This document shows, in pieces, positions 1 through 55,798 of a stretch of 55,798 bases of DNA. The DNA comes from Candidatus Goldiibacteriota bacterium HGW-Goldbacteria-1 (GTDB taxonomy: Bacteria > Oederibacteriota > PGYV01), in assembly GCA_002839855.1 (NCBI GenBank), contig PGYV01000011.1, positions 1 to 55,798 of the forward strand. Reading direction: 5' to 3'. Below the pieces are notes generated by a model that was not told the DNA's origin, ran no database searches, and was given only the letters and a program-made list of their open reading frames with translations. A program made the position numbers and the translations under genes. The first letter of the stretch is position 1, and each line of letters opens with the position of its first letter.

Positions 1-52
1 GTTAAGCATTAGCGGAAAGGCAGCAGATAGGAAGCTTGTAAGGTTTGGTAGA

Positions 53-71
53 CGCGGGTCTTTAGCCCGCG
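53..71. repeat. Dispersed covarying hairpin, copy A
   Basis: CGCGGG (53-58) pairs with CCCGCG (66-71) around a seven-base loop, preceded by TGGTAGA and followed by GTAG. The same flanks and architecture recur at 12106-12124, and with a different stem sequence at 799-816, 851-868 and 8208-8225. The flanks are conserved while the stem changes in both arms, as expected of an element selected for structure. Function is unknown. Confidence 0.7.
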
Positions 72-255
72 GTAGTGGAACTTAAACTCACGTCTTAAAA
101 TCCCGGTTTTTCAACAACAATACAATCTGATCAAAAAAAATAAGATATCCACACCTGTTTTTTCTTTATTTTCCTTTTAAATAAATGGAACTTTTTTTCC
201 GCTTATTCTGTCATACTGCACAAGGGAATAATAAATACAAAGCGGAGGAAATTGC

Positions 256-342
256 ATGAAGGTGTCAAAGGCCACGGTAAATGTTGTTCTGTGCATGCTG
301 TTTATTTTCTTTATTTCAGCGTCATTTGCTTTTGTAAAATAG
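256..342 (+). CDS. 28-residue hydrophobic mini-protein
   Basis: An ATG at 256 follows a good ribosome-binding site (GGAGG at about 244-248). It opens a 28-codon frame ending TAG at 340-342. The product has a short basic start (MKVSK), a hydrophobic core of about 18 residues and an S-A-S-F-A ending, so it resembles a lone signal peptide or a single membrane helix. A terminator-like hairpin with a T run follows 30 bases later (373-407), which makes a complete small transcription unit plausible. It could be a small membrane peptide, a type I toxin-like peptide, or the remnant of a secreted-protein gene whose remainder is lost. No family is recognised. Confidence 0.45.
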   Translation: MKVSKATVNVVLCMLFIFFISASFAFVK

Positions 343-372
343 ATAATTAACAGGGGCGGGGAGTGGTACAAA

Positions 373-407
373 GGGCAGGGAAAGCCAAGGCTTTCTCTGT
401 CCTTTTT
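373..407 (+). terminator. Rho-independent terminator after the mini-ORF
   Basis: Arms 373-386 and 389-402 are complementary over 14 positions with two G-U pairs. The innermost pairs must open to form the loop. A run of five T follows (403-407). It lies downstream of the 28-codon frame and upstream of the tRNA gene. Confidence 0.65.
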
Positions 408-444
408 GTATTTAATCTTGTAATGGTACTGTAAATTTATACGC

Positions 445-473
445 TTTACACATGGTTAATTATGTGGTAAATC
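445..473 (+). promoter_or_regulatory. Possible promoter of tRNA-Leu
   Basis: TTTACA (445-450), 17 bases, then TAAATC (468-473), about 22 bases before the tRNA. The interval also holds an imperfect inverted repeat (TTTACACAT near 445 against ATGTGGTAAA near 462). The -10 match is only moderate. Confidence 0.35.
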
Positions 474-495
474 TTTATATCACACTAATATTTGT

Positions 496-581
496 GCGGA
501 TGTGGCGGAATGGCAGACGCGCTAGTTTCAGGTACTAGTACCCGCAAGGGTGTGGGGGTTCAACTCCCCCCATCCGCACCA
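496..581 (+). tRNA. tRNA-Leu (anticodon CAG)
   Basis: The acceptor strands GCGGATG (496-502) and CATCCGC (571-577) pair perfectly. The anticodon stem CTAGT/ACTAG encloses the loop TTCAGGT, giving anticodon CAG, which reads the leucine codon CUG. A long variable arm (ACCCGCAAGGGT) marks it as class II, as expected for leucine. The T arm GGGGG-TTCAACT-CCCCC is canonical. The 3' CCA is encoded (579-581). Confidence 0.97.
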
Positions 582-739
582 AGATATTAAGGGCAGAGGG
601 TCGGATGGTCAGATGCACGGAGGGACGGAAGTAAAATCTGCGGCACGGCACAAAAACCCGAGGGACGGATGCACAGAGGGACAGAGGGACGGAAGTAAAC
701 CCTAAAATATCAAAAACAAATCTAAAAACATAAAACAAG

Positions 740-765
740 CGCAATGTATTGCGTCTCGTTTTTTT
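740..765 (+). terminator. Possible terminator downstream of tRNA-Leu
   Basis: CGCAA (740-744) and TTGCG (749-753) form a short stem with loop TGTA. Outer AAAC/GTTT bases may extend it, and seven T follow (759-765). The stem is short, so confidence is low. Confidence 0.35.
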
Positions 766-798
766 ATATTTAATATTTAAAGGTTTAGCCTTGGTAGC

Positions 799-816
799 CG
801 CATCCTTCAGGGTGCG
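799..816. repeat. Dispersed covarying hairpin, copy E
   Basis: CGCATCC (799-805) pairs with GGGTGCG (810-816), including one G-U pair, around TTCA. It is preceded by TTGGTAGC, as in the other copies. Confidence 0.55.
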
Positions 817-850
817 TGTTTTACAAATTAAAAAACACAAATTCAACTGC

Positions 851-868
851 CGCACCTTAAAAGGTGCG
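851..868. repeat. Dispersed covarying hairpin, copy D (inverted)
   Basis: CGCACCTT (851-858) and AAGGTGCG (861-868) form an 8-bp stem. Read on the minus strand, the flanks GATCTGGTAGG and GCAG match the copy at 8208-8225 almost exactly over about 40 bases, so the two are inverted copies of one element. Confidence 0.7.
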
Positions 869-908
869 CCTACCAGATCTAAACCAAGACGTCAAACCAC
901 CGATCTTA

Positions 909-1011
909 CTTCCGACCTTCCGACCTTCCGACCTTCCGACCTTCCGACCCTCCGACCCTCCGACCCTCCGACCTTCCGTCCTTCCGTCCCTCCGTCCCTC
1001 CGTCCCTCCGG
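909..1011. repeat. Octanucleotide tandem array (TTCCGACC/CTCCGTCC type)
   Basis: About 13 copies of an 8-base unit. The unit drifts from TTCCGACC through CTCCGACC to CTCCGTCC across the array. The array ends 15 bases before the IS left end. Related arrays lie at 8583-8617 and 11941-12092, with short pieces at 592-703 and 2371-2384. Confidence 0.9.
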
Positions 1012-1025
1012 ATTCTGTCAAGAAT

Positions 1026-1040
1026 AGTGTGTAAATTAAA
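1026..1040. repeat. IS terminal inverted repeat, left
   Basis: AGTGTGTAAATTAAA is the exact reverse complement of 2342-2356. Confidence 0.88.
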
Positions 1041-2264
1041 TTAAGCATAATAGGGTTTCTCGCCATTTTCGTTGTAGTTTAACTCCAAAATCTGTAGAAA
1101 TATAATTCTCTCGGCAGACCGTATGTTAGGAAATACTCCTACATCATAAAGTTTTCTCCCGATTTCTTTAAATGACCTTTCGATGTAATTGGTGGTTTTG
1201 AAAGCTTCGTGCCAGTTTCTATCATATTCAAGATAGGTCAGGGTTTTCAAATAATGCTTATTTATATATCCGGCGATTCTCATATTAATTTTCCAATAAC
1301 TTTTAATAATAGTTTCCAGTGCGTTTTTTACATCTTTTTGTTTTAGGTATGTTTTGTAGACGAAGGATAGTTCTTTTTGTATTTTGGTAGCTTCTTTTTT
1401 GCTTTCGGCATATTCAGCCACGCCTTTTATGAAGTGGAATACACAAAGTTGTTGAGGGTTGTAAGGAAAAACTTCATTTGCAGCAGAGGCAAAGCCTTCC
1501 GCTCCATCTATGATAACAGGGGCGCCGGAGGGTAAACGGAGGCCTTTGTTATATAAATCGTTAAGTAATCCATAACAAGCTTCTTTAGATTCTCCGGATG
1601 CTGTTTTAAAACCCAGTATCTCTTTGCTGCCGTCTTCTCGTATGCCCATAGCCGTAATTACCACTCCTGATGTTGTTTTTTTGCCTGTTCTTATTGACTT
1701 TAAACCAACTCTTAAGTTTATATGTACGCCGTCAATAACCAATGCGACATAATTTTTGGTTATTTTTCTATTACGCCACTCATCAAGTTTGTCCTGCGCT
1801 GACTGCAAGACTGCAGAAACTGAGGCGGCTGACAAATCAACACCGAATATCTTTTTAATTGTTCTTTTAACTCTTCTGCAACTCTGTCCATTTATATACA
1901 TAGTTAATAATGCATGTTCAAATTCGCGTGTCTTTCTGCAATAGCGTTCGAGAATTTTAGACTTAAACATGGCATTTCTTAGTCTTGGAACTTCGAAATC
2001 CGTTATCTCTCCGCAAAAGTGAGTTAACAAGGACTTTCTTTTTCTATTGCCGTTTCTGTATATTTTTTTACCGTTTTTAACTCTCTCGTGCCAACCGCGG
2101 TCTATAAACTCGGCGGCTTCATAAAATAGAGATTGTTCCAAGAAGTATTTTATATACTCCTTCATTTTTAGTTCTGCGTCTGACCAAAAATTTTCTGAAA
2201 TTTCTTCTGGCATAAGGTCCAATGCTTTTGCTATACTTGTCTTGTTTAAATACAAAGTCTTCAT
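1041..2264 (-). CDS. IS256/Mutator-type DDE transposase
   Basis: A 407-residue transposase, the usual length for IS256. It is expected to cut and join the element ends with a DDE active site. Visible motifs are the first Asp in VIDGVHINLR, the second in VIIDGAEGFASAANEVFP followed by the family's CVFHF, and the Glu in TTNYIERSFKEIGRK. The frame is intact. An upstream ATG would add 16 residues, but the start at 2264 is preferred because AGGAGG lies just upstream (about 2275-2280). The gene nearly fills the element and its stop touches the left inverted repeat. Nothing suggests inactivation, so the element could be mobile. Confidence 0.93.
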   Translation of the reverse strand: MKTLYLNKTSIAKALDLMPEEISENFWSDAELKMKEYIKYFLEQSLFYEAAEFIDRGWHERVKNGKKIYRNGNRKRKSLLTHFCGEITDFEVPRLRNAMFKSKILERYCRKTREFEHALLTMYINGQSCRRVKRTIKKIFGVDLSAASVSAVLQSAQDKLDEWRNRKITKNYVALVIDGVHINLRVGLKSIRTGKKTTSGVVITAMGIREDGSKEILGFKTASGESKEACYGLLNDLYNKGLRLPSGAPVIIDGAEGFASAANEVFPYNPQQLCVFHFIKGVAEYAESKKEATKIQKELSFVYKTYLKQKDVKNALETIIKSYWKINMRIAGYINKHYLKTLTYLEYDRNWHEAFKTTNYIERSFKEIGRKLYDVGVFPNIRSAERIIFLQILELNYNENGEKPYYA

Positions 2265-2341
2265 AAAGAGGGTTCCTCCTGTGTTTGGTCTTTTTCCGTG
2301 GTAGGAAAGCAACCATTATACAGCGAGAAAACCCTCTTTTT

Positions 2342-2356
2342 TTTAATTTACACACT
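2342..2356. repeat. IS terminal inverted repeat, right
   Basis: TTTAATTTACACACT, the exact complement of the left end at 1026-1040. Confidence 0.88.
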
Positions 2357-2387
2357 TTAGTTTACAATAACGTCCCTCCGTCTTTTA

Positions 2388-2416
2388 TTGACTAAACAAT
2401 ATAAATTGAATATAAT
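2388..2416 (+). promoter_or_regulatory. Sigma70-type promoter of the DUF11 gene
   Basis: TTGACT (2388-2393), 17-base spacer, TATAAT (2411-2416), about 70 bases before the chosen start. It lies 31 bases beyond the IS right end, so the gene does not need an IS-borne promoter. Confidence 0.75.
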
Positions 2417-2487
2417 ATGTAAGGGAGTTTGTTTATAAGCAAATGCAATTCCTGACAAGATATTTATATTTGACGGGGAGAAGATTA

Positions 2488-4764
2488 ATGATTAAAAAGA
2501 ATTTTACAGGGAAAATTTTATCTTTATTTATATTTATTCTTTTTTCTGCAGCTGCATACGCTGACAATCCCAAAATATTAAGTTATTCTATGGTGCCAAC
2601 CAATCCCGGATTTGACGAGCCATTTACCGTAACGGTTGAAGTATGCCTTGGTGATAATACGGATAATGACATTCTAATTGCCGTTCACGATCAGAGTACA
2701 AGAAAACCGCCTTCAACATTCGGGCAGTGGTTTCTGGTAAGTACTGCCGGAATAGGCGTTCAGACATTAGGGCCTGCATCGTCATCGGGCGACAGGTTTG
2801 GCGATAATACAACAATGGGAGACGGCCCTGTTTACGGCGATACAATGGATTGTACTGACTGTGAAGGCGGCGAAGGGCAGAAAAAGACAGTTGTTTACAA
2901 TCTTGTTATGCCGTCTGCCGATGATTTTTCGGGATGCGGGGCTACAAGTTTATATTTAAGTATTGTTGTGGAAAAAGCGCCTCTTAACAAAGACCATTGG
3001 GTAACGCCCACGGCACCCGCGTGCGGGGCAAGAATGATTCCGTTTAACATACCTGTTCCGCCGCCTTATCTTGATATTCATAAAGCCGCGGAAGGTGTTG
3101 TTACAAAAGACGGAGACCAGCTTGTTTACACCATCAATTACAAATACGCCAACGGAGGGCCTGTTACCATAACAGACCCTGTACCGTCAGGAAATCACCT
3201 TAGGTTTGTAAAAGCAGGGCCTGCGTTAAGGCTTACAGGTGCACCTGCTGTAGGGGCCACAACGGGAACCGTGACATGGACGCTGCCTTCAAAGGTGGGC
3301 GCGCCCGGATATACAGAAGGCACTTTGTGGATTGTTTATGAATTAAACGGCGATCACGATGTTACACCGGCAACTATTGATAACACGGTAAATGCATCTA
3401 TGGGTGCTCTTACCGATTCTTCAACGGTTTCCATTAAAACAGGGCAGGCAACGCTGAACCTTGAAAAATCACAAAGTTCCGATGTGTTGAATCAGGGAGA
3501 CACAATAACTTATTTTCTTGAATGGGAAGTAAACGGGATGTCCGTAAAGAATTACCACAACTTTGATGAGTTCACTAACGGGACGGAATATTATGCAACG
3601 GCGCCTACCGGGTGGAGGCACATTCCCGAGGATGGATATAATGGAAGGTGGCACATACACGATGACTGCGGCACAGGCGACAACTATCTGCAGGGTAACA
3701 GGTACAGCCCCACTGCGGCCGGCCATTATCCTTCGCTTGTTTTGGATGATGGAAGCGGCACTGATACAAGCGACCAGTTCTGTCAGGGTATGATAGTTAG
3801 TGATGTAATTATTCAGGATGAAGGGTACAGCGGCGCAGACGCAATGATAATTATAAGGACAAACGGACAGACAGGCACCGCCGCAAGGTCAATAGGCGTT
3901 GGTATTTCAATTGATACCACACCGGGAAACTTTTTTGTCCAGAAAGTTTATCCTGATATCCCCGCAAAAGTAAACCCGCCAAGGATGGGGTCTGTTTATG
4001 CAAGGCAGTGGTACAGGGTAAGAATTAACGTTATAAATGAAGCCACAGGCCAGAGAATTCAGGCAAAGGTGTGGCCAAGGGGCGACGCGGAACCGACAGG
4101 GTGGGATATTAATTACCTTGACACATCAATGTACACTGCGGACTGGGACTGCAGGGGAACCGGAACTTATAATGACTGGCGCCCGGGAGTGGGCAATCAG
4201 GGCGGTGATGATACCGCATATCCGGTAAGCGACGGGTATGATAATTTTGCGGTATATGTTCCAAAAAGTGTTTCAGACGGAAAGGTTATAGATGATATAC
4301 CGGTGGGAATAAACAGCCCCGCATGTACGGGCTGTCTTGGCGGAACGCCGTTTACCTGGAATCTTCCGGCCGGTATTTCAAATGATGCGGGTTCTTTTAC
4401 CTGGCGCGGCATTGTTGGGACATGTAATAACATCACTAACGTGGCAAGGATGGAAAGTACCAATAATCAGCCTATTGTATCCAATGAAACAGTATTACGC
4501 ATAGGCTGTATTGAAGCTTTGTCTGTCACAAAAACGGCAAATCCTAATGTAATAAAAGCGGGCGAAACTGTTGCTTTTACAATATGCTGGGAAAATACAG
4601 GCGAACTTCCGTCAAATATAGTTATCAGAGACCCAATTCCGCCAAGGACGACAGTTATTAATAACGGCGGCGGAACTGTAAGCAGCGGAACTATCAGATG
4701 GACCGTGAATAATTCATTGCCCGGAAGCGACGGGTGTTTTACCTGGACAGGAAGAATAGATTAA
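2488..4764 (+). CDS. Secreted DUF11-repeat surface protein with a LamG-like insert
   Basis: A secreted protein of 758 residues. The start at 2488 follows GGGGAG; an upstream ATG at 2443 has no such site. Residues 1-26 form a signal peptide ending A-A-Y-A. DUF11-like beta-sandwich domains begin near residues 196 (DIHKAAEGVV), 324 (LNLEKSQSSDV) and 678 (LSVTKTANPN). DUF11 units are common in long bacterial surface proteins. Within the second unit, about residues 450-620, the motif YRVRINVINEATGQRIQAKV and the surrounding pattern resemble a concanavalin/LamG-type jelly roll, which may bind sugar. There is no Thr-rich linker or FlgD-like tail. The next gene starts 16 bases later, so the two are probably co-transcribed. 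Confidence 0.75.
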   Translation: MIKKNFTGKILSLFIFILFSAAAYADNPKILSYSMVPTNPGFDEPFTVTVEVCLGDNTDNDILIAVHDQSTRKPPSTFGQWFLVSTAGIGVQTLGPASSSGDRFGDNTTMGDGPVYGDTMDCTDCEGGEGQKKTVVYNLVMPSADDFSGCGATSLYLSIVVEKAPLNKDHWVTPTAPACGARMIPFNIPVPPPYLDIHKAAEGVVTKDGDQLVYTINYKYANGGPVTITDPVPSGNHLRFVKAGPALRLTGAPAVGATTGTVTWTLPSKVGAPGYTEGTLWIVYELNGDHDVTPATIDNTVNASMGALTDSSTVSIKTGQATLNLEKSQSSDVLNQGDTITYFLEWEVNGMSVKNYHNFDEFTNGTEYYATAPTGWRHIPEDGYNGRWHIHDDCGTGDNYLQGNRYSPTAAGHYPSLVLDDGSGTDTSDQFCQGMIVSDVIIQDEGYSGADAMIIIRTNGQTGTAARSIGVGISIDTTPGNFFVQKVYPDIPAKVNPPRMGSVYARQWYRVRINVINEATGQRIQAKVWPRGDAEPTGWDINYLDTSMYTADWDCRGTGTYNDWRPGVGNQGGDDTAYPVSDGYDNFAVYVPKSVSDGKVIDDIPVGINSPACTGCLGGTPFTWNLPAGISNDAGSFTWRGIVGTCNNITNVARMESTNNQPIVSNETVLRIGCIEALSVTKTANPNVIKAGETVAFTICWENTGELPSNIVIRDPIPPRTTVINNGGGTVSSGTIRWTVNNSLPGSDGCFTWTGRID

Positions 4765-4780
4765 AGCAGGGGAGATTGAA

Positions 4781-7700
4781 GTGTTTAAAAAGAGCGGAAT
4801 AAAAGCGCGCAGAGTGTTTTTGCTTGCCACGGCATTTATTGCGTTTTTTTCCGCGTACGCGTCAGCCGGACTTAATATGCAGATTGCGGTATCAAATAAT
4901 CCGGCAACAAATGACAGGATGAATATAGAAATATTTATTTACAATACAGGCACAACACCGGTAGATATAACCGGATTATATGTCAGGGCGTGGTTTAACG
5001 GCACATTTACCCCTGCGGCTTCATGGTACAACCGCGACCTTCAGAATCCAAATCAAAGCAACGTGATAACCGTTAATTCAACGACGGCAACAATTCCAAC
5101 CTGCACGGAGGCTGCTGACAGGATTGCAAACAGGTATATACAGCTTAACTTAAGTTACGGATCCCAGCTTCAGCCCGGGCAGAATATACGGTTAAACGGC
5201 GCGATAAGCGGGGCAAATCCTTTTGATCCGGTTAATGATGATTATTCAGGCCACGGAGTACTTGTAAAAGATGATTATAAATGGTTTGTCTTATATGACA
5301 CGCTTGGCGTGGTTCAGGAAGAAACAGCGCCGGGAGTGACTGACCCTGACACAGGCGCGGAGCCGTGTTCTATTCCTACCGCCACACCCACTAATACATG
5401 GCAGTCTGTGACCAATGTGGTTTGGATTGAAAACTCGCTTGGCACGCCTTTTATGACGTCTGTTGCCACAGTGCAGATTCAGCCGCCAACGCCGACCTTT
5501 ACCAGAACATCTACAAATTCAGCCACGCCTACAAGGACAAATACACAGACTGTTACATACACTCCGACCAGGTCAAGCACGATGACTGTTACCGCGTCTC
5601 CGACTGCCACTGTGACTTTTACAGCTACGGGGACGGTGACTTTTACGGCAACTGCCACTGCAACCAGAACTTCAACGGTAACCGCCACGCGCACGGTCAC
5701 ATCCACAAATACTGCAACTCCTTTTAATACGCTGACAAGTACTGCCACTTCAACACCCACAAGTACTGTCACCATAACCGCAACGCCTTCGGCAACGGTT
5801 ACTGTAACGCGCACATCCACGGCTACGGCCACCACATCCATAACTTATACGGCTACTCCCACTGTCACGTTTACTGCTACTGTGACCGTTACAAGGACCA
5901 ACACTTCAACAAGAACCGCGACGCCGACCGCAACAAATACATTCTTTGATACAATGACCAACACAAGGACAGTCACACCTACCGCGACAATAACTGTTAC
6001 TGCAACGGCAACTTCCACAGTCACGTTCACGCGTACAGCCACGGACACAAATACAAATACCAGCACGCCCACCGATACAAATACCGCTACATTTACCAAT
6101 ACGCCCACGGATACATATACAAGTACATATACAAGGACGTTTACAGATACGCCCACGGACACCAGCACGCCCACCAATACAAATACATTCACCCACACCA
6201 GCACTGTTCCGCCGTCTTCCACCGCCACAAATACATTCACACAGACGTTTACAAGGACTTATACCAATACCCCCACAGAGACGTTTACTTTTACAAACAC
6301 CTATACGCCCACGGACACAAGGACAAACACGCATACCAGGACGCATACAAATACGTATACACCCACTGAAATTTTTACGGATACAAATACCCCTACAGAC
6401 ACCTATACGCCGACGTTTACAAGTACGCCTTCATTTACAAGAACGTTTACAAATACCCATACGGACACAAACACTCCGACAAATACCAACACGCCCACTG
6501 ACACATACACGCCTACATTTACAAGGACGTTTACAAATACGCGAACCAACACAAACACCTTTACGAATACCAATACGCCCACTGACACATACACGCCTAC
6601 GTTTACAAGGACATTTACAAATACGCGGACCAACACAAATACTTTTACAAACACCAATACGCCCACTGACACATATACGCCCACATTTACAAGGACGTTT
6701 ACAAATACGCGAACCAACACAAACACTTTTACAAACACCAATACGCCCACCGACACATATACTCCGACATTTACAAGGACATTTACAAATACAAGGACCA
6801 ATACAAACACTTTCACAAACACCAATACGCCCACTGACACATTCACACCCACGCATACAAGGACCTTTACTCATACAAGGACGCATACGAATACGAGGAC
6901 CAATACAAATACTTATACAAACACCAATACGCCCACTGACACATTCACGCCCACGCATACAAGGACGCATACGAATACGCGAACCAATACAAACACTTTC
7001 ACAAACACCAATACGCCCACTGACACATTCACTCCTACGCATACAAGGACCTTTACGCATACAAGGACGCATACAAATACGCGAACCAATACAAACACTT
7101 TCACAAATACCAATACGGCAACTGACACATTCACGCCCACTCATACAAGGACTCACACAAATACCAGGACTTACACAAACACGCCCACGGATACGGGGAC
7201 TCCCACATTTACAAGAACCTTTACGAATACCAGGACTCACACAAATACCAGGACGCAGACAAATACGCCTACAGTTACAAATACTTTCACGCATACTTAC
7301 ACAAGGACCCATACGCGTACATTTACGAACACAAGGACATTTACTAATACAAGGACATTTACGTTCACGGCCACATTTACACGTACTTTCACCCCCACAG
7401 TTACAAACACGTTTACAAAAACCTTTACATATACGCATACACCCACGTTTACAAATACTTTCACCCGCACTTATACGGCAACACCTATTCCAACTCCGGC
7501 TGATTTGGAAGTAGTTCTATCTGTCACGGGGCAAAACCCGAGGCCGGGCGCGGAAATTAAATATAGGATGGAAATAATTAACCTTACAGGCTCGCCCGCT
7601 TACAATCTGCAGATAACAGCGCAGCTTATTGACGGCATAAGTTTTAAAAACACGGATTTCAGGACGGCATCAGCTCCGGTACAGACAGGAAATACCGTTG

Positions 7701-8158
7701 TGTTTATGCTTGACCCGTCTTATGTATTGCCTGCGGGTGGGCAGATAACGCTTGATTATACCGTTACAATTGACAGGATAACGGCTGATTATTTTGAAAG
7801 CAGTGTTGTTGTTAAATGGAACGATTCTGTGTTTACAAACGCGCAGAATCCGGATAAGGCTGAATCCGATGTTGTGGTTTACCCTTTAATCGCGCCTGTG
7901 GTATATCCTAACCCTGTAAGCATAGCAAAAGCAAAAGATGGGAAAATGAAAGTGGCAAACATGGTGCCGCAGTCCGTTTTTGTAATTTATACAATTACCG
8001 GTGAACACGTAATTTCGTTAAAAGCGGAAAATACCAAAATATACTGGGATATGAAGAACGGGAACGGGGCAAGGGTGTCGCCCGGAATTTATCTTTATAT
8101 AATAAAAAATAATTATTCAAAACAGCTTATAAAAGGGAAGATGTTCATACAGAATTAG
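4781..8158 (+). CDS. Giant Thr-alternating surface protein with CBM3-like head
   Basis: A secreted protein of 1125 residues starting at GTG 4781 behind GGGGAG. It has a signal peptide (1-29). Residues about 30-200 resemble a family 3 carbohydrate-binding module: NTGTTPVDITGLYVRAWFNG, then LQPGQNIRLNGAI and NDDYSGHG. CBM3 binds cellulose or chitin; whether this copy does is inference. Residues about 236-905 have threonine at nearly every second position ([14 protein letters not shown] pattern), with a 28-residue higher-order repeat; such linkers are likely extended and perhaps O-glycosylated. Residues 908-1030 are a DUF11-like sandwich. Residues 1036-1125 are a FlgD-like tail (VVYPNPVS, then WDMKNGNGARVSPGIYLY). 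The last 215 residues are shared with the paralog at 8742. Confidence 0.8.
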   Translation: MFKKSGIKARRVFLLATAFIAFFSAYASAGLNMQIAVSNNPATNDRMNIEIFIYNTGTTPVDITGLYVRAWFNGTFTPAASWYNRDLQNPNQSNVITVNSTTATIPTCTEAADRIANRYIQLNLSYGSQLQPGQNIRLNGAISGANPFDPVNDDYSGHGVLVKDDYKWFVLYDTLGVVQEETAPGVTDPDTGAEPCSIPTATPTNTWQSVTNVVWIENSLGTPFMTSVATVQIQPPTPTFTRTSTNSATPTRTNTQTVTYTPTRSSTMTVTASPTATVTFTATGTVTFTATATATRTSTVTATRTVTSTNTATPFNTLTSTATSTPTSTVTITATPSATVTVTRTSTATATTSITYTATPTVTFTATVTVTRTNTSTRTATPTATNTFFDTMTNTRTVTPTATITVTATATSTVTFTRTATDTNTNTSTPTDTNTATFTNTPTDTYTSTYTRTFTDTPTDTSTPTNTNTFTHTSTVPPSSTATNTFTQTFTRTYTNTPTETFTFTNTYTPTDTRTNTHTRTHTNTYTPTEIFTDTNTPTDTYTPTFTSTPSFTRTFTNTHTDTNTPTNTNTPTDTYTPTFTRTFTNTRTNTNTFTNTNTPTDTYTPTFTRTFTNTRTNTNTFTNTNTPTDTYTPTFTRTFTNTRTNTNTFTNTNTPTDTYTPTFTRTFTNTRTNTNTFTNTNTPTDTFTPTHTRTFTHTRTHTNTRTNTNTYTNTNTPTDTFTPTHTRTHTNTRTNTNTFTNTNTPTDTFTPTHTRTFTHTRTHTNTRTNTNTFTNTNTATDTFTPTHTRTHTNTRTYTNTPTDTGTPTFTRTFTNTRTHTNTRTQTNTPTVTNTFTHTYTRTHTRTFTNTRTFTNTRTFTFTATFTRTFTPTVTNTFTKTFTYTHTPTFTNTFTRTYTATPIPTPADLEVVLSVTGQNPRPGAEIKYRMEIINLTGSPAYNLQITAQLIDGISFKNTDFRTASAPVQTGNTVVFMLDPSYVLPAGGQITLDYTVTIDRITADYFESSVVVKWNDSVFTNAQNPDKAESDVVVYPLIAPVVYPNPVSIAKAKDGKMKVANMVPQSVFVIYTITGEHVISLKAENTKIYWDMKNGNGARVSPGIYLYIIKNNYSKQLIKGKMFIQN
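6493..6830 (+). repeat. 84-bp higher-order tandem repeat inside the Thr-rich region
   Basis: The block beginning CCCACTGACACATACACG recurs every 84 bases (for example near 6493 and 6577), encoding a 28-residue unit [17 protein letters not shown] plus [11 protein letters not shown]. About four near-identical copies occur here, with more degenerate copies downstream to about 7130. The copies differ mostly at third codon positions, which suggests recent amplification under protein-level constraint. Confidence 0.8.
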
Positions 8159-8207
8159 TGGAAATTCGCAGCTGGGCAGCTGGGCAGCTTGGTTTGGATC
8201 TGGTAGG

Positions 8208-8225
8208 CGCACCTTTTAAGGTGCG
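8208..8225. repeat. Dispersed covarying hairpin, copy C
   Basis: CGCACCTT (8208-8215) and AAGGTGCG (8218-8225) form an 8-bp stem. It is preceded by GATCTGGTAGG and followed by GCAG, matching the inverted copy at 851-868. Confidence 0.7.
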
Positions 8226-8330
8226 GCAGGTTGTCTTTGTTTTATTTCGGCCCTCCGTTCATCAGCGTAACAGGTGTTTTGCCTTTCTATTTTTCGATTT
8301 TTGTTTTTATCTTCCGTCCCTTAGTGTAAC

Positions 8331-8531
8331 AGGCATTGGGTATATTTTTTCAGCGCGCGCCGCAAATTGGTATCCTTGTATCCAAATAAACTTGAAATCA
8401 TCACTCGGGTTAATTCATTGGCAACCGTGAGCCCGCGGCACATACGGATTTGCCGGCGCAGCATTAAACCGCCCCTGCCGCATACACACTATGTTAGGGC
8501 GGCACGCACTGAAAAAACACACCCAACGCCA
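8331..8531. repeat. Long imperfect inverted repeat (arms about 33 bp, 136-bp loop)
   Basis: Arm 8331-8363 matches the reverse complement of 8499-8531 with only about six differences, nearly all transitions that would leave G-U pairs in RNA. The shared core is TTTTTTCAG between GGGT and GCGC-rich ends. The loop is GC-rich and holds smaller palindromes. An integron attC site was considered, but the core-box order is wrong. Function is unknown. Confidence 0.6.
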
Positions 8532-8582
8532 TTACTGTTTGTATCGTTCCAATTTTCAAATTGTGTATAATTTCTGTCTTTA

Positions 8583-8617
8583 CTCTCCGTCTCTCCGTCT
8601 CTCCGTCCCTCCGTCCT
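8583..8617. repeat. Octanucleotide tandem array (CTCCGTCT/CTCCGTCC)
   Basis: About four to five copies of the 8-base unit seen at 909-1011, in the same orientation, 125 bases before the next gene. Confidence 0.8.
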
Positions 8618-8741
8618 TTTGTCCATTTTTGATTAAACGTTAAATCAAAACAACATGCCGTTTTACATTATGAAATAGACTTCCGAAATATCTTGTGAGA
8701 TAATATATTTAAGGAAAATAATTAATATAAAAGAGGTCGGT

Positions 8742-11700
8742 ATGAAATTTATGCTTAAAAGAGTTCTCCTGGCAGCCTTTTTTTATATTGTCACATTTAA
8801 CCTTTATTCCGCCACAATGACAAGTGCCACATTATGCGTAAACGGCGATGACATAACTGATGTGTGGATAAACGGTTATTCTATGGGCTCGTTTAATTAT
8901 GTGAACTGGGATTCAACAGACCCTGTACCCTGCGTTAGTGTACCTATTGCCTATCTTAATGCCACCGGTGGAAACGTAATTGCCGCTCTAAACAGGGATA
9001 CAGGTATGGGTGAAATTTATACGTCGTGGGTTCTTGATGTAACTTACAGCGACGGACAGCACGCATACATGTCATCTGATGACGGGGTAAAATTAAACAC
9101 TTCCACTTATGACTGCTCTTCTCCGCCGGCAGCAGACTGGTATCAGCCCACATATAATCATTCTTCGTGGGGCGATGCCGTTGTTGTAACAGGCACCACC
9201 TGGGGCAAACAGATGTTTGACCCGGGAACGGGTTTAAGGGTAAAAATGCGTTCTTATTCCGCCACAGCTTCAAATTCGGGACATCCATGCCTGTATATGA
9301 GGCAGGGATTCACCCTTGTGCCGGAAGACCCTCCGCCTCCGCCAAACTTTACGCTTGTAAAATCCATGAGCAAAGTATCTGACATTACAACGGAAGATGT
9401 GACGGTTACTTTTCAGATATGCAATACAGGCGGATTCACGGAAGACCCGGTTGTAATCCACGATATTGCGGATATGGTGGTGCCTTCTACCGCTACCCTT
9501 GATTTTCAATACAAGTATACTGGAGCTCAAAATACAAGTACGGGGCCTAATTTTATAGAGTCACCCGCAGATGGTGATTTTGTTGATATTTCTTTTCCAA
9601 TGGGGTTTGAAGGAAATAAATGTTTAAACGTAAGTTTTGTCATAGTTGATTATTCCTGGCAGATTACTCAGGCGGAGGATAATTGCGCGACGGCTAATAA
9701 TTACGGCCGCGTGGTATGGAACGGCGGCAGCAGAAATTCCAACACCGTTGAATTTGACAAAAGGTGCTGGACAAACACGCCCACATTCACGCGGACATTT
9801 ACACCCACCGCGACTTTCACCAGAACTTTTACGCACACGTATACGCTGACGCCTACAAGGACGCCCACGTTTACCCAGACGCCCACAAGGACATATACAA
9901 ACACAAATTCGCCTACATATACCAGGACATATACCGCCACCTTTACAAACACAAATACAAATACCGCGACTTTTACAAGGACGCCCACGTATACAAATTC
10001 GCCCACTAATACCTTTACAAACACCCACAGCCCTACAAACACAAGGACAAATACTTATACTTTCACGCGGACTTTTACCAATACTTTTACAAACACGCAT
10101 ACTTTTACAAATACACCCACAAACACCTTTACACACACGCAGACGTTTACCCGTACTTATACAAATACTTTCACAGAGACTTATACTGTTGTGCCGTCAG
10201 CCACGGCCACCAATACTTTTACCAGCACGAATACGAGGACTTATACATACACTCATACAAACACCAACACCCCGACAAGTACAAATACGTTTACCGACAC
10301 ATATACGGCAGTGCCTTCTGCCACCGCCACTAATACGTTCACAAATACCAATACAAGGACTTATACATACACCCACACCAATACCAACACCCCCACAAAT
10401 ACAAATACGTTTACGGAAACATATACGGTAGTGCCTTCTGCCACCGTCACCAATACGTTCACAAATACAAATACAAGAACCAATACAAACACGCCCACAA
10501 ACACAAATACATTTACCCATACCAATACGGTTCCGCCGTCTTCAACTGTTACAAATACATTTACAAACACAAATACCAGGACTTATACAAATACCCCGAC
10601 CGAAACCTTTACTTTTACAAATACCTATACATCCACTGATACGCGCACACATACTCCCACAAGGACAAATACAAATACATACACGGCAACGACAATTTTT
10701 ACAAATACATTCACCCATACCAACACCTTTACACCCACTTTTACAAGGACGTTTACAAATACAAGAACCAACACCAACACGCCGACCGACACAAATACGC
10801 CCACGGACACATACACGCCGACATTTACAAGGACGTTTACAAATACAAGGACAAATACCAACACGCCGACTGACACAAATACGCCTACAAACACATACAC
10901 AGCGACATTCACGCGGACATTTACAAATACCCGCACATATACCAACACGCCCACTGACACAAATACGCCCACAAATACATACACCCCGACGTACACACGG
11001 ACATTTACGAATACCCGCACTCATACAAACACGCCGACTGTCACAAACACTTTCACACAGACATACACCCGTACTTTTACAAGGACGTTTACAAACACGC
11101 GGACGCATACTTTTACCCGCACTCACACAAATACAGCCACAAATACCAATACATTTACCCCCACAGTAACAAACACTTTCACGAAAACTTTCACAAATAC
11201 GGTCACTTACACATTTACCAACACGTTTACCCGCACGCATACGCACACGCCTATTCCCACACCGGCGGATCTTGAAGTTAAGCTGTCAGTTACGGGAGAA
11301 AACCCGCTGGTGGGTTCAGAGATAAAGTACAGGATGGTTGTAACAAACAAGTCCGGGTCGCCGGCGTATAATATAACCATTAATGACGTACTGCCGCCGG
11401 GGACAAGTTTCAGGGGGACAGATTTCAGGACGGCGTCTGACCCCGTGGTATCGGGCGGAACTGTCACTTTTGTCCTTGACCCGTCCTATGTGCTTGAAGC
11501 GGGAAAACAGCTTGTGCTTGAATTCAGCCTGACGCTGGATGCAATACATTCGGATTCCATAGATAACAGTGTTACGGTAAACTGGAATGATTCTGTATAT
11601 AAGGCGGGGCAGAATCCAAAAACTGCCACATCAGAAATAGCAAAATACCCGCTTAGAGAGCCTATTGTCTTCCCCAATCCTTTCAGCAAATCGGCGGCAA

Positions 11701-11924
11701 AAGACGGGGTGCTTAAAGTGGCCAACATGGTGCCGCAGTCTGTGTTTGTGGTTTACACCATTACAGGCGAACATGTAAGGTCAATTAAAGCCGAAAGCAC
11801 ATTCATAACCTGGGACGTAAAAAACGGCAACGGGGCTGATGTCTCGGCGGGAATTTATATGTATATGATAAGAAACAACTATTCAAAACAGCTGATTGTC
11901 GGGAAAATATTTATTCAGAATTAA
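8742..11924 (+). CDS. Giant Thr-alternating surface protein, paralog with jelly-roll head
   Basis: A secreted protein of 1060 residues; the ATG at 8742 follows GAGGT. It has a signal peptide (about 1-24). Residues 25-190 look like a galactose-binding-type beta-sandwich ([31 protein letters not shown]) as found in carbohydrate-binding regions; the ligand is unknown. Residues 200-335 are a DUF11-like unit after a proline run. Residues 345-840 are Thr-alternating. Residues 843-965 are a DUF11-like sandwich and 970-1060 a FlgD-like tail ([26 protein letters not shown]). The tail module and parts of the linker match the gene at 4781, so the pair arose by duplication with exchange of head domains. 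Confidence 0.8.
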
Positions 11925-11940
11925 CTGAAGAAAAAGATGA

Positions 11941-12092
11941 GGGACGGAGGGACAGAGGGACGGAGGGACAGAGGGACAGAGGGACGGAGGGACGGAAGGA
12001 CGGAAGGACGGAAGGACGGAAGGACGGAAGGACGGAAGGACGGAAGGTCGGAAGGACGGAAGGACGGAAGGTCGGAAGGTCGGAAGGTCGGA
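11941..12092. repeat. Octanucleotide tandem array (GGGACGGA/GGACGGAA/GGTCGGAA)
   Basis: About 19 copies of an 8-base unit, opposite in orientation to the arrays at 909-1011 and 8583-8617. The unit drifts along the array (GGGACGGA and GGGACAGA, then GGACGGAA, then GGTCGGAA). The array ends directly in hairpin copy B. Confidence 0.92.
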
Positions 12093-12105
12093 AAGATCTG
12101 GTAGA

Positions 12106-12124
12106 CGCGGGTCTTCAGCCCGCG
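12106..12124. repeat. Dispersed covarying hairpin, copy B
   Basis: CGCGGG (12106-12111) and CCCGCG (12119-12124) enclose TCTTCAG. It is preceded by GATCTGGTAGA and followed by GCAGTAG. The stem is that of copy A and the flank that of copies C and D, which ties the two stem types into one family. Confidence 0.72.
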
Positions 12125-12262
12125 GCAGTAGATTTTAGATTTAATTTTTAATTCCAAGCATCCAAGCATCTAAGCCTCCAATGTAAAATCTATTTTTCTT
12201 TAACCATTTCAACTGCAATATGATAAAATTAACTTATTATTTATATTAATAAAGGCGGGACG

Positions 12263-13390
12263 ATGAAAGATAATAAAGATGTATTTTACATGAAAACAGC
12301 GCTGGAACTTGCGGCAAAAGCAGAAGGGCATACCTCGCCTAACCCTTTAGTGGGATGTGTTATCGTGAAATCCGGCAGGGTTATAGGCGAAGGGTATCAT
12401 AAAAAAGCGGGGCTTGCGCACGCTGAAGTAGAAGCGTTAAAGCAGGCTGGGTCAAAAGCCAAAGGCGCTGTTTTATACGTCAATCTGGAGCCGTGTTCTC
12501 ACTTTGGCAAAACGCCGCCGTGCGCGGATGCCATAATAAATGCCGGTGTAAAAGAAGTGGTATGCGCTATGAAAGACCCCAACCCGCTTGTGTCCGGCAA
12601 AGGTTTTAATAAACTTAGAAAAGCCGGAATAAAAGTAAAAACAGGGGTGCTTCATGATGAAGCGTGCCGGTTAAACAGGATTTTTATAAAAAATATAACC
12701 TTAGAAAAACCGTATGTTGTCATGAAGGCGGCTGTTTCCACGGACGGAAAAATGGCTTTAAAGAACGGGGAATCCAAATGGATAACTTCCGCGCCGGCAA
12801 GGCAGGAGGCGCAGAAAATGCGTTTAATGTGCGACGCAATACTTGTGGGGATTAATACGGTTATAAATGATAATCCCTTTTTAGACTGCAGAATTGACAA
12901 GCGTAAAAAAATTAAGAAAATAATTCTGGATACAAACGGCAGGATGCCGGAAAAAGGCAATATATATTTAAACAGCGCGCCTGAAGATATTTATGTGGCG
13001 GTAAAAAGGATGGAAGAAAGAAAAGCCGAGAGGATGATAAAAAGGGGCATAAATATTATATACCTTAAAGGTAATGAAGAAAAACCGGCTCCGGACAAAG
13101 TGCTGTCAGAACTTTTCTGCAGGGGTATAAGAAGCGTACTGCTGGAAGGCGGCGGCACGGTGATAGCGTCTTTTCTTAAAAAACGGCTTATAGACGAAGC
13201 GCATATACATATCGCGCCTGTTATAATGGGAAGCGACGGTATACCGTTTGCCGGGGAGATGGGAATTGAAAAGATGCACGACGCGATAAAATTAAAAAAC
13301 CATACCGTTAAACAGTTCGGGCCGGATGTATTAATTTCCGGCGAAATAAAATATCCGGAGGTTAAAAGTGTTCAGCGGGATAGTCTTTGA
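12263..13390 (+). CDS. ribD: Bifunctional riboflavin deaminase/reductase RibD
   Basis: RibD catalyses two consecutive cytosolic steps of riboflavin synthesis: deamination of the pyrimidine intermediate, then NADPH-dependent reduction of its ribose. The 375-residue length is normal. The N-terminal deaminase domain has the zinc ligands and catalytic Glu: HAE at 53-55, PCSH at 77-80 and PPC at 85-87. The reductase domain begins near residue 150 (KAAVSTDGKMA) and contains LLEGGGTVIASFL. The start at 12263 follows GGCGGG. The end overlaps ribE by 23 bases, implying translational coupling. It is the first gene of a riboflavin operon. Confidence 0.96.
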   Translation: MKDNKDVFYMKTALELAAKAEGHTSPNPLVGCVIVKSGRVIGEGYHKKAGLAHAEVEALKQAGSKAKGAVLYVNLEPCSHFGKTPPCADAIINAGVKEVVCAMKDPNPLVSGKGFNKLRKAGIKVKTGVLHDEACRLNRIFIKNITLEKPYVVMKAAVSTDGKMALKNGESKWITSAPARQEAQKMRLMCDAILVGINTVINDNPFLDCRIDKRKKIKKIILDTNGRMPEKGNIYLNSAPEDIYVAVKRMEERKAERMIKRGINIIYLKGNEEKPAPDKVLSELFCRGIRSVLLEGGGTVIASFLKKRLIDEAHIHIAPVIMGSDGIPFAGEMGIEKMHDAIKLKNHTVKQFGPDVLISGEIKYPEVKSVQRDSL

Positions 13391-13970
13391 CCTTGCAAAG
13401 ATAAAAGCCGTGCGTTCCAAAGGCGGGCTTAAAGTGTTTGAAATAAGGCTTAATAAAAATATCAAAAATTCTGAAAAAGGGATGAGCATAGCGGTAAACG
13501 GCGTGTGTCTGACAGCGTCCCTGATAAAAAACGCCAGGGAGTTTGCGGCGGATGTAACCGCGGAGACCATGAAAAAAAGCACCCTGTCGGCGCTTCGCAC
13601 GGGCAGCAATGTAAATGTGGAATTCCCCGTGACTCCGGACGGTTTTTTAAGCGGGCATATTGTGCAGGGGCACGTGGACTGCACGGGCCGGATAGAATCT
13701 GTGGATAAAAAAAGCGGCAATATTGTTATTGCCGTCAGTTACCCTGAAAAGTTCGCCAGATATATTATAGAAAAAGGTTCTGTTGCAGTTGACGGCATAA
13801 GCCTTACAGCTTTTGACGTAAACAAAGACAGCTTTAAAGTCTCTGTAATACCGGAGACATTTAAAGCAACAAACGTAAAATTTTATAATAAAGGCACAAA
13901 AGTAAACCTGGAATTTGATATAATCAGTAAGTATGTGGAACGGCAGACAAATAAAAGGACGGAGAATTAA
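13368..13970 (+). CDS. ribE: Riboflavin synthase, alpha chain
   Basis: Converts two molecules of dimethyl-ribityllumazine into riboflavin plus a pyrimidine that is recycled. The 200-residue length and the internal duplication are typical: an N-terminal barrel with VNGVCLTA near residue 45 and a C-terminal barrel with VDGISLTAF near 145. The family N-terminus (usually MFTGI) appears as MFSGIV, translated from a GTG start at 13368 behind GGAGG. The start lies inside ribD. Two bases separate its stop from the next gene. Confidence 0.95.
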   Translation: MFSGIVFDLAKIKAVRSKGGLKVFEIRLNKNIKNSEKGMSIAVNGVCLTASLIKNAREFAADVTAETMKKSTLSALRTGSNVNVEFPVTPDGFLSGHIVQGHVDCTGRIESVDKKSGNIVIAVSYPEKFARYIIEKGSVAVDGISLTAFDVNKDSFKVSVIPETFKATNVKFYNKGTKVNLEFDIISKYVERQTNKRTEN

Positions 13971-13972
13971 AA

Positions 13973-14461
13973 ATGAGAGTTTTTGACGCGGCCGGGATGC
14001 CTCATGACAAGAACGTGGGCGGCACCGGAAGAAACAAAAAAGCAGAAGAGAAAAAGGGCACAAAATTCATTGCCAGGGACAAAGTAAATGAAATGAATTT
14101 TATGAAGCAGCTTACTGATGCCACAGAGGATCAGGTTAAAAAGAACCTGGACCAGCTTATTGAAGAATTGTCAGAGCAGGCAAAGGTGCTTGTAAAAAGG
14201 CGCACTTTTACGGAACTTGACAAATATAAAAGCCTTGTTAAAAATTTCATGAAAAAAGCCGTGGAAACAATGTATACGGTTAAGTTTTCCGACAGTTCAA
14301 AGGTGATGGCAAGGCGTAAAAAGGTATATGTGCTTGTGGAAAAAGTGGATGAAGAGCTTGAAAAACTGACTGCCCAGATTCTTAATTCCCAGGAGGAAAC
14401 GCTTGACCTTCTGGCTACCATAGACAGAATAAGGGGTATTTTGGTTGATATGTATTCATAA
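13973..14461 (+). CDS. YaaR/DUF327-family protein
   Basis: A 162-residue, highly charged, mostly helical protein without signal peptide or membrane segment. The C-terminal two thirds match the YaaR (DUF327) pattern: [40 protein letters not shown] and [13 protein letters not shown]. The function of the family is not established; in Firmicutes it is an accessory gene. Its place between ribE and ribBA, with a 2-base gap to ribE and a GGAG site, shows that it is co-transcribed with riboflavin genes. Whether it acts in that pathway is unknown. Confidence 0.8.
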
Positions 14462-14490
14462 GAAAAAATCTGACACCGGGAGCACTTATC

Positions 14491-15705
14491 ATGGAAGGTT
14501 ATAAATTAGCAACAGTGGAAGAAGCGGTTGCCGACTTAAAAGCCGGTAAAATGGTGATAGTTGTAGATGACGAAGACAGGGAAAATGAAGGCGACCTTAT
14601 CTGCCTTGCTGACAGAATCACCCCGGAAATTATAACATTTATGGCAAAGGAAGGCAGCGGCCTTATATGCCTTTCAATGGAAGAAGAACAGATAGCAAGG
14701 CTTGGATTAAGCCAGATGGTTGAACAGAACGAAGACAAGCACCGCACTGCTTTTACTGTTTCAATTGATGCCAAAGAGGGCACTACCACAGGCATCTCCG
14801 CGCGTGACAGGGCTATTACCATAAAACTTGCGGCGGATAAAAATACCACTTCTGCCGCTTTTCATAAACCCGGCCATGTGTTTCCGCTTGCGGCAAAAAA
14901 GAACGGGGTTTTGGAACGCGCGGGGCACACGGAAACCGCGGTTGATCTGGCGCGCCTTGCCGGATGCGAAGTATGCGGCGGGGCTATCTGTGAAATTATG
15001 AATGAAGACGGCGAAATGGCAAGGATGCCTCAACTTGTGGAATTCGCAAAAAAACATAACCTGAAAATTCTTACAATTGAAGAACTGATAAAATACCGAA
15101 GGGAAAAAGAAAAAACAGTTAAGTCAGCCGTGGAAACTGTTCTGCCCACTGAATACGGCACTTTTAAACTTTATATTTATACGGATAAAGAAGAAAAAGA
15201 CCTTCATCTTGCGCTGGTAATGGGTGATGTGAAAACACCGGAGCCGGTGCTCTTAAGGGTGCATTCCGAGTGCCTTACAGGTGATGTGCTTGGCTCGTTA
15301 AAATGCGACTGCGGAGACCAGCTGCACGCGGCGATGTCGATGATTGGAAAAGCGGGAAGGGGTGCGCTTATTTATATGAGGCAGGAAGGCCGGGGCATAG
15401 GGCTTATAAATAAAATGAAGGCGTATAAACTGCAGTATGAAAAAGGGCTTGATACCGTGGAAGCAAACGAAGCCCTTGGCTTCAAGGCGGATTTAAGGGA
15501 TTACGGCACAGGGGCGCAGATAATAGCGGACCTTGGAATAAAAAAGATAAAACTGTTAACAAACAATCCAAAAAAAGTTATCGGGTTAAGCGGGTATGGC
15601 CTGGAAATAGTGGAACGCCTGCCTTTGGAAATAACACCCAATGAAACTAACCGCAGGTATTTGAAGACAAAAATGGAAAAACTTGGGCATATGCTTCATC
15701 TATAA
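14491..15705 (+). CDS. ribBA: DHBP synthase / GTP cyclohydrolase II (RibBA)
   Basis: A fusion that supplies both precursors of riboflavin: dihydroxybutanone phosphate from ribulose 5-phosphate, and the pyrimidine from GTP. Residues 1-205 are the RibB domain, with the acidic magnesium/substrate loop [10 protein letters not shown] at 26-35 and [16 protein letters not shown]. Residues about 210-404 are the RibA domain, with zinc cysteines C261, C272 and C274 ([19 protein letters not shown]) and RQEGRGIGL near 297. The 404-residue length is normal and both active sites look intact. Last gene of the operon. Lumazine synthase (ribH), needed between RibBA and RibE, is not in the window. Confidence 0.97.
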
Positions 15706-15721
15706 CAGATTATTATATTGT

Positions 15722-15784
15722 TATGGAAATCTTTTGATATCGCAGGGGGCGCGCTCCTGCGCGCCCGGTTAAACAGGTTTTCCA
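15722..15784. terminator. Hairpin downstream of ribBA, possible terminator
   Basis: GGGCGCGC (15747-15754) pairs with GCGCGCCC (15759-15766) around TCCT. An outer arm pair, TATGGAAA-type near 15722 and TTTCCATA near 15777-15784, brackets it. No clean T run follows, so it may be a stabilising or REP-like structure rather than a true terminator. It lacks the GGTAG flank of the other hairpin family. Confidence 0.45.
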
Positions 15785-15839
15785 TAAATATTGTTATTTA
15801 CTTGTGAAGCCTATTATAAAAAAATAGCGGCTGTAAATA

Positions 15840-15848
15840 TGCTATAAT
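15840..15848 (+). promoter_or_regulatory. Extended -10 promoter of the REC-kinase gene
   Basis: TGCTATAAT (15840-15848) is an extended -10 element about 50 bases before the start. No good -35 is seen, which is usual for extended -10 promoters. Confidence 0.5.
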
Positions 15849-15896
15849 TTATATAGTGGGACTGTTGCTGATAAGACGCCAAAAATGGGTGGGTAT

Positions 15897-17636
15897 ATGA
15901 CACGCAGGGCTATAAGGGTTTTGCTTATTGAAGACAATAAAGGTGATGTTTTTTTTATGAAAAACATGCTTGCCGGCTCCGGCATAATAAAACCTGAAAT
16001 AGTATCGGTTGAAAATATATTAACCGGCATTGAAAAACTGCAAAACGAAAAGTTTGATATTATTATTCTGGATCTTTCGCTGTCTGATTCCGTAGGTCTT
16101 AAAGGGCTTGAAAGAATAAGGAAAATTGACAGCGAAACACCTGTCATGATAACCACAGGCAACGAAGATGAAAAAATGGCTGTTGAGTCTACAAATGTGG
16201 GGGCGCAGTCATATTTTGTAAAAGGCGATATTAACGGCGTTAATTTTATACAGACAATTTTATATTCAATTGACAGTAAAAAAATGTCCAGAGAAATTGA
16301 ATTAAGCGAAAGAAAATTGAGGTTTTTTCTTGAAAGCGCCACAGATTCGCTTAGTATTTGGGACCGGGATTTAAAGCTGCTTGATGCTAACGCGGCATTT
16401 ATGTCTTTTTTTACGGAGGGTACAAAAAAAGAAGATGTTATAGGTAATCCTATTGAAGAAGTGTATGATGACGTCAAAATATCCGGGCTTTATAATGAAT
16501 TCGTCAAAGTTATAAAAACAGGAGTTCCTTTTATAATAGACGATATGGTTCCTGATGTTAAATTAAAGCACATGGTCTTCAGCGGGTCGGCATTTAAGGT
16601 GGGCGAAGGAATGGGTCTGATGCTGAAAGATATAACGCAGATTAAAATATCAGAAAAAATAATGAAATCAAGCTACGAAAAGTTAAAAGAAGTGGATATG
16701 TTAAAGTCCACTTTTATCGCAATGATATCCCATGAGTTAAGAACCCCTTTGACGTCAATAAAGGGCTTTGTGGCTTTTTTGCTGAAAGGCGTAGGCGGAA
16801 AAATTGAAGAGCAACAGAGGGAATACCTTGAGATCATCAGAAGTAATTCTGACCGGCTGCTTTCCCTGATTAATGAACTTTTAGATTTCTCTAAGATTGA
16901 ATCAGGTACATTTTCTGTTGATAAAAAAAATACGCATATAAAGGATGTTATAGAGTCCACGGTAAAAGACATCTCATCTGTCGCGCAGTTAAAGAAAATC
17001 CGGGTCACAGTTCAGCAGGACACGGCAGTGCCGGTAATTTCAGCTGACCCAATGCGGCTTTCCCAGGTATTTATTAATATATTAAACAATTCAATAAAAT
17101 TCAGCGCTGAAGACACAGAGATAAAAATAAATCTTGGAAAAATGCATGAAGAAGAGCTGCAGATTCCGGATTATGCGAATGCGGTCTGCGAAAAAGGGGA
17201 AGAGTATATTCGTATATCAATAAAAGACGGGGGTCCGGGTATTGAGAAAGAAAATCTTAAAAGAGTATTTGAAAGGTTTTATCAGGTTAAAAATATAAAA
17301 AACCGGGGGTACGGAATCGGGCTTGGGCTTGCAATTTCAAAAAATATTGTGGAAGCTCACAGCGGCGCTATCTGGGCTGAATCTGACGGGCCGGGTAAAG
17401 GCGCTGTTTTTTATATTTTATTGCCGTTAAAAGCCGCGGGCGAAAAATGTGATAAAGCGCAGGGGTGTTTTGTCATAAGAAAGATAAAAGACCCGGATAA
17501 AAAGAGCCGTTTTATAGAGGCGTTCTGCAATTCTGAATATAAAAAATGTATTAGGTATAAGATTATTGAAAAAGGAGAAACCCCCGGGCTTGGCCTGCTT
17601 CCGGATGGTTCTGAACTGGACGAAATACAGGTTTAG
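15897..17636 (+). CDS. Hybrid receiver-PAS-histidine kinase
   Basis: A cytosolic kinase with no membrane segments, 579 residues from 15897. An ATG 12 bases upstream lacks a ribosome-binding site, while GGGTGGG precedes 15897. Residues 5-125 are a receiver domain (acidic pair E12, D13; phosphoacceptor D59 in IILDLSLSD). Residues about 135-250 are PAS-like. The HisKA box has H279 (MISHELRTPLTSIKGF), followed by the ATP-binding domain (KDGGPGIEKENLKRVF, YGIGLGLAIS). An N-terminal receiver means it is controlled by an upstream phosphodonor. The last 65 residues are an unusual tail with four cysteines (CDKAQGC; AFCNSEYKKC), absent from standard kinases. The core is closely related to the kinase at 30681. 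Confidence 0.9.
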   Translation: MTRRAIRVLLIEDNKGDVFFMKNMLAGSGIIKPEIVSVENILTGIEKLQNEKFDIIILDLSLSDSVGLKGLERIRKIDSETPVMITTGNEDEKMAVESTNVGAQSYFVKGDINGVNFIQTILYSIDSKKMSREIELSERKLRFFLESATDSLSIWDRDLKLLDANAAFMSFFTEGTKKEDVIGNPIEEVYDDVKISGLYNEFVKVIKTGVPFIIDDMVPDVKLKHMVFSGSAFKVGEGMGLMLKDITQIKISEKIMKSSYEKLKEVDMLKSTFIAMISHELRTPLTSIKGFVAFLLKGVGGKIEEQQREYLEIIRSNSDRLLSLINELLDFSKIESGTFSVDKKNTHIKDVIESTVKDISSVAQLKKIRVTVQQDTAVPVISADPMRLSQVFINILNNSIKFSAEDTEIKINLGKMHEEELQIPDYANAVCEKGEEYIRISIKDGGPGIEKENLKRVFERFYQVKNIKNRGYGIGLGLAISKNIVEAHSGAIWAESDGPGKGAVFYILLPLKAAGEKCDKAQGCFVIRKIKDPDKKSRFIEAFCNSEYKKCIRYKIIEKGETPGLGLLPDGSELDEIQV

Positions 17637-17716
17637 TTAATAAATTAAAGGGTGAAAAGGTTAGAAAAACCATATAATTTAAGGTAATTATTGAATTTGC
17701 AGGGGCAGAAAAATAC

Positions 17717-17745
17717 TTGTATCATATAAAAAAGTGATGTAATAT
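17717..17745 (+). promoter_or_regulatory. Candidate promoter of the DUF4388 gene
   Basis: TTGTAT (17717-17722), 17 bases, TAATAT (17740-17745), 34 bases before the start codon. Confidence 0.45.
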
Positions 17746-17778
17746 GTATGTGTATGGCGCTCTTAAAGGAGGACTATA

Positions 17779-18540
17779 ATGAAGGGGACGGTAAACAGCA
17801 TAAGTGTTGCCGGGATGCTAAGGCTTCTCTGTAACTATCATAAAACCGGTATTTTAAATGTAGATCATAAAAAAGCCAAAGGTTTGATTCATATATATAA
17901 CGGCATTATCACCCACGCTCAGGAAGCGGATTCTAATGAAGTTAAAGAAGCCCTTTTTAAGATGCTTATTGTAATTGAAGAAGGCTCTTTTTACTTTGAA
18001 GAAACGCAGGAAGTAAAAACACAGACGCTGAATTTGTCTGTTGAAAACGTAATTCTTGAAAGTTCAAGAAAACTGCTGGATACCGATACTGATATTTCCG
18101 ATTATCTTCTTCCCGGCAGGGAAGTCTTAAAGATTTCAATGTTCACTGATAATAAGACATTATCGGTTGATTTTTTGAATCACGAATGGAACCTGATGGT
18201 AAGTTTTGACGGAAACAATAATATAGACTATGTAATTGAACATTTAAATATAGATGAAAAAAAAGCTAAAACCGCGTTGTTCGGGCTTTTAGCAGCGGGG
18301 CTGCTGAAAAGGTCCAGGTTTAAAACCCCTGAAATAGGAAGGATAGCATCAGAGAGCCTTGGAAACATAGGGCTTGCGATAGTGGACAGTGAATTTAAAA
18401 AACATGGTATTGACAGAAACAGGATGGGAATGAAAGAAATGATTCTGCTTTTGAATTCCCTTGAAAGTTCTTTCTCTGAAATAGTGGGAAAAACAAAGTC
18501 CAGGCAGGTAATTGAAAAGATATGGGGCAGCACAAGGTAG
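17779..18540 (+). CDS. DUF4388-domain protein
   Basis: A 253-residue soluble protein starting behind AAAGGAGG. The N-terminal 100 residues fit DUF4388: GTVNSISVAGMLRLLCNYHK, TGILNVDH, GLIHIYNGIITHA and EEGSFYFEE. DUF4388 is frequent in delta-proteobacteria and candidate phyla next to two-component and gliding or pilus genes, and is thought to be regulatory; its ligand is not established. The remaining 150 residues include a likely winged-helix-like stretch (IDYVIEHLNIDEKKAKTALF). The gene lies between a kinase and a regulator cluster, which supports a signalling role. Confidence 0.75.
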   Translation: MKGTVNSISVAGMLRLLCNYHKTGILNVDHKKAKGLIHIYNGIITHAQEADSNEVKEALFKMLIVIEEGSFYFEETQEVKTQTLNLSVENVILESSRKLLDTDTDISDYLLPGREVLKISMFTDNKTLSVDFLNHEWNLMVSFDGNNNIDYVIEHLNIDEKKAKTALFGLLAAGLLKRSRFKTPEIGRIASESLGNIGLAIVDSEFKKHGIDRNRMGMKEMILLLNSLESSFSEIVGKTKSRQVIEKIWGSTR

Positions 18541-18570
18541 AATAAGTAAATTTATGGTGAAGGTGGATGA

Positions 18571-18918
18571 ATGACTGAAGAACTGTTACAGGCTTATAGT
18601 CTTGTTATGGCGGTAGCCGGGGGGATTTTTTTCTGGGCCGGGTTTATTGTCTTTGGTATGATTGCAAGAAAATATAATGTTGTTTTCAATAAGTCCACTT
18701 ACTATGGCCTTATGATGGCAGCGCCGTCCGGAATACTTATATACTCTGTCCTATTAGTTTTCAGAGCGGCTGTTTTTACAAAAAATAGCGCGGTTAATTC
18801 GTGGATACAGATGTTTGCTTATATTTCTCTCTTTATTTCCGCGGCGCTATGCGTGGCGGCGGTTATGAAATTCAGCAGGCTTCTTGATGAGCTTGAAAAA
18901 TACAGGGGCGCAAAATGA
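18571..18918 (+). CDS. Small three-helix membrane protein
   Basis: A 115-residue protein with three predicted membrane helices: about residues 10-32 (LVMAVAGGIFFWAGFIVFG), 45-66 and 82-103. It has a short basic and acidic cytosolic tail ending in LDELEKYRGAK. No family is recognised. It overlaps the next small membrane-protein gene by four bases (ATGA), so the two are made together and may form a complex. The surroundings are signalling genes. Confidence 0.7.
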   Translation: MTEELLQAYSLVMAVAGGIFFWAGFIVFGMIARKYNVVFNKSTYYGLMMAAPSGILIYSVLLVFRAAVFTKNSAVNSWIQMFAYISLFISAALCVAAVMKFSRLLDELEKYRGAK

Positions 18919-19313
18919 GCATAGATGTAATAATTTATGAATCGGGACTGCTGCTGCTTGCCGTTGCGGCGCTGTATATGTCTGGGGCTATAAAAAAACT
19001 TACCGGCATAGTGAAAGAAAAGAATAATTACTGGGTGTTTCCTGCTGTCGCGGCTGTTATTCTTGCGGCGGCAGTACTGGCGCATTTTTACGCGTCGGTG
19101 GTGTTATTACCGGAATTGGGAAGGCATATTCAGATGTTTTCTGAAGAAAGCGTATTTCTTGACGCCGGAAAAACAGAGTCGGTAAAAGCTTCAATAGAAA
19201 CGGTAAAAAACTCGCTGCTTATGCTTAAAGCGTTTTCATTCACCTGTTTTTTTGCGGCGTCGCTGCTTGTGGCTGTTTCATCGTGGCTTTACCTTAAACT
19301 TATTTCAAAATAA
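18915..19313 (+). CDS. Small membrane protein with periplasmic loop
   Basis: A 132-residue protein with hydrophobic segments at about residues 7-26, 36-57 and 106-127. Between the second and third lies a roughly 45-residue polar loop (GRHIQMFSEESVFLDAGKTE region) that probably faces the periplasm. The start overlaps the previous stop in ATGA. No family recognised. A periplasmic loop between helices would suit a sensor or partner subunit; that is inference from topology and from the response-regulator gene that follows. Confidence 0.68.
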   Translation: MSIDVIIYESGLLLLAVAALYMSGAIKKLTGIVKEKNNYWVFPAVAAVILAAAVLAHFYASVVLLPELGRHIQMFSEESVFLDAGKTESVKASIETVKNSLLMLKAFSFTCFFAASLLVAVSSWLYLKLISK

Positions 19314-19324
19314 AGAGGTGGCAA

Positions 19325-19705
19325 ATGTCTGAAAAATTAAGGATTATGGTGGTTGATGACGAACCGGATATAGTTAAAATTGTAAAGATATCTTTTGAAC
19401 TTGCCAATTATGAAGTGATTGAATGCAACAGCGGCGAAGAATGCCTTGAAAAACTGAAAACGGAAAAGAAACCGGACATTATACTTCTTGACATCATGAT
19501 GCCGGGATTAAGCGGATATGAAACATGCGTGGAAATAAGAAAAAACCCGCTTTTTAAGGGTACAAAAATAGTGATGCTTACCGCCAAAGGCCAAAAAGGC
19601 GACGCCGAAGAGGGGCTGCAGTCAGGCGCCGATGATTACATAATAAAACCTTTTGACCCTTATGAACTTATTGAACAGGTTAAGGAAATTCTTGACAGGA
19701 AATGA
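19325..19705 (+). CDS. CheY-like single-domain response regulator
   Basis: A 126-residue stand-alone receiver domain starting behind AGAGGTGG. All key residues are present: acidic pair D11 and D12, phosphoacceptor D56 (ILLDIMMPG), T86 and K108 (IIKPF). There is no output domain, so it must act by binding a partner such as a kinase, a motor or a scaffold protein. Its kinase is not encoded next to it; the REC-kinase at 15897 and the kinases at 30681-35621 are candidates. The next gene encodes a membrane PAS protein 30 bases away. Confidence 0.93.
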   Translation: MSEKLRIMVVDDEPDIVKIVKISFELANYEVIECNSGEECLEKLKTEKKPDIILLDIMMPGLSGYETCVEIRKNPLFKGTKIVMLTAKGQKGDAEEGLQSGADDYIIKPFDPYELIEQVKEILDRK

Positions 19706-19735
19706 GAAATTAGAGCGTTGTGAAAGGAGTTTAAT

Positions 19736-20662
19736 TTGAAAAATTCCGCCAATGATTCGAAACGCAATATTATTTATATAAGGGCCATACTCTCGCTGTC
19801 CATAGTGCTGCTGGCGTTATATAATTATGAAGTGATTGCTGAAGATCCTGTGGTATCAATCGTTTTTATTGTGCTGATAGCATTAAGCAATTTTTTGTTT
19901 ATATCAATTCCCGCTTCTAATTACGCGGGTGTCAGGCTGCATTATCTGATTTTTATGATGGACATTTCATTTATAGTAATCTCCTCGCACATCTATTCGC
20001 AGCTTGATATTCAGTTTGTGCTTGCGGTATTTCTGACTATCTTTATGGCGGCTTTAAGCCAGTCCGTAAAATTAAGCATTCTAATTGCCATAGTTGTAAA
20101 CGCGGTCTATCTTTATATCAGGTATATATCCGGAGGGGAAGGATACAATCTTTTTTCCGAAAAGACGCTGCTTAACATTCCGTTTATTTTTATTGTGGCG
20201 CTTCACAGCAGTTATCTGGCCGAAAAGGCAAATGTGGAATTAAAAGAAAAAGAAGAACTTGAAAAGGAAAAGAACTTTTTAAACGGGGAAATTCTTATGA
20301 AAACCACGGAACTTGGAATGGTTAAGGAATTTGCCCATGATCTTTGCGGCAGTTTTAATGAAGCGGTGGTAATATTTGACGTTTCCGGGAATCTGCGCCT
20401 TGCAAACGAAAAAGCGTATAAAATATTGGGGATGAAAACTCATACCGCGTTTAACACCCCTTTTTCCGGGCTTGAAATCCCTGCAGCGGTAAAAGAAATC
20501 ATTATGAAACTTACATTCAGTTCGGAAACATCCAATGATCTTCAAGTGCCGTTGAGTGAAGGCAATTCCGAAATGGCGCTTATTGTAAACTGTACATTTA
20601 TAAGAAACCGTACGCAGCAGAAAATTGGGATTCTGCTGACTGCCAAAGAGGCGGTTAAATAA
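19736..20662 (+). CDS. Membrane PAS-domain sensor lacking a kinase domain
   Basis: A 308-residue protein read from a TTG start at 19736 behind AAAGGAG. Residues 12-165 form about six membrane helices (ILSLSIVLLALYNYEVI onwards). A charged coiled coil follows near 165-190 (KANVELKEKEELEKEKN), then a PAS-like domain at about 200-308 (VIFDVSGNLRLANEKAYKIL). The layout is that of a membrane sensor kinase cut short after PAS, with no HisKA or ATPase domain. The stop overlaps the next gene's start by one base, so there is no room for a lost kinase domain. It may signal by contact with the CheY-like protein or the ankyrin protein. Confidence 0.75.
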   Translation: MKNSANDSKRNIIYIRAILSLSIVLLALYNYEVIAEDPVVSIVFIVLIALSNFLFISIPASNYAGVRLHYLIFMMDISFIVISSHIYSQLDIQFVLAVFLTIFMAALSQSVKLSILIAIVVNAVYLYIRYISGGEGYNLFSEKTLLNIPFIFIVALHSSYLAEKANVELKEKEELEKEKNFLNGEILMKTTELGMVKEFAHDLCGSFNEAVVIFDVSGNLRLANEKAYKILGMKTHTAFNTPFSGLEIPAAVKEIIMKLTFSSETSNDLQVPLSEGNSEMALIVNCTFIRNRTQQKIGILLTAKEAVK

Positions 20663-22320
20663 TGGGGGAACTTGAAGAACAGCTTCTGGGGGCGGTTTTT
20701 AAAACCAATCTTGAGGATGTAAAAGCGCTTTTAGACAAAGGGGCAAATCCAAATGCAAAAGGTTTTGGAAATTACTCCGCTATCAGCCTTGCGATAGAAA
20801 GGGGCAGTACTGAAATTATAAAGGCGCTTGTCAGGGCCGGCGCAAAGGTTGAAAATAAAGAATCCGGAATGTCAGAACTTGTCCAGGCGATAAAAAAAGG
20901 AAATATGGAAATTGCAGCTGAAATAATTGACGCCGGAGCAGACGTAAATACGGAAGATTTTGAACGTAATACACCCCTGCTTCTTGCGATTGCAGCCGGG
21001 GCAGGAATGGAATTTATAGAAAAACTGATAAAAGCGGGAGCGGCAGTTAATACAAAAAATATGGACGGAAATACGCCGCTTGTTATGGCGGCTACTAAAG
21101 AGAATATTGAAGTGGTAAGAACCCTTTTAAAAGCCGGCGCGGAGATAAATGCCAGGACGTCTTCAAGAAAAACAGCCCTGCTGGCCGCCGCGGAAAACGG
21201 GAATCTGGAAATTATAAGGCAGCTTGTAAAAGCAGGAGCTGAAATTAACGGCACGGATTACGACGGCAACACTGCGCTGATATTATCTTCAATCCGCGGT
21301 GATACGGATATCTGCAGGGAACTTATTATTTTAGGGGCTGACCCGAATATAAAAGGCATGGGCAATTATACCGCGCTGATTTTCGCCGTAGAAAATGAAA
21401 ATTACGAAACGGTTAAAGAACTGCTTTCGGCCAAAGCCAGGGTAAATGATGAAAATAACGACGGCGAAAGCCCGATCATAGTGGCGGTAAAAAGGGGCAA
21501 TATTAAAATGCTGACCCTTCTGCTTAATTACAATGCCAATGCCAATGCCGCGGATATACACGGCGCCACAGCCCTTATGATTGCCGCGGAACGCGGGGAT
21601 TTAAAGATGGTTAAGGAACTTATAGAGGCGGGAGCCCAGCACAACATCAAAGATATCAAAGGCAATACAATTTTAATAAGGTCCGCCGAAAAAGGGAAAA
21701 TAGCCATTGTGGATGAATTAATAAAAAGAAAAGCGTATGTGGACGAACGCGGGTTCGGCACCTATACCGCCCTTCATTTTGCCTCGAAAAACGGCCATAT
21801 TAAAATAGTTGAAAAACTTATTTCCGCGGGTGCCAATGTAAATGCCAAGGGGTTTGGAAGATACACGCCGCTTCATTTTGCCGTTGAACACAACCATCCG
21901 GAAATTGTGGAAATGCTTGTTAATAACGGGGCGTCGCCGAATGCGAAGAACCTTTTTGGGACAACCCCGGTTATGGCCGCTGCAGAAAAAGGTTACAGAA
22001 GTATTCTTAAAAAATTGATTGATGCAAACGGAGATGTAAACGGAAGGGACGTGCTTCTAAATACAACACTTTTGCTTGCCTCTGAAAAAGGCAGCGCGGA
22101 AGCTGTAAGGGATATAATAAGAGCCGGAGCATATGTTAATGTAAGCAATAAATACGGGGATACGCCAATAATAAACGCCGTAAGGTCAGGCAACAGGGAA
22201 ATTATAGAAGAACTTTTAAGGGCCGGCGCGGACCCTACGGTTAAAAATCTTGAAGATAAGAATGCTGTTGACCTTGCCGAAGGTGAAATTGCCCATATTT
22301 TTCAGAGAAAAAACGGGTAG
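20662..22320 (+). CDS. Large ankyrin-repeat protein
   Basis: A 552-residue protein made almost wholly of about 16 ankyrin repeats of 33-35 residues. Examples are NAKGFGNYSAISLAIERGS near residue 31, GNTPLVMAATKENIEVVRTL near 138, and RYTPLHFAVEHNHPEIVEML. It has no signal peptide or membrane helix, so a cytosolic protein-binding scaffold is expected. The ATG is formed with the last base of the previous stop (TAATG), giving strict coupling to the PAS membrane protein. Repeat caps at both ends look complete. A scaffold or inhibitory role in the neighbouring signalling genes is inference. Confidence 0.93.
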   Translation: MGELEEQLLGAVFKTNLEDVKALLDKGANPNAKGFGNYSAISLAIERGSTEIIKALVRAGAKVENKESGMSELVQAIKKGNMEIAAEIIDAGADVNTEDFERNTPLLLAIAAGAGMEFIEKLIKAGAAVNTKNMDGNTPLVMAATKENIEVVRTLLKAGAEINARTSSRKTALLAAAENGNLEIIRQLVKAGAEINGTDYDGNTALILSSIRGDTDICRELIILGADPNIKGMGNYTALIFAVENENYETVKELLSAKARVNDENNDGESPIIVAVKRGNIKMLTLLLNYNANANAADIHGATALMIAAERGDLKMVKELIEAGAQHNIKDIKGNTILIRSAEKGKIAIVDELIKRKAYVDERGFGTYTALHFASKNGHIKIVEKLISAGANVNAKGFGRYTPLHFAVEHNHPEIVEMLVNNGASPNAKNLFGTTPVMAAAEKGYRSILKKLIDANGDVNGRDVLLNTTLLLASEKGSAEAVRDIIRAGAYVNVSNKYGDTPIINAVRSGNREIIEELLRAGADPTVKNLEDKNAVDLAEGEIAHIFQRKNG

Positions 22321-22355
22321 AAATCATTTTCCGGACGGAATACCTGAAATAAAAC

Positions 22356-22384
22356 TTTACAACCCCATGTGAATGTGATATTTT
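22356..22384 (+). promoter_or_regulatory. Promoter of rpsO-pnp
   Basis: TTTACA (22356-22361), 17 bases, TATTTT (22379-22384) with an upstream TG at 22376-22377 that makes an extended -10. It predicts an untranslated leader of about 100 bases before rpsO. Confidence 0.6.
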
Positions 22385-22390
22385 GATATC

Positions 22391-22492
22391 TGCCTTTGGT
22401 ATCCCCACTGGCATATTCGGGCTGCTGTCTGTCGTTTTTGCCGACGCGAACGGCGGCCGAAAAACAAAAAAAAGAAAGGTCAGGTGCACTAA
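22391..22492 (+). promoter_or_regulatory. Structured rpsO leader, candidate S15 autoregulation site
   Basis: The leader can form a hairpin GTTTTTGCCG (22434-22443) against CGGC and AAAAAC (22451-22454 and 22460-22465). An upstream stem TGCC/GGCA lies near 22391-22413. The last hairpin ends about 10 bases before the ribosome-binding site. S15 is known to repress its own leader in several bacteria using structures that differ between lineages; here the role is inferred. Confidence 0.4.
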
Positions 22493-22762
22493 ATGGCTAT
22501 CGTAAAAGAAAGAAAACAGGAATTGATTGGAAACTACAAGGTTCATGACACAGACACAGGTTCTCCGGAAGTTCAGGTGGCAATTCTCACGGAAAAGATC
22601 AACTATCTCACGGAACATCTTAAAAAACACTCTAAAGACCTTCATTCAAGGCATGGGCTTCTTAAGATGGTTAACAGAAGAAGAAGGCTTCTTGATTATT
22701 TAAAGAGCAAGAGCTATGACAGGTACAAAATCCTGATCAAAAAATTAGACATAAGAAAGTAG
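22493..22762 (+). CDS. rpsO: 30S ribosomal protein S15
   Basis: S15 binds 16S rRNA early in small-subunit assembly. The 89-residue length and sequence are standard: [46 protein letters not shown]. The order rpsO-pnp, with an 8-base gap to pnp, is the classic bacterial arrangement. Confidence 0.98.
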
Positions 22763-22769
22763 GCCAAAG

Positions 22770-24881
22770 ATGGCGAATTATATAACCAGGGAAGTGGAAA
22801 TAGCAGGAAAGAAAATATCGTTTGAAACCGGCAGGATGGCAAAACAGGCCGGCGGAGCGGTTGTTGTAAGGACAGGCGACACAATGGTTCTTGTTACGGT
22901 TGTTGCGGCAAAAGACCCAAAACCAAACGCGGATTTTTTTCCGCTTACGGTTGAATACAGGGAAAAGTTTTACGCGGCCGGGAAAATACCGGGCGGGTTT
23001 TTTAAAAGGGAAGGCAAACCAAGAGAAAAAGAAATCCTTTCATCAAGGATAATTGACAGGCCCATAAGGCCGCTTTTTCCGGAAGGTTTTTTCTATGAAG
23101 TCCAGATAATAGCCACGGTTATATCTGCTGACAAGCAGAATGACTCTGATTTGCTGGGACTTATAGGCGCGTCAGCGGCGCTGGATATTTCCGATATTCC
23201 TTTTGACGGCCCTGTAAGCGCGGTAAGGGTTGGAAGGATAGACGGCAAGTTTGTGGTAAACCCGACAATGGACGAACAGCTTGAAAGCGACTTAAATATT
23301 ACGGTTGCCGGAACAATTGACGCTATCACAATGGTAGAAGGCGAAACCAATGTTGTAAGCGAAGCGGACTTAGTTTCAGCGCTTGGGCTTGCCCATGAAA
23401 ACATCAAAAAACTCTGTCAGTTTATGATAGAGTTCAAAAAAGAATGCGGAAAGCCAAAAAGGGAAGTTATCCTTAAGGTAATTCCCGCGGATTTTAAAGC
23501 TAAAGTGGAAAGCCTTGCAAAGTCTAAAATGCAGGAAGCCATGAAGATAGCTGATAAAATTAAACGTTATGACGCAATTGCCGATGCAAAAAAAGCCGCG
23601 CTTGAAGCGATAACAGCAGAGACACCGGAAAAAGAACTGGGCGAAAAAATATCAGAAGCCAAAATGGTGCTGGAAGAAATTGAAGCCGGTATTATCAGAA
23701 ACCAGATAGCCAATGACAGCATAAGGCCGGACGGACGTAAGTTTGATGAAATAAGGGAAATCACATGTGAAATTGACATTCTTCCAAGGACGCACGGTTC
23801 TGCTATCTTTACAAGGGGCCAGACACAGGCGCTTGTAGTTACAACCCTTGGCGCGGAAGATGACGCGCAGAGGCTTGACGAACTTGAAGGTGATTTTACA
23901 AAGTCATATATGCTTCAGTACAATTTCCCGCCGTTTTCCGTGGGCGAAGCAAGGATGTTAAGGGGCGTTGGCCGCAGGGAAGTAGGGCACGGCAACCTGG
24001 CAGAACGCGCGTTAAAAGCGGTTATGCCTTCCAAAGAAGACTTTCCTTACACAGTACAGGTGGTATCTGACATACTTGAATCAAACGGTTCATCATCAAT
24101 GGCAACAGTTTGCGGCGGTTCGCTTTCGCTTATGGCGGCAGGCGTTCCAATAAAGAAACATGTGGCCGGTATTGCCATGGGGCTTATAAAGCAGGGCGAT
24201 AAATTTATAGTGCTAACCGATATTCAGGGAGCCGAAGACCACTTTGGCGACATGGATTTTAAAGTGGCAGGAACAGAAGACGGCGTTACAGCAATTCAGA
24301 TGGATATAAAGATAAAGGGCGTTACGCTGGAAATTCTGACACAGGCGCTTGAACAGGCAAAGAAAGCAAGGCTTTTTCTTATTAAAGAAAAGATGGAAAA
24401 ATCCATAAGCGCGCATAAAGAGGAAATGTCGCCTTTTGCGCCGAAGATAGGCACGATAAATATTAATAAAGAAAGAATTAAGGATTTAATCGGGCCGGGC
24501 GGAAAGAATATTAAGAGGATTGTTGAAGAGACAGGCGCGAAAATTGATGTGGAACAGGACGGCAAAGTAAGGATATTCGCGCAGGATGAAGAGATAATGC
24601 AGCATACAATGAGCATGATTAAAGAACTTACCCAGGAAGCCGAAGTGGGCGCCATATACAACGGAACGGTAATCAAGATAATGAACTTTGGCGCGTTCAT
24701 TGAGATTCTTCCCGGTGTTGAAGGGCTCTGCCATGTCAGCAACATATCCAAAGACAGGGTGGCAAATGTGACAGACGTGCTTACAGAAGGGCAGAAAGTG
24801 GTTGTGCTTGTAAAAGACGTTGATTCTAAGACCGGAAAGATCGCCCTTAGCATGAAGGACGTAGAGCAGCCGGCAAAATAA
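22770..24881 (+). CDS. pnp: Polyribonucleotide nucleotidyltransferase (PNPase)
   Basis: A 3'-5' phosphorolytic exoribonuclease that degrades mRNA, usually with degradosome partners. The 703-residue length is normal. Domains in order: first RNase PH domain (GDTMVLVTVVAAKDPKPNADFFPLTV, ESRI-type SSRIIDRPIRPLF); helical domain (about 215-315); second, catalytic RNase PH domain (GRKFDEIREITCEIDILPRTHGSAIFTRGQTQAL; GSSSMATVCGGSLSLMAAGVP; AEDHFGDMDFKVAGT); KH domain (KDLIGPGGKNIKRIVEETG); S1 domain (GAIYNGTVIKIMNFGAFIEILPGVEGLCHVS). All parts are complete. Translation probably couples to rpsO. Confidence 0.98.
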   Translation: MANYITREVEIAGKKISFETGRMAKQAGGAVVVRTGDTMVLVTVVAAKDPKPNADFFPLTVEYREKFYAAGKIPGGFFKREGKPREKEILSSRIIDRPIRPLFPEGFFYEVQIIATVISADKQNDSDLLGLIGASAALDISDIPFDGPVSAVRVGRIDGKFVVNPTMDEQLESDLNITVAGTIDAITMVEGETNVVSEADLVSALGLAHENIKKLCQFMIEFKKECGKPKREVILKVIPADFKAKVESLAKSKMQEAMKIADKIKRYDAIADAKKAALEAITAETPEKELGEKISEAKMVLEEIEAGIIRNQIANDSIRPDGRKFDEIREITCEIDILPRTHGSAIFTRGQTQALVVTTLGAEDDAQRLDELEGDFTKSYMLQYNFPPFSVGEARMLRGVGRREVGHGNLAERALKAVMPSKEDFPYTVQVVSDILESNGSSSMATVCGGSLSLMAAGVPIKKHVAGIAMGLIKQGDKFIVLTDIQGAEDHFGDMDFKVAGTEDGVTAIQMDIKIKGVTLEILTQALEQAKKARLFLIKEKMEKSISAHKEEMSPFAPKIGTININKERIKDLIGPGGKNIKRIVEETGAKIDVEQDGKVRIFAQDEEIMQHTMSMIKELTQEAEVGAIYNGTVIKIMNFGAFIEILPGVEGLCHVSNISKDRVANVTDVLTEGQKVVVLVKDVDSKTGKIALSMKDVEQPAK

Positions 24882-24883
24882 AA

Positions 24884-25945
24884 ATGAAGAAGATTCATAA
24901 CGACAATATTACGGGCTCGTGCGGTTATCTGCACGAGTCCTTTTTATTTCCTTCTGAAATAATAAAAGGCAGGGGCGCGGTTAATTCCGTTGTGCCCTGC
25001 GTTCAGGGCTGTGCTTTAATCGCGGATACATTTGTCACAAGGCAGTTTGCACATGTCTTTACCGGAAGCGAAAACATCGTAAAGGTGCTATTTTCGGGGA
25101 ATATAAATCCTGCGGAATTTTTCAGGGTTAAAAATATTATTATGGAATCCGGGGTAAAAGAAATAATTGGAATGGGCGGCGGCAGGTGCATGGACCTGTG
25201 CAAGCTTATAAAAAGGGACCTGTCTGATTTAAAACTTATCCTTATTCCCACATCCGCGGCAACCTGCGCGGCATGTACTCCGGTTTCTGTCATGTATGAT
25301 AAAGACGGCGTGTATTTGAACACAATGGATTCAGCGCTTCCGGATAAACTTGTCATAGATTACGCGTACTTTGACACCCTTCCGATGGGATTTTTTGCCG
25401 CAGGGCTTGCTGACGCGGTGTGTAAGTATTTTGAAACGGTACGCGCCGCGGGCGGGCAGGAAAATATACCGGTACAGGACGGTGTTGTATTAAATATAGG
25501 GGCGGCTTCAACCGCGTTTGTTTTCAGTGAAATCGCGGAAAAATTCCATAACCCGTGCGTCGTTTTAAGGGAAGAAATGGCGGATATTAATATAATTCAT
25601 TCGGGAATGATGTCATGCCTGGGAAGGTATACCGAAACTTCATTTGCGGCACACGCGTTTGCCCACGCTATGACGGCATCCAAAGGGGCAAGGGAATTTC
25701 TTCACGGGGAGCACGCGGCAATGGGGCTTTTGTTTCAGGAAACAGCTGCGGATACAAAAAAAGACGCGGAAATAAGGGAGTTATTTTCCTGTTTTGACCT
25801 GCCTTTAAAACTGTCCGCCTTTAATATAAAAGAGAGTGAAATTGACGCCGTAATTGACAAATACAGAAAGATAGAAGCCGCGGAAAAAATTAACCTGCAG
25901 ATATCCCCCAAATTGATGTATAATATTATTAAGAGACTTTACTGA
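24884..25945 (+). CDS. GldA/glycerol-1-phosphate dehydrogenase-like metal-dependent dehydrogenase
   Basis: A 353-residue oxidoreductase of the iron-containing alcohol dehydrogenase superfamily, GldA/G1P dehydrogenase branch. Nucleotide-binding motif GMGGGRCMDLCK lies at 97-107 and substrate-side IPTSAATCAACTPVSVMYDKDG at 121-142. Metal ligands are D177 (GLADAVCKYFE), H257/H261 (HAFAHAM) and H274/H277 (HGEHAAMG). The substrate cannot be told from sequence. The ATG lies two bases after the pnp stop and has no clear ribosome-binding site. A terminator-like hairpin lies inside codons 11-20. The family core begins after it, at FLFPSEIIKGRG, and no good later start is seen. Confidence 0.82.
   Translation: MKKIHNDNITGSCGYLHESFLFPSEIIKGRGAVNSVVPCVQGCALIADTFVTRQFAHVFTGSENIVKVLFSGNINPAEFFRVKNIIMESGVKEIIGMGGGRCMDLCKLIKRDLSDLKLILIPTSAATCAACTPVSVMYDKDGVYLNTMDSALPDKLVIDYAYFDTLPMGFFAAGLADAVCKYFETVRAAGGQENIPVQDGVVLNIGAASTAFVFSEIAEKFHNPCVVLREEMADINIIHSGMMSCLGRYTETSFAAHAFAHAMTASKGAREFLHGEHAAMGLLFQETAADTKKDAEIRELFSCFDLPLKLSAFNIKESEIDAVIDKYRKIEAAEKINLQISPKLMYNIIKRLY
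24913..24945 (+). terminator. Terminator-like hairpin inside the 5' end of the dehydrogenase gene
   Basis: GGGCTCGTGC (24913-24922) pairs with GCACGAGTCC (24931-24940) over 10 bp with one G-U pair and an 8-base loop. TTTTT follows (24941-24945). It has the full form of an intrinsic terminator, 32 bases after the pnp stop, yet the dehydrogenase frame runs through it. Confidence 0.6.
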
Positions 25946-25967
25946 TTTAATATCAGGGAGAATTTTA

Positions 25968-26432
25968 ATGGCAAAAAAAAAGCCGGAAGTTAAACCGGAA
26001 CCTCAGGAAGATGTTAAAAAAATAATAGAAAAAATAACTAAAAGCCCCGAAGCACCATCAAATATGCCAAAAACCATGCTTAAAAAAGAAGAGTGGGGAC
26101 TTCTTACCATATTAAACCTGCTGCTTGCATCTGTTTTTCCCGCATATTTTGTTAATATTCTGCTGATATCATTTTTTACCGAATTGGGGCACCTGTGGAC
26201 AACCCATTTAAGCGAGGTTGAAAGGGAAAAACTTGTAAATTTTGAAAAAGAGTTCAGAAAAGGGTACGAGATGGAAGGTAAGAAGAAATACGCGAAAGCC
26301 GCTGATATTTATGATTCGCTTGCGGCGAAATATTCAAAAGACGCAAGGATAGCGGAGATAGCATCGCAGCGGGCTTTGCAGCTTCGCGAAAAAAGGATAA
26401 AGAAAAAAACAGGCAGGGCACGGCGGAAATAA
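25968..26432 (+). CDS. Membrane-anchored TPR-like protein
   Basis: A 154-residue protein starting behind a GGGAG site. Residues 1-40 are Lys/Pro/Glu-rich and probably cytosolic. One long or two short hydrophobic segments span about 45-72 (LLTILNLLLASVFPAYFVNILLI). Residues 85-140 form a helical pair like a single TPR (FEKEFRKGYEMEGKKKYAKAADIYDSLAAKY), and the end is very basic. No family is recognised beyond the TPR-like pair. It is followed 32 bases later by a larger TPR gene, which suggests a joint role in protein assembly. Confidence 0.62.
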   Translation: MAKKKPEVKPEPQEDVKKIIEKITKSPEAPSNMPKTMLKKEEWGLLTILNLLLASVFPAYFVNILLISFFTELGHLWTTHLSEVEREKLVNFEKEFRKGYEMEGKKKYAKAADIYDSLAAKYSKDARIAEIASQRALQLREKRIKKKTGRARRK

Positions 26433-26464
26433 GCTTTAAAATAAAGGGGGAGGTTCACTGAAAT

Positions 26465-27493
26465 TTGGAGCTTTCAAAGGAGATATTAAAAGATATCGCC
26501 GAGTTTAAATTTGACGCTGCGCTGGAGAAAGCCTCTTTAATAAAAGGCGGCGAAAAACTGCGCGCGGATATTCTTTTTATGAGCGGCAAGTTTTCAGAAG
26601 CCGAATATATATATTCTTACATCCGCGAAAAAAGCTGGGACACATCCTTAAACAGGGCGCTTATTGCGTTAAGCGAAGCAAGGGTAAGCGACGCGCGCCG
26701 GCTGCTTCTTTCAATTAAGGATAAAGATATCCGCCCGGAAAATTCCATAGTTTATTCCCTTAAAAAGGGCGGAAAAGAAAAAATTGTCGCGGAAATAAAT
26801 ATGTATCTTGGAGTCCTTTTTAAAAATACTGGCGATTACACTGACGCGCTTAAGTATTTTAGAAAAGCATTATTGAATGACCCTGAAAATGCCCTGATAC
26901 CCGCAAATATGGGTGATATTTTTTTCAAGCAGGACAATAACGAACAGGCGGTCGCCAACTACCTTAAAGCCATAAAACTTACGGATGATAACCTTAGAAA
27001 AGCGCATCTTTATAATGATGCCGGGCTTGTTTATTACAAACAGGGGCTGCTGGCAAAGGCGGTTCAAAGTTTTAAACAGAGCCTTATTTTTGACCCTGAA
27101 TACGCCAATGCCGCGCACAACCTGGGGATGATATATGTAAAAGGCGGCATGCCGGATAAGATAAAAGACGATTATAAAGAACTTCTTAAACATGAAGACG
27201 GCGTGGATATAGTCTTGAACATAACAAGGTCTGTTATAGACGAGGTCAACAGGCAGAGTAAAGCCGGCAGCGGCATAAAATCAAACAATGATACAGGCAG
27301 GATGATGACGTATGAGTGCGTGGTAAAAAAGGGGCACGCGGGAGCCGGCAGCTATAATGAAAGCAAAATTTACGTGGAAGCAAGAAATATTCTTGAAGCC
27401 ATGGAAAAAGCCAAACAAAGGGGCGGCGTAAAAAAAGGCAAGTCGTATAACGCCGGGCAGAGTATAATCGCCATCAGGCAGTTAAATAACTGA
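26465..27493 (+). CDS. TPR-repeat protein
   Basis: A 342-residue soluble protein read from TTG 26465 behind GGGGGAGG. About five TPR units occupy residues 5-230, the clearest being LGVLFKNTGDYTDALKYFRKAL, ANMGDIFFKQDNNEQAVANYLKAI and NDAGLVYYKQGLLAKAVQSF. After a linker the last 60 residues form a distinct small domain (YECVVKKGHAGAGSYNESKIYV) that I do not recognise. There is no signal peptide. It ends convergent with the glycosidase gene, 33 bases apart, with no clear terminator. Confidence 0.75.
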   Translation: MELSKEILKDIAEFKFDAALEKASLIKGGEKLRADILFMSGKFSEAEYIYSYIREKSWDTSLNRALIALSEARVSDARRLLLSIKDKDIRPENSIVYSLKKGGKEKIVAEINMYLGVLFKNTGDYTDALKYFRKALLNDPENALIPANMGDIFFKQDNNEQAVANYLKAIKLTDDNLRKAHLYNDAGLVYYKQGLLAKAVQSFKQSLIFDPEYANAAHNLGMIYVKGGMPDKIKDDYKELLKHEDGVDIVLNITRSVIDEVNRQSKAGSGIKSNNDTGRMMTYECVVKKGHAGAGSYNESKIYVEARNILEAMEKAKQRGGVKKGKSYNAGQSIIAIRQLNN

Positions 27494-27526
27494 GCGTGCC
27501 GGTTTAAAAACGTTTAGCGCGCGTAT

Positions 27527-30500
27527 TTACTTTCTTCTTTTAACCTCTATTAAAAAGTCCATAGCGCCGGAATTGGCGTCTGTTTTAATTATAATTTTTC
27601 CGTCTCTGGCTGTAATGTTTTTGTATTCCGCCTGCCTGTAACCGTTGGAATCCACCCTGAAAATTTTCATTGTCCTGTATTTACCGGGGTTAAAAGTAAT
27701 TTCCGTCAGGACAGGCTCTATAATTATGGGGGATGACCCGCCGTAAATAACTGAATTGCCTGCAGGGCTGTATTTAACGGAAGAGTTGTCGGATATTCCC
27801 GAAGTATGAAGTATTATCTTACCGCTTTCGTTTATGTTTTTGCCGTCCAGCGAATAAAGATAAACCGAGGCGTAATTTGTCAGGCATTTTAAATTAAAGT
27901 TTTTAAATTTTAACTTAACGCCCTTAAGAAAGCCGGTTGCGCCCTGGATTTTTGGGGCGTTTATCCTGAAAATGCCGTCATCAAGGTTCCAGAAAAGTTC
28001 TCCGGTATCAGAGGCCGCTTCGCTGTCAACTTCAGGCGCGTCAGCGGTTTTCTTTGATTCATCAAGCGTTTTTGCCGCTTTCATTAAAAGCGGGGCTTCG
28101 TAGCTTCCGCCGGCAAGCTTGAAAGCTGTGGCGGGGTTGTTATACAAATCGTCTTCTGAAAGATAAGACACGGTCGATGTTTTGCTCTCTGAAAGGTAAT
28201 TGTTCCTGAAAATAAGCGCGGCAGGTATCCATTGTGAAAGGGCTTCCGGGCTGCGCGAAAAATCGGTAAAATTTTCAAGTATATTCTGCGGAGTGACCGT
28301 ACCGAATTCAAACTGCATCATGGCGTTCCATCCCTGCAGTTTCGCGTAAGCCGACATTATAACGGGGGCGCCGCTTCTGTAGCGGTTGGGCAGAAGCCAG
28401 TTCCATTCGCTTACGGTAAACGGTTTGCCAAGCATCCTGCAGTGGGCAAGTTCAGCCACGGTGTTTAAGCGTGATTTTAAAACAGGTGAATTTGAAAAGT
28501 TTATGGTTTCGCGCATGGACCAGCCGCCGGAAGGGTGGTCCCAGTATGAATGGCGGTCAATGAAATCGTATTGCGCGTTTAAGGCAAGTTCCGCGTCCCA
28601 AAGTTCCCAGTGATTGCTCCCGGTTAACAGGGCTTTATACCCTTTTTCTTTAAGGCGGTTTATCATTTTGTCATAGAATTTTTTTTCTGTTTCGGCATAA
28701 AATCTTTTTGTATCAGAGGCGCGGCCGTTACATACAGCTTCAAACATTGTGTCCCAGGAGCCCCAGTTTATTTTAAACTGTTCGCGCGCCACGCTTTTTT
28801 TATCAAGCGATTCATTTTCCTGTAAAGCACACCCGCTTTTTAGCCAGGCTTCTTTTAATTTTTCATCAGAACCGTATTTATGTTTTAAAAATTCGTTAAA
28901 CTTTTCATCAAGTTTCTTTATTGCGGCAGGGGATAAATCTTTGTTTCTGTCCGCGTAAAACAGGGAACTTTCGTTTACAATTTCAGAAAATATAATCGCG
29001 GGTTCGTGCAGGTATTTGACTTTTGTGTATCGGTTTTCGTGTTCAAGAAGTTTTTCTATGTATTCGTATGTAAGGTCCTGAAGTTTATCATCTATAAATA
29101 TTATCTCCTTAAAGCCGCGGGGGACTGTTTTGAAATTATCAGCACCGTCGCCGGATTTAAGCTCCCTATGTACCAGGAAGTCAAGAAACACATAAATACC
29201 TGCTTCTTTAAGTTTGAATATAAGGTAGTCAAGTTTATCAAGGCTGTCTTTGGAGAAATTTCTGGTATTATCCGCGCCGGATTCAAAGATGTTGGGAACA
29301 GACCACGGGGCGTCCATATGGTGAAGCCTTACAAGGTTGCACCCTGATTTTGAAAGCCTTTTAACTGTCAAATCAACGTCTTCTTTGGAACGAAAAATGG
29401 ACGGACCCATCAGATTCGTACCCCAGAATGCCGTTTTTGTGCCGTCTTCAAATATTAAAGAGCCGTCAGGTCCGGCTTTTATAAAACCGTGTTTTCCGGC
29501 GGGCGCGTCCTGAAGGTAAGTAAGGTCAATAACCGCGTCAGGTGTGAAAGGGTCCTGCACGGGATTAAAAACGCGCCAGGACGAACGGTCTTCCTGTTTA
29601 ATTTCAACGTTTTGATATACTTTGCCGTTTCTGTCGCGCGCTTCAAGGCGCAGCTTATCTATGTAAATTGTGCCCGCGCAGTCAAGAAGCCCCGCCGACA
29701 CCTCTATAAAAGCGGTGCCTTCAGGCACGGGATAGTTGTTTTCCCATTTTGTCCATTCTGATATTGTTTCCGCGGTTTCCCCTGCAACCGCGGGCCAGCC
29801 TCCGACCCTGTTTCCGGCAGAATCAAGAAAAAGTATGCTGATTCTGGCTTTGTCCCAGGGATTGCCGCCCTGAATAATATTTTCGGTTTTTATCATTCCT
29901 GAAAGTATTACAACGAACATTTTTTCCGGTACAACCGGAACTTTTTGAGTTATCATTGAATATGCCTTTGATTTGTTGGTGATTTTAAAACAGGAAGGGG
30001 ATTCATATCCCGGGGCTTCAAAGGTGCCTTCGCCGTTTACCCAGCCTCCCCAATAAAACGGCGTGGAAGAACCGAATTCCATATCGCCGTTCATCAAAAG
30101 GTCGTCTTTCGCGCGTGGAATTTGTAAATTATCACCGGGTTCCACGCTTATGTCATCTGCCTGCATTTCGCCAATGCAGTTTGCAAGCTGAACCTGAAGG
30201 GTGATTTTTGCGGCATTCTCCGGGACGTTAAGCACGTTTACTTTTTCTGACCAGTCAAATGTGCCTTTCCACCTTCCAAGTTCCGGCCAGCCGCCCACCT
30301 GATTTCCTTTGGCATCAAAAAATAAGACCATCACGCGCGCCATTTCCCATTCTTCTTTAAATTTAATGACGTTTGAAATTTTTATCTTTGATTTTACGGT
30401 AATCTGTTTTATTGTTTTGGAATCAATGGGAATATCCTGATTAAGTTCTATATACCTGTTTGACGCGTTTACAAGCCGCGCGCATTTTCCGTTTGGCCCC

Positions 30501-30655
30501 TGTATCAAAGATATGCCGTCGGGAGAATTTTTAACCCAATTGTCAGGAACTCCGTCGCCGTTTGCGTCTGTTTCAAAGCCGGAATTTAAAACAAGATTTG
30601 CCGAAAATGATGTTAAGGGGAATAGAATAAAAAACAGCAAAATAAGTTTTTTCAT
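27527..30655 (-). CDS. Secreted GH5-like glycoside hydrolase with two N-terminal carbohydrate-binding-type domains
   Basis: A 1042-residue exported enzyme starting behind AGGAGG, with a signal peptide (1-18). Residues about 20-165 and 180-345 are two CBM4/9-like sandwiches, each opening with an asparagine-rich LNSGFETDANGDGVPDNW or MNGDMEFG motif. Residues about 385-800 are a clan A TIM barrel: SGCNLVRLHHMDAPW, YVFLDFLVHRE, acid/base E562 in EIVNES and nucleophile E750 in TVSEWNW. The C-terminal 230 residues are beta-rich. The family is GH5 or a close relative acting on beta-linked polysaccharide; the substrate is uncertain. It is the last gene of a kinase-regulator-kinase operon. Confidence 0.85.
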   Translation of the reverse strand: MKKLILLFFILFPLTSFSANLVLNSGFETDANGDGVPDNWVKNSPDGISLIQGPNGKCARLVNASNRYIELNQDIPIDSKTIKQITVKSKIKISNVIKFKEEWEMARVMVLFFDAKGNQVGGWPELGRWKGTFDWSEKVNVLNVPENAAKITLQVQLANCIGEMQADDISVEPGDNLQIPRAKDDLLMNGDMEFGSSTPFYWGGWVNGEGTFEAPGYESPSCFKITNKSKAYSMITQKVPVVPEKMFVVILSGMIKTENIIQGGNPWDKARISILFLDSAGNRVGGWPAVAGETAETISEWTKWENNYPVPEGTAFIEVSAGLLDCAGTIYIDKLRLEARDRNGKVYQNVEIKQEDRSSWRVFNPVQDPFTPDAVIDLTYLQDAPAGKHGFIKAGPDGSLIFEDGTKTAFWGTNLMGPSIFRSKEDVDLTVKRLSKSGCNLVRLHHMDAPWSVPNIFESGADNTRNFSKDSLDKLDYLIFKLKEAGIYVFLDFLVHRELKSGDGADNFKTVPRGFKEIIFIDDKLQDLTYEYIEKLLEHENRYTKVKYLHEPAIIFSEIVNESSLFYADRNKDLSPAAIKKLDEKFNEFLKHKYGSDEKLKEAWLKSGCALQENESLDKKSVAREQFKINWGSWDTMFEAVCNGRASDTKRFYAETEKKFYDKMINRLKEKGYKALLTGSNHWELWDAELALNAQYDFIDRHSYWDHPSGGWSMRETINFSNSPVLKSRLNTVAELAHCRMLGKPFTVSEWNWLLPNRYRSGAPVIMSAYAKLQGWNAMMQFEFGTVTPQNILENFTDFSRSPEALSQWIPAALIFRNNYLSESKTSTVSYLSEDDLYNNPATAFKLAGGSYEAPLLMKAAKTLDESKKTADAPEVDSEAASDTGELFWNLDDGIFRINAPKIQGATGFLKGVKLKFKNFNLKCLTNYASVYLYSLDGKNINESGKIILHTSGISDNSSVKYSPAGNSVIYGGSSPIIIEPVLTEITFNPGKYRTMKIFRVDSNGYRQAEYKNITARDGKIIIKTDANSGAMDFLIEVKRRK

Positions 30656-30680
30656 AAAAACCTCCTAAAAATAGTATGAA

Positions 30681-33278
30681 TTATTGTAAGGGGATTATAA
30701 AGGTAAAAACAGATCCCAGACCGGGGCCTTCTGAATCCGCCCAGACAATGCCGTCATGTAGTTGTACTATGTTTTCCACAATGCTAAGCCCTAAACCTGT
30801 GCCCTGAGCTTTTCTTGTGTTTATGTCTTCCACCTGATAGAAACGGTCGAAAACACGGCGTGCGTTATCCTTTGTAAGCCCGGGGCCGTGGTCAATGACG
30901 CGTATTGTCAGGTATTTTTCTGATTTAAGTTTAGTGATATCTTCATATTCCGGTAAATTTACTGTTTCCTTCGCGGCTTCTTTTACTTCTATTTCTATCT
31001 GCGAACCCGCCGGGGAAAATTTTATTGAATTGTTCAGAAGGTTTATCAATACCTGGGATATTCTATATTCGTCAATATTTATGTTAAGCGAAGTATATGC
31101 GGAGTTCATTTTTATGGCAATTGTTTTCTTTTCAGCGATTGATGAAATATCTCTGATGCTTGAAGCAATAACAGGGATTATGTCAGTGGTTTTTTTACTG
31201 ATGGAAAAAGTACCGGATTCCATTTTTGAAAGGTCAAGCAGGTCATTAATAAGGGAGAGCAGGCGGTCTGAATTGTTTTTTATTGTCATGACGAAATCTT
31301 TCTGCTCCGGGGATAGTTTACCTCCCACTCCGCCCAGCAGAAAAGAAACAAAACCTTTTATAGAAGTTAAGGGTGTGCGCAGTTCGTGAGAAACCATTGA
31401 TGTGAAATTGGTTTTAAGGGTGTCCAGTTCCTTAAGTTTCTCATAGTTCTGGCGCAGAATCTCCTGCTGTTTTCTTTTTTCTGTAATATCCTCTTTGACG
31501 GCAATATAAGCGAATATTCTTTTCTTGAAATCCATAACCGGTGAAATGGAAAGGGATTCCCAGTATAATGACCCGTCCTTTTTTTTGTTGCGAAGCTCGC
31601 CTTTCCACTGCTGCCCGGAAGAGATTGTATCCCATAGCTCTTTATATTTTTCTTTTTTAGTCTCGCCGGAATTTAAGATTTTCGGGTTTTTCCCCGCTGT
31701 TTCTTCTTTTGTATACCCGGTTACTTCCGTGAATTTTGGGTTAACGTATGTAATATTTCCCCACAGGTCGGTCATGATAATCATAGACGGTATCTGTTCA
31801 ACCGCCGCCACAAGTTTTGCCATTTCTTCATGATAGGCTTTATCTTCGGTTATGTCTTCGCCGGATGATATTGTGCCGGAGAACATACCGTTATCGTCAA
31901 ACATTACCGCGTTTGACCACTTTATAAGGCGGCGTTTGCCGTCTTTACGGATGATGTAATTTTCAACATAACCTTCAATAATTGTATTTTTGGAAAGCCT
32001 TTCAAAAACATTTTTTGAGTCAGCGGCGCTGTCTTCCGGGATAAAGTATTCAAACCAGTTTTTTCCGATAAGCTGTTCGCGGTCAAAATAACCCAGTATC
32101 TCGCACCCTTTTTTATTTATAAGGATAATCTGCCCTTTTTTATTTAGGGCTATAAGCATAACGCCCGCGATATCAATGTATTTCTTGGCAAGGTCGCGTT
32201 CTTTGCGCAGCATTTCTTCAAAAAAGATACTTTCGCTTCTGTCTTCTATCAGGCATACCGCTCCCAGTGTTTCGTTCATTTCCATGATAAGGGTAATGGA
32301 AACTGAGACCGGAATTTTTTTACCAAGGGAGTTTATGGCAAAAGTTTTTATTGTATTTGATCCTGAAGTTTTATCAATGTTATCAAAAAAAGAAATGCCG
32401 GCGTCAATATATGGGAATACTGAAACGAAGTTATGTATTGTTCTGCTTCCCTCCGGAATTCCAAGCAGTTTTGAAGCAGAAGAATTAACATAAGTGATAT
32501 TAAAAGAATCATCAAGGATTACAAGGCTTTCATTCATGCTGGAAACAATTTTCTGTGCCAGATTTTCCGGGTTTGGTTTGGATACAGATAATTTTGTAAC
32601 GGCGTAAGTTATTGATGCCGCCCATATAATAACGTATAAGTCGGACAATTCGGTAAAGACCCCGTAAAAATTAAAAAGTTTGGGGGATATAAACTCTGAA
32701 AATGTACCGGCGAATATTGCGGCGACAGTGCCCCAGAAAATTACAAGAGCCTGCCTTTTTTTTATTGTACTTCTGTTTTTATAGGCGTTTTCAAGCAGAA
32801 GCGCAAGTCCTATAATAAGGTAAGACAGGTAATATATCTGAAAGAAAAGCGGAAATTTTGATTCCGCCCAGGGCGAATACCATCCGTAAACAGAATGCAC
32901 CGGCTGCAACTGAAGCAGGTCCAAAAGTTCAACAGTATAAAAAAATAAGCCGGGAAGTAAAAGCGCGGGAAGTAAAAAGGGTATTTTAAGAAGTTTTTTT
33001 CTTAATGAAATTTCAAGAAAAAACCACAGGGTAAAAAACGGGAAGATAATCCACCCAAGTGAACCTATGCGTTCCGCGTTATAAGCCGCCTGCTGTGAAA
33101 TAAGCGGATTATGTTTTATTGCAAGACCAAACGACCATAGGGAGAAACATATAATCATACCGGCCGCGGATATGTTTATTTTTGAAGTCAGGTCATTTTT
33201 AAGGATATATACGGCCATCAGCACGTAAAGGGTGAAAGCTATATAATGAATGTAACCTATGGGAAAATAAGCAAGCAT
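30681..33278 (-). CDS. 7TM-type membrane histidine kinase with several PAS domains
   Basis: An 865-residue sensor. Residues 1-235 contain about seven membrane helices in the pattern of the HisKA_7TM input domain. Then come a PAS region at about 240-350, a second at 365-480 (KKGQIILINKKGCEILGYFD) and a third with PAC at 485-600 (ITYVNPKFTEVTGYTKEETAG). The kinase has H631 (MVSHELRTPLTSIKGF) and the ATPase motifs DHGPGLTKDNARRVFDRF and GTGLGLSIVE. The start follows GGAG. It lies between the response regulator (76 bases upstream) and the glycosidase (25 bases downstream). The core resembles the kinase at 15897. Confidence 0.93.
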   Translation of the reverse strand: MLAYFPIGYIHYIAFTLYVLMAVYILKNDLTSKINISAAGMIICFSLWSFGLAIKHNPLISQQAAYNAERIGSLGWIIFPFFTLWFFLEISLRKKLLKIPFLLPALLLPGLFFYTVELLDLLQLQPVHSVYGWYSPWAESKFPLFFQIYYLSYLIIGLALLLENAYKNRSTIKKRQALVIFWGTVAAIFAGTFSEFISPKLFNFYGVFTELSDLYVIIWAASITYAVTKLSVSKPNPENLAQKIVSSMNESLVILDDSFNITYVNSSASKLLGIPEGSRTIHNFVSVFPYIDAGISFFDNIDKTSGSNTIKTFAINSLGKKIPVSVSITLIMEMNETLGAVCLIEDRSESIFFEEMLRKERDLAKKYIDIAGVMLIALNKKGQIILINKKGCEILGYFDREQLIGKNWFEYFIPEDSAADSKNVFERLSKNTIIEGYVENYIIRKDGKRRLIKWSNAVMFDDNGMFSGTISSGEDITEDKAYHEEMAKLVAAVEQIPSMIIMTDLWGNITYVNPKFTEVTGYTKEETAGKNPKILNSGETKKEKYKELWDTISSGQQWKGELRNKKKDGSLYWESLSISPVMDFKKRIFAYIAVKEDITEKRKQQEILRQNYEKLKELDTLKTNFTSMVSHELRTPLTSIKGFVSFLLGGVGGKLSPEQKDFVMTIKNNSDRLLSLINDLLDLSKMESGTFSISKKTTDIIPVIASSIRDISSIAEKKTIAIKMNSAYTSLNINIDEYRISQVLINLLNNSIKFSPAGSQIEIEVKEAAKETVNLPEYEDITKLKSEKYLTIRVIDHGPGLTKDNARRVFDRFYQVEDINTRKAQGTGLGLSIVENIVQLHDGIVWADSEGPGLGSVFTFIIPLQ

Positions 33279-33354
33279 TTTGTCTCCATATACTAATTAT
33301 ATACGACTTTATGCTTTAAGGTCAAATATAATAAAAATGGTATTAAAACAAATA

Positions 33355-33723
33355 TCAGATGAAGCCGGTTATTTTTTCGCGAAGTTCTTCAAGTTCCATA
33401 TTTTTGGAAAAATAAGCGTCTGCCCCGGAAGCTTCCGCTTTGCCTTTCATTTCATTTTCAGACAGCGCTGAAAACAGTATGACTTTAATAGATTTTAATA
33501 AAGGGTCATTTTTTATGAAACTGCATACATCATACCCGCTCATTTTCGGCATCATAACATCCAGCAGGACAATTCCGGGAAGGGGGCTGTGCTGCAGATC
33601 TTCTAAGAATTCGGCGCCGCTGTGGAATTCTTTAATTTCATATTCCGAATCTTCCAGCAGAATGCGGATAAGCCTGCATATGGCCGGTTCATCATCTACC
33701 ACGTATATAATATTATTTTTCAT
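33355..33723 (-). CDS. Single-domain response regulator
   Basis: A 122-residue receiver domain with D10 and D11, phosphoacceptor D55 (VLLDVMMPKMSG), S85 and K107 (YFSKNME). There is no DNA-binding output, so it cannot by itself regulate the glycosidase promoter; a protein partner is needed. Its start overlaps the stop of the upstream kinase by four bases (ATGA), so the pair is translationally coupled and that kinase is the likely phosphodonor. Confidence 0.93.
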   Translation of the reverse strand: MKNNIIYVVDDEPAICRLIRILLEDSEYEIKEFHSGAEFLEDLQHSPLPGIVLLDVMMPKMSGYDVCSFIKNDPLLKSIKVILFSALSENEMKGKAEASGADAYFSKNMELEELREKITGFI

Positions 33724-35621
33724 ATTTTTGGCAGTATAACGCAGAATTTGGAACCTTTATCCACACCGTCAGACACCACCCAGATAAAGCCGCCGTGAGC
33801 TTCTGAAAGGCCCTTGGCGATGCTTAACCCGATTCCGGCACCCTGGTGTTTACGGGTAAGGATATCTTCCACCTGAAAAAACTTGTCAAATATTTTATCT
33901 TTATAAATATCCTGAATGCCCGGGCCGTTGTCTGTTACGGAAATTTTCAGGTACTCTTCATCCGGTTTTATCGTGTTTTTAAGGTAATCAGGAAAGCCCG
34001 TCATGCTGCCCGGAAGTATTTCAATTTCAAGGTTAACTCCGGAGTTTTCCGGGGAAAATTTAATGGCATTATTAAGAAGGTTGGAAAAGATTCTGCCAAG
34101 TCTGAAAACATCAGCCTGCCAGAATAGTTCATCATTATAATTTTTAATAAGCATAATATTTTTCTGCCGCGCAGGCTCAAAAACGTTATTTATGGATTCA
34201 TCCGCAGCCGATGAAATATTACAGAGTGTTTTTTTGACGGAAAAAACCCCGGATTCTATTTTTGTAATGTCAAGAAGGTCCTCTATTATAATCTGAAATT
34301 TATTCGCGCTGTTTACAATCATTTCCAGCAGCTCGCTTTGTTTTTTGTTTATAGGCGTATCCATTGATTTTTTTAGCAGCAAAGACGAACCTTTTATAAT
34401 TGTCAGGGGAGTGCGAAGTTCGTGGGAAATCATAGAGACAAAAGCGGATTTAAGCTTATCCAGCTCGGTAACACGTTTAAAGTTGCTGTCAAGTTCCTTG
34501 TACGCGTCGGAAAGGTTTTTACCCATATTGTTAAAAGCTTTTGCCAGGTTTTGAACCTCTTCATCTCCGCGGATATCTATTTTGTCTATATTTCCGCGGT
34601 TTTTTATTTTTTCGGAAAGGCCGCGCATATCATTAATCAGCCGGTTAAAAGGATTTGAAAGTTTATCAGCCATATAATATGAAGCCAGCAGGCATAGAAT
34701 TGCCAGTATTATTATGGACAGCCCCATGCCGAATAATATATTCAGGCTTTGTTCCTGCGCGGTTCTTACAGGAACTACGGCGCATATTTTCCAGCCCAAT
34801 TCAGGGGAGGTGTAATAAAAAATATACGATGGTATTTTATCCATAGGAATTTTTAAGAATCCTTCCCGGTTTTCCATAATTTTACTTATTGTTTTGCCGT
34901 TAAGTATTGAAATATGCTTGAATAGTTTTGTTTTGTCGGGATTTGTAAGTATCATACCGCTGCTGTCTGCCAGCATTATGTAACTGCCTTTAAGCAGTTT
35001 TATATTGTGTACAAAATTGCTGATTCTATCAAGGGTTAAATCAATTCCAAAAACCCCGCGGAGTTCGCTATTGAAGTAAATTGTTTTAGCCATGGCTATG
35101 TTAACGTCATCAGAGGTTAGCGAAAGATAAGGCTGCGTCTGCATTGTTTTTCCGGGATTTTCAGCGGCAAGTTTATACCATATCCTGACACGCGGGTCGT
35201 ATTTTGTGGGCCTTGGCCGTATTTCAGACCTTACAAAAGCTCCGTTTATAAATCCGATATAAACGGAGTTTACATAAGGGTGTGCCTGTTTGTATGAAAG
35301 AAATTTATTTATTATTAACTGTTCCTGTGAAGAAAATTGATATTTGAATGTTTTTTCGTCGGCTTCAAGAAAATTTGTGAAAGTATGATAAGAGACAGAG
35401 GCCAGGGTTTTATCTGCAGAAAAACTTTCAACATCCTGTTTAACACTTAACAGCAGGGTGTTAATATTATTATTTATCTGAAAGAGCTGCGCGTTATAAA
35501 ATGCAGACATGGTTTTAATGTTCAAATTGTTAAGGTTTATTATGCTCCAGATTCCCAGCAGAAGAAGCGGTAAAAAACCTGCGGCGAAATAACTTAACAC
35601 AAATCTGTCTTTCAGTTTCAT
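33720..35621 (-). CDS. Cache-domain membrane histidine kinase
   Basis: A 633-residue sensor. The start at 35621 (MKLKDRF) follows GGAGGG; a longer frame adds 45 residues without a ribosome-binding site. A membrane helix (9-31) leads into an extracytoplasmic double-Cache domain (about 35-310) with RVRIWYKLA and GVFGIDLTLDRI, typical of small-molecule sensing. A second helix (about 310-332) is followed by HAMP, then HisKA with H400 (MISHELRTPLTIIKGSS) and the ATPase domain (DNGPGIQDIYKDKIFDKFF; GAGIGLSIAKGL). First gene of the minus-strand operon behind a strong promoter. The ligand is unknown; a link to sugars is suggested only by the glycosidase in the operon. Confidence 0.93.
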   Translation of the reverse strand: MKLKDRFVLSYFAAGFLPLLLLGIWSIINLNNLNIKTMSAFYNAQLFQINNNINTLLLSVKQDVESFSADKTLASVSYHTFTNFLEADEKTFKYQFSSQEQLIINKFLSYKQAHPYVNSVYIGFINGAFVRSEIRPRPTKYDPRVRIWYKLAAENPGKTMQTQPYLSLTSDDVNIAMAKTIYFNSELRGVFGIDLTLDRISNFVHNIKLLKGSYIMLADSSGMILTNPDKTKLFKHISILNGKTISKIMENREGFLKIPMDKIPSYIFYYTSPELGWKICAVVPVRTAQEQSLNILFGMGLSIIILAILCLLASYYMADKLSNPFNRLINDMRGLSEKIKNRGNIDKIDIRGDEEVQNLAKAFNNMGKNLSDAYKELDSNFKRVTELDKLKSAFVSMISHELRTPLTIIKGSSLLLKKSMDTPINKKQSELLEMIVNSANKFQIIIEDLLDITKIESGVFSVKKTLCNISSAADESINNVFEPARQKNIMLIKNYNDELFWQADVFRLGRIFSNLLNNAIKFSPENSGVNLEIEILPGSMTGFPDYLKNTIKPDEEYLKISVTDNGPGIQDIYKDKIFDKFFQVEDILTRKHQGAGIGLSIAKGLSEAHGGFIWVVSDGVDKGSKFCVILPKI

Positions 35622-35678
35622 GCGCCCTCCGCGGAGATTAAAACTGTTTTGGCGTGTCGTTTTGCAGGTCTGATGGTT

Positions 35679-35708
35679 ATTATACATCTGCGGGGTATAA
35701 GCAGTCAA
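35679..35708 (-). promoter_or_regulatory. Sigma70-type promoter of the kinase-glycosidase operon
   Basis: On the minus strand, TTGACT (35708-35703), 18 bases, TATAAT (35684-35679), 58 bases before the kinase start. It is a near-consensus promoter. Confidence 0.72.
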
Positions 35709-35820
35709 TGAAATCATAAGATATATATAAGCCAAAGAGGATAAGGCATATCCCATAAATAGAACGCGGGTTGAAATCCAATAATAAAGCCCACGGGTTT
35801 TACGTTGCGTGAAATGCGCC

Positions 35821-35848
35821 TTTACAAAAGTAATCTTTCTGATATTAT
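35821..35848 (+). promoter_or_regulatory. Promoter of the unknown gene-pepA operon
   Basis: TTTACA (35821-35826), 16 bases, TATTAT (35843-35848), followed by AAGGAGGA at 35863-35870. It is divergent from the kinase-operon promoter 110 bases away. Confidence 0.6.
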
Positions 35849-35873
35849 TGATTATGTGTAATAAGGAGGAAAT

Positions 35874-36566
35874 ATGGGATTAAATACAAGGCTTACAGCA
35901 GTGGCTTTTGAGGCAATATTTATACCTGTAAAAATAGACGAAAAAAAGATAAGGGCTCTCTTTGACCGTATTTCTGACTCTCACGGAATCAAATCGTTTG
36001 GAAGAATGCCGGACGGTGCCATAGTCATGCAGGGCGGGGAAGAGTCAAACCAGTCTAAGTATATAATAATGAAAGACAGGGCTGTTGTTTCTTTTGAACA
36101 GTGCGGCAACAGCCTTAACTATTATATGAGCCTGATTGATGATTTTTTTGACCTTTTTATCAAAGAAACCGGTATTAACCTGTGTGTGGCTGCCACATCG
36201 ACAATTAGAAGGACAGGTACAATTCCGGGGGAGGCCGATTCAAGGGAATACATATTAAGAAAAGCTTTTGGAATGAGCGATAAAAGGCTTGGGCCTTTTA
36301 AAAGGCCGCTGCATATTTTTGGGACAAGGATTTTTTTCCCGGCGCTGCCCGATGACCCTGCCGCTTATGACGTTAAAATAGAGAATTCGTTTGAAGATGT
36401 AAGGATGCTCTTTCTTGAAAATAAAGGCGTCTTTGCCGCCCCGTTTGACATTAAGGCGGACAGGGCGCGCCTGACAAAAATAATAGAACTTACGGATAAA
36501 TTCATTGAAGAAAAAGTGAGCGATTTCATTCTTCAGTTCAAAGTGGAGGAAAATCATGAAATTTGA
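35874..36566 (+). CDS. Unrecognised conserved-looking protein
   Basis: A 230-residue soluble protein with no signal peptide, starting behind a consensus AAGGAGGA. It has alternating strands and helices: LTAVAFEAIFIPVKIDEKKI, a central stretch VVSFEQCGNSLNYYMSLIDDFF, then ATSTIRRTG and RPLHIFGTRIFFPALPDD. The general plan recalls poorly characterised proteins of the TIGR04255 type, but I cannot assign it. It overlaps pepA by 11 bases, so the two are coupled. A role linked to peptidase control is possible but only inferred. Confidence 0.65.
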   Translation: MGLNTRLTAVAFEAIFIPVKIDEKKIRALFDRISDSHGIKSFGRMPDGAIVMQGGEESNQSKYIIMKDRAVVSFEQCGNSLNYYMSLIDDFFDLFIKETGINLCVAATSTIRRTGTIPGEADSREYILRKAFGMSDKRLGPFKRPLHIFGTRIFFPALPDDPAAYDVKIENSFEDVRMLFLENKGVFAAPFDIKADRARLTKIIELTDKFIEEKVSDFILQFKVEENHEI

Positions 36567-37932
36567 AGTTTTGCTTAACGGCGCCGGGGAGGCGAAAGCT
36601 GCCCTGACAGCCAGATTTATTATGGGAGAGATGGAATACAAAAAAAAGAGGATTGATTTTGAAAACGGCGGACGCATTCTGAAATTGGGTGCGGGAGATG
36701 GTGTAAAGTTTACCGTGGAAATGGCGCGAGAGCTTGGGGCGATGGCATCCTTGGAAACTAAAGCGCAGGGGCTTGACAGCCTGGCGCTGCAGCTTGAAGG
36801 AATAGGGCCGAATTTTGCGGAGGCTGCCTGCGAAGGCGCGCTGCTTGCAGCTTATACTTTTGATTCGTTTAAATCAAAAAAGGATAAAAATCCGTTTGTT
36901 AAAATAACAGCGTGCTGCGGCATGGCTGAAGAAGCCGCTGCAAGAAAAGCACATATTGTAGCGGCAAATGTAATGCTTGCGCGCGACCTGGCAAATTCAC
37001 CGCCTAACAGCGCCACCCCTTCATTTATTGCTGCTGCGGCAAAAAAAGCTGCAGGAAAAAAGATGACAGTGTCGGTTCTGGAAAAGGCTGATCTTAAGAA
37101 AAATAAAATGGGCGCGTTTTACGCGGTAGCACAGGGAACTGATGAACCCGCGAAACTTGTAATAATGGAGTATAAGGGTGGTAATAAAAGTGCAAAACCG
37201 CTCGTATTTATCGGGAAAGGCATTACATTTGATTCGGGAGGCATTTCGCTAAAACCTTCATCCGGAATTGAAGACATGAAATATGACATGAGCGGGGCTG
37301 CTGCTGTGATAATGGCGATGAAGACGGCTGCAGAGCTTAATCTTAAAATAAATATCACGGCGCTTATGCCTCTGACGGAAAATCTGCCTGACGGCAAAGC
37401 GTATAAACCAAGTGATGTACTGACAACAATGTCGGGGAAAACCGTTGAAGTTATTTCCACTGATGCCGAAGGAAGGCTGATTCTTTGCGACACGATGACA
37501 TATGCCATAAAAAAATATTCACCTGATGTAATGGTGGATATTGCCACTTTAACCGGGGCGTGTTCGGCGGCGCTTGCCAGCAACGCAGCCGGGGTAATGG
37601 GGAATAATCCTGAAATAGTGGCGCTTTTAAAAGAGTGCGGGGAAATAACAGGTGAACGTTTATGGGAATTTCCGTTATGGGAAGAATACCGTGAGATGAT
37701 AAAAAGCAAGACCGCTGATATTAAAAATACAGGCGGGAAGAGGGCGGGCGCGATAACGGCGGGGATGTTTTTAAAAGAATTCGCGGACGGCGTTAAGTGG
37801 GCTCATCTGGATATTGCAGGGACAGCATATAATATGGAAGGAAAAACATACGCGTCTGAAGGGGCATCCGGTTTTGGTTTAAGGCTGCTTTTAAAGTTCG
37901 CGGAAAAAATAGCGGAGGAAAAAAAGGCATGA
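36556..37932 (+). CDS. pepA: Leucyl aminopeptidase, M17 family
   Basis: A cytosolic two-metal aminopeptidase that releases N-terminal residues from peptides. The 458-residue length is slightly short for the family (about 480-500). The start at 36556 follows GGAGG inside the previous gene. Motifs: DLANSPPNSATP, metal and catalytic residues in FIGKGITFDSGGISLKP, DMSGAAAVI, and the signature TDAEGRL at about 302-308. The position before TDAEGRL is Ser301 where the M17 signature has Asn; the metal-binding Asp and Glu are intact. HLDIAGTAY near the end is also conserved. It overlaps the next gene by four bases. Confidence 0.95.
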   Translation: MKFEVLLNGAGEAKAALTARFIMGEMEYKKKRIDFENGGRILKLGAGDGVKFTVEMARELGAMASLETKAQGLDSLALQLEGIGPNFAEAACEGALLAAYTFDSFKSKKDKNPFVKITACCGMAEEAAARKAHIVAANVMLARDLANSPPNSATPSFIAAAAKKAAGKKMTVSVLEKADLKKNKMGAFYAVAQGTDEPAKLVIMEYKGGNKSAKPLVFIGKGITFDSGGISLKPSSGIEDMKYDMSGAAAVIMAMKTAAELNLKINITALMPLTENLPDGKAYKPSDVLTTMSGKTVEVISTDAEGRLILCDTMTYAIKKYSPDVMVDIATLTGACSAALASNAAGVMGNNPEIVALLKECGEITGERLWEFPLWEEYREMIKSKTADIKNTGGKRAGAITAGMFLKEFADGVKWAHLDIAGTAYNMEGKTYASEGASGFGLRLLLKFAEKIAEEKKA

Positions 37933-38474
37933 AAAAATTATTAGTATTTGTGGCTGCATTAATGTTGTTTTCTTTGTCTGTTTTTGCTGAAGAGAAAATG
38001 CCGTATACCGACAAAATCGCGCTGGGAATTGATGTATTCAAAAGCAAGGCGGTAATGCGTTTCTGGCAGGGTGATAATTTTGCAATAGACGCTTATGCCG
38101 GACTTTCTTACAGGGATGCCACAACCGTGTCATTAGGCGGAGGAGTGGCGCTGCCTGTATTTAACGCGGCGGATGTTTACGGGTATTTTGTCGGCGGCGC
38201 GGGTTTCGGCCTTGCGGCGTATTCACAAACAGGGCTTACTTCCACAGGTATCAGTTTTGGAATAAACGCGGGGATTGAATTGGAAGTATTTCTTACTCCG
38301 CTTAGCAAAAATTTAAGTATTGCAAGCGCTGTCGGAATGACAGCGGGAATGACAAGGACGGAAAATAAGATAACAATACCCGGCGATGAACATACGGATG
38401 TTGAAAATGAATTTTATTTTGGTCTTGCTGAAGGCGCGGCGGTTAATTCGCTGATTATAAGGTACTATTTCTAA
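37929..38474 (+). CDS. Small outer-membrane beta-barrel protein
   Basis: A 181-residue exported protein with signal peptide (1-20, ending S-V-F-A). The mature part shows alternating amphipathic strands separated by turns (AIDAYAGLSYRDATTVSLGG; YGYFVGGAGFGLAAY) and ends in the aromatic pattern IIRYYF typical of BAM substrates. About eight strands fit. No specific family is recognised. The ATG overlaps the pepA stop. The operon ends 29 bases later at a strong terminator. Confidence 0.75.
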   Translation: MKKLLVFVAALMLFSLSVFAEEKMPYTDKIALGIDVFKSKAVMRFWQGDNFAIDAYAGLSYRDATTVSLGGGVALPVFNAADVYGYFVGGAGFGLAAYSQTGLTSTGISFGINAGIELEVFLTPLSKNLSIASAVGMTAGMTRTENKITIPGDEHTDVENEFYFGLAEGAAVNSLIIRYYF

Positions 38475-38502
38475 TAAAAGCAAAAACTGAACATTTTTTA
38501 AG

Positions 38503-38535
38503 GGAGGCAGGTATTATAATACCTGCCTCCTTTTT
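38503..38535 (+). terminator. Rho-independent terminator
   Basis: GGAGGCAGGTAT (38503-38514) pairs perfectly with ATACCTGCCTCC (38519-38530) around a TATA loop, followed by TTTTT (38531-38535). It ends the pepA operon. Confidence 0.95.
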
Positions 38536-38643
38536 GTCTTTATGGACAAATAGCAGTAATTGAAGGCAGTAAATAAAGGCGAAAAGGTAATTGGTTAAAT
38601 AAACAAATTAACAAGATGCTAAAAATAATACTTTATATGACGG

Positions 38644-38671
38644 TTGACAACAAAAAAGAATATGATATTAT
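38644..38671 (+). promoter_or_regulatory. Promoter of the envelope cluster
   Basis: TTGACA (38644-38649), 16 bases, TATTAT (38666-38671), 39 bases before the TTG start. Confidence 0.68.
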
Positions 38672-38709
38672 ATATTATAAGAAATCATTTTCAGGTTTAG
38701 GAGGATACT

Positions 38710-41700
38710 TTGCAAAATATCTCGAAAAGATTATTTTTTCTGGTATCTCTATTTCTGGTTTTAGCTGTTCTTCCCGCCAATATTAAAGCCGCATACGTTA
38801 TTTCATCGCTTGATTTTACTGTTTCTCCCACTGCCGGAAATTATGGCAGGATTGGCAGTGATGTAAAATTTCAAATGATGGTCATAGACACATTGCAGAC
38901 CTATGCGTCATTATCCGCTGTTTCCGTGACTGCGACGGATATCTATGTGTATTCGGCAGCATTGCCTGTTTCCGGGCCCACGGTTGCCAATCCTTTTTAT
39001 GTTTATGACGGAACGCGCACGTGGAGGGTGACAGGTTATTCCCCAAACCCCAATAATTCATCGCAGAATACCTTAAGGTTAAACGCCGGCAATCTTCAGG
39101 CGGGAAATTTATTAAATGATTATATGTCTCTGGAGTATGCTGTTTTTACTGCGGCAACAGGCATGCCGGTAACCGGCGGCAACGCGTCGGTGGATATCGC
39201 GCAGTCTGCCGTGGGTATAGCTTTATTTGACGACGGCAACCTTGCGCTTCATAATGACGCTGTTCTTAATAACGGGATTTATAACTGCATATTTAACGTC
39301 ACAGAAGCTTATAAATTTGACCTGTCCGGAGCAAATGTTAAAGGGCATTTTAATAAGAACTTTATAAAAGCGGGAAATGACCCTTTTACCGCGCCAAGAA
39401 ATATATGGCTGGATTCCATAAGGCCTTCTATCAGCATTCCTGACGCGCACCCGAACCCGTATAATCCAAACACCGGGCTGTTTCAGCTGTTTTATTACCT
39501 TAATGAAAAGAGCACCATAAACTTTAATATTTATTATAACAGCGTTACCATTAAGACAATGGTTCTTGACGGGACTTCCGGATATAACGCGCCAATATTA
39601 TGGGACGGTAAAAGCAATACCGGTACAATACAGGCCGACGGGGATTTTTCATATTCTTTCCTGCTGACTGATTACGCCGGCAATACCACTATTACCAAAG
39701 CCGCGGCATTAAAGATTACAACTGTGGAGCTTGAAACCACAATTTATTCCATTGATACTCATTACTCTAATCCGGCCGAACCGCAGATAGCGGCAATTAT
39801 TGTGGTTAATTACGAACTTACAAATGCAACGCCTGCCAATTTACAGAACCTTGGATTTGATTATCCGGAAATTGCCGGTGTTAATCACGATTACAGAAAT
39901 TACCCTTATGTGTATCTTGATACCCGCCTTTATGACAGCGCCGGGAATATTTTGGCAAAGTACGGGACTGATAATAATCCATTGGTAGATAATGATCCTA
40001 TATATACCTTTATAGATTTTCCAAATTATGGGGATGGCCTTCCCATGTCCGGCTTTAATTTTACCACTCTTCCAGGCAATCCCTGCGGGTATCCTGAAGC
40101 TCCCATATACTCAAGGGGTGATGATCAAAAAGGAAATGACTGGGATTCTGTGTTTGCAAACCCCTTAACTTATCAGGGCGGCGGCAAATTCACGGGTACC
40201 ACAAGCGTTTTTTTAGTTGATGATATTTCGGATCCCGGAATATATTCATTTAGCGCAAAAAGCGTCCTTGTAGGAAAATCCCTGGGAGTAAAACCGGATT
40301 CTGAAATTGTAAACGAGATTGTAACGTGCAGTGATGGTATGGGCGGTACAATAAATGCCTCGTACCGGTATTATCAGTACCATGCTTACCCAAGTTATTT
40401 TTATGATGAAACAGTCGGCCATATTTCTGATGAAAGAGGTTATGGCCTTGCGTCTTTACAGGATACTGCAAGTTTCATGGTGGAAGCTGACGAGACAGTG
40501 CCTTCGGCGGATAATATAGCGCCTGTAATAATAACTTCTTCGGAGTATCCTTCACAGAATGAAATTGTTCAGCCTTTTGCAATTACAGCGCAAAACCCGG
40601 TAAGAATAATGCTGACAGACGCCGGCGTGGGCGCCGGGCCTGAAAACCTTTCAACTTTTATTCTGTACAACCCTTATGGGACGCGCGTAAGCGGAAAAGT
40701 GACGTGGAGCGGTTCCAATGCCGACGGTTCATGGACCATAAAGTATGAACCGGACAGCCCTATAACAATGGGCGGCCTGTATTCTTTTATGGTAATACCT
40801 GTGGATGCGGCAAATAATATCGGAGAGGCAAAAACTTTCAGCTTTACGGTTGCGGATACATCAATACCATACGTGCCAAATAACGGAGCCACCGTGCAGT
40901 CTTCAACCGGTTCCACCCTGGCGTTGTCAGATTCCACTTCAACACAGGTTAATTTTGTGGTGTCTAAAATAAGCGCGGTTATACTGTCCGGCGGGACGTC
41001 TTTGGTTGACTGGAATTCTTCCACAATAGTGGTAAAGGATTCAAATGGCAACAATGTTCAGGGTTCTGTATCGCACGTTTCGGGGACAAACATATTGTCG
41101 TTTACCCCGTCGGTCAGTCTGGCGGACGGCAATTACACCGTTAATATTACCGCGATTTCGGAGAACGATTACCCCGGCGCATATTCCTATAATTTTTATG
41201 TTACAACAGCAAACGTTACGTATGTAAATCTGACAGGTTCTGGTGAAACAAGCGCCACATGTATGAGAATAACAGATCTTGTACAGCCAAGCGCGGGAAT
41301 ATTAGACCAGGGAAGCACGGCGGTTTCTCCCACAGCCATTACGGTATCCAACGTAACGGCGCCTTCGCTTCCGTCATCAAACACCGTTCTTGGAAGCCCC
41401 ATAAGTTTTGCTTTAAATTCACCTCATCAGCTGCCGCTTACCATAAATCAGCAGCTGGCAAATGTAGTTGTAAGGCTGCATTTTGGAACCCCTGAAATAA
41501 ATACGCTGACTGCCATTGGCATGGATGAAACAAATATCACAGTATGGAGATGGGACGGCAATGTCTGGACGCAGGTGGTAAATCCCGGGAATGCCATTAC
41601 CAACGGCACAGACCATTATTTTGAATTTTCTGTTACGTCAATTACGGCAAATAACGTATTTGCCCTTATGTATGTAACTCCCGCGGTTCCTCTGGCTACT

Positions 41701-42039
41701 TTTAAATTTTCAAGCACAAAAGGTTTTAACCCCGTAAAGGAAAGTTCAAAGATATATTATACGGATTCCATTACCGGGGTGGAAAATATTAAGGTGGCAA
41801 TATACGGCTTAAATGGAGCCCTTGTAAGGAAAAGCGAATACAAAAACTCATCTGATACCGCTTTGTTTACGGGAAATGACCTTAATCCCTACGGCGCTGA
41901 AGTGAAATATTATTATGCGTGGGACGGCAAGAATGATTCCGGCGCGTATGTGAAAAACGGCGTATACGTAATAAAGATGCAGATTGAAAAAACATCGGGA
42001 AAAGAGAATATTTCAAGGGTTATAGCTGTAATAAAATAA
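38710..42039 (+). CDS. Secreted multidomain protein with FlgD-like tail
   Basis: An 1109-residue exported protein read from TTG 38710 behind GGAGG. Signal peptide at 1-28. An internal FlgD-like domain lies at about 245-335 (HPNPYNPNTGLFQLFYYLNE; WDGKSNTGTIQADGDFSYSF). Residues about 610-840 hold bacterial Ig-like (Big_5/SbsA-type) repeats such as IPYVPNNGATVQ and LSFTPSVSLADGNYTV. A C-terminal FlgD-like domain spans about 1010-1109 (IYGLNGALVRKSEY; WDGKNDSGAYVKNGVYVIKM). Such tails occur on proteins exported to the surface. It is followed 22 bases later by a PorV/PorQ-type barrel gene. Confidence 0.82.
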   Translation: MQNISKRLFFLVSLFLVLAVLPANIKAAYVISSLDFTVSPTAGNYGRIGSDVKFQMMVIDTLQTYASLSAVSVTATDIYVYSAALPVSGPTVANPFYVYDGTRTWRVTGYSPNPNNSSQNTLRLNAGNLQAGNLLNDYMSLEYAVFTAATGMPVTGGNASVDIAQSAVGIALFDDGNLALHNDAVLNNGIYNCIFNVTEAYKFDLSGANVKGHFNKNFIKAGNDPFTAPRNIWLDSIRPSISIPDAHPNPYNPNTGLFQLFYYLNEKSTINFNIYYNSVTIKTMVLDGTSGYNAPILWDGKSNTGTIQADGDFSYSFLLTDYAGNTTITKAAALKITTVELETTIYSIDTHYSNPAEPQIAAIIVVNYELTNATPANLQNLGFDYPEIAGVNHDYRNYPYVYLDTRLYDSAGNILAKYGTDNNPLVDNDPIYTFIDFPNYGDGLPMSGFNFTTLPGNPCGYPEAPIYSRGDDQKGNDWDSVFANPLTYQGGGKFTGTTSVFLVDDISDPGIYSFSAKSVLVGKSLGVKPDSEIVNEIVTCSDGMGGTINASYRYYQYHAYPSYFYDETVGHISDERGYGLASLQDTASFMVEADETVPSADNIAPVIITSSEYPSQNEIVQPFAITAQNPVRIMLTDAGVGAGPENLSTFILYNPYGTRVSGKVTWSGSNADGSWTIKYEPDSPITMGGLYSFMVIPVDAANNIGEAKTFSFTVADTSIPYVPNNGATVQSSTGSTLALSDSTSTQVNFVVSKISAVILSGGTSLVDWNSSTIVVKDSNGNNVQGSVSHVSGTNILSFTPSVSLADGNYTVNITAISENDYPGAYSYNFYVTTANVTYVNLTGSGETSATCMRITDLVQPSAGILDQGSTAVSPTAITVSNVTAPSLPSSNTVLGSPISFALNSPHQLPLTINQQLANVVVRLHFGTPEINTLTAIGMDETNITVWRWDGNVWTQVVNPGNAITNGTDHYFEFSVTSITANNVFALMYVTPAVPLATFKFSSTKGFNPVKESSKIYYTDSITGVENIKVAIYGLNGALVRKSEYKNSSDTALFTGNDLNPYGAEVKYYYAWDGKNDSGAYVKNGVYVIKMQIEKTSGKENISRVIAVIK

Positions 42040-42060
42040 CCGGGGAAGAGGATAAAACAG

Positions 42061-43062
42061 ATGAAAAAGAAGATGATATTTTTTGTATGTGGTATATCCA
42101 TATTGTTATCCGGCGGTGTTTTATCCGCGGCGCAGTCAGATTTTCAGGGCGGTACGTTTCTTGATTCGCAGGCCGGGACAAGGCCCACAGGGCTTGCCGG
42201 CGCTTATACCGCGATAGCATCAGACGGCAATGCTTCGTGGTGGAATCCCGCGGCGCTTGCTATGCTGGACAAGAAAAAAAGCATGAGCTTAACTTATGTG
42301 CCGTCAATGCTGGGCATAGGCGAAGGCAATATTTCAAACTTTTTTGTCGCTTACGGGCAGGGCGACACCGGCGGTTACGGCGCGCTGGGGGCAAGCATCA
42401 GCTATACTTCGGTTAAGTTTGGCGCGGAATTCACCGGTGATACGGAACTTGACTGGTCGGAATTAACAGCGCTTTTATCGTGGGGGATGCAGGTAAACCA
42501 GTATTTTGGAATGATTAAATATAAGTACCCCAAGGTTTCTGTGGGCGTTAACCTTAAGTATCTTGGAAATAACAGCGATTTGAAAGTGGACGGTAAAACA
42601 GTAAGCGCGTCAGGTTTTTCAGCGGACGCTTCCGTACATGCCGCTTTTAAAGAGAATCTTGCGGTCGCATTTACCGCTAAAGACATAATTTCACAGCTTA
42701 CATGGAGCAGCGGACTGGCTGAAAAAGTGCCGTACTCTTTAAGGCTGGGGGCATATTACGGAATAACCGCGGATTTTTTACTTGCAGGCGAGATAAAAGC
42801 TGATGAGACTTCCAAAGGTTCTCCGGAAATAAGCGCTTATTCGGGCGCTGTTGAATATGGTTTTCTTCTTGACCGCTCAATGCAGGTACAGAAAGTGGCA
42901 TTAAGGGGCGGTATTACGGTAGACCCCAACAATGACTGCTACATAATTGCCGCCGGAGCAAGCGTTGAAATGGAAACTTTTTCTGTTGATTACGCTTACC
43001 AGCACTATCTGAACGTGATGCTTGAAAACACGCACAGGTTCGGCGTAAGCATGACCTTTTAA
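42061..43062 (+). CDS. PorV/PorQ-family outer-membrane protein
   Basis: A 333-residue outer-membrane barrel with signal peptide (about 1-22). Near the mature N-terminus it has the family signature FLDSQAGTRPTGLAGAYTAI followed by ASWWNPAALA, as in PorV/PorQ and UPF0164 proteins. It ends in VSMTF. In Bacteroidetes, PorV carries cargo from the type IX translocon to the surface attachment machinery. Here the gene is next to a FlgD-tailed protein, which fits that role, but no SprA/PorU-type translocon gene is in the window. The gap to the next gene is 22 bases. Confidence 0.87.
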   Translation: MKKKMIFFVCGISILLSGGVLSAAQSDFQGGTFLDSQAGTRPTGLAGAYTAIASDGNASWWNPAALAMLDKKKSMSLTYVPSMLGIGEGNISNFFVAYGQGDTGGYGALGASISYTSVKFGAEFTGDTELDWSELTALLSWGMQVNQYFGMIKYKYPKVSVGVNLKYLGNNSDLKVDGKTVSASGFSADASVHAAFKENLAVAFTAKDIISQLTWSSGLAEKVPYSLRLGAYYGITADFLLAGEIKADETSKGSPEISAYSGAVEYGFLLDRSMQVQKVALRGGITVDPNNDCYIIAAGASVEMETFSVDYAYQHYLNVMLENTHRFGVSMTF

Positions 43063-43084
43063 ATAAAATAAGGGAGCTTTACTG

Positions 43085-45355
43085 ATGAACCTAAGGGATT
43101 TGCTCCATTTAATGATACAAAAACGGTCGTCTGACCTTCATCTGAAAGAAGGCAGGCCGCCAATAATGAGGGTTGACGGCAGGCTTACCCCCCTTGAAAT
43201 GGAAATATTATCAAGCGCGGATATGCGCGAAATAATACAGACCATGACAGATGAAAAAACCCGTAAAAAATTTGAAGAGACCAATGAAATGGATCTGGCA
43301 TATAATCTTGAAGGGGTGGCCAGGTTCAGGGCAAACGCTTTCAGGCAGATGGGGAAACTGGAAGTTGTAATGAGGGCCATACCTATAAAAATTCCCACAC
43401 TTGAAGAATTAAACATGCCGCCTGTTTTAAAAGAAATTGCCCTTTATCCAAGGGGGCTTGTACTTGTAACCGGAACAACAGGAAGCGGAAAATCTACATC
43501 TCTTGCCGCTATGATAAATGCCATTAATGAAACTTATTACCATCATATTGTCACCATAGAAGACCCCATTGAATTTGTGCATACAGACAAGCGCAGCAGT
43601 ATTACCCAGCGTGAAGTGGGCCTTGATACAGATTCGTTTGGAAACGCGCTGCGTTATGTTTTAAGGCAGGACCCGGATGTAATATTAATAGGCGAGATGA
43701 GGGACATGGTAACTGTGGGCACAGCCATTTCCGCGGCAGAGACCGGGCATATGGTTTTTTCCACGCTGCATACGATGGATACAATACAGACAATAAACAG
43801 GGTACTTGATTTTTTTCCCAAGGAACAGCAGGTGCAGGTAAGGTCGCAGCTTGCCGGCGCTTTAAAAGCTGTCATTTCTTTAAGGCTTGTCACAAAAGCG
43901 GACGGCGTGGGGCGCGTTCCGGCGGCAGAAGTAATGATAGTCACCCCGACAATTAAAGGGCTTATTGAAGAAGGCAGGCTTGGGCTTATAAAAGACATGA
44001 TTAAAGACGGCGAAAGAGACGGGCTTCAGACATTTGACCAGTCTCTTATCAGGCTGTATAAGCAGGGTTTGATAACAATAGAAGAGGCAAAGAAGAACGC
44101 CACTTCGCCGCAGGAACTGGACCTTGCCATGAAAGGTATTACTTCAAGCAAATCGTCCGCACAGTCTATACTTGACACCATGATGAAAGAGCAGGGAAGC
44201 AAAGAACAGACATCAGAATTAAAGCACGGAAAGCAGCTTTTAGATTCCGGAAAATTTGGTGAAGCTCATTTGGTATTTGAAAAACTGCTTCTAAAATTTC
44301 CTGATAATAAGGAAGCGGCAGAAAATTTAAAGGCGGCAAAAGCCGGATTAAATTCGGAACAGCATCAGGAAAATGTAAGGACCATAATTAATGAAGGCAT
44401 GCTTATTTATAAAAAGGGAAATATCAGAGGCGCGATTGTAAAATGGCAGGAAGGGCTTGGCCTTGACCCGGGCAATGTGCAGCTTAAGTCGTATATTAAA
44501 AGCGCCGAAGAAAACATAGGCCGTGCCGCGCAGATACCGGGAATTCTTGAGCAGGGCGTGGAAATTTATAAAACCGGCAACATAGAAGCGGCCGTCCTAA
44601 AATGGCAGGAAGTGTTTAAACTTGACCAGAATAATATGCAGGCAAAAACCTACATAGCGGGTGCGCGGCATAAGGCCGCCGAACTTAAACTTAAGCGTGA
44701 AATAGAAGCGTTATATAAGCGCGGGATGGAAGAAAATGACAAAGGCAACCCTATTGAGGGTATGCTTTATCTGAAGCGGGGACTTGACCTGAAACCCGAT
44801 TCAAAAGAAATAGCGGAAAATTATGAAAAAATAAAATCAGCGCTTTTAGGAGAAAAATTCGGCAATGATGTGGAATCGGAAGTGGCAGCTGAGGCTTTTA
44901 AATTATGTATTGAATGCCTGTCGTCGGAAGATTACCTTGGTGCGATTAAAGAGATAAAAAAAGTCATTGAAAAAAGGCCTCTTGATAAAAAGGCCAAGGA
45001 CTATCATGAAAAAATAAAAAACTGTTTAAAGTTAAGGCTTGAAGAACTGCACGAAAATGTGGAAGAAGCCTATGGTGCAAGGGAACTGGCAGGCGCCATG
45101 TCTTTATCGCGAAAAATACTTAAAATCGACCCAAGCAGTGAGTTTGCCCTTAAGTACATAAAAGATTTAACACCGGTAATAGAAGATGAAATAAAGAAGA
45201 TTTATTCAGAGGCAATGGAACTTTATGGAAAGGGTTCCTTGAAGGAATCAAAAGAAAAACTGGAAGCTATTCTGCTGCTTGATGCGGAAAATCATACCGC
45301 TAAAAAGCGGCTTGACGAGATAAATCAAAGGCTTTCCGCCATCGGCGGAGTGTGA
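43085..45355 (+). CDS. pilT: PilT-type retraction ATPase fused to a TPR domain
   Basis: A 756-residue protein. Residues 1-360 are a complete PilT, the ATPase that retracts type IV pili: RSSDLHLKEGRPPIMRVDGRL, Walker A GTTGSGKST at 130-138, Asp box TIEDPIEF, Walker B VILIGEMRD near 199-207 and His box STLHTMDTIQ. A normal PilT ends near here. About 390 further residues form about eight TPR units (GKQLLDSGKFGEAHLVFEKL; KGNIRGAIVKWQEGLGLDPG; YKTGNIEAAVLKWQEVFKLD). The frame is continuous, so this is a real fusion. The TPR part may recruit partners such as regulators. The next gene starts 13 bases later. Confidence 0.93.
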   Translation: MNLRDLLHLMIQKRSSDLHLKEGRPPIMRVDGRLTPLEMEILSSADMREIIQTMTDEKTRKKFEETNEMDLAYNLEGVARFRANAFRQMGKLEVVMRAIPIKIPTLEELNMPPVLKEIALYPRGLVLVTGTTGSGKSTSLAAMINAINETYYHHIVTIEDPIEFVHTDKRSSITQREVGLDTDSFGNALRYVLRQDPDVILIGEMRDMVTVGTAISAAETGHMVFSTLHTMDTIQTINRVLDFFPKEQQVQVRSQLAGALKAVISLRLVTKADGVGRVPAAEVMIVTPTIKGLIEEGRLGLIKDMIKDGERDGLQTFDQSLIRLYKQGLITIEEAKKNATSPQELDLAMKGITSSKSSAQSILDTMMKEQGSKEQTSELKHGKQLLDSGKFGEAHLVFEKLLLKFPDNKEAAENLKAAKAGLNSEQHQENVRTIINEGMLIYKKGNIRGAIVKWQEGLGLDPGNVQLKSYIKSAEENIGRAAQIPGILEQGVEIYKTGNIEAAVLKWQEVFKLDQNNMQAKTYIAGARHKAAELKLKREIEALYKRGMEENDKGNPIEGMLYLKRGLDLKPDSKEIAENYEKIKSALLGEKFGNDVESEVAAEAFKLCIECLSSEDYLGAIKEIKKVIEKRPLDKKAKDYHEKIKNCLKLRLEELHENVEEAYGARELAGAMSLSRKILKIDPSSEFALKYIKDLTPVIEDEIKKIYSEAMELYGKGSLKESKEKLEAILLLDAENHTAKKRLDEINQRLSAIGGV

Positions 45356-45368
45356 CAGTAATTAAATA

Positions 45369-46028
45369 ATGAAAAACAGAATGATTGCTTTGCCACTTAC
45401 GGTAATAACCATAATCCTGTGCTTTCCTGTCACACTTGCGTTTACGGATATCCTTAAAAATCTTACGATAAATTCACGCATTGAACTGGGATTCTTTATA
45501 GGTTTTGCGGTGTACCTAATTATTCATATTGTGTTATATAAACCTGTTTTTATGCACGTTATGGCGCATGAATTAACTCATATTTTCTGGGCTTTTCTTT
45601 TTGGCGGAAAGGCAAAAAAACTTGAAGTGTCAGCCAGCGGGGGAAGGGTGCTTATTAACAGGACAAATTTTGTAATTACGCTGGCGCCGTATTTTTTTCC
45701 GCTTTATACATTCATATTTCTGGCGGTCTATATTATCGCTAAAGAACAGTACCTGCCATATATTGCTTTTTTAATAGGGGCCAGCCTGTCTTTTCATATA
45801 GCCCTTACGCTTTATTCAATGAAGACAGCACAGAGTGATTTTCACGAAGACAGCAATATATTCTTTTCGCTGTCTTTTGTGTACCTGATGAATGTACTTG
45901 TGATTGCAATGATATTTTCACTTTTATCCGAAAAGGTAAATTATATGGACTTTTTAAAGGATGTCCCGGGAAAATTTATCTATATGTATAATAAAACAAA
46001 ACACTTTTTCACTGCTTTTGCGGGCTGA
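45369..46028 (+). CDS. HExxH integral membrane protein (M50-like)
   Basis: A 219-residue protein with about six membrane helices. The second helix region ends with MAHELTHIFWAFLFGG, giving the zinc-protease motif H67-E68-x-x-H71 next to a membrane segment, as in M50 peptidases. A second conserved Asp motif is less clear: NVLVIAMIF lacks the usual LDG, although a DFHEDSN segment is present. It may be a divergent site-2-type protease or an inactive relative. The ribosome-binding site is weak, so expression may depend on read-through from pilT. It ends nine bases from the convergent gene. Confidence 0.62.
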   Translation: MKNRMIALPLTVITIILCFPVTLAFTDILKNLTINSRIELGFFIGFAVYLIIHIVLYKPVFMHVMAHELTHIFWAFLFGGKAKKLEVSASGGRVLINRTNFVITLAPYFFPLYTFIFLAVYIIAKEQYLPYIAFLIGASLSFHIALTLYSMKTAQSDFHEDSNIFFSLSFVYLMNVLVIAMIFSLLSEKVNYMDFLKDVPGKFIYMYNKTKHFFTAFAG

Positions 46029-46037
46029 TTTTTAAAA

Positions 46038-47735
46038 TTACCAGCCCAGCTCCTGCTGTTGTACCTTTTTAAATTCTTCCGTTATTTTCTTCATATTTGT
46101 CTTGGCATCCGCATTATCGGGGTCAAGTTCAAGCAGCTGCTGCCATGTTTTCATTGATTCCTGAAATTCCCCTTTTGTGTACTGGAGCACTGCTTTATTG
46201 TAAAGCGATGAAATGGTTTTTTCGCGTTCTGATTTCTGCTTTTCGGCTTTAACTTCAACTGTGCGGATTTTATCCTGCGCACTTTTTATGTAATTATATA
46301 CCTGGCGCTGAAGCGGGGAGGCCTTTATGACCTTATCCCACTGTTCAATGGCAGCCGCGTAATTACCGGCGGTATACTGATCAAGGCCGGCGTCAAAATT
46401 TTTCTGTATAACAACCCGGTTCTTCTGTTCCTGAACAATATTTTCCTGGCCAAGTTTTTTTACGATTTCCTGTGTGTCGCGGAATTTTTTCCAGGCAATA
46501 CTGTTGGAAGGGTCTATATCCAGGATGCTTTTAAGAGATACCATGGCGTCAATATAAAGTTTGTCTTCAATAAGTTTATCAGCCTCGACAAATAAAGATG
46601 ACAGTTGTTTTCTTTTTGATAAAAGCGTAATTTCATCTTTTTTAGCCGTAAAAAATGCATTGGAAGGCTCCCATGCCAGTGCTTTATCGGCTGCGGCAGC
46701 GGCTGCGTCATAGTCCTGTGAATATAACGCTTTTTCTATATCAAGTTTCAAGGAATCAAGCGTTTCGGTTTTTATTTTTGTCACAAGTTCTGACCTTAAT
46801 TTTTCTTTTTGGTCTTTAATTCTGTTTTCGGCCGCCCTGATATCGTCGCCAAAGCCGTAAGACAGGGCGAATCGGTGTGAAAAATCATAGGGCATTTTTA
46901 CATAAGCATAATCCGCCGTGAATCCGTATAATGTAATTGAAGCACCCGCTGAAAATCCTTCTGAATTTAAGCCGCCTGAAACCGTGCCAATTCCATATGC
47001 TGAATAGGATGCGCCTGCTGACCACTGCATATCAGGGCTGAATTCTTCTTTTGAAAGGCCGGCACTAAGCTGAAGCATACCCTGTATATCATTTATCACC
47101 GGTATTTCATAGCCCAGAGAAGCGCGGTATTGTAAACTTAGAGTATCAGACGATGAAGAATTATATGAAAAAACAGGTTTAATCAGGTTAACAATGCCTG
47201 CGGCAAGGCGTATATCATACGGCAGTTTAATAAGAGCTCCCATATCCATTCCATAGCCTGACGAAGATATGCCGTAAAAATCATGATTTAAATACTTTAT
47301 AGTTATGCCGGCGCTGTAATTATGAAACATGGTATACGCGTATGATAACAATACCGATTTATAAGAATCGCTGAATTCACCTGTTACTATGTTATTAATG
47401 TCGCGTTCTTCTATTATGCCGGCATCAAGAAGAAGCCCGGATACAGAAACAGTGCCGGCTTCTAATATGGGCATCGCGTAAGAAGCCGCGCTGATGTAAG
47501 AACCTTCAAACAAGTTATAAAATGCAAGAGAGACTGACTGTTTTTCCAGCAGCGCAAGGCCGGCAGGATTAACAAAAGAAGAAAAAGCTTCTTTGGAAAA
47601 AGCCGCACCGCTTCCGGAAAGGGAAGAGTTTTTAGCGCTTATGTCATTAAAGAATGACAGGGTTCCGGAAAAAAGCGCTGCGGGTAATATGGTAATTATT
47701 ATTAACGCAGGAATAATAAGTATTTTTGTTTTCAT
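46038..47735 (-). CDS. PorV/PorQ-like outer-membrane barrel fused to TPR repeats
   Basis: A 565-residue exported protein starting behind GGGGAG, with signal peptide (about 1-23). Residues 25-300 are a PorV/PorQ-like barrel (SFFNDISAKNSSLSGSGAAF; SSFVNPAGLALLEKQSVSLA; ending HRFALSYGFGDD). Residues 305-560 are helical, with a coiled-coil start and about five TPR units (EKALYSQDYDAAAAAADKAL; DAGLDQYTAGNYAAAIEQWDKV; KAVLQYTKGEFQESMKTWQQL). The TPR tail must lie in the periplasm or outside the cell and could bind exported clients. It shares barrel family and TPR habit with the plus-strand neighbours. Confidence 0.82.
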   Translation of the reverse strand: MKTKILIIPALIIITILPAALFSGTLSFFNDISAKNSSLSGSGAAFSKEAFSSFVNPAGLALLEKQSVSLAFYNLFEGSYISAASYAMPILEAGTVSVSGLLLDAGIIEERDINNIVTGEFSDSYKSVLLSYAYTMFHNYSAGITIKYLNHDFYGISSSGYGMDMGALIKLPYDIRLAAGIVNLIKPVFSYNSSSSDTLSLQYRASLGYEIPVINDIQGMLQLSAGLSKEEFSPDMQWSAGASYSAYGIGTVSGGLNSEGFSAGASITLYGFTADYAYVKMPYDFSHRFALSYGFGDDIRAAENRIKDQKEKLRSELVTKIKTETLDSLKLDIEKALYSQDYDAAAAAADKALAWEPSNAFFTAKKDEITLLSKRKQLSSLFVEADKLIEDKLYIDAMVSLKSILDIDPSNSIAWKKFRDTQEIVKKLGQENIVQEQKNRVVIQKNFDAGLDQYTAGNYAAAIEQWDKVIKASPLQRQVYNYIKSAQDKIRTVEVKAEKQKSEREKTISSLYNKAVLQYTKGEFQESMKTWQQLLELDPDNADAKTNMKKITEEFKKVQQQELGW

Positions 47736-47748
47736 TTTTGACTCCCCG

Positions 47749-50133
47749 TTATTTTATTAACGTTATTTTTTTAGTTTCGGTTTTTGTTTTTCCGGCAGAT
47801 ACTGCTTCTATTTTGGCAAGATATGTCCCTGCCAGGACAGTCCTGCCGTTATTGTCTTTGCCGTCCCAGAAGTCATTTTCACGGGCGCCGGCAGGCAGTA
47901 TGTTATTTTCCATTATTGTCCTTACCATGCGTCCGGCAAGGTCATATATTTTTATTGTAACTTCGGAAGCAGTGTCCAGATAATATGACAGCGCTGCTTT
48001 TGACCCGTACTTGAACGGGTTTGGATATGTAGAGAAAGATAGTTTTTCAGAAGCGCCGGCAATTGCACCTGTACCGGAACTCATCGGGAATGTCTGCCCT
48101 AATGCAGCTGATACAGCCACCGGTTTCAGCGGGTCCAGATACTGATAAACCCCGATTGCTGCGGCGGAATTAAGTACCAGCCGGACATTGCCGGCTGCCG
48201 CGTTGTCTTTGATATCGCCTGTAACAGTGATTATTGTAGAAGCGGTGGATGTTAAAGGAATAGGCGATGAAAAAGGTATGTATATCGTGTCTGATGAAAA
48301 CGCTGATATCACGGCCGAATCGGAAACTGCCGGCGAAAGAATTGAGACTTTAATTGAGGAGAAAAATGCGTCCGCGTTGACCGACGCGCCGTCAATATTG
48401 CGGGCGGTAAGGGTTATACCGTATGCCATTATTGTATTGCCTTCTCCGAATGAAAGAGGGGATGAAAGAGATATCTGCATTATTGCAACATCTGCCTGTC
48501 CTGAATAAAGTGTCTTTGGCATTAAAGGCGTAACGCCGGCTTTAAGCGAACTTGAAAGCAGGGCTGAAGGCGAAGTGTACACGGATGAAGCTGATGTGAC
48601 AGAAGCCGGCGAGAATGAATTAATGTCGCGCGCAAGTATATCCGAAGACGGCACAATTACAATTCTGAAATCATCTGCGGTTGTTGAAGAACTTATATTG
48701 GCCCTGACTGTAACTGTGGCTGATGATGCGGAAGCAATTCCAACTGAATTTATAAGGGGTATGTTTATTATGCTGCCGGAAGATTCAATTGTGCTGTCTT
48801 TAATGCCGTAAATTATTGTTCCGGAAAGGTCTGTTACCGATATCTTTGAAAAAAGTGATGAGGGGATGATAGGCGTTCCGGAATTGTCGGTAACCTGAAG
48901 TTTCAGGTTGTAAACCTGGCCGGAAGCTGTAAGTGAATTGCCCGGGTTGTTAAGAATCATTTTTACAAGGGGCACATTGACCTGCCCTTCGTTTATGGTC
49001 AAAGGGATTATATCCGTAAATGATGCGCTGATTTCGCTGCAGTTTTTTTGAAGAGTGGTGAAGTTTGAATAGATAGGGAAACCCGTTGTGTCAACGGCTG
49101 AAGCTGCAACTGTGACGGTTTTTATAGTATAAAAATCATAAGCCAAAAAGGAAGAAGGTTCGTTAAGTGAAATGATAAAGTTAGTTCCCGCGGTTATTGT
49201 TGATGAAACCGCGCTTATTACGACGTTTGCCGTAATAGTTGTTTCTGCGGGTATGTTAAGAAGGGAAAGCGGTATTTCAATTGGGTTTGTGGAAGATGGG
49301 ATTGACGCGCCTGACACGGTGCCGTAAACTGTCCCTGAATTTTTGTCCTGAAGTTTTATTGACTGTATAAGCGCTGACGGGGCAAGTGTTACACCCAGCG
49401 GTGAAAAAGTCTGCACGGTTAAGGTAAGCCCTGCCGCCACTATAGGAGCGGAATTTGGCCCCGAAGCGTTATAGAATCTGAAGGAAAACGGGATAATATT
49501 TTCCTGGCCTGTTGAAATCGCGGGCTGCATTGTGCCGGCGTCGTGGGTTATTTCCAGCAGGTCCGCGGGTGTGGTCTGAGTGATAAGCATTACAGGGGGC
49601 GATGAAGGCAGGTCCAAAATATCCGCCGTTCCCGAGTTAAAGGAAATATTTTCACCCTGAAATTCAACTGTGCCCTGGCCGGGTGATCCGGAAATATCAA
49701 CTGTAACCCATAATCCGGAATTGTTTGATACCACAAAATTAAAATTATTATACCACCAGTTATTATTGCCTGAAGTCTGCGTGAAATCGGAAGGAAGCGT
49801 GCCTACAAGCACCGCTGTTGCAGGGTCAAATTCCGGCGCGTCAACAGGCATATACCATAACTTAACGCTGTTTGGCGCAATTGAATCCGGTTCCACTGCA
49901 GAACCTATGTACCAGCTGTCTTTGTAATTCTGCACTGCAAAATGTGTAAGTGTGTCGCCTTGCGCATCGGCGTTTATTTTAAGGTGGAAAACCGGATTGT
50001 CAGTACTTGTGGCCTGAAGGTACTGGCCGGCATAGCCGTAATTCTGCACAGTAACAGAAGTTACAGATGAATAGATAAGGAAAGGAAATGACAGAATAAA
50101 AATTAAGGATAATAATCGGTGTGTTGTTTTCAC
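47749..50133 (-). CDS. Secreted beta-sandwich protein with FlgD-like tail
   Basis: A 794-residue exported protein read from GTG 50133 behind GGGAGG. Signal peptide at 1-22. Four or so tandem sandwich repeats of about 150 residues follow, each with threonine/serine-rich strands and recurrent phrases such as PLTINEGQVNVPLVKMILNN and SGQADVAIMQISLSSPLSF. The C-terminus is a FlgD-like domain: FSTYPNPFKYGSKAALSYYL, IKIYDLAGRMVRTI, WDGKDNNGRTVLAGTYLAKI. It lies 13 bases upstream of the barrel-TPR gene in one operon, mirroring the pair at 38710-43062. Confidence 0.82.
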   Translation of the reverse strand: MKTTHRLLSLIFILSFPFLIYSSVTSVTVQNYGYAGQYLQATSTDNPVFHLKINADAQGDTLTHFAVQNYKDSWYIGSAVEPDSIAPNSVKLWYMPVDAPEFDPATAVLVGTLPSDFTQTSGNNNWWYNNFNFVVSNNSGLWVTVDISGSPGQGTVEFQGENISFNSGTADILDLPSSPPVMLITQTTPADLLEITHDAGTMQPAISTGQENIIPFSFRFYNASGPNSAPIVAAGLTLTVQTFSPLGVTLAPSALIQSIKLQDKNSGTVYGTVSGASIPSSTNPIEIPLSLLNIPAETTITANVVISAVSSTITAGTNFIISLNEPSSFLAYDFYTIKTVTVAASAVDTTGFPIYSNFTTLQKNCSEISASFTDIIPLTINEGQVNVPLVKMILNNPGNSLTASGQVYNLKLQVTDNSGTPIIPSSLFSKISVTDLSGTIIYGIKDSTIESSGSIINIPLINSVGIASASSATVTVRANISSSTTADDFRIVIVPSSDILARDINSFSPASVTSASSVYTSPSALLSSSLKAGVTPLMPKTLYSGQADVAIMQISLSSPLSFGEGNTIMAYGITLTARNIDGASVNADAFFSSIKVSILSPAVSDSAVISAFSSDTIYIPFSSPIPLTSTASTIITVTGDIKDNAAAGNVRLVLNSAAAIGVYQYLDPLKPVAVSAALGQTFPMSSGTGAIAGASEKLSFSTYPNPFKYGSKAALSYYLDTASEVTIKIYDLAGRMVRTIMENNILPAGARENDFWDGKDNNGRTVLAGTYLAKIEAVSAGKTKTETKKITLIK

Positions 50134-50171
50134 TATGAAAACCTCCCTGATTTACATAATTAACATATTTA

Positions 50172-50200
50172 ATTATAGAAGATGACGGGATAAAAGTAAA
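50172..50200 (-). promoter_or_regulatory. Sigma70-type promoter of the minus-strand envelope operon
   Basis: On the minus strand, TTTACT (50200-50195), 17 bases, TATAAT (50177-50172), 39 bases before the GTG start. Confidence 0.7.
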
Positions 50201-50345
50201 GGAAAATGATTTTTTATCATAAAATACAAAGGGTTTATGTATATTTGTCACTATCCGGTTCTTTGATGCGGCAGGTATGTAATTAACAATTTCACAGGGC
50301 AGAAGATTATTTTGTTATAAATAAAGGGTATTTCGAAAAGTGTTA

Positions 50346-50357
50346 TCAAGTACTTGA
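50346..50357. promoter_or_regulatory. Palindrome overlapping the regulator promoter, candidate operator
   Basis: TCAAGTACTTGA is a perfect 12-bp palindrome that covers four bases of the -35 element at 50354-50359. Binding there would block RNA polymerase, so autorepression by the gene just downstream is plausible. Confidence 0.5.
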
Positions 50358-50383
50358 CAATTGGCATGCTAAAAAAGTATAAT
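50354..50383 (+). promoter_or_regulatory. Consensus sigma70-type promoter of the MerR-like gene
   Basis: TTGACA (50354-50359), 18 bases, TATAAT (50378-50383). Both hexamers are perfect. The start codon is 37 bases further on. Confidence 0.82.
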
Positions 50384-50419
50384 TATAATGTATATATTAT
50401 AAGGAGGATGTTATTAATT

Positions 50420-50677
50420 ATGGAAGATACAGTTATGCCCGCGGTTAAGTTGTATAAAAGAATTTATTCTATTAATGAGGCCGCAGAGGTTCTAAATGTA
50501 CACCAACAGACATTAAGAAATTGGGAGCGTCATCAGCTGATACTTCCAATGAGGGCTGCGCAAAGGCGTATTTATACGGAAAAAGATGTTTTTATATGCA
50601 GAAAAATTAAAGAGTTTTCAGACAAGGGTATTTGTTTAAAAAGAATAAAGGAATTATTAAAAAATATAATTATATAA
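50420..50677 (+). CDS. MerR-type helix-turn-helix regulator, short form
   Basis: An 85-residue protein from the ATG at 50420. Longer frames start inside the promoter, and an ATG at 50408 touches the AGGAGG. The sequence IYSINEAAEVLNVHQQTLRNWERHQLI is the MerR helix-turn-helix, followed by the wing RAAQRRIYTEKDV and IKEFSDKGICLKRIKELL. The dimerisation coiled coil and effector domain of full MerR proteins are missing, so it is a small excisionase- or HspR-like form. It is probably co-transcribed with the ComFB gene 15 bases on, and may bind the palindrome at 50346-50357. Confidence 0.85.
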   Translation: MEDTVMPAVKLYKRIYSINEAAEVLNVHQQTLRNWERHQLILPMRAAQRRIYTEKDVFICRKIKEFSDKGICLKRIKELLKNIII

Positions 50678-50692
50678 ACGGAGGCAGGGAAA

Positions 50693-50980
50693 ATGCAGGC
50701 GGAAAAAGAAGGCTTTATACTCAAGAATTATATGGAAGACATCACCAGAAGAAATATTGAAGAACAGTTTGAGTCAAGGGAAGATATATGCAAGTGCGAC
50801 AGGTGTAAGATGGATATACTTGCGTATGCTTTAAATAACCTTCCTGCCAGATATGTAGTAACGGACAGGGGGCATATTTTTACCAAATTAAAGGAAATGG
50901 AAATGCAGTTTATGGCCGATGTGACAAGGGAAGTATATAAAGCTGTGGAATTTGTAAAGGCGCATCAAAGGCATCAATGA
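50693..50980 (+). CDS. ComFB-family protein
   Basis: A 95-residue cytosolic protein behind GGAGG. It matches the late-competence ComFB family: NYMEDITRRNI, then the cysteine cluster CKCDRCKMDILAYALNNLPARYVVT. The three cysteines could bind zinc. ComFB proteins are linked to competence, and members have been reported as cyclic-dinucleotide receptors acting on type IV pilus functions. A PilT-type gene lies 5 kb away, which makes a pilus or surface role reasonable here. The function in this organism is inferred. Confidence 0.82.
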   Translation: MQAEKEGFILKNYMEDITRRNIEEQFESREDICKCDRCKMDILAYALNNLPARYVVTDRGHIFTKLKEMEMQFMADVTREVYKAVEFVKAHQRHQ

Positions 50981-51024
50981 TTAATATCACTGAAAATCTT
51001 AAGGAATTGGTGTATATGTAAGTT

Positions 51025-54000
51025 ATGTTTAAAACGGGGGCGGTTACAGGCGCTTTATTAGAGCGCTCGCGGTTAGCATGTATCACGCGTGTGTTTATAT
51101 TTCTATGCGCGTTTTGTGCTGTTTTTGCAGGTGTTTCCAATGGGGCGGAAAATTACACCGCTTATGACCCTGCGGGAAAAGTATATATCTACAGGTCGTT
51201 TGATGAAACCGGTGAAGTGGTGGGGGGAAGTAAGCGTGAAATTAATAATGGAAACGCGCGTGTTTCCGAAACAACTATAAAACCTTCTGAACTTCAAAAA
51301 CTTGCCGGCAGAAAAGGCGCGCCTAAAGGGCATGAGAATTACAGAGAAGCATCGGTAAAGGTCCGTAAACTTAAGGACACGCTCTATCGCGCGGAGCTGT
51401 CCGGCAAAAAAGACGGCCAGTGGTACCGCATGAAAGTGCCGGTGCCTAAAGGGTACAGGGTAAGGAAAATATTAAGGGACGACGGCGTTGAAATTATAAA
51501 TGATGAAAGTGATATTAAGTGGTATCTTGATAAGGGGCACGTTTATTTTTATGATGACCCTGTAAGCGGTTATTCAGTTGTATTATCGCCGCCGCAGCCT
51601 AATTTTTCCATAATGGTTGAAGAGCCGCTGCAAAGCGCCGGCCAGATGTCGGCTATTATTTATCCGTATAACGGGGAAGCTGATGTAATAAATGGAATTG
51701 ATTTATATGACCATCTTGGAAGAAGCGGGGATAACGGTTTTGGACAGGATTTTTCCACAGACAGCGGCGCCAAGCTTGCGCTTAGGTACACTTATGGCGG
51801 AAATACTTTTCAATACGGCAACCCTTCCACATCTGTTACCAGGGATTTTACCCACACAAGCACAACGTACACTCACCTTAATAATACGCCGTGGGGTGAG
51901 ACAGAAGCTGTAATAAGCACTGTTTTTCAGACGACAGTTGGAGGCACAGAACTTCCTTTTCTTGTAAATAAAAAGACAATAATAAGGGGCAATAGAAAAT
52001 GGTTTGCGACAATTTATTATATTACCAACAACGGGCCGGGTACGGCAGTTAATGTAAGGTTTTTTCAGGGGTGTGACTGGAGCCTGAATGGTTCTGAAAA
52101 CGGAAATGATTGTTCTTTTGACGCGGCTAATGACACCATGCTTGGATACAATTCTTCGGGAAGCGTTATTTCTTACGGCGGATTTTCAGGCTTTCTTTCA
52201 AGCGCGGCGCATCAGGCAAGCAATCAGAATCAGCTTTGGCTGAAAATAAGGCAGGCGGCTCTTACAAATTCAAATTCTTTTTCAGGAAAGGCTTCAACGG
52301 CACTTGAATGGAACCTTGGAGCCATTCAGGCGGGGCAAAGGTCTGTGGCGGAAATTATATGGGGATATGGAAATACCTTAAACGGACAGGCGCAGACAGA
52401 TATGCAGAATGAAATAGATTACGGAAAAGGGAAACTGCATGATACCGGAATTTTGGCTTTAACAAGCCCGGCGGACGGCAGGGCTTATCAGAACAGCGAC
52501 GGATATGTAATGATAACCGGGACTGCTGTAAATTACGGGTTAAGGGACTGGACAGACCTGCCTGTCCGTATAAGCATCACAGGGCCGGCAGGATTCAACC
52601 CTGTTGATTCCACTTTTACGGCTGTCAATCTTATAGTGCCGACGTCAGAGCAGGCAGAAGCGGGGTGCAGGTTTGATATAAGCACAGTGCCTGCGGGTGA
52701 ATATACAATAAAGATGTACACAAACCTTGCGGGCGACACAGGCATTGCCGATATGAACACCAATAACGACAGTAAAACAGTTAAAATAATTGTCGGCGGG
52801 CTGTCGGTTAACCCGCAGACATCCCAGGTTGTGTCTGTCGGGCAGCACGGTGATATTGACCTGACGGCAAGCAATACTTCGGGAGCTGACAGTAATTTTG
52901 ATATCAGTATTTCTTCGCATACAAAGAGCTGGCCGACATATATTTTAAACGGCAGTGATTCGGTTCAGATTGCCGGCGATACAAACGGGGACGGAACGTG
53001 GGATTACGTAAACCCGGCTTATGATTCCAACGGAAACGGGAAGCCGGATATTCATATAAATAACGGCGATGATTATCATATAGTTTTCAGAAAACAGGTT
53101 TCCGGCACCGCTGAAAGCGGCGAAACAGATATAACAAAACTTTTATTTACGGGTATTAATTTCCCGTTTGTTTCCTGCGAAGTATCTGAAGAAACAACAG
53201 CCGCTTATAAAGACGCTGTAAATAAGACTTTGTGGCTGCATGGGCCTGTTCAATCGCCGGCAGTGCATATAAGAAGCCTTACCACCCTTACTGATACAGC
53301 CGCGGCAGGCGGAGCCCAAGGGGTAAGTTATACAATGGTGCCAAGGTACACGGGCGTGACGTTTGCGCTTTCTCCCGAATTATACCGGGGGCTTAGGATA
53401 ACCCAGGATATTCCAATCACTCTTATATTAAGTACGGGCGGCGTAAGTATGAACGGCACCGCGTATTTGTTTTATACTAACGGATTCAACTCCGCTCTTA
53501 TAGGAACGGCGGCTTTCAACAACATAAACAGGGCTGACGGAGCGCAGATTGTGTACACAAGGAATGTGAATATAACCGCGCCGGTTGAAATACCTGCCGG
53601 GTATAAAGTTGTACTTCGTTTTGAAAACACGGGAAACAACGATTCTCATTTTAATATTTATCATAACTCAACGGAACGCTCCAATCTTGCTGTTTATACA
53701 ACGGAATATGTGGGTGTTGATTGGATTAAAAGTTATGACGCCGCGGGGAATACAAAAGACGCGCATGCGTCCGGCGGGACGGTAAGATTTGCCGCGCAGG
53801 TTTCAGACCCTTTTGGCGCTTATGACGTTGCAGGGGCGAATATCATTATTTATAACCCTTCCGGTGTTACGGTGTCGGCATACGCTGCGATGGATTATGA
53901 CAGCCAGGGCACCGGATATAAAGTTTTTTATAATGATTTTGTTATTCCGCCCGCGGGGCCGGAAGGTGTGTGGCACGCTTACGTGGAAGGGGTGGAGGGT

Positions 54001-55798
54001 AATCAAGCCAAAAGCGGAAGGTCATATTATTTCTCGGTTTCCGCGCCTGACCACATAAGGCTGTATCCGCAGAGCAAAAATCTTCCTGCCGGCGAGCCTT
54101 TTATGATGAGCGCGCAGGTGGTGGACATAAACGGTAATTCAATGGCTGTGGTGCAGGCGATAACAGTTACGATGAATAATAATGCTTATTTTGTCTCTGT
54201 TCCGGTTGGCTGGTCAGCGCCCGGCGGCAATATGGTTTACGGGAATACTGATTTATCAGGCTACGCTGAATTTTATGTAAATGACATGGAAGCGGAACCG
54301 GTAACAGTGACGCCGCAGTCTGCCCTTGCCGGGTCACAGGCATTTCCTGACAGGGATGAAAAGACATACCTTATATTTCTTCCGCCTCACCACATTTCAG
54401 CGCGCGCTGATGACGGCATTGCAGTTATGGGCGCGGCTGGCACAGGCGAGCCCATAAGGATATATCTTGAAGATGTTGAAGGCAATACAATAGGCGCCGC
54501 AAGGCATGTAACAGTTACTGCAGGCGCCGGCGGATATTTTGACAGCGTTCCCGCGGGATGGGGCGGCGCCGGCACGGGTATTGTTTACGGACAGACAAAC
54601 TTATCCGGATATGCTGATTTGGTTTTAAAAAGTTCAGTTACAGGTATTATAACAGTTACTCCGGACTCTTCAGCGTGGGGTGCGCCTTTTTATGATGAAA
54701 GCACTGAAGTCAGATTTGTAGCGGCGGGAGCCGACCATGTAGTTATAGAAGACAGCGCGGGCGGCACATTAACCGCGGGCGCGCAGAAGCCGCTTACTTT
54801 AAAAGTGGTGGACGGCGACGGATTAACCGTAATCGGCGCGCATTCTGTTTCTGTTGCGTGTTCAGGCAATGCGACATTCACGGCTTCCACGTTAACGGGA
54901 GTGTCGGGGATTGGGACCGGCCTTATTACAGGACAAACTGACATTCTGACAGGAGAAGCTTCATTTACAGTAATCAATTACACGGCTGAAAGTGTTACTG
55001 TTTCGCCGGATAGTTCTTATGCGGGTTCAGTTTCAATGCCGGACAGGGATGAAAATATTGTTCTTACATGGCTGCCGGGTAATGCGGATCATATTAGGGC
55101 GCTTTCCACGCAGGAGTATGTGGAAATTGGCGCTCTTGTCACAATTAATCTGTATGTGGTTGACCGATATGAAAACAGGGTTAATTCAGCTGAGGCAATA
55201 AGTGTTAATGTTTCGGGTGCCGCGATGTTTATTTCATCAACTTTATCGGGGGTATCAGGACTTAATACTGCATCTGTAACCGGAACAACTGACGCTTCTG
55301 GATTCGGGACAGTTTCCGTATATAATGAAAGCGCGCAGACAAATATAATTGTGCCGGGAAGCACTACGCTTATTGGGTCCAATGCTGTACCGGACAGGGA
55401 TATCAGTGATACTGTTGTTTTTACAAGCGACCTGCCTACTCCCACTATCACGGTAACATTTACAATATCGCCTACTGTTACTATTACTTCAACTTCCACT
55501 CCTACCAGGACAATAACGCGGACTGTTACTTTAACCGCCACACCCACGCCTACTCAGGAAGATAAAACACCCACTCCAACCGTGACGTCTTCGGTTACGC
55601 CCAGTGTCACGGGCACAAATACGCAGACGGTAACGCAGACGACAACGCAGACAGTAACTGCATCTGTAACTGAAACCGTTACCCGGACAAATACAGAAAC
55701 AATAACCGAGACTGTAACGCAGACAGTAACTGAAACTGCTACTCGAACGGCTACCGAGACAATAACCGAAACGGCTACACAGACAGTAACTGAAACGG
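51025..55798 (+). CDS. Giant Ig-repeat and Thr-rich surface protein, cut by window end
   Basis: An open frame of at least 1591 codons with no stop before the window ends. The ATG at 51025 has only a weak ribosome-binding site; GTG 51091 is an alternative. A hydrophobic signal segment (VFIFLCAFCAVFAG) precedes the mature start near GAENYTAYD. Residues about 60-1005 are beta-rich and unassigned, including ITNNGPGTAVNVRFF-like DUF11-type phrases. Residues about 1009-1470 hold four Big-1/invasin-like repeats of about 110 residues, each ending near VTVxPDSSxAG and PDRDE. From about 1471 the chain becomes Thr-alternating (TPTRTITRTVTLTATPTPT), then a TETVTQTVTET pattern. It resembles the giants at 4781 and 8742, but with different heads. 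Confidence 0.85.
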   Translation, partial: MFKTGAVTGALLERSRLACITRVFIFLCAFCAVFAGVSNGAENYTAYDPAGKVYIYRSFDETGEVVGGSKREINNGNARVSETTIKPSELQKLAGRKGAPKGHENYREASVKVRKLKDTLYRAELSGKKDGQWYRMKVPVPKGYRVRKILRDDGVEIINDESDIKWYLDKGHVYFYDDPVSGYSVVLSPPQPNFSIMVEEPLQSAGQMSAIIYPYNGEADVINGIDLYDHLGRSGDNGFGQDFSTDSGAKLALRYTYGGNTFQYGNPSTSVTRDFTHTSTTYTHLNNTPWGETEAVISTVFQTTVGGTELPFLVNKKTIIRGNRKWFATIYYITNNGPGTAVNVRFFQGCDWSLNGSENGNDCSFDAANDTMLGYNSSGSVISYGGFSGFLSSAAHQASNQNQLWLKIRQAALTNSNSFSGKASTALEWNLGAIQAGQRSVAEIIWGYGNTLNGQAQTDMQNEIDYGKGKLHDTGILALTSPADGRAYQNSDGYVMITGTAVNYGLRDWTDLPVRISITGPAGFNPVDSTFTAVNLIVPTSEQAEAGCRFDISTVPAGEYTIKMYTNLAGDTGIADMNTNNDSKTVKIIVGGLSVNPQTSQVVSVGQHGDIDLTASNTSGADSNFDISISSHTKSWPTYILNGSDSVQIAGDTNGDGTWDYVNPAYDSNGNGKPDIHINNGDDYHIVFRKQVSGTAESGETDITKLLFTGINFPFVSCEVSEETTAAYKDAVNKTLWLHGPVQSPAVHIRSLTTLTDTAAAGGAQGVSYTMVPRYTGVTFALSPELYRGLRITQDIPITLILSTGGVSMNGTAYLFYTNGFNSALIGTAAFNNINRADGAQIVYTRNVNITAPVEIPAGYKVVLRFENTGNNDSHFNIYHNSTERSNLAVYTTEYVGVDWIKSYDAAGNTKDAHASGGTVRFAAQVSDPFGAYDVAGANIIIYNPSGVTVSAYAAMDYDSQGTGYKVFYNDFVIPPAGPEGVWHAYVEGVEGNQAKSGRSYYFSVSAPDHIRLYPQSKNLPAGEPFMMSAQVVDINGNSMAVVQAITVTMNNNAYFVSVPVGWSAPGGNMVYGNTDLSGYAEFYVNDMEAEPVTVTPQSALAGSQAFPDRDEKTYLIFLPPHHISARADDGIAVMGAAGTGEPIRIYLEDVEGNTIGAARHVTVTAGAGGYFDSVPAGWGGAGTGIVYGQTNLSGYADLVLKSSVTGIITVTPDSSAWGAPFYDESTEVRFVAAGADHVVIEDSAGGTLTAGAQKPLTLKVVDGDGLTVIGAHSVSVACSGNATFTASTLTGVSGIGTGLITGQTDILTGEASFTVINYTAESVTVSPDSSYAGSVSMPDRDENIVLTWLPGNADHIRALSTQEYVEIGALVTINLYVVDRYENRVNSAEAISVNVSGAAMFISSTLSGVSGLNTASVTGTTDASGFGTVSVYNESAQTNIIVPGSTTLIGSNAVPDRDISDTVVFTSDLPTPTITVTFTISPTVTITSTSTPTRTITRTVTLTATPTPTQEDKTPTPTVTSSVTPSVTGTNTQTVTQTTTQTVTASVTETVTRTNTETITETVTQTVTETATRTATETITETATQTVTET

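What the first reader, a model, noticed from the sequence alone, without database searches (positions are those of the whole stretch)
38710..50133. Mirrored envelope cluster: FlgD-tailed protein and PorV-like barrel pairs on both sides of a PilT-TPR fusion
On the plus strand, a FlgD-tailed secreted protein is followed by a PorV/PorQ-family barrel. On the minus strand, a second FlgD-tailed protein is followed by a second PorV-like barrel. Between them sit a PilT-TPR fusion and an HExxH membrane protein. In type IX secretion, PorV shuttles tailed cargo. Two cargo-shuttle pairs beside a pilus motor suggest a dedicated export or surface-assembly module not described as a unit. The arrangement and domains are seen in the sequence; the joint function is inference.
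Basis: partly seen in the sequence, partly recalled or inferred. Interest (0 to 1): 0.75.

Follow-up and report, generated by a model that had tools for sequence, protein, structure and literature searches.

The report
Conserved T9SS-type cargo–carrier operon with PilT
This stretch encodes two secreted surface proteins, each next to its own PorV-type outer-membrane carrier, around a pilus-motor-like ATPase and a membrane protease; it is one conserved example of a genome-wide type IX-like export scheme (about 29 carriers plus a SprA-type channel) in a bacterial lineage I could not name, so the pairs fit a known kind of system while the link to the ATPase is unusual and unexplained.

Summary
All six genes are present at the stated coordinates, and the FlgD1-PorV1-PilT/TPR-M50 run is a tight operon. 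Its order is conserved in all eight order-level relatives with a readable locus, across five families. The mirrored FlgD2/PorV-TPR pair is conserved in three families and missing in two. Both barrels are PorV-family by profile, and PorV of the SprA-PorV complex is found in the PDB by both. The FlgD2 tail folds as a seven-strand C-terminal Ig domain matching PorU, PorZ and FlgD.

The interpretation needs changing. This is not a stand-alone export module. The genome carries about 29 PorV barrels and 41 FlgD-type domain hits, tailed genes sit directly upstream of barrels far above chance, and a full-length SprA/Sov homologue lies elsewhere. No PorU-type peptidase was found; GldL/GldM gave no hit (no positive control). 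The two pairs are best read as dedicated cargo-carrier cassettes of a T9SS-like system, analogous to type B cargo with PorP/SprF. The PilT is a second, PilU-like ATPase with a TPR tail. That fusion is phylum-wide but sits beside the cargo/carrier pair only in this order. Its role, and the protease's, is inference.

The parts
38710..42039 (+). FlgD1: 1109-aa secreted protein with Big_13 domain and C-terminal FlgD_ig/CTD-like tail (predicted cargo 1)
   Evidence: home-made tail HMM hit at residues 1024-1109 with 0 residues after it; full-length orthologues in 9 order genomes only
42061..43062 (+). PorV1: PorV-family outer-membrane barrel, 333 aa (predicted carrier/anchor of FlgD1)
   Evidence: NF033709 87.9 bits, E 9e-25; profile A1 hits only PorV of PDB 6h3i, E 1.5e-6
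43085..45355 (+). PilT-TPR: PilT/PilU-family hexameric ATPase fused to about 390 aa of TPRs
   Evidence: TIGR01420 461 bits; Walker A and B invariant or nearly so across 11 homologues; PilT and PilU structures are top PDB hits; AIRNLIRE of the genome's canonical PilT replaced by TIKGLIEE
45369..46028 (+). M50B-like membrane protein with HELTH motif (candidate site-2-type protease)
   Evidence: PF13398 25.2 bits; HExxH, NF..LAPYFFP and Q.D invariant in 10 homologues; phylum-wide orthologues
46038..47735 (-). PorV-TPR: PorV-family barrel (about residues 25-295) fused to C-terminal TPRs predicted to be periplasmic
   Evidence: NF033709 75.7 bits; profile A2 hits PorV 6h3i E 1.1e-7 and TPR proteins; TPR part modelled as helices at moderate to good pLDDT, barrel part not modelled
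47749..50133 (-). FlgD2: 794-aa secreted protein with C-terminal FlgD/CTD-like tail (predicted cargo 2)
   Evidence: FlgD_ig 35.6 bits; PorU-model C-terminus 31.2 bits; TIGR04183 22.2 bits (cut-off 23); tail model has seven strands, pLDDT 79, best PDB TM-score to PorU (0.69)
47752..48081 (-). Predicted sorting tail of FlgD2 (last 110 aa), ending KKITLIK

Best explanation
The locus holds two cargo-carrier cassettes of a T9SS-like outer-membrane export system. FlgD1 and FlgD2 cross the inner membrane by Sec. Their C-terminal Ig-like tails are then recognised inside the SprA-type translocon (encoded elsewhere in the genome) by loops of the neighbouring PorV-family barrel. The barrel leaves SprA with the cargo bound and, since no PorU-like sortase was found, probably stays attached as its outer-membrane anchor. 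In the second cassette the carrier has a periplasmic TPR arm that could couple it to the translocon or cell wall. PilT-TPR is a PilU-like accessory pilus ATPase and M50 a membrane protease; both probably share a transcript with cassette 1 and most likely adjust pilus activity or processing alongside that surface protein, rather than powering secretion. Shown: gene content, order, homology, conservation, presence of SprA, genome-wide pairing. Inferred: secretion route, tail-barrel binding, anchoring, and any role of PilT-TPR and M50.
For: Synteny in 8/8 readable order relatives with mostly 0-70 nt spacing (one 183-nt gap). Barrels are PorV by profile and PDB search. The FlgD2 tail folds like PorU/PorZ/FlgD. 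In this genome 8 barrels have a tail within 500 nt upstream against 0.12 expected and a maximum of 2 in 5000 random placements; 11 of 29 with a local tail HMM. Tails sit at the extreme C-terminus and most end in a short hydrophobic-basic motif such as AVVK/AVIR. SprA homologue, TIGR04189 205.9 bits against a cut-off of 200. A tailed protein elsewhere in the window passes TIGR04183 at 24.3 bits against 23. Cognate cargo/carrier neighbours are experimentally established for type B cargo and PorP/SprF in F. johnsoniae (PMC12618676), and SprA-PorV-CTD structures exist (PMC10994853). The canonical T4P operon with its own PilT is elsewhere.
Against: No direct evidence of tail-barrel binding; both barrel matches lie slightly below the NCBIfam cut-off. 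FlgD-like Ig folds are also plain structural modules (FlgD hook cap, C5a peptidase), and sequence search of the tail finds FlgD first. No PorU peptidase and no GldL/GldM hit, so the machine is not a complete textbook T9SS as far as tested. At least 72 kb of the genome is withheld as N, and the GldL/M searches had no positive control. PilT is cytoplasmic, so any link to an outer-membrane carrier must be indirect. Only 11 of 29 barrels have a detected tailed neighbour.
Confidence: 0.62

Rival explanations
1. First reader's module: PilT-TPR directly powers or localises export or assembly of the two tailed proteins, so the six genes form one dedicated secretion or surface-assembly machine.
For: Tight operon with FlgD1-PorV1 conserved across the order; FlgD1 and PilT-TPR are present in the same 9 of 14 order genomes and both absent in the other 5, including one 97% complete genome; GldL/GldM motor not detected.
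Against: PilT-TPR exists in other families without the cargo/carrier neighbours; cassette 2 is missing in two families that keep PilT-TPR; no PilT was seen beside the other PorV pairs of the genome (the only T2SSE-family hits are listed); co-absence of linked genes in incomplete genomes is partly trivial; a cytoplasmic hexamer has no known route to an outer-membrane carrier.
Confidence: 0.15
2. The FlgD-type domains are ordinary Ig modules and the PorV-like barrels ordinary outer-membrane proteins (FadL-like channels); the neighbourhood reflects co-regulated envelope genes with no export link.
For: FlgD_ig also occurs away from barrels in this genome; tail sequence search finds FlgD first; a weak Toluene_X/FadL match on PorV1.
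Against: Strict C-terminal position of many tails, pairing with barrels far above chance, a SprA homologue over cut-off, and PorV found in the PDB by both barrel profiles.
Confidence: 0.13
3. The tailed proteins are components of the type IV pilus (tip or surface adhesins), with the barrels as their outer-membrane pores, and PilT-TPR/PilU retracts this pilus.
For: Operon with a PilT/PilU-family ATPase; the PorV-TPR TPRs match TPRs of pilus-associated proteins (Tgl, Amuc_1098); a MerR-ComFB pair lies just beyond FlgD2.
Against: No pilin, secretin or alignment genes in the block; the T4P operon is elsewhere; TPR matches are generic.
Confidence: 0.1

Closest known systems
T9SS type B cargo with cognate PorP/SprF shuttle (Flavobacterium johnsoniae, PMC12618676)
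   Same: Cargo with a C-terminal sorting domain and its own barrel carrier encoded directly downstream; many such pairs per genome.
   Different: Here the carriers are PorV-family, the tails FlgD/type A-like, one carrier has a TPR arm, and one pair is in an operon with PilT-TPR and M50.
SprA-PorV translocon with type A CTD cargo (PDB 6h3i; PMC10994853)
   Same: SprA/Sov homologue, PorV-family barrels and seven-strand C-terminal Ig tails are all present.
   Different: About 29 PorV-family barrels rather than a single type A carrier; no PorU peptidase found; GldL/GldM not detected (no positive control).
PilU/PilT retraction ATPases (TIGR01420; PDB 5fl3, 9n32)
   Same: Complete N-terminal and ATPase domains with Walker motifs; GLQTFDQ region resembles PilU (the PilU comparison is from memory).
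   Different: A C-terminal TPR region of about 390 aa, and location beside cargo/carrier genes instead of pilus genes.

Membership tests
Type IX secretion system | SprA/Sov outer-membrane translocon | tested here: met
   G000 C2 ORF of 2079 aa, TIGR04189 205.9 bits against cut-off 200; homologues in all 6 phylum genomes searched
Type IX secretion system | PorV-type carrier | tested here: met
   Family-level match just under the curated cut-off for the two window barrels, 17 paralogues over it; PDB PorV hits
Type IX secretion system | Cargo with C-terminal sorting domain (type A or B) | tested here: met
   FlgD2 tail 22.2 bits to TIGR04183 (cut-off 23), fold match to PorU/PorZ; the 1125-aa ORF in the same window passes at 24.3 bits
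Type IX secretion system | PorU sortase (C25-type peptidase) | tested here: not met
   No Peptidase_C25 match in G000, though the same search finds it in three other phylum genomes; caveat: at least 72 kb of the genome is withheld
Type IX secretion system | GldL/GldM (PorL/PorM) motor | tested here: inconclusive
   No hit in 7 genomes and no positive control rang
Type IX secretion system | GldK/GldN (PorK/PorN) ring; SprE/PorW, SkpA | not tested
PilT/PilU ATPase family | TIGR01420 over cut-off with intact Walker motifs | tested here: met
   461 bits against 319; Walker motifs conserved
PilT proper | AIRNLIRE motif | tested here: not met
   TIKGLIEE here; the genome's other PilT keeps AIRNLIRE
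M50B-like membrane protease | Family profile and HExxH with a third zinc ligand in a membrane protein | tested here: inconclusive
   PF13398 25.2 bits against 26; HELTH invariant; third ligand not established

The most novel reading that the evidence does not exclude
A branch of type IX secretion in a phylum where it has not been described, without PorU and perhaps without GldLM, in which each cargo keeps its own PorV-family carrier as a permanent surface anchor, and a PilT-family ATPase with a TPR arm is coupled to one such carrier.
Probability: 0.12. Interest if true: 0.85.

Novelty: new variant of a known kind. Interest (0 to 1): 0.5.

Why it matters
Papers read here place type IX secretion in Bacteroidota or the wider FCB group and describe PorV as the one carrier for type A cargo (PMC11285876, PMC12618676). 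This genome has a SprA homologue with about 29 PorV-family barrels, many paired with tailed proteins, and the PorV expansion spans all 45 genomes held for its phylum. That makes it a natural test of whether PorV carriers can be cargo-specific and serve as anchors when no PorU sortase is found. The order-conserved operon with a TPR-tailed PilU-like ATPase gives a specific, testable hint of crosstalk between pili and surface-protein display. The strength of the claim depends on naming the phylum, which could not be done here.

Tried and rejected
A giant 24,245-aa tailed ORF suggested is an artefact: 72,000 of the 80,000 bases fetched around it are withheld and read as N.

Naming the phylum failed: the only named relative found is 'bacterium isolate USDV_metabat.159', with no paper found and no rank information. 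A guess at Goldbacteria from the Thr-rich repeats and cellulases in a relative was not testable and is not claimed.

AlphaFold on PorV-TPR with two sequences failed for the barrel (mean pLDDT 49), so no fold search was made.

M50 homologues outside the order lie among housekeeping and signalling genes, and PilT-TPR outside the order lies in unrelated neighbourhoods; neither gave a functional clue. The SprA_N Pfam search missed the window genome's own SprA, which was found only through a relative's protein; this is a warning about the negative GldL/M results.
Full report
Observation. FlgD1, PorV1, PilT-TPR and the M50B-like gene are on the plus strand with gaps of 21, 22 and 13 nt. PorV-TPR and FlgD2 run the other way, from 47735 and 50133; PorV-TPR and M50 converge with 9 nt between their stops. 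Profiles support every label: FlgD_ig at both C-termini, PorV_fam on both barrels at 87.9 and 75.7 bits (cut-off 90, E 9e-25 and 5e-21), pilT_fam at 461 bits with TPRs after it, M50B at 25.2 bits (cut-off 26) with HELTH. Searching the PDB with alignments of orthologues, PorV1 finds one molecule only, PorV of the SprA-PorV complex 6h3i (E 1.5e-6). PorV-TPR finds the same PorV (E 1.1e-7) besides TPR proteins, many of them designed.

Conservation. Around the M50 orthologue, the order FlgD1-PorV1-PilT/TPR-M50 is kept in eight order-level relatives from families f1, f2, f3, f4 and f6. The mirrored PorV-TPR/FlgD2 pair is kept in f1, f4 and f6 and is missing in f2 and f3. A sixth family (f5, G006) has the M50 at a contig end, so its block cannot be read. 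FlgD1 and the full PilT-TPR fusion are found in the same nine of the 14 order genomes held (the window's own included) and in none of the other five; M50 follows except in G006. G010, 97% complete, lacks all three, which speaks for gain or loss as a unit; the other absences are in genomes 61-89% complete and prove little. Against a same-genus relative all six genes show dN/dS of 0.05-0.12.

Genome context. The genome (2.86 Mb, 18 contigs) has 41 FlgD_ig hits and about 29 PorV-family barrels. PorV_fam hits number 7-43 in each of 45 genomes of the phylum. Eight barrels have a tail within 500 nt upstream on the same strand, against a mean of 0.12 and a maximum of 2 in 5000 random placements. A tail HMM built from this genome finds a tailed gene directly upstream of 11 of 29 barrels. 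Most seed tails finish at, or within a few residues of, the protein's end, often as AVVK, AVIR or similar. At least four barrels carry a FlgD-type domain fused behind the barrel, and three examined carry an OmpA domain. So the two pairs in the window are examples of a genome-wide arrangement.

Machine. A SprA/Sov homologue of 2079 aa scores 205.9 bits to TIGR04189 (cut-off 200). Homologues are in all six phylum genomes tested, with three relatives at 212-229 bits. It is followed by a tailed gene and a mutL-like gene (identified by eye) in the window's genome and in relatives. No Peptidase_C25 (PorU type) was found in the window's genome, while three phylum members have one. GldM and GldL profiles found nothing in seven genomes, but no control rang, and the SprA_N Pfam model missed this genome's own SprA. 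At least 72 kb of the genome is withheld. I therefore call the system T9SS-like and do not file it as a complete T9SS.

Tail. The last 110 aa of FlgD2 were modelled at pLDDT 79 with seven strands. Foldseek against the PDB lists C5a peptidase, FlgD, PorU and PorZ at E about 1e-4; the highest TM-score among these is PorU (0.69 over 102 columns). Which part of PorU aligns was not printed, but the NCBIfam PorU model matches this same tail at its own C-terminus (998-1093 of 1095). By sequence the nearest PDB chains are FlgD. Another tailed protein in the window (4781-8158) passes TIGR04183 at 24.3 bits.

PilT-TPR and M50. The genome's canonical T4P operon (PilT, then PilC-, pilin-, PilM/N/O-like genes and a 775-aa secretin-like gene, read by eye from order and sequence) is on contig C3. 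The window's ATPase is therefore a second copy, 46% identical to that PilT over the PilT part, and it lacks the AIRNLIRE motif. Full-length or nearly full-length fusions occur in families f9, f11, f12 and f15, with partial hits at contig ends in f10 and f14, but in different neighbourhoods without cargo or carrier genes. M50 orthologues occur across the phylum beside other genes. Both genes are thus wider-spread than the arrangement seen here, which looks like a recruitment into a cargo/carrier operon in this order.

Mechanism proposed. By analogy with SprA-PorV-CTD structures (PMC10994853) and with type B cargo and its neighbouring PorP/SprF shuttle (PMC12618676), each tailed protein is taken through SprA by the barrel encoded next to it. 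With no PorU found, the tail may stay bound to the barrel as an anchor, as the title of PMC9143113 states for type B cargo on PorP-like proteins. The TPR arm of the second barrel may contact periplasmic partners. PilT-TPR and M50 are most simply accessory functions expressed with cassette 1. The secretion route, anchoring and accessory roles are inference.

Known or new. Cognate cargo/carrier pairing is known for type B cargo; SprA, PorV and tails are known parts. What differs is the use of many PorV-family carriers, the TPR-armed carrier, the order-conserved operon with PilT-TPR and M50, and the lineage. Papers read here restrict T9SS to Bacteroidota or FCB phyla (PMC11285876, PMC12618676, abstract of PMC11205867). 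The phylum of this genome could not be named, so I do not claim a first report outside FCB.

Noticed in passing
window 4781-8158 (+) and 8742-11924 (+): Two secreted proteins of about 1100 aa with long Thr-rich T-x-T repeats ([11 protein letters not shown]...), a DUF11 domain and C-terminal T9SS-type sorting tails (TIGR04183 24.3 bits on the first): further candidate cargo, possibly heavily glycosylated.
   Followed up: partly
window 50354-50677 and 50693-50980 (+): A MerR-type regulator and a ComFB protein lie just beyond FlgD2, ahead of a large Thr-repeat protein; this trio is conserved in relatives L075, L076, L077.
   Followed up: partly
L113: 7154-11766 (G000 contig C2): Two PorV-family barrels, one with an internal FlgD-type domain, sit directly upstream of flgF and further flagellar rod genes, suggesting a link between PorV-like barrels and the flagellum in this lineage.
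   Followed up: no
L108: 9075-18335 (G000 contig C5): A Tad-like pilus locus (648-aa ParA-like/T2SSE ATPase and small TadE-like proteins, read by eye) has a PorV-family barrel nearby.
   Followed up: no
G000 contig C1, within 220001-300000: 72 kb is withheld as N, producing a spurious 24,245-aa open frame.
   Followed up: yes
L074: 4008-8128: In relative G006 the M50 gene is followed by two GH9 cellulases, one with a Por_Secre_tail sorting domain over its cut-off.
   Followed up: no
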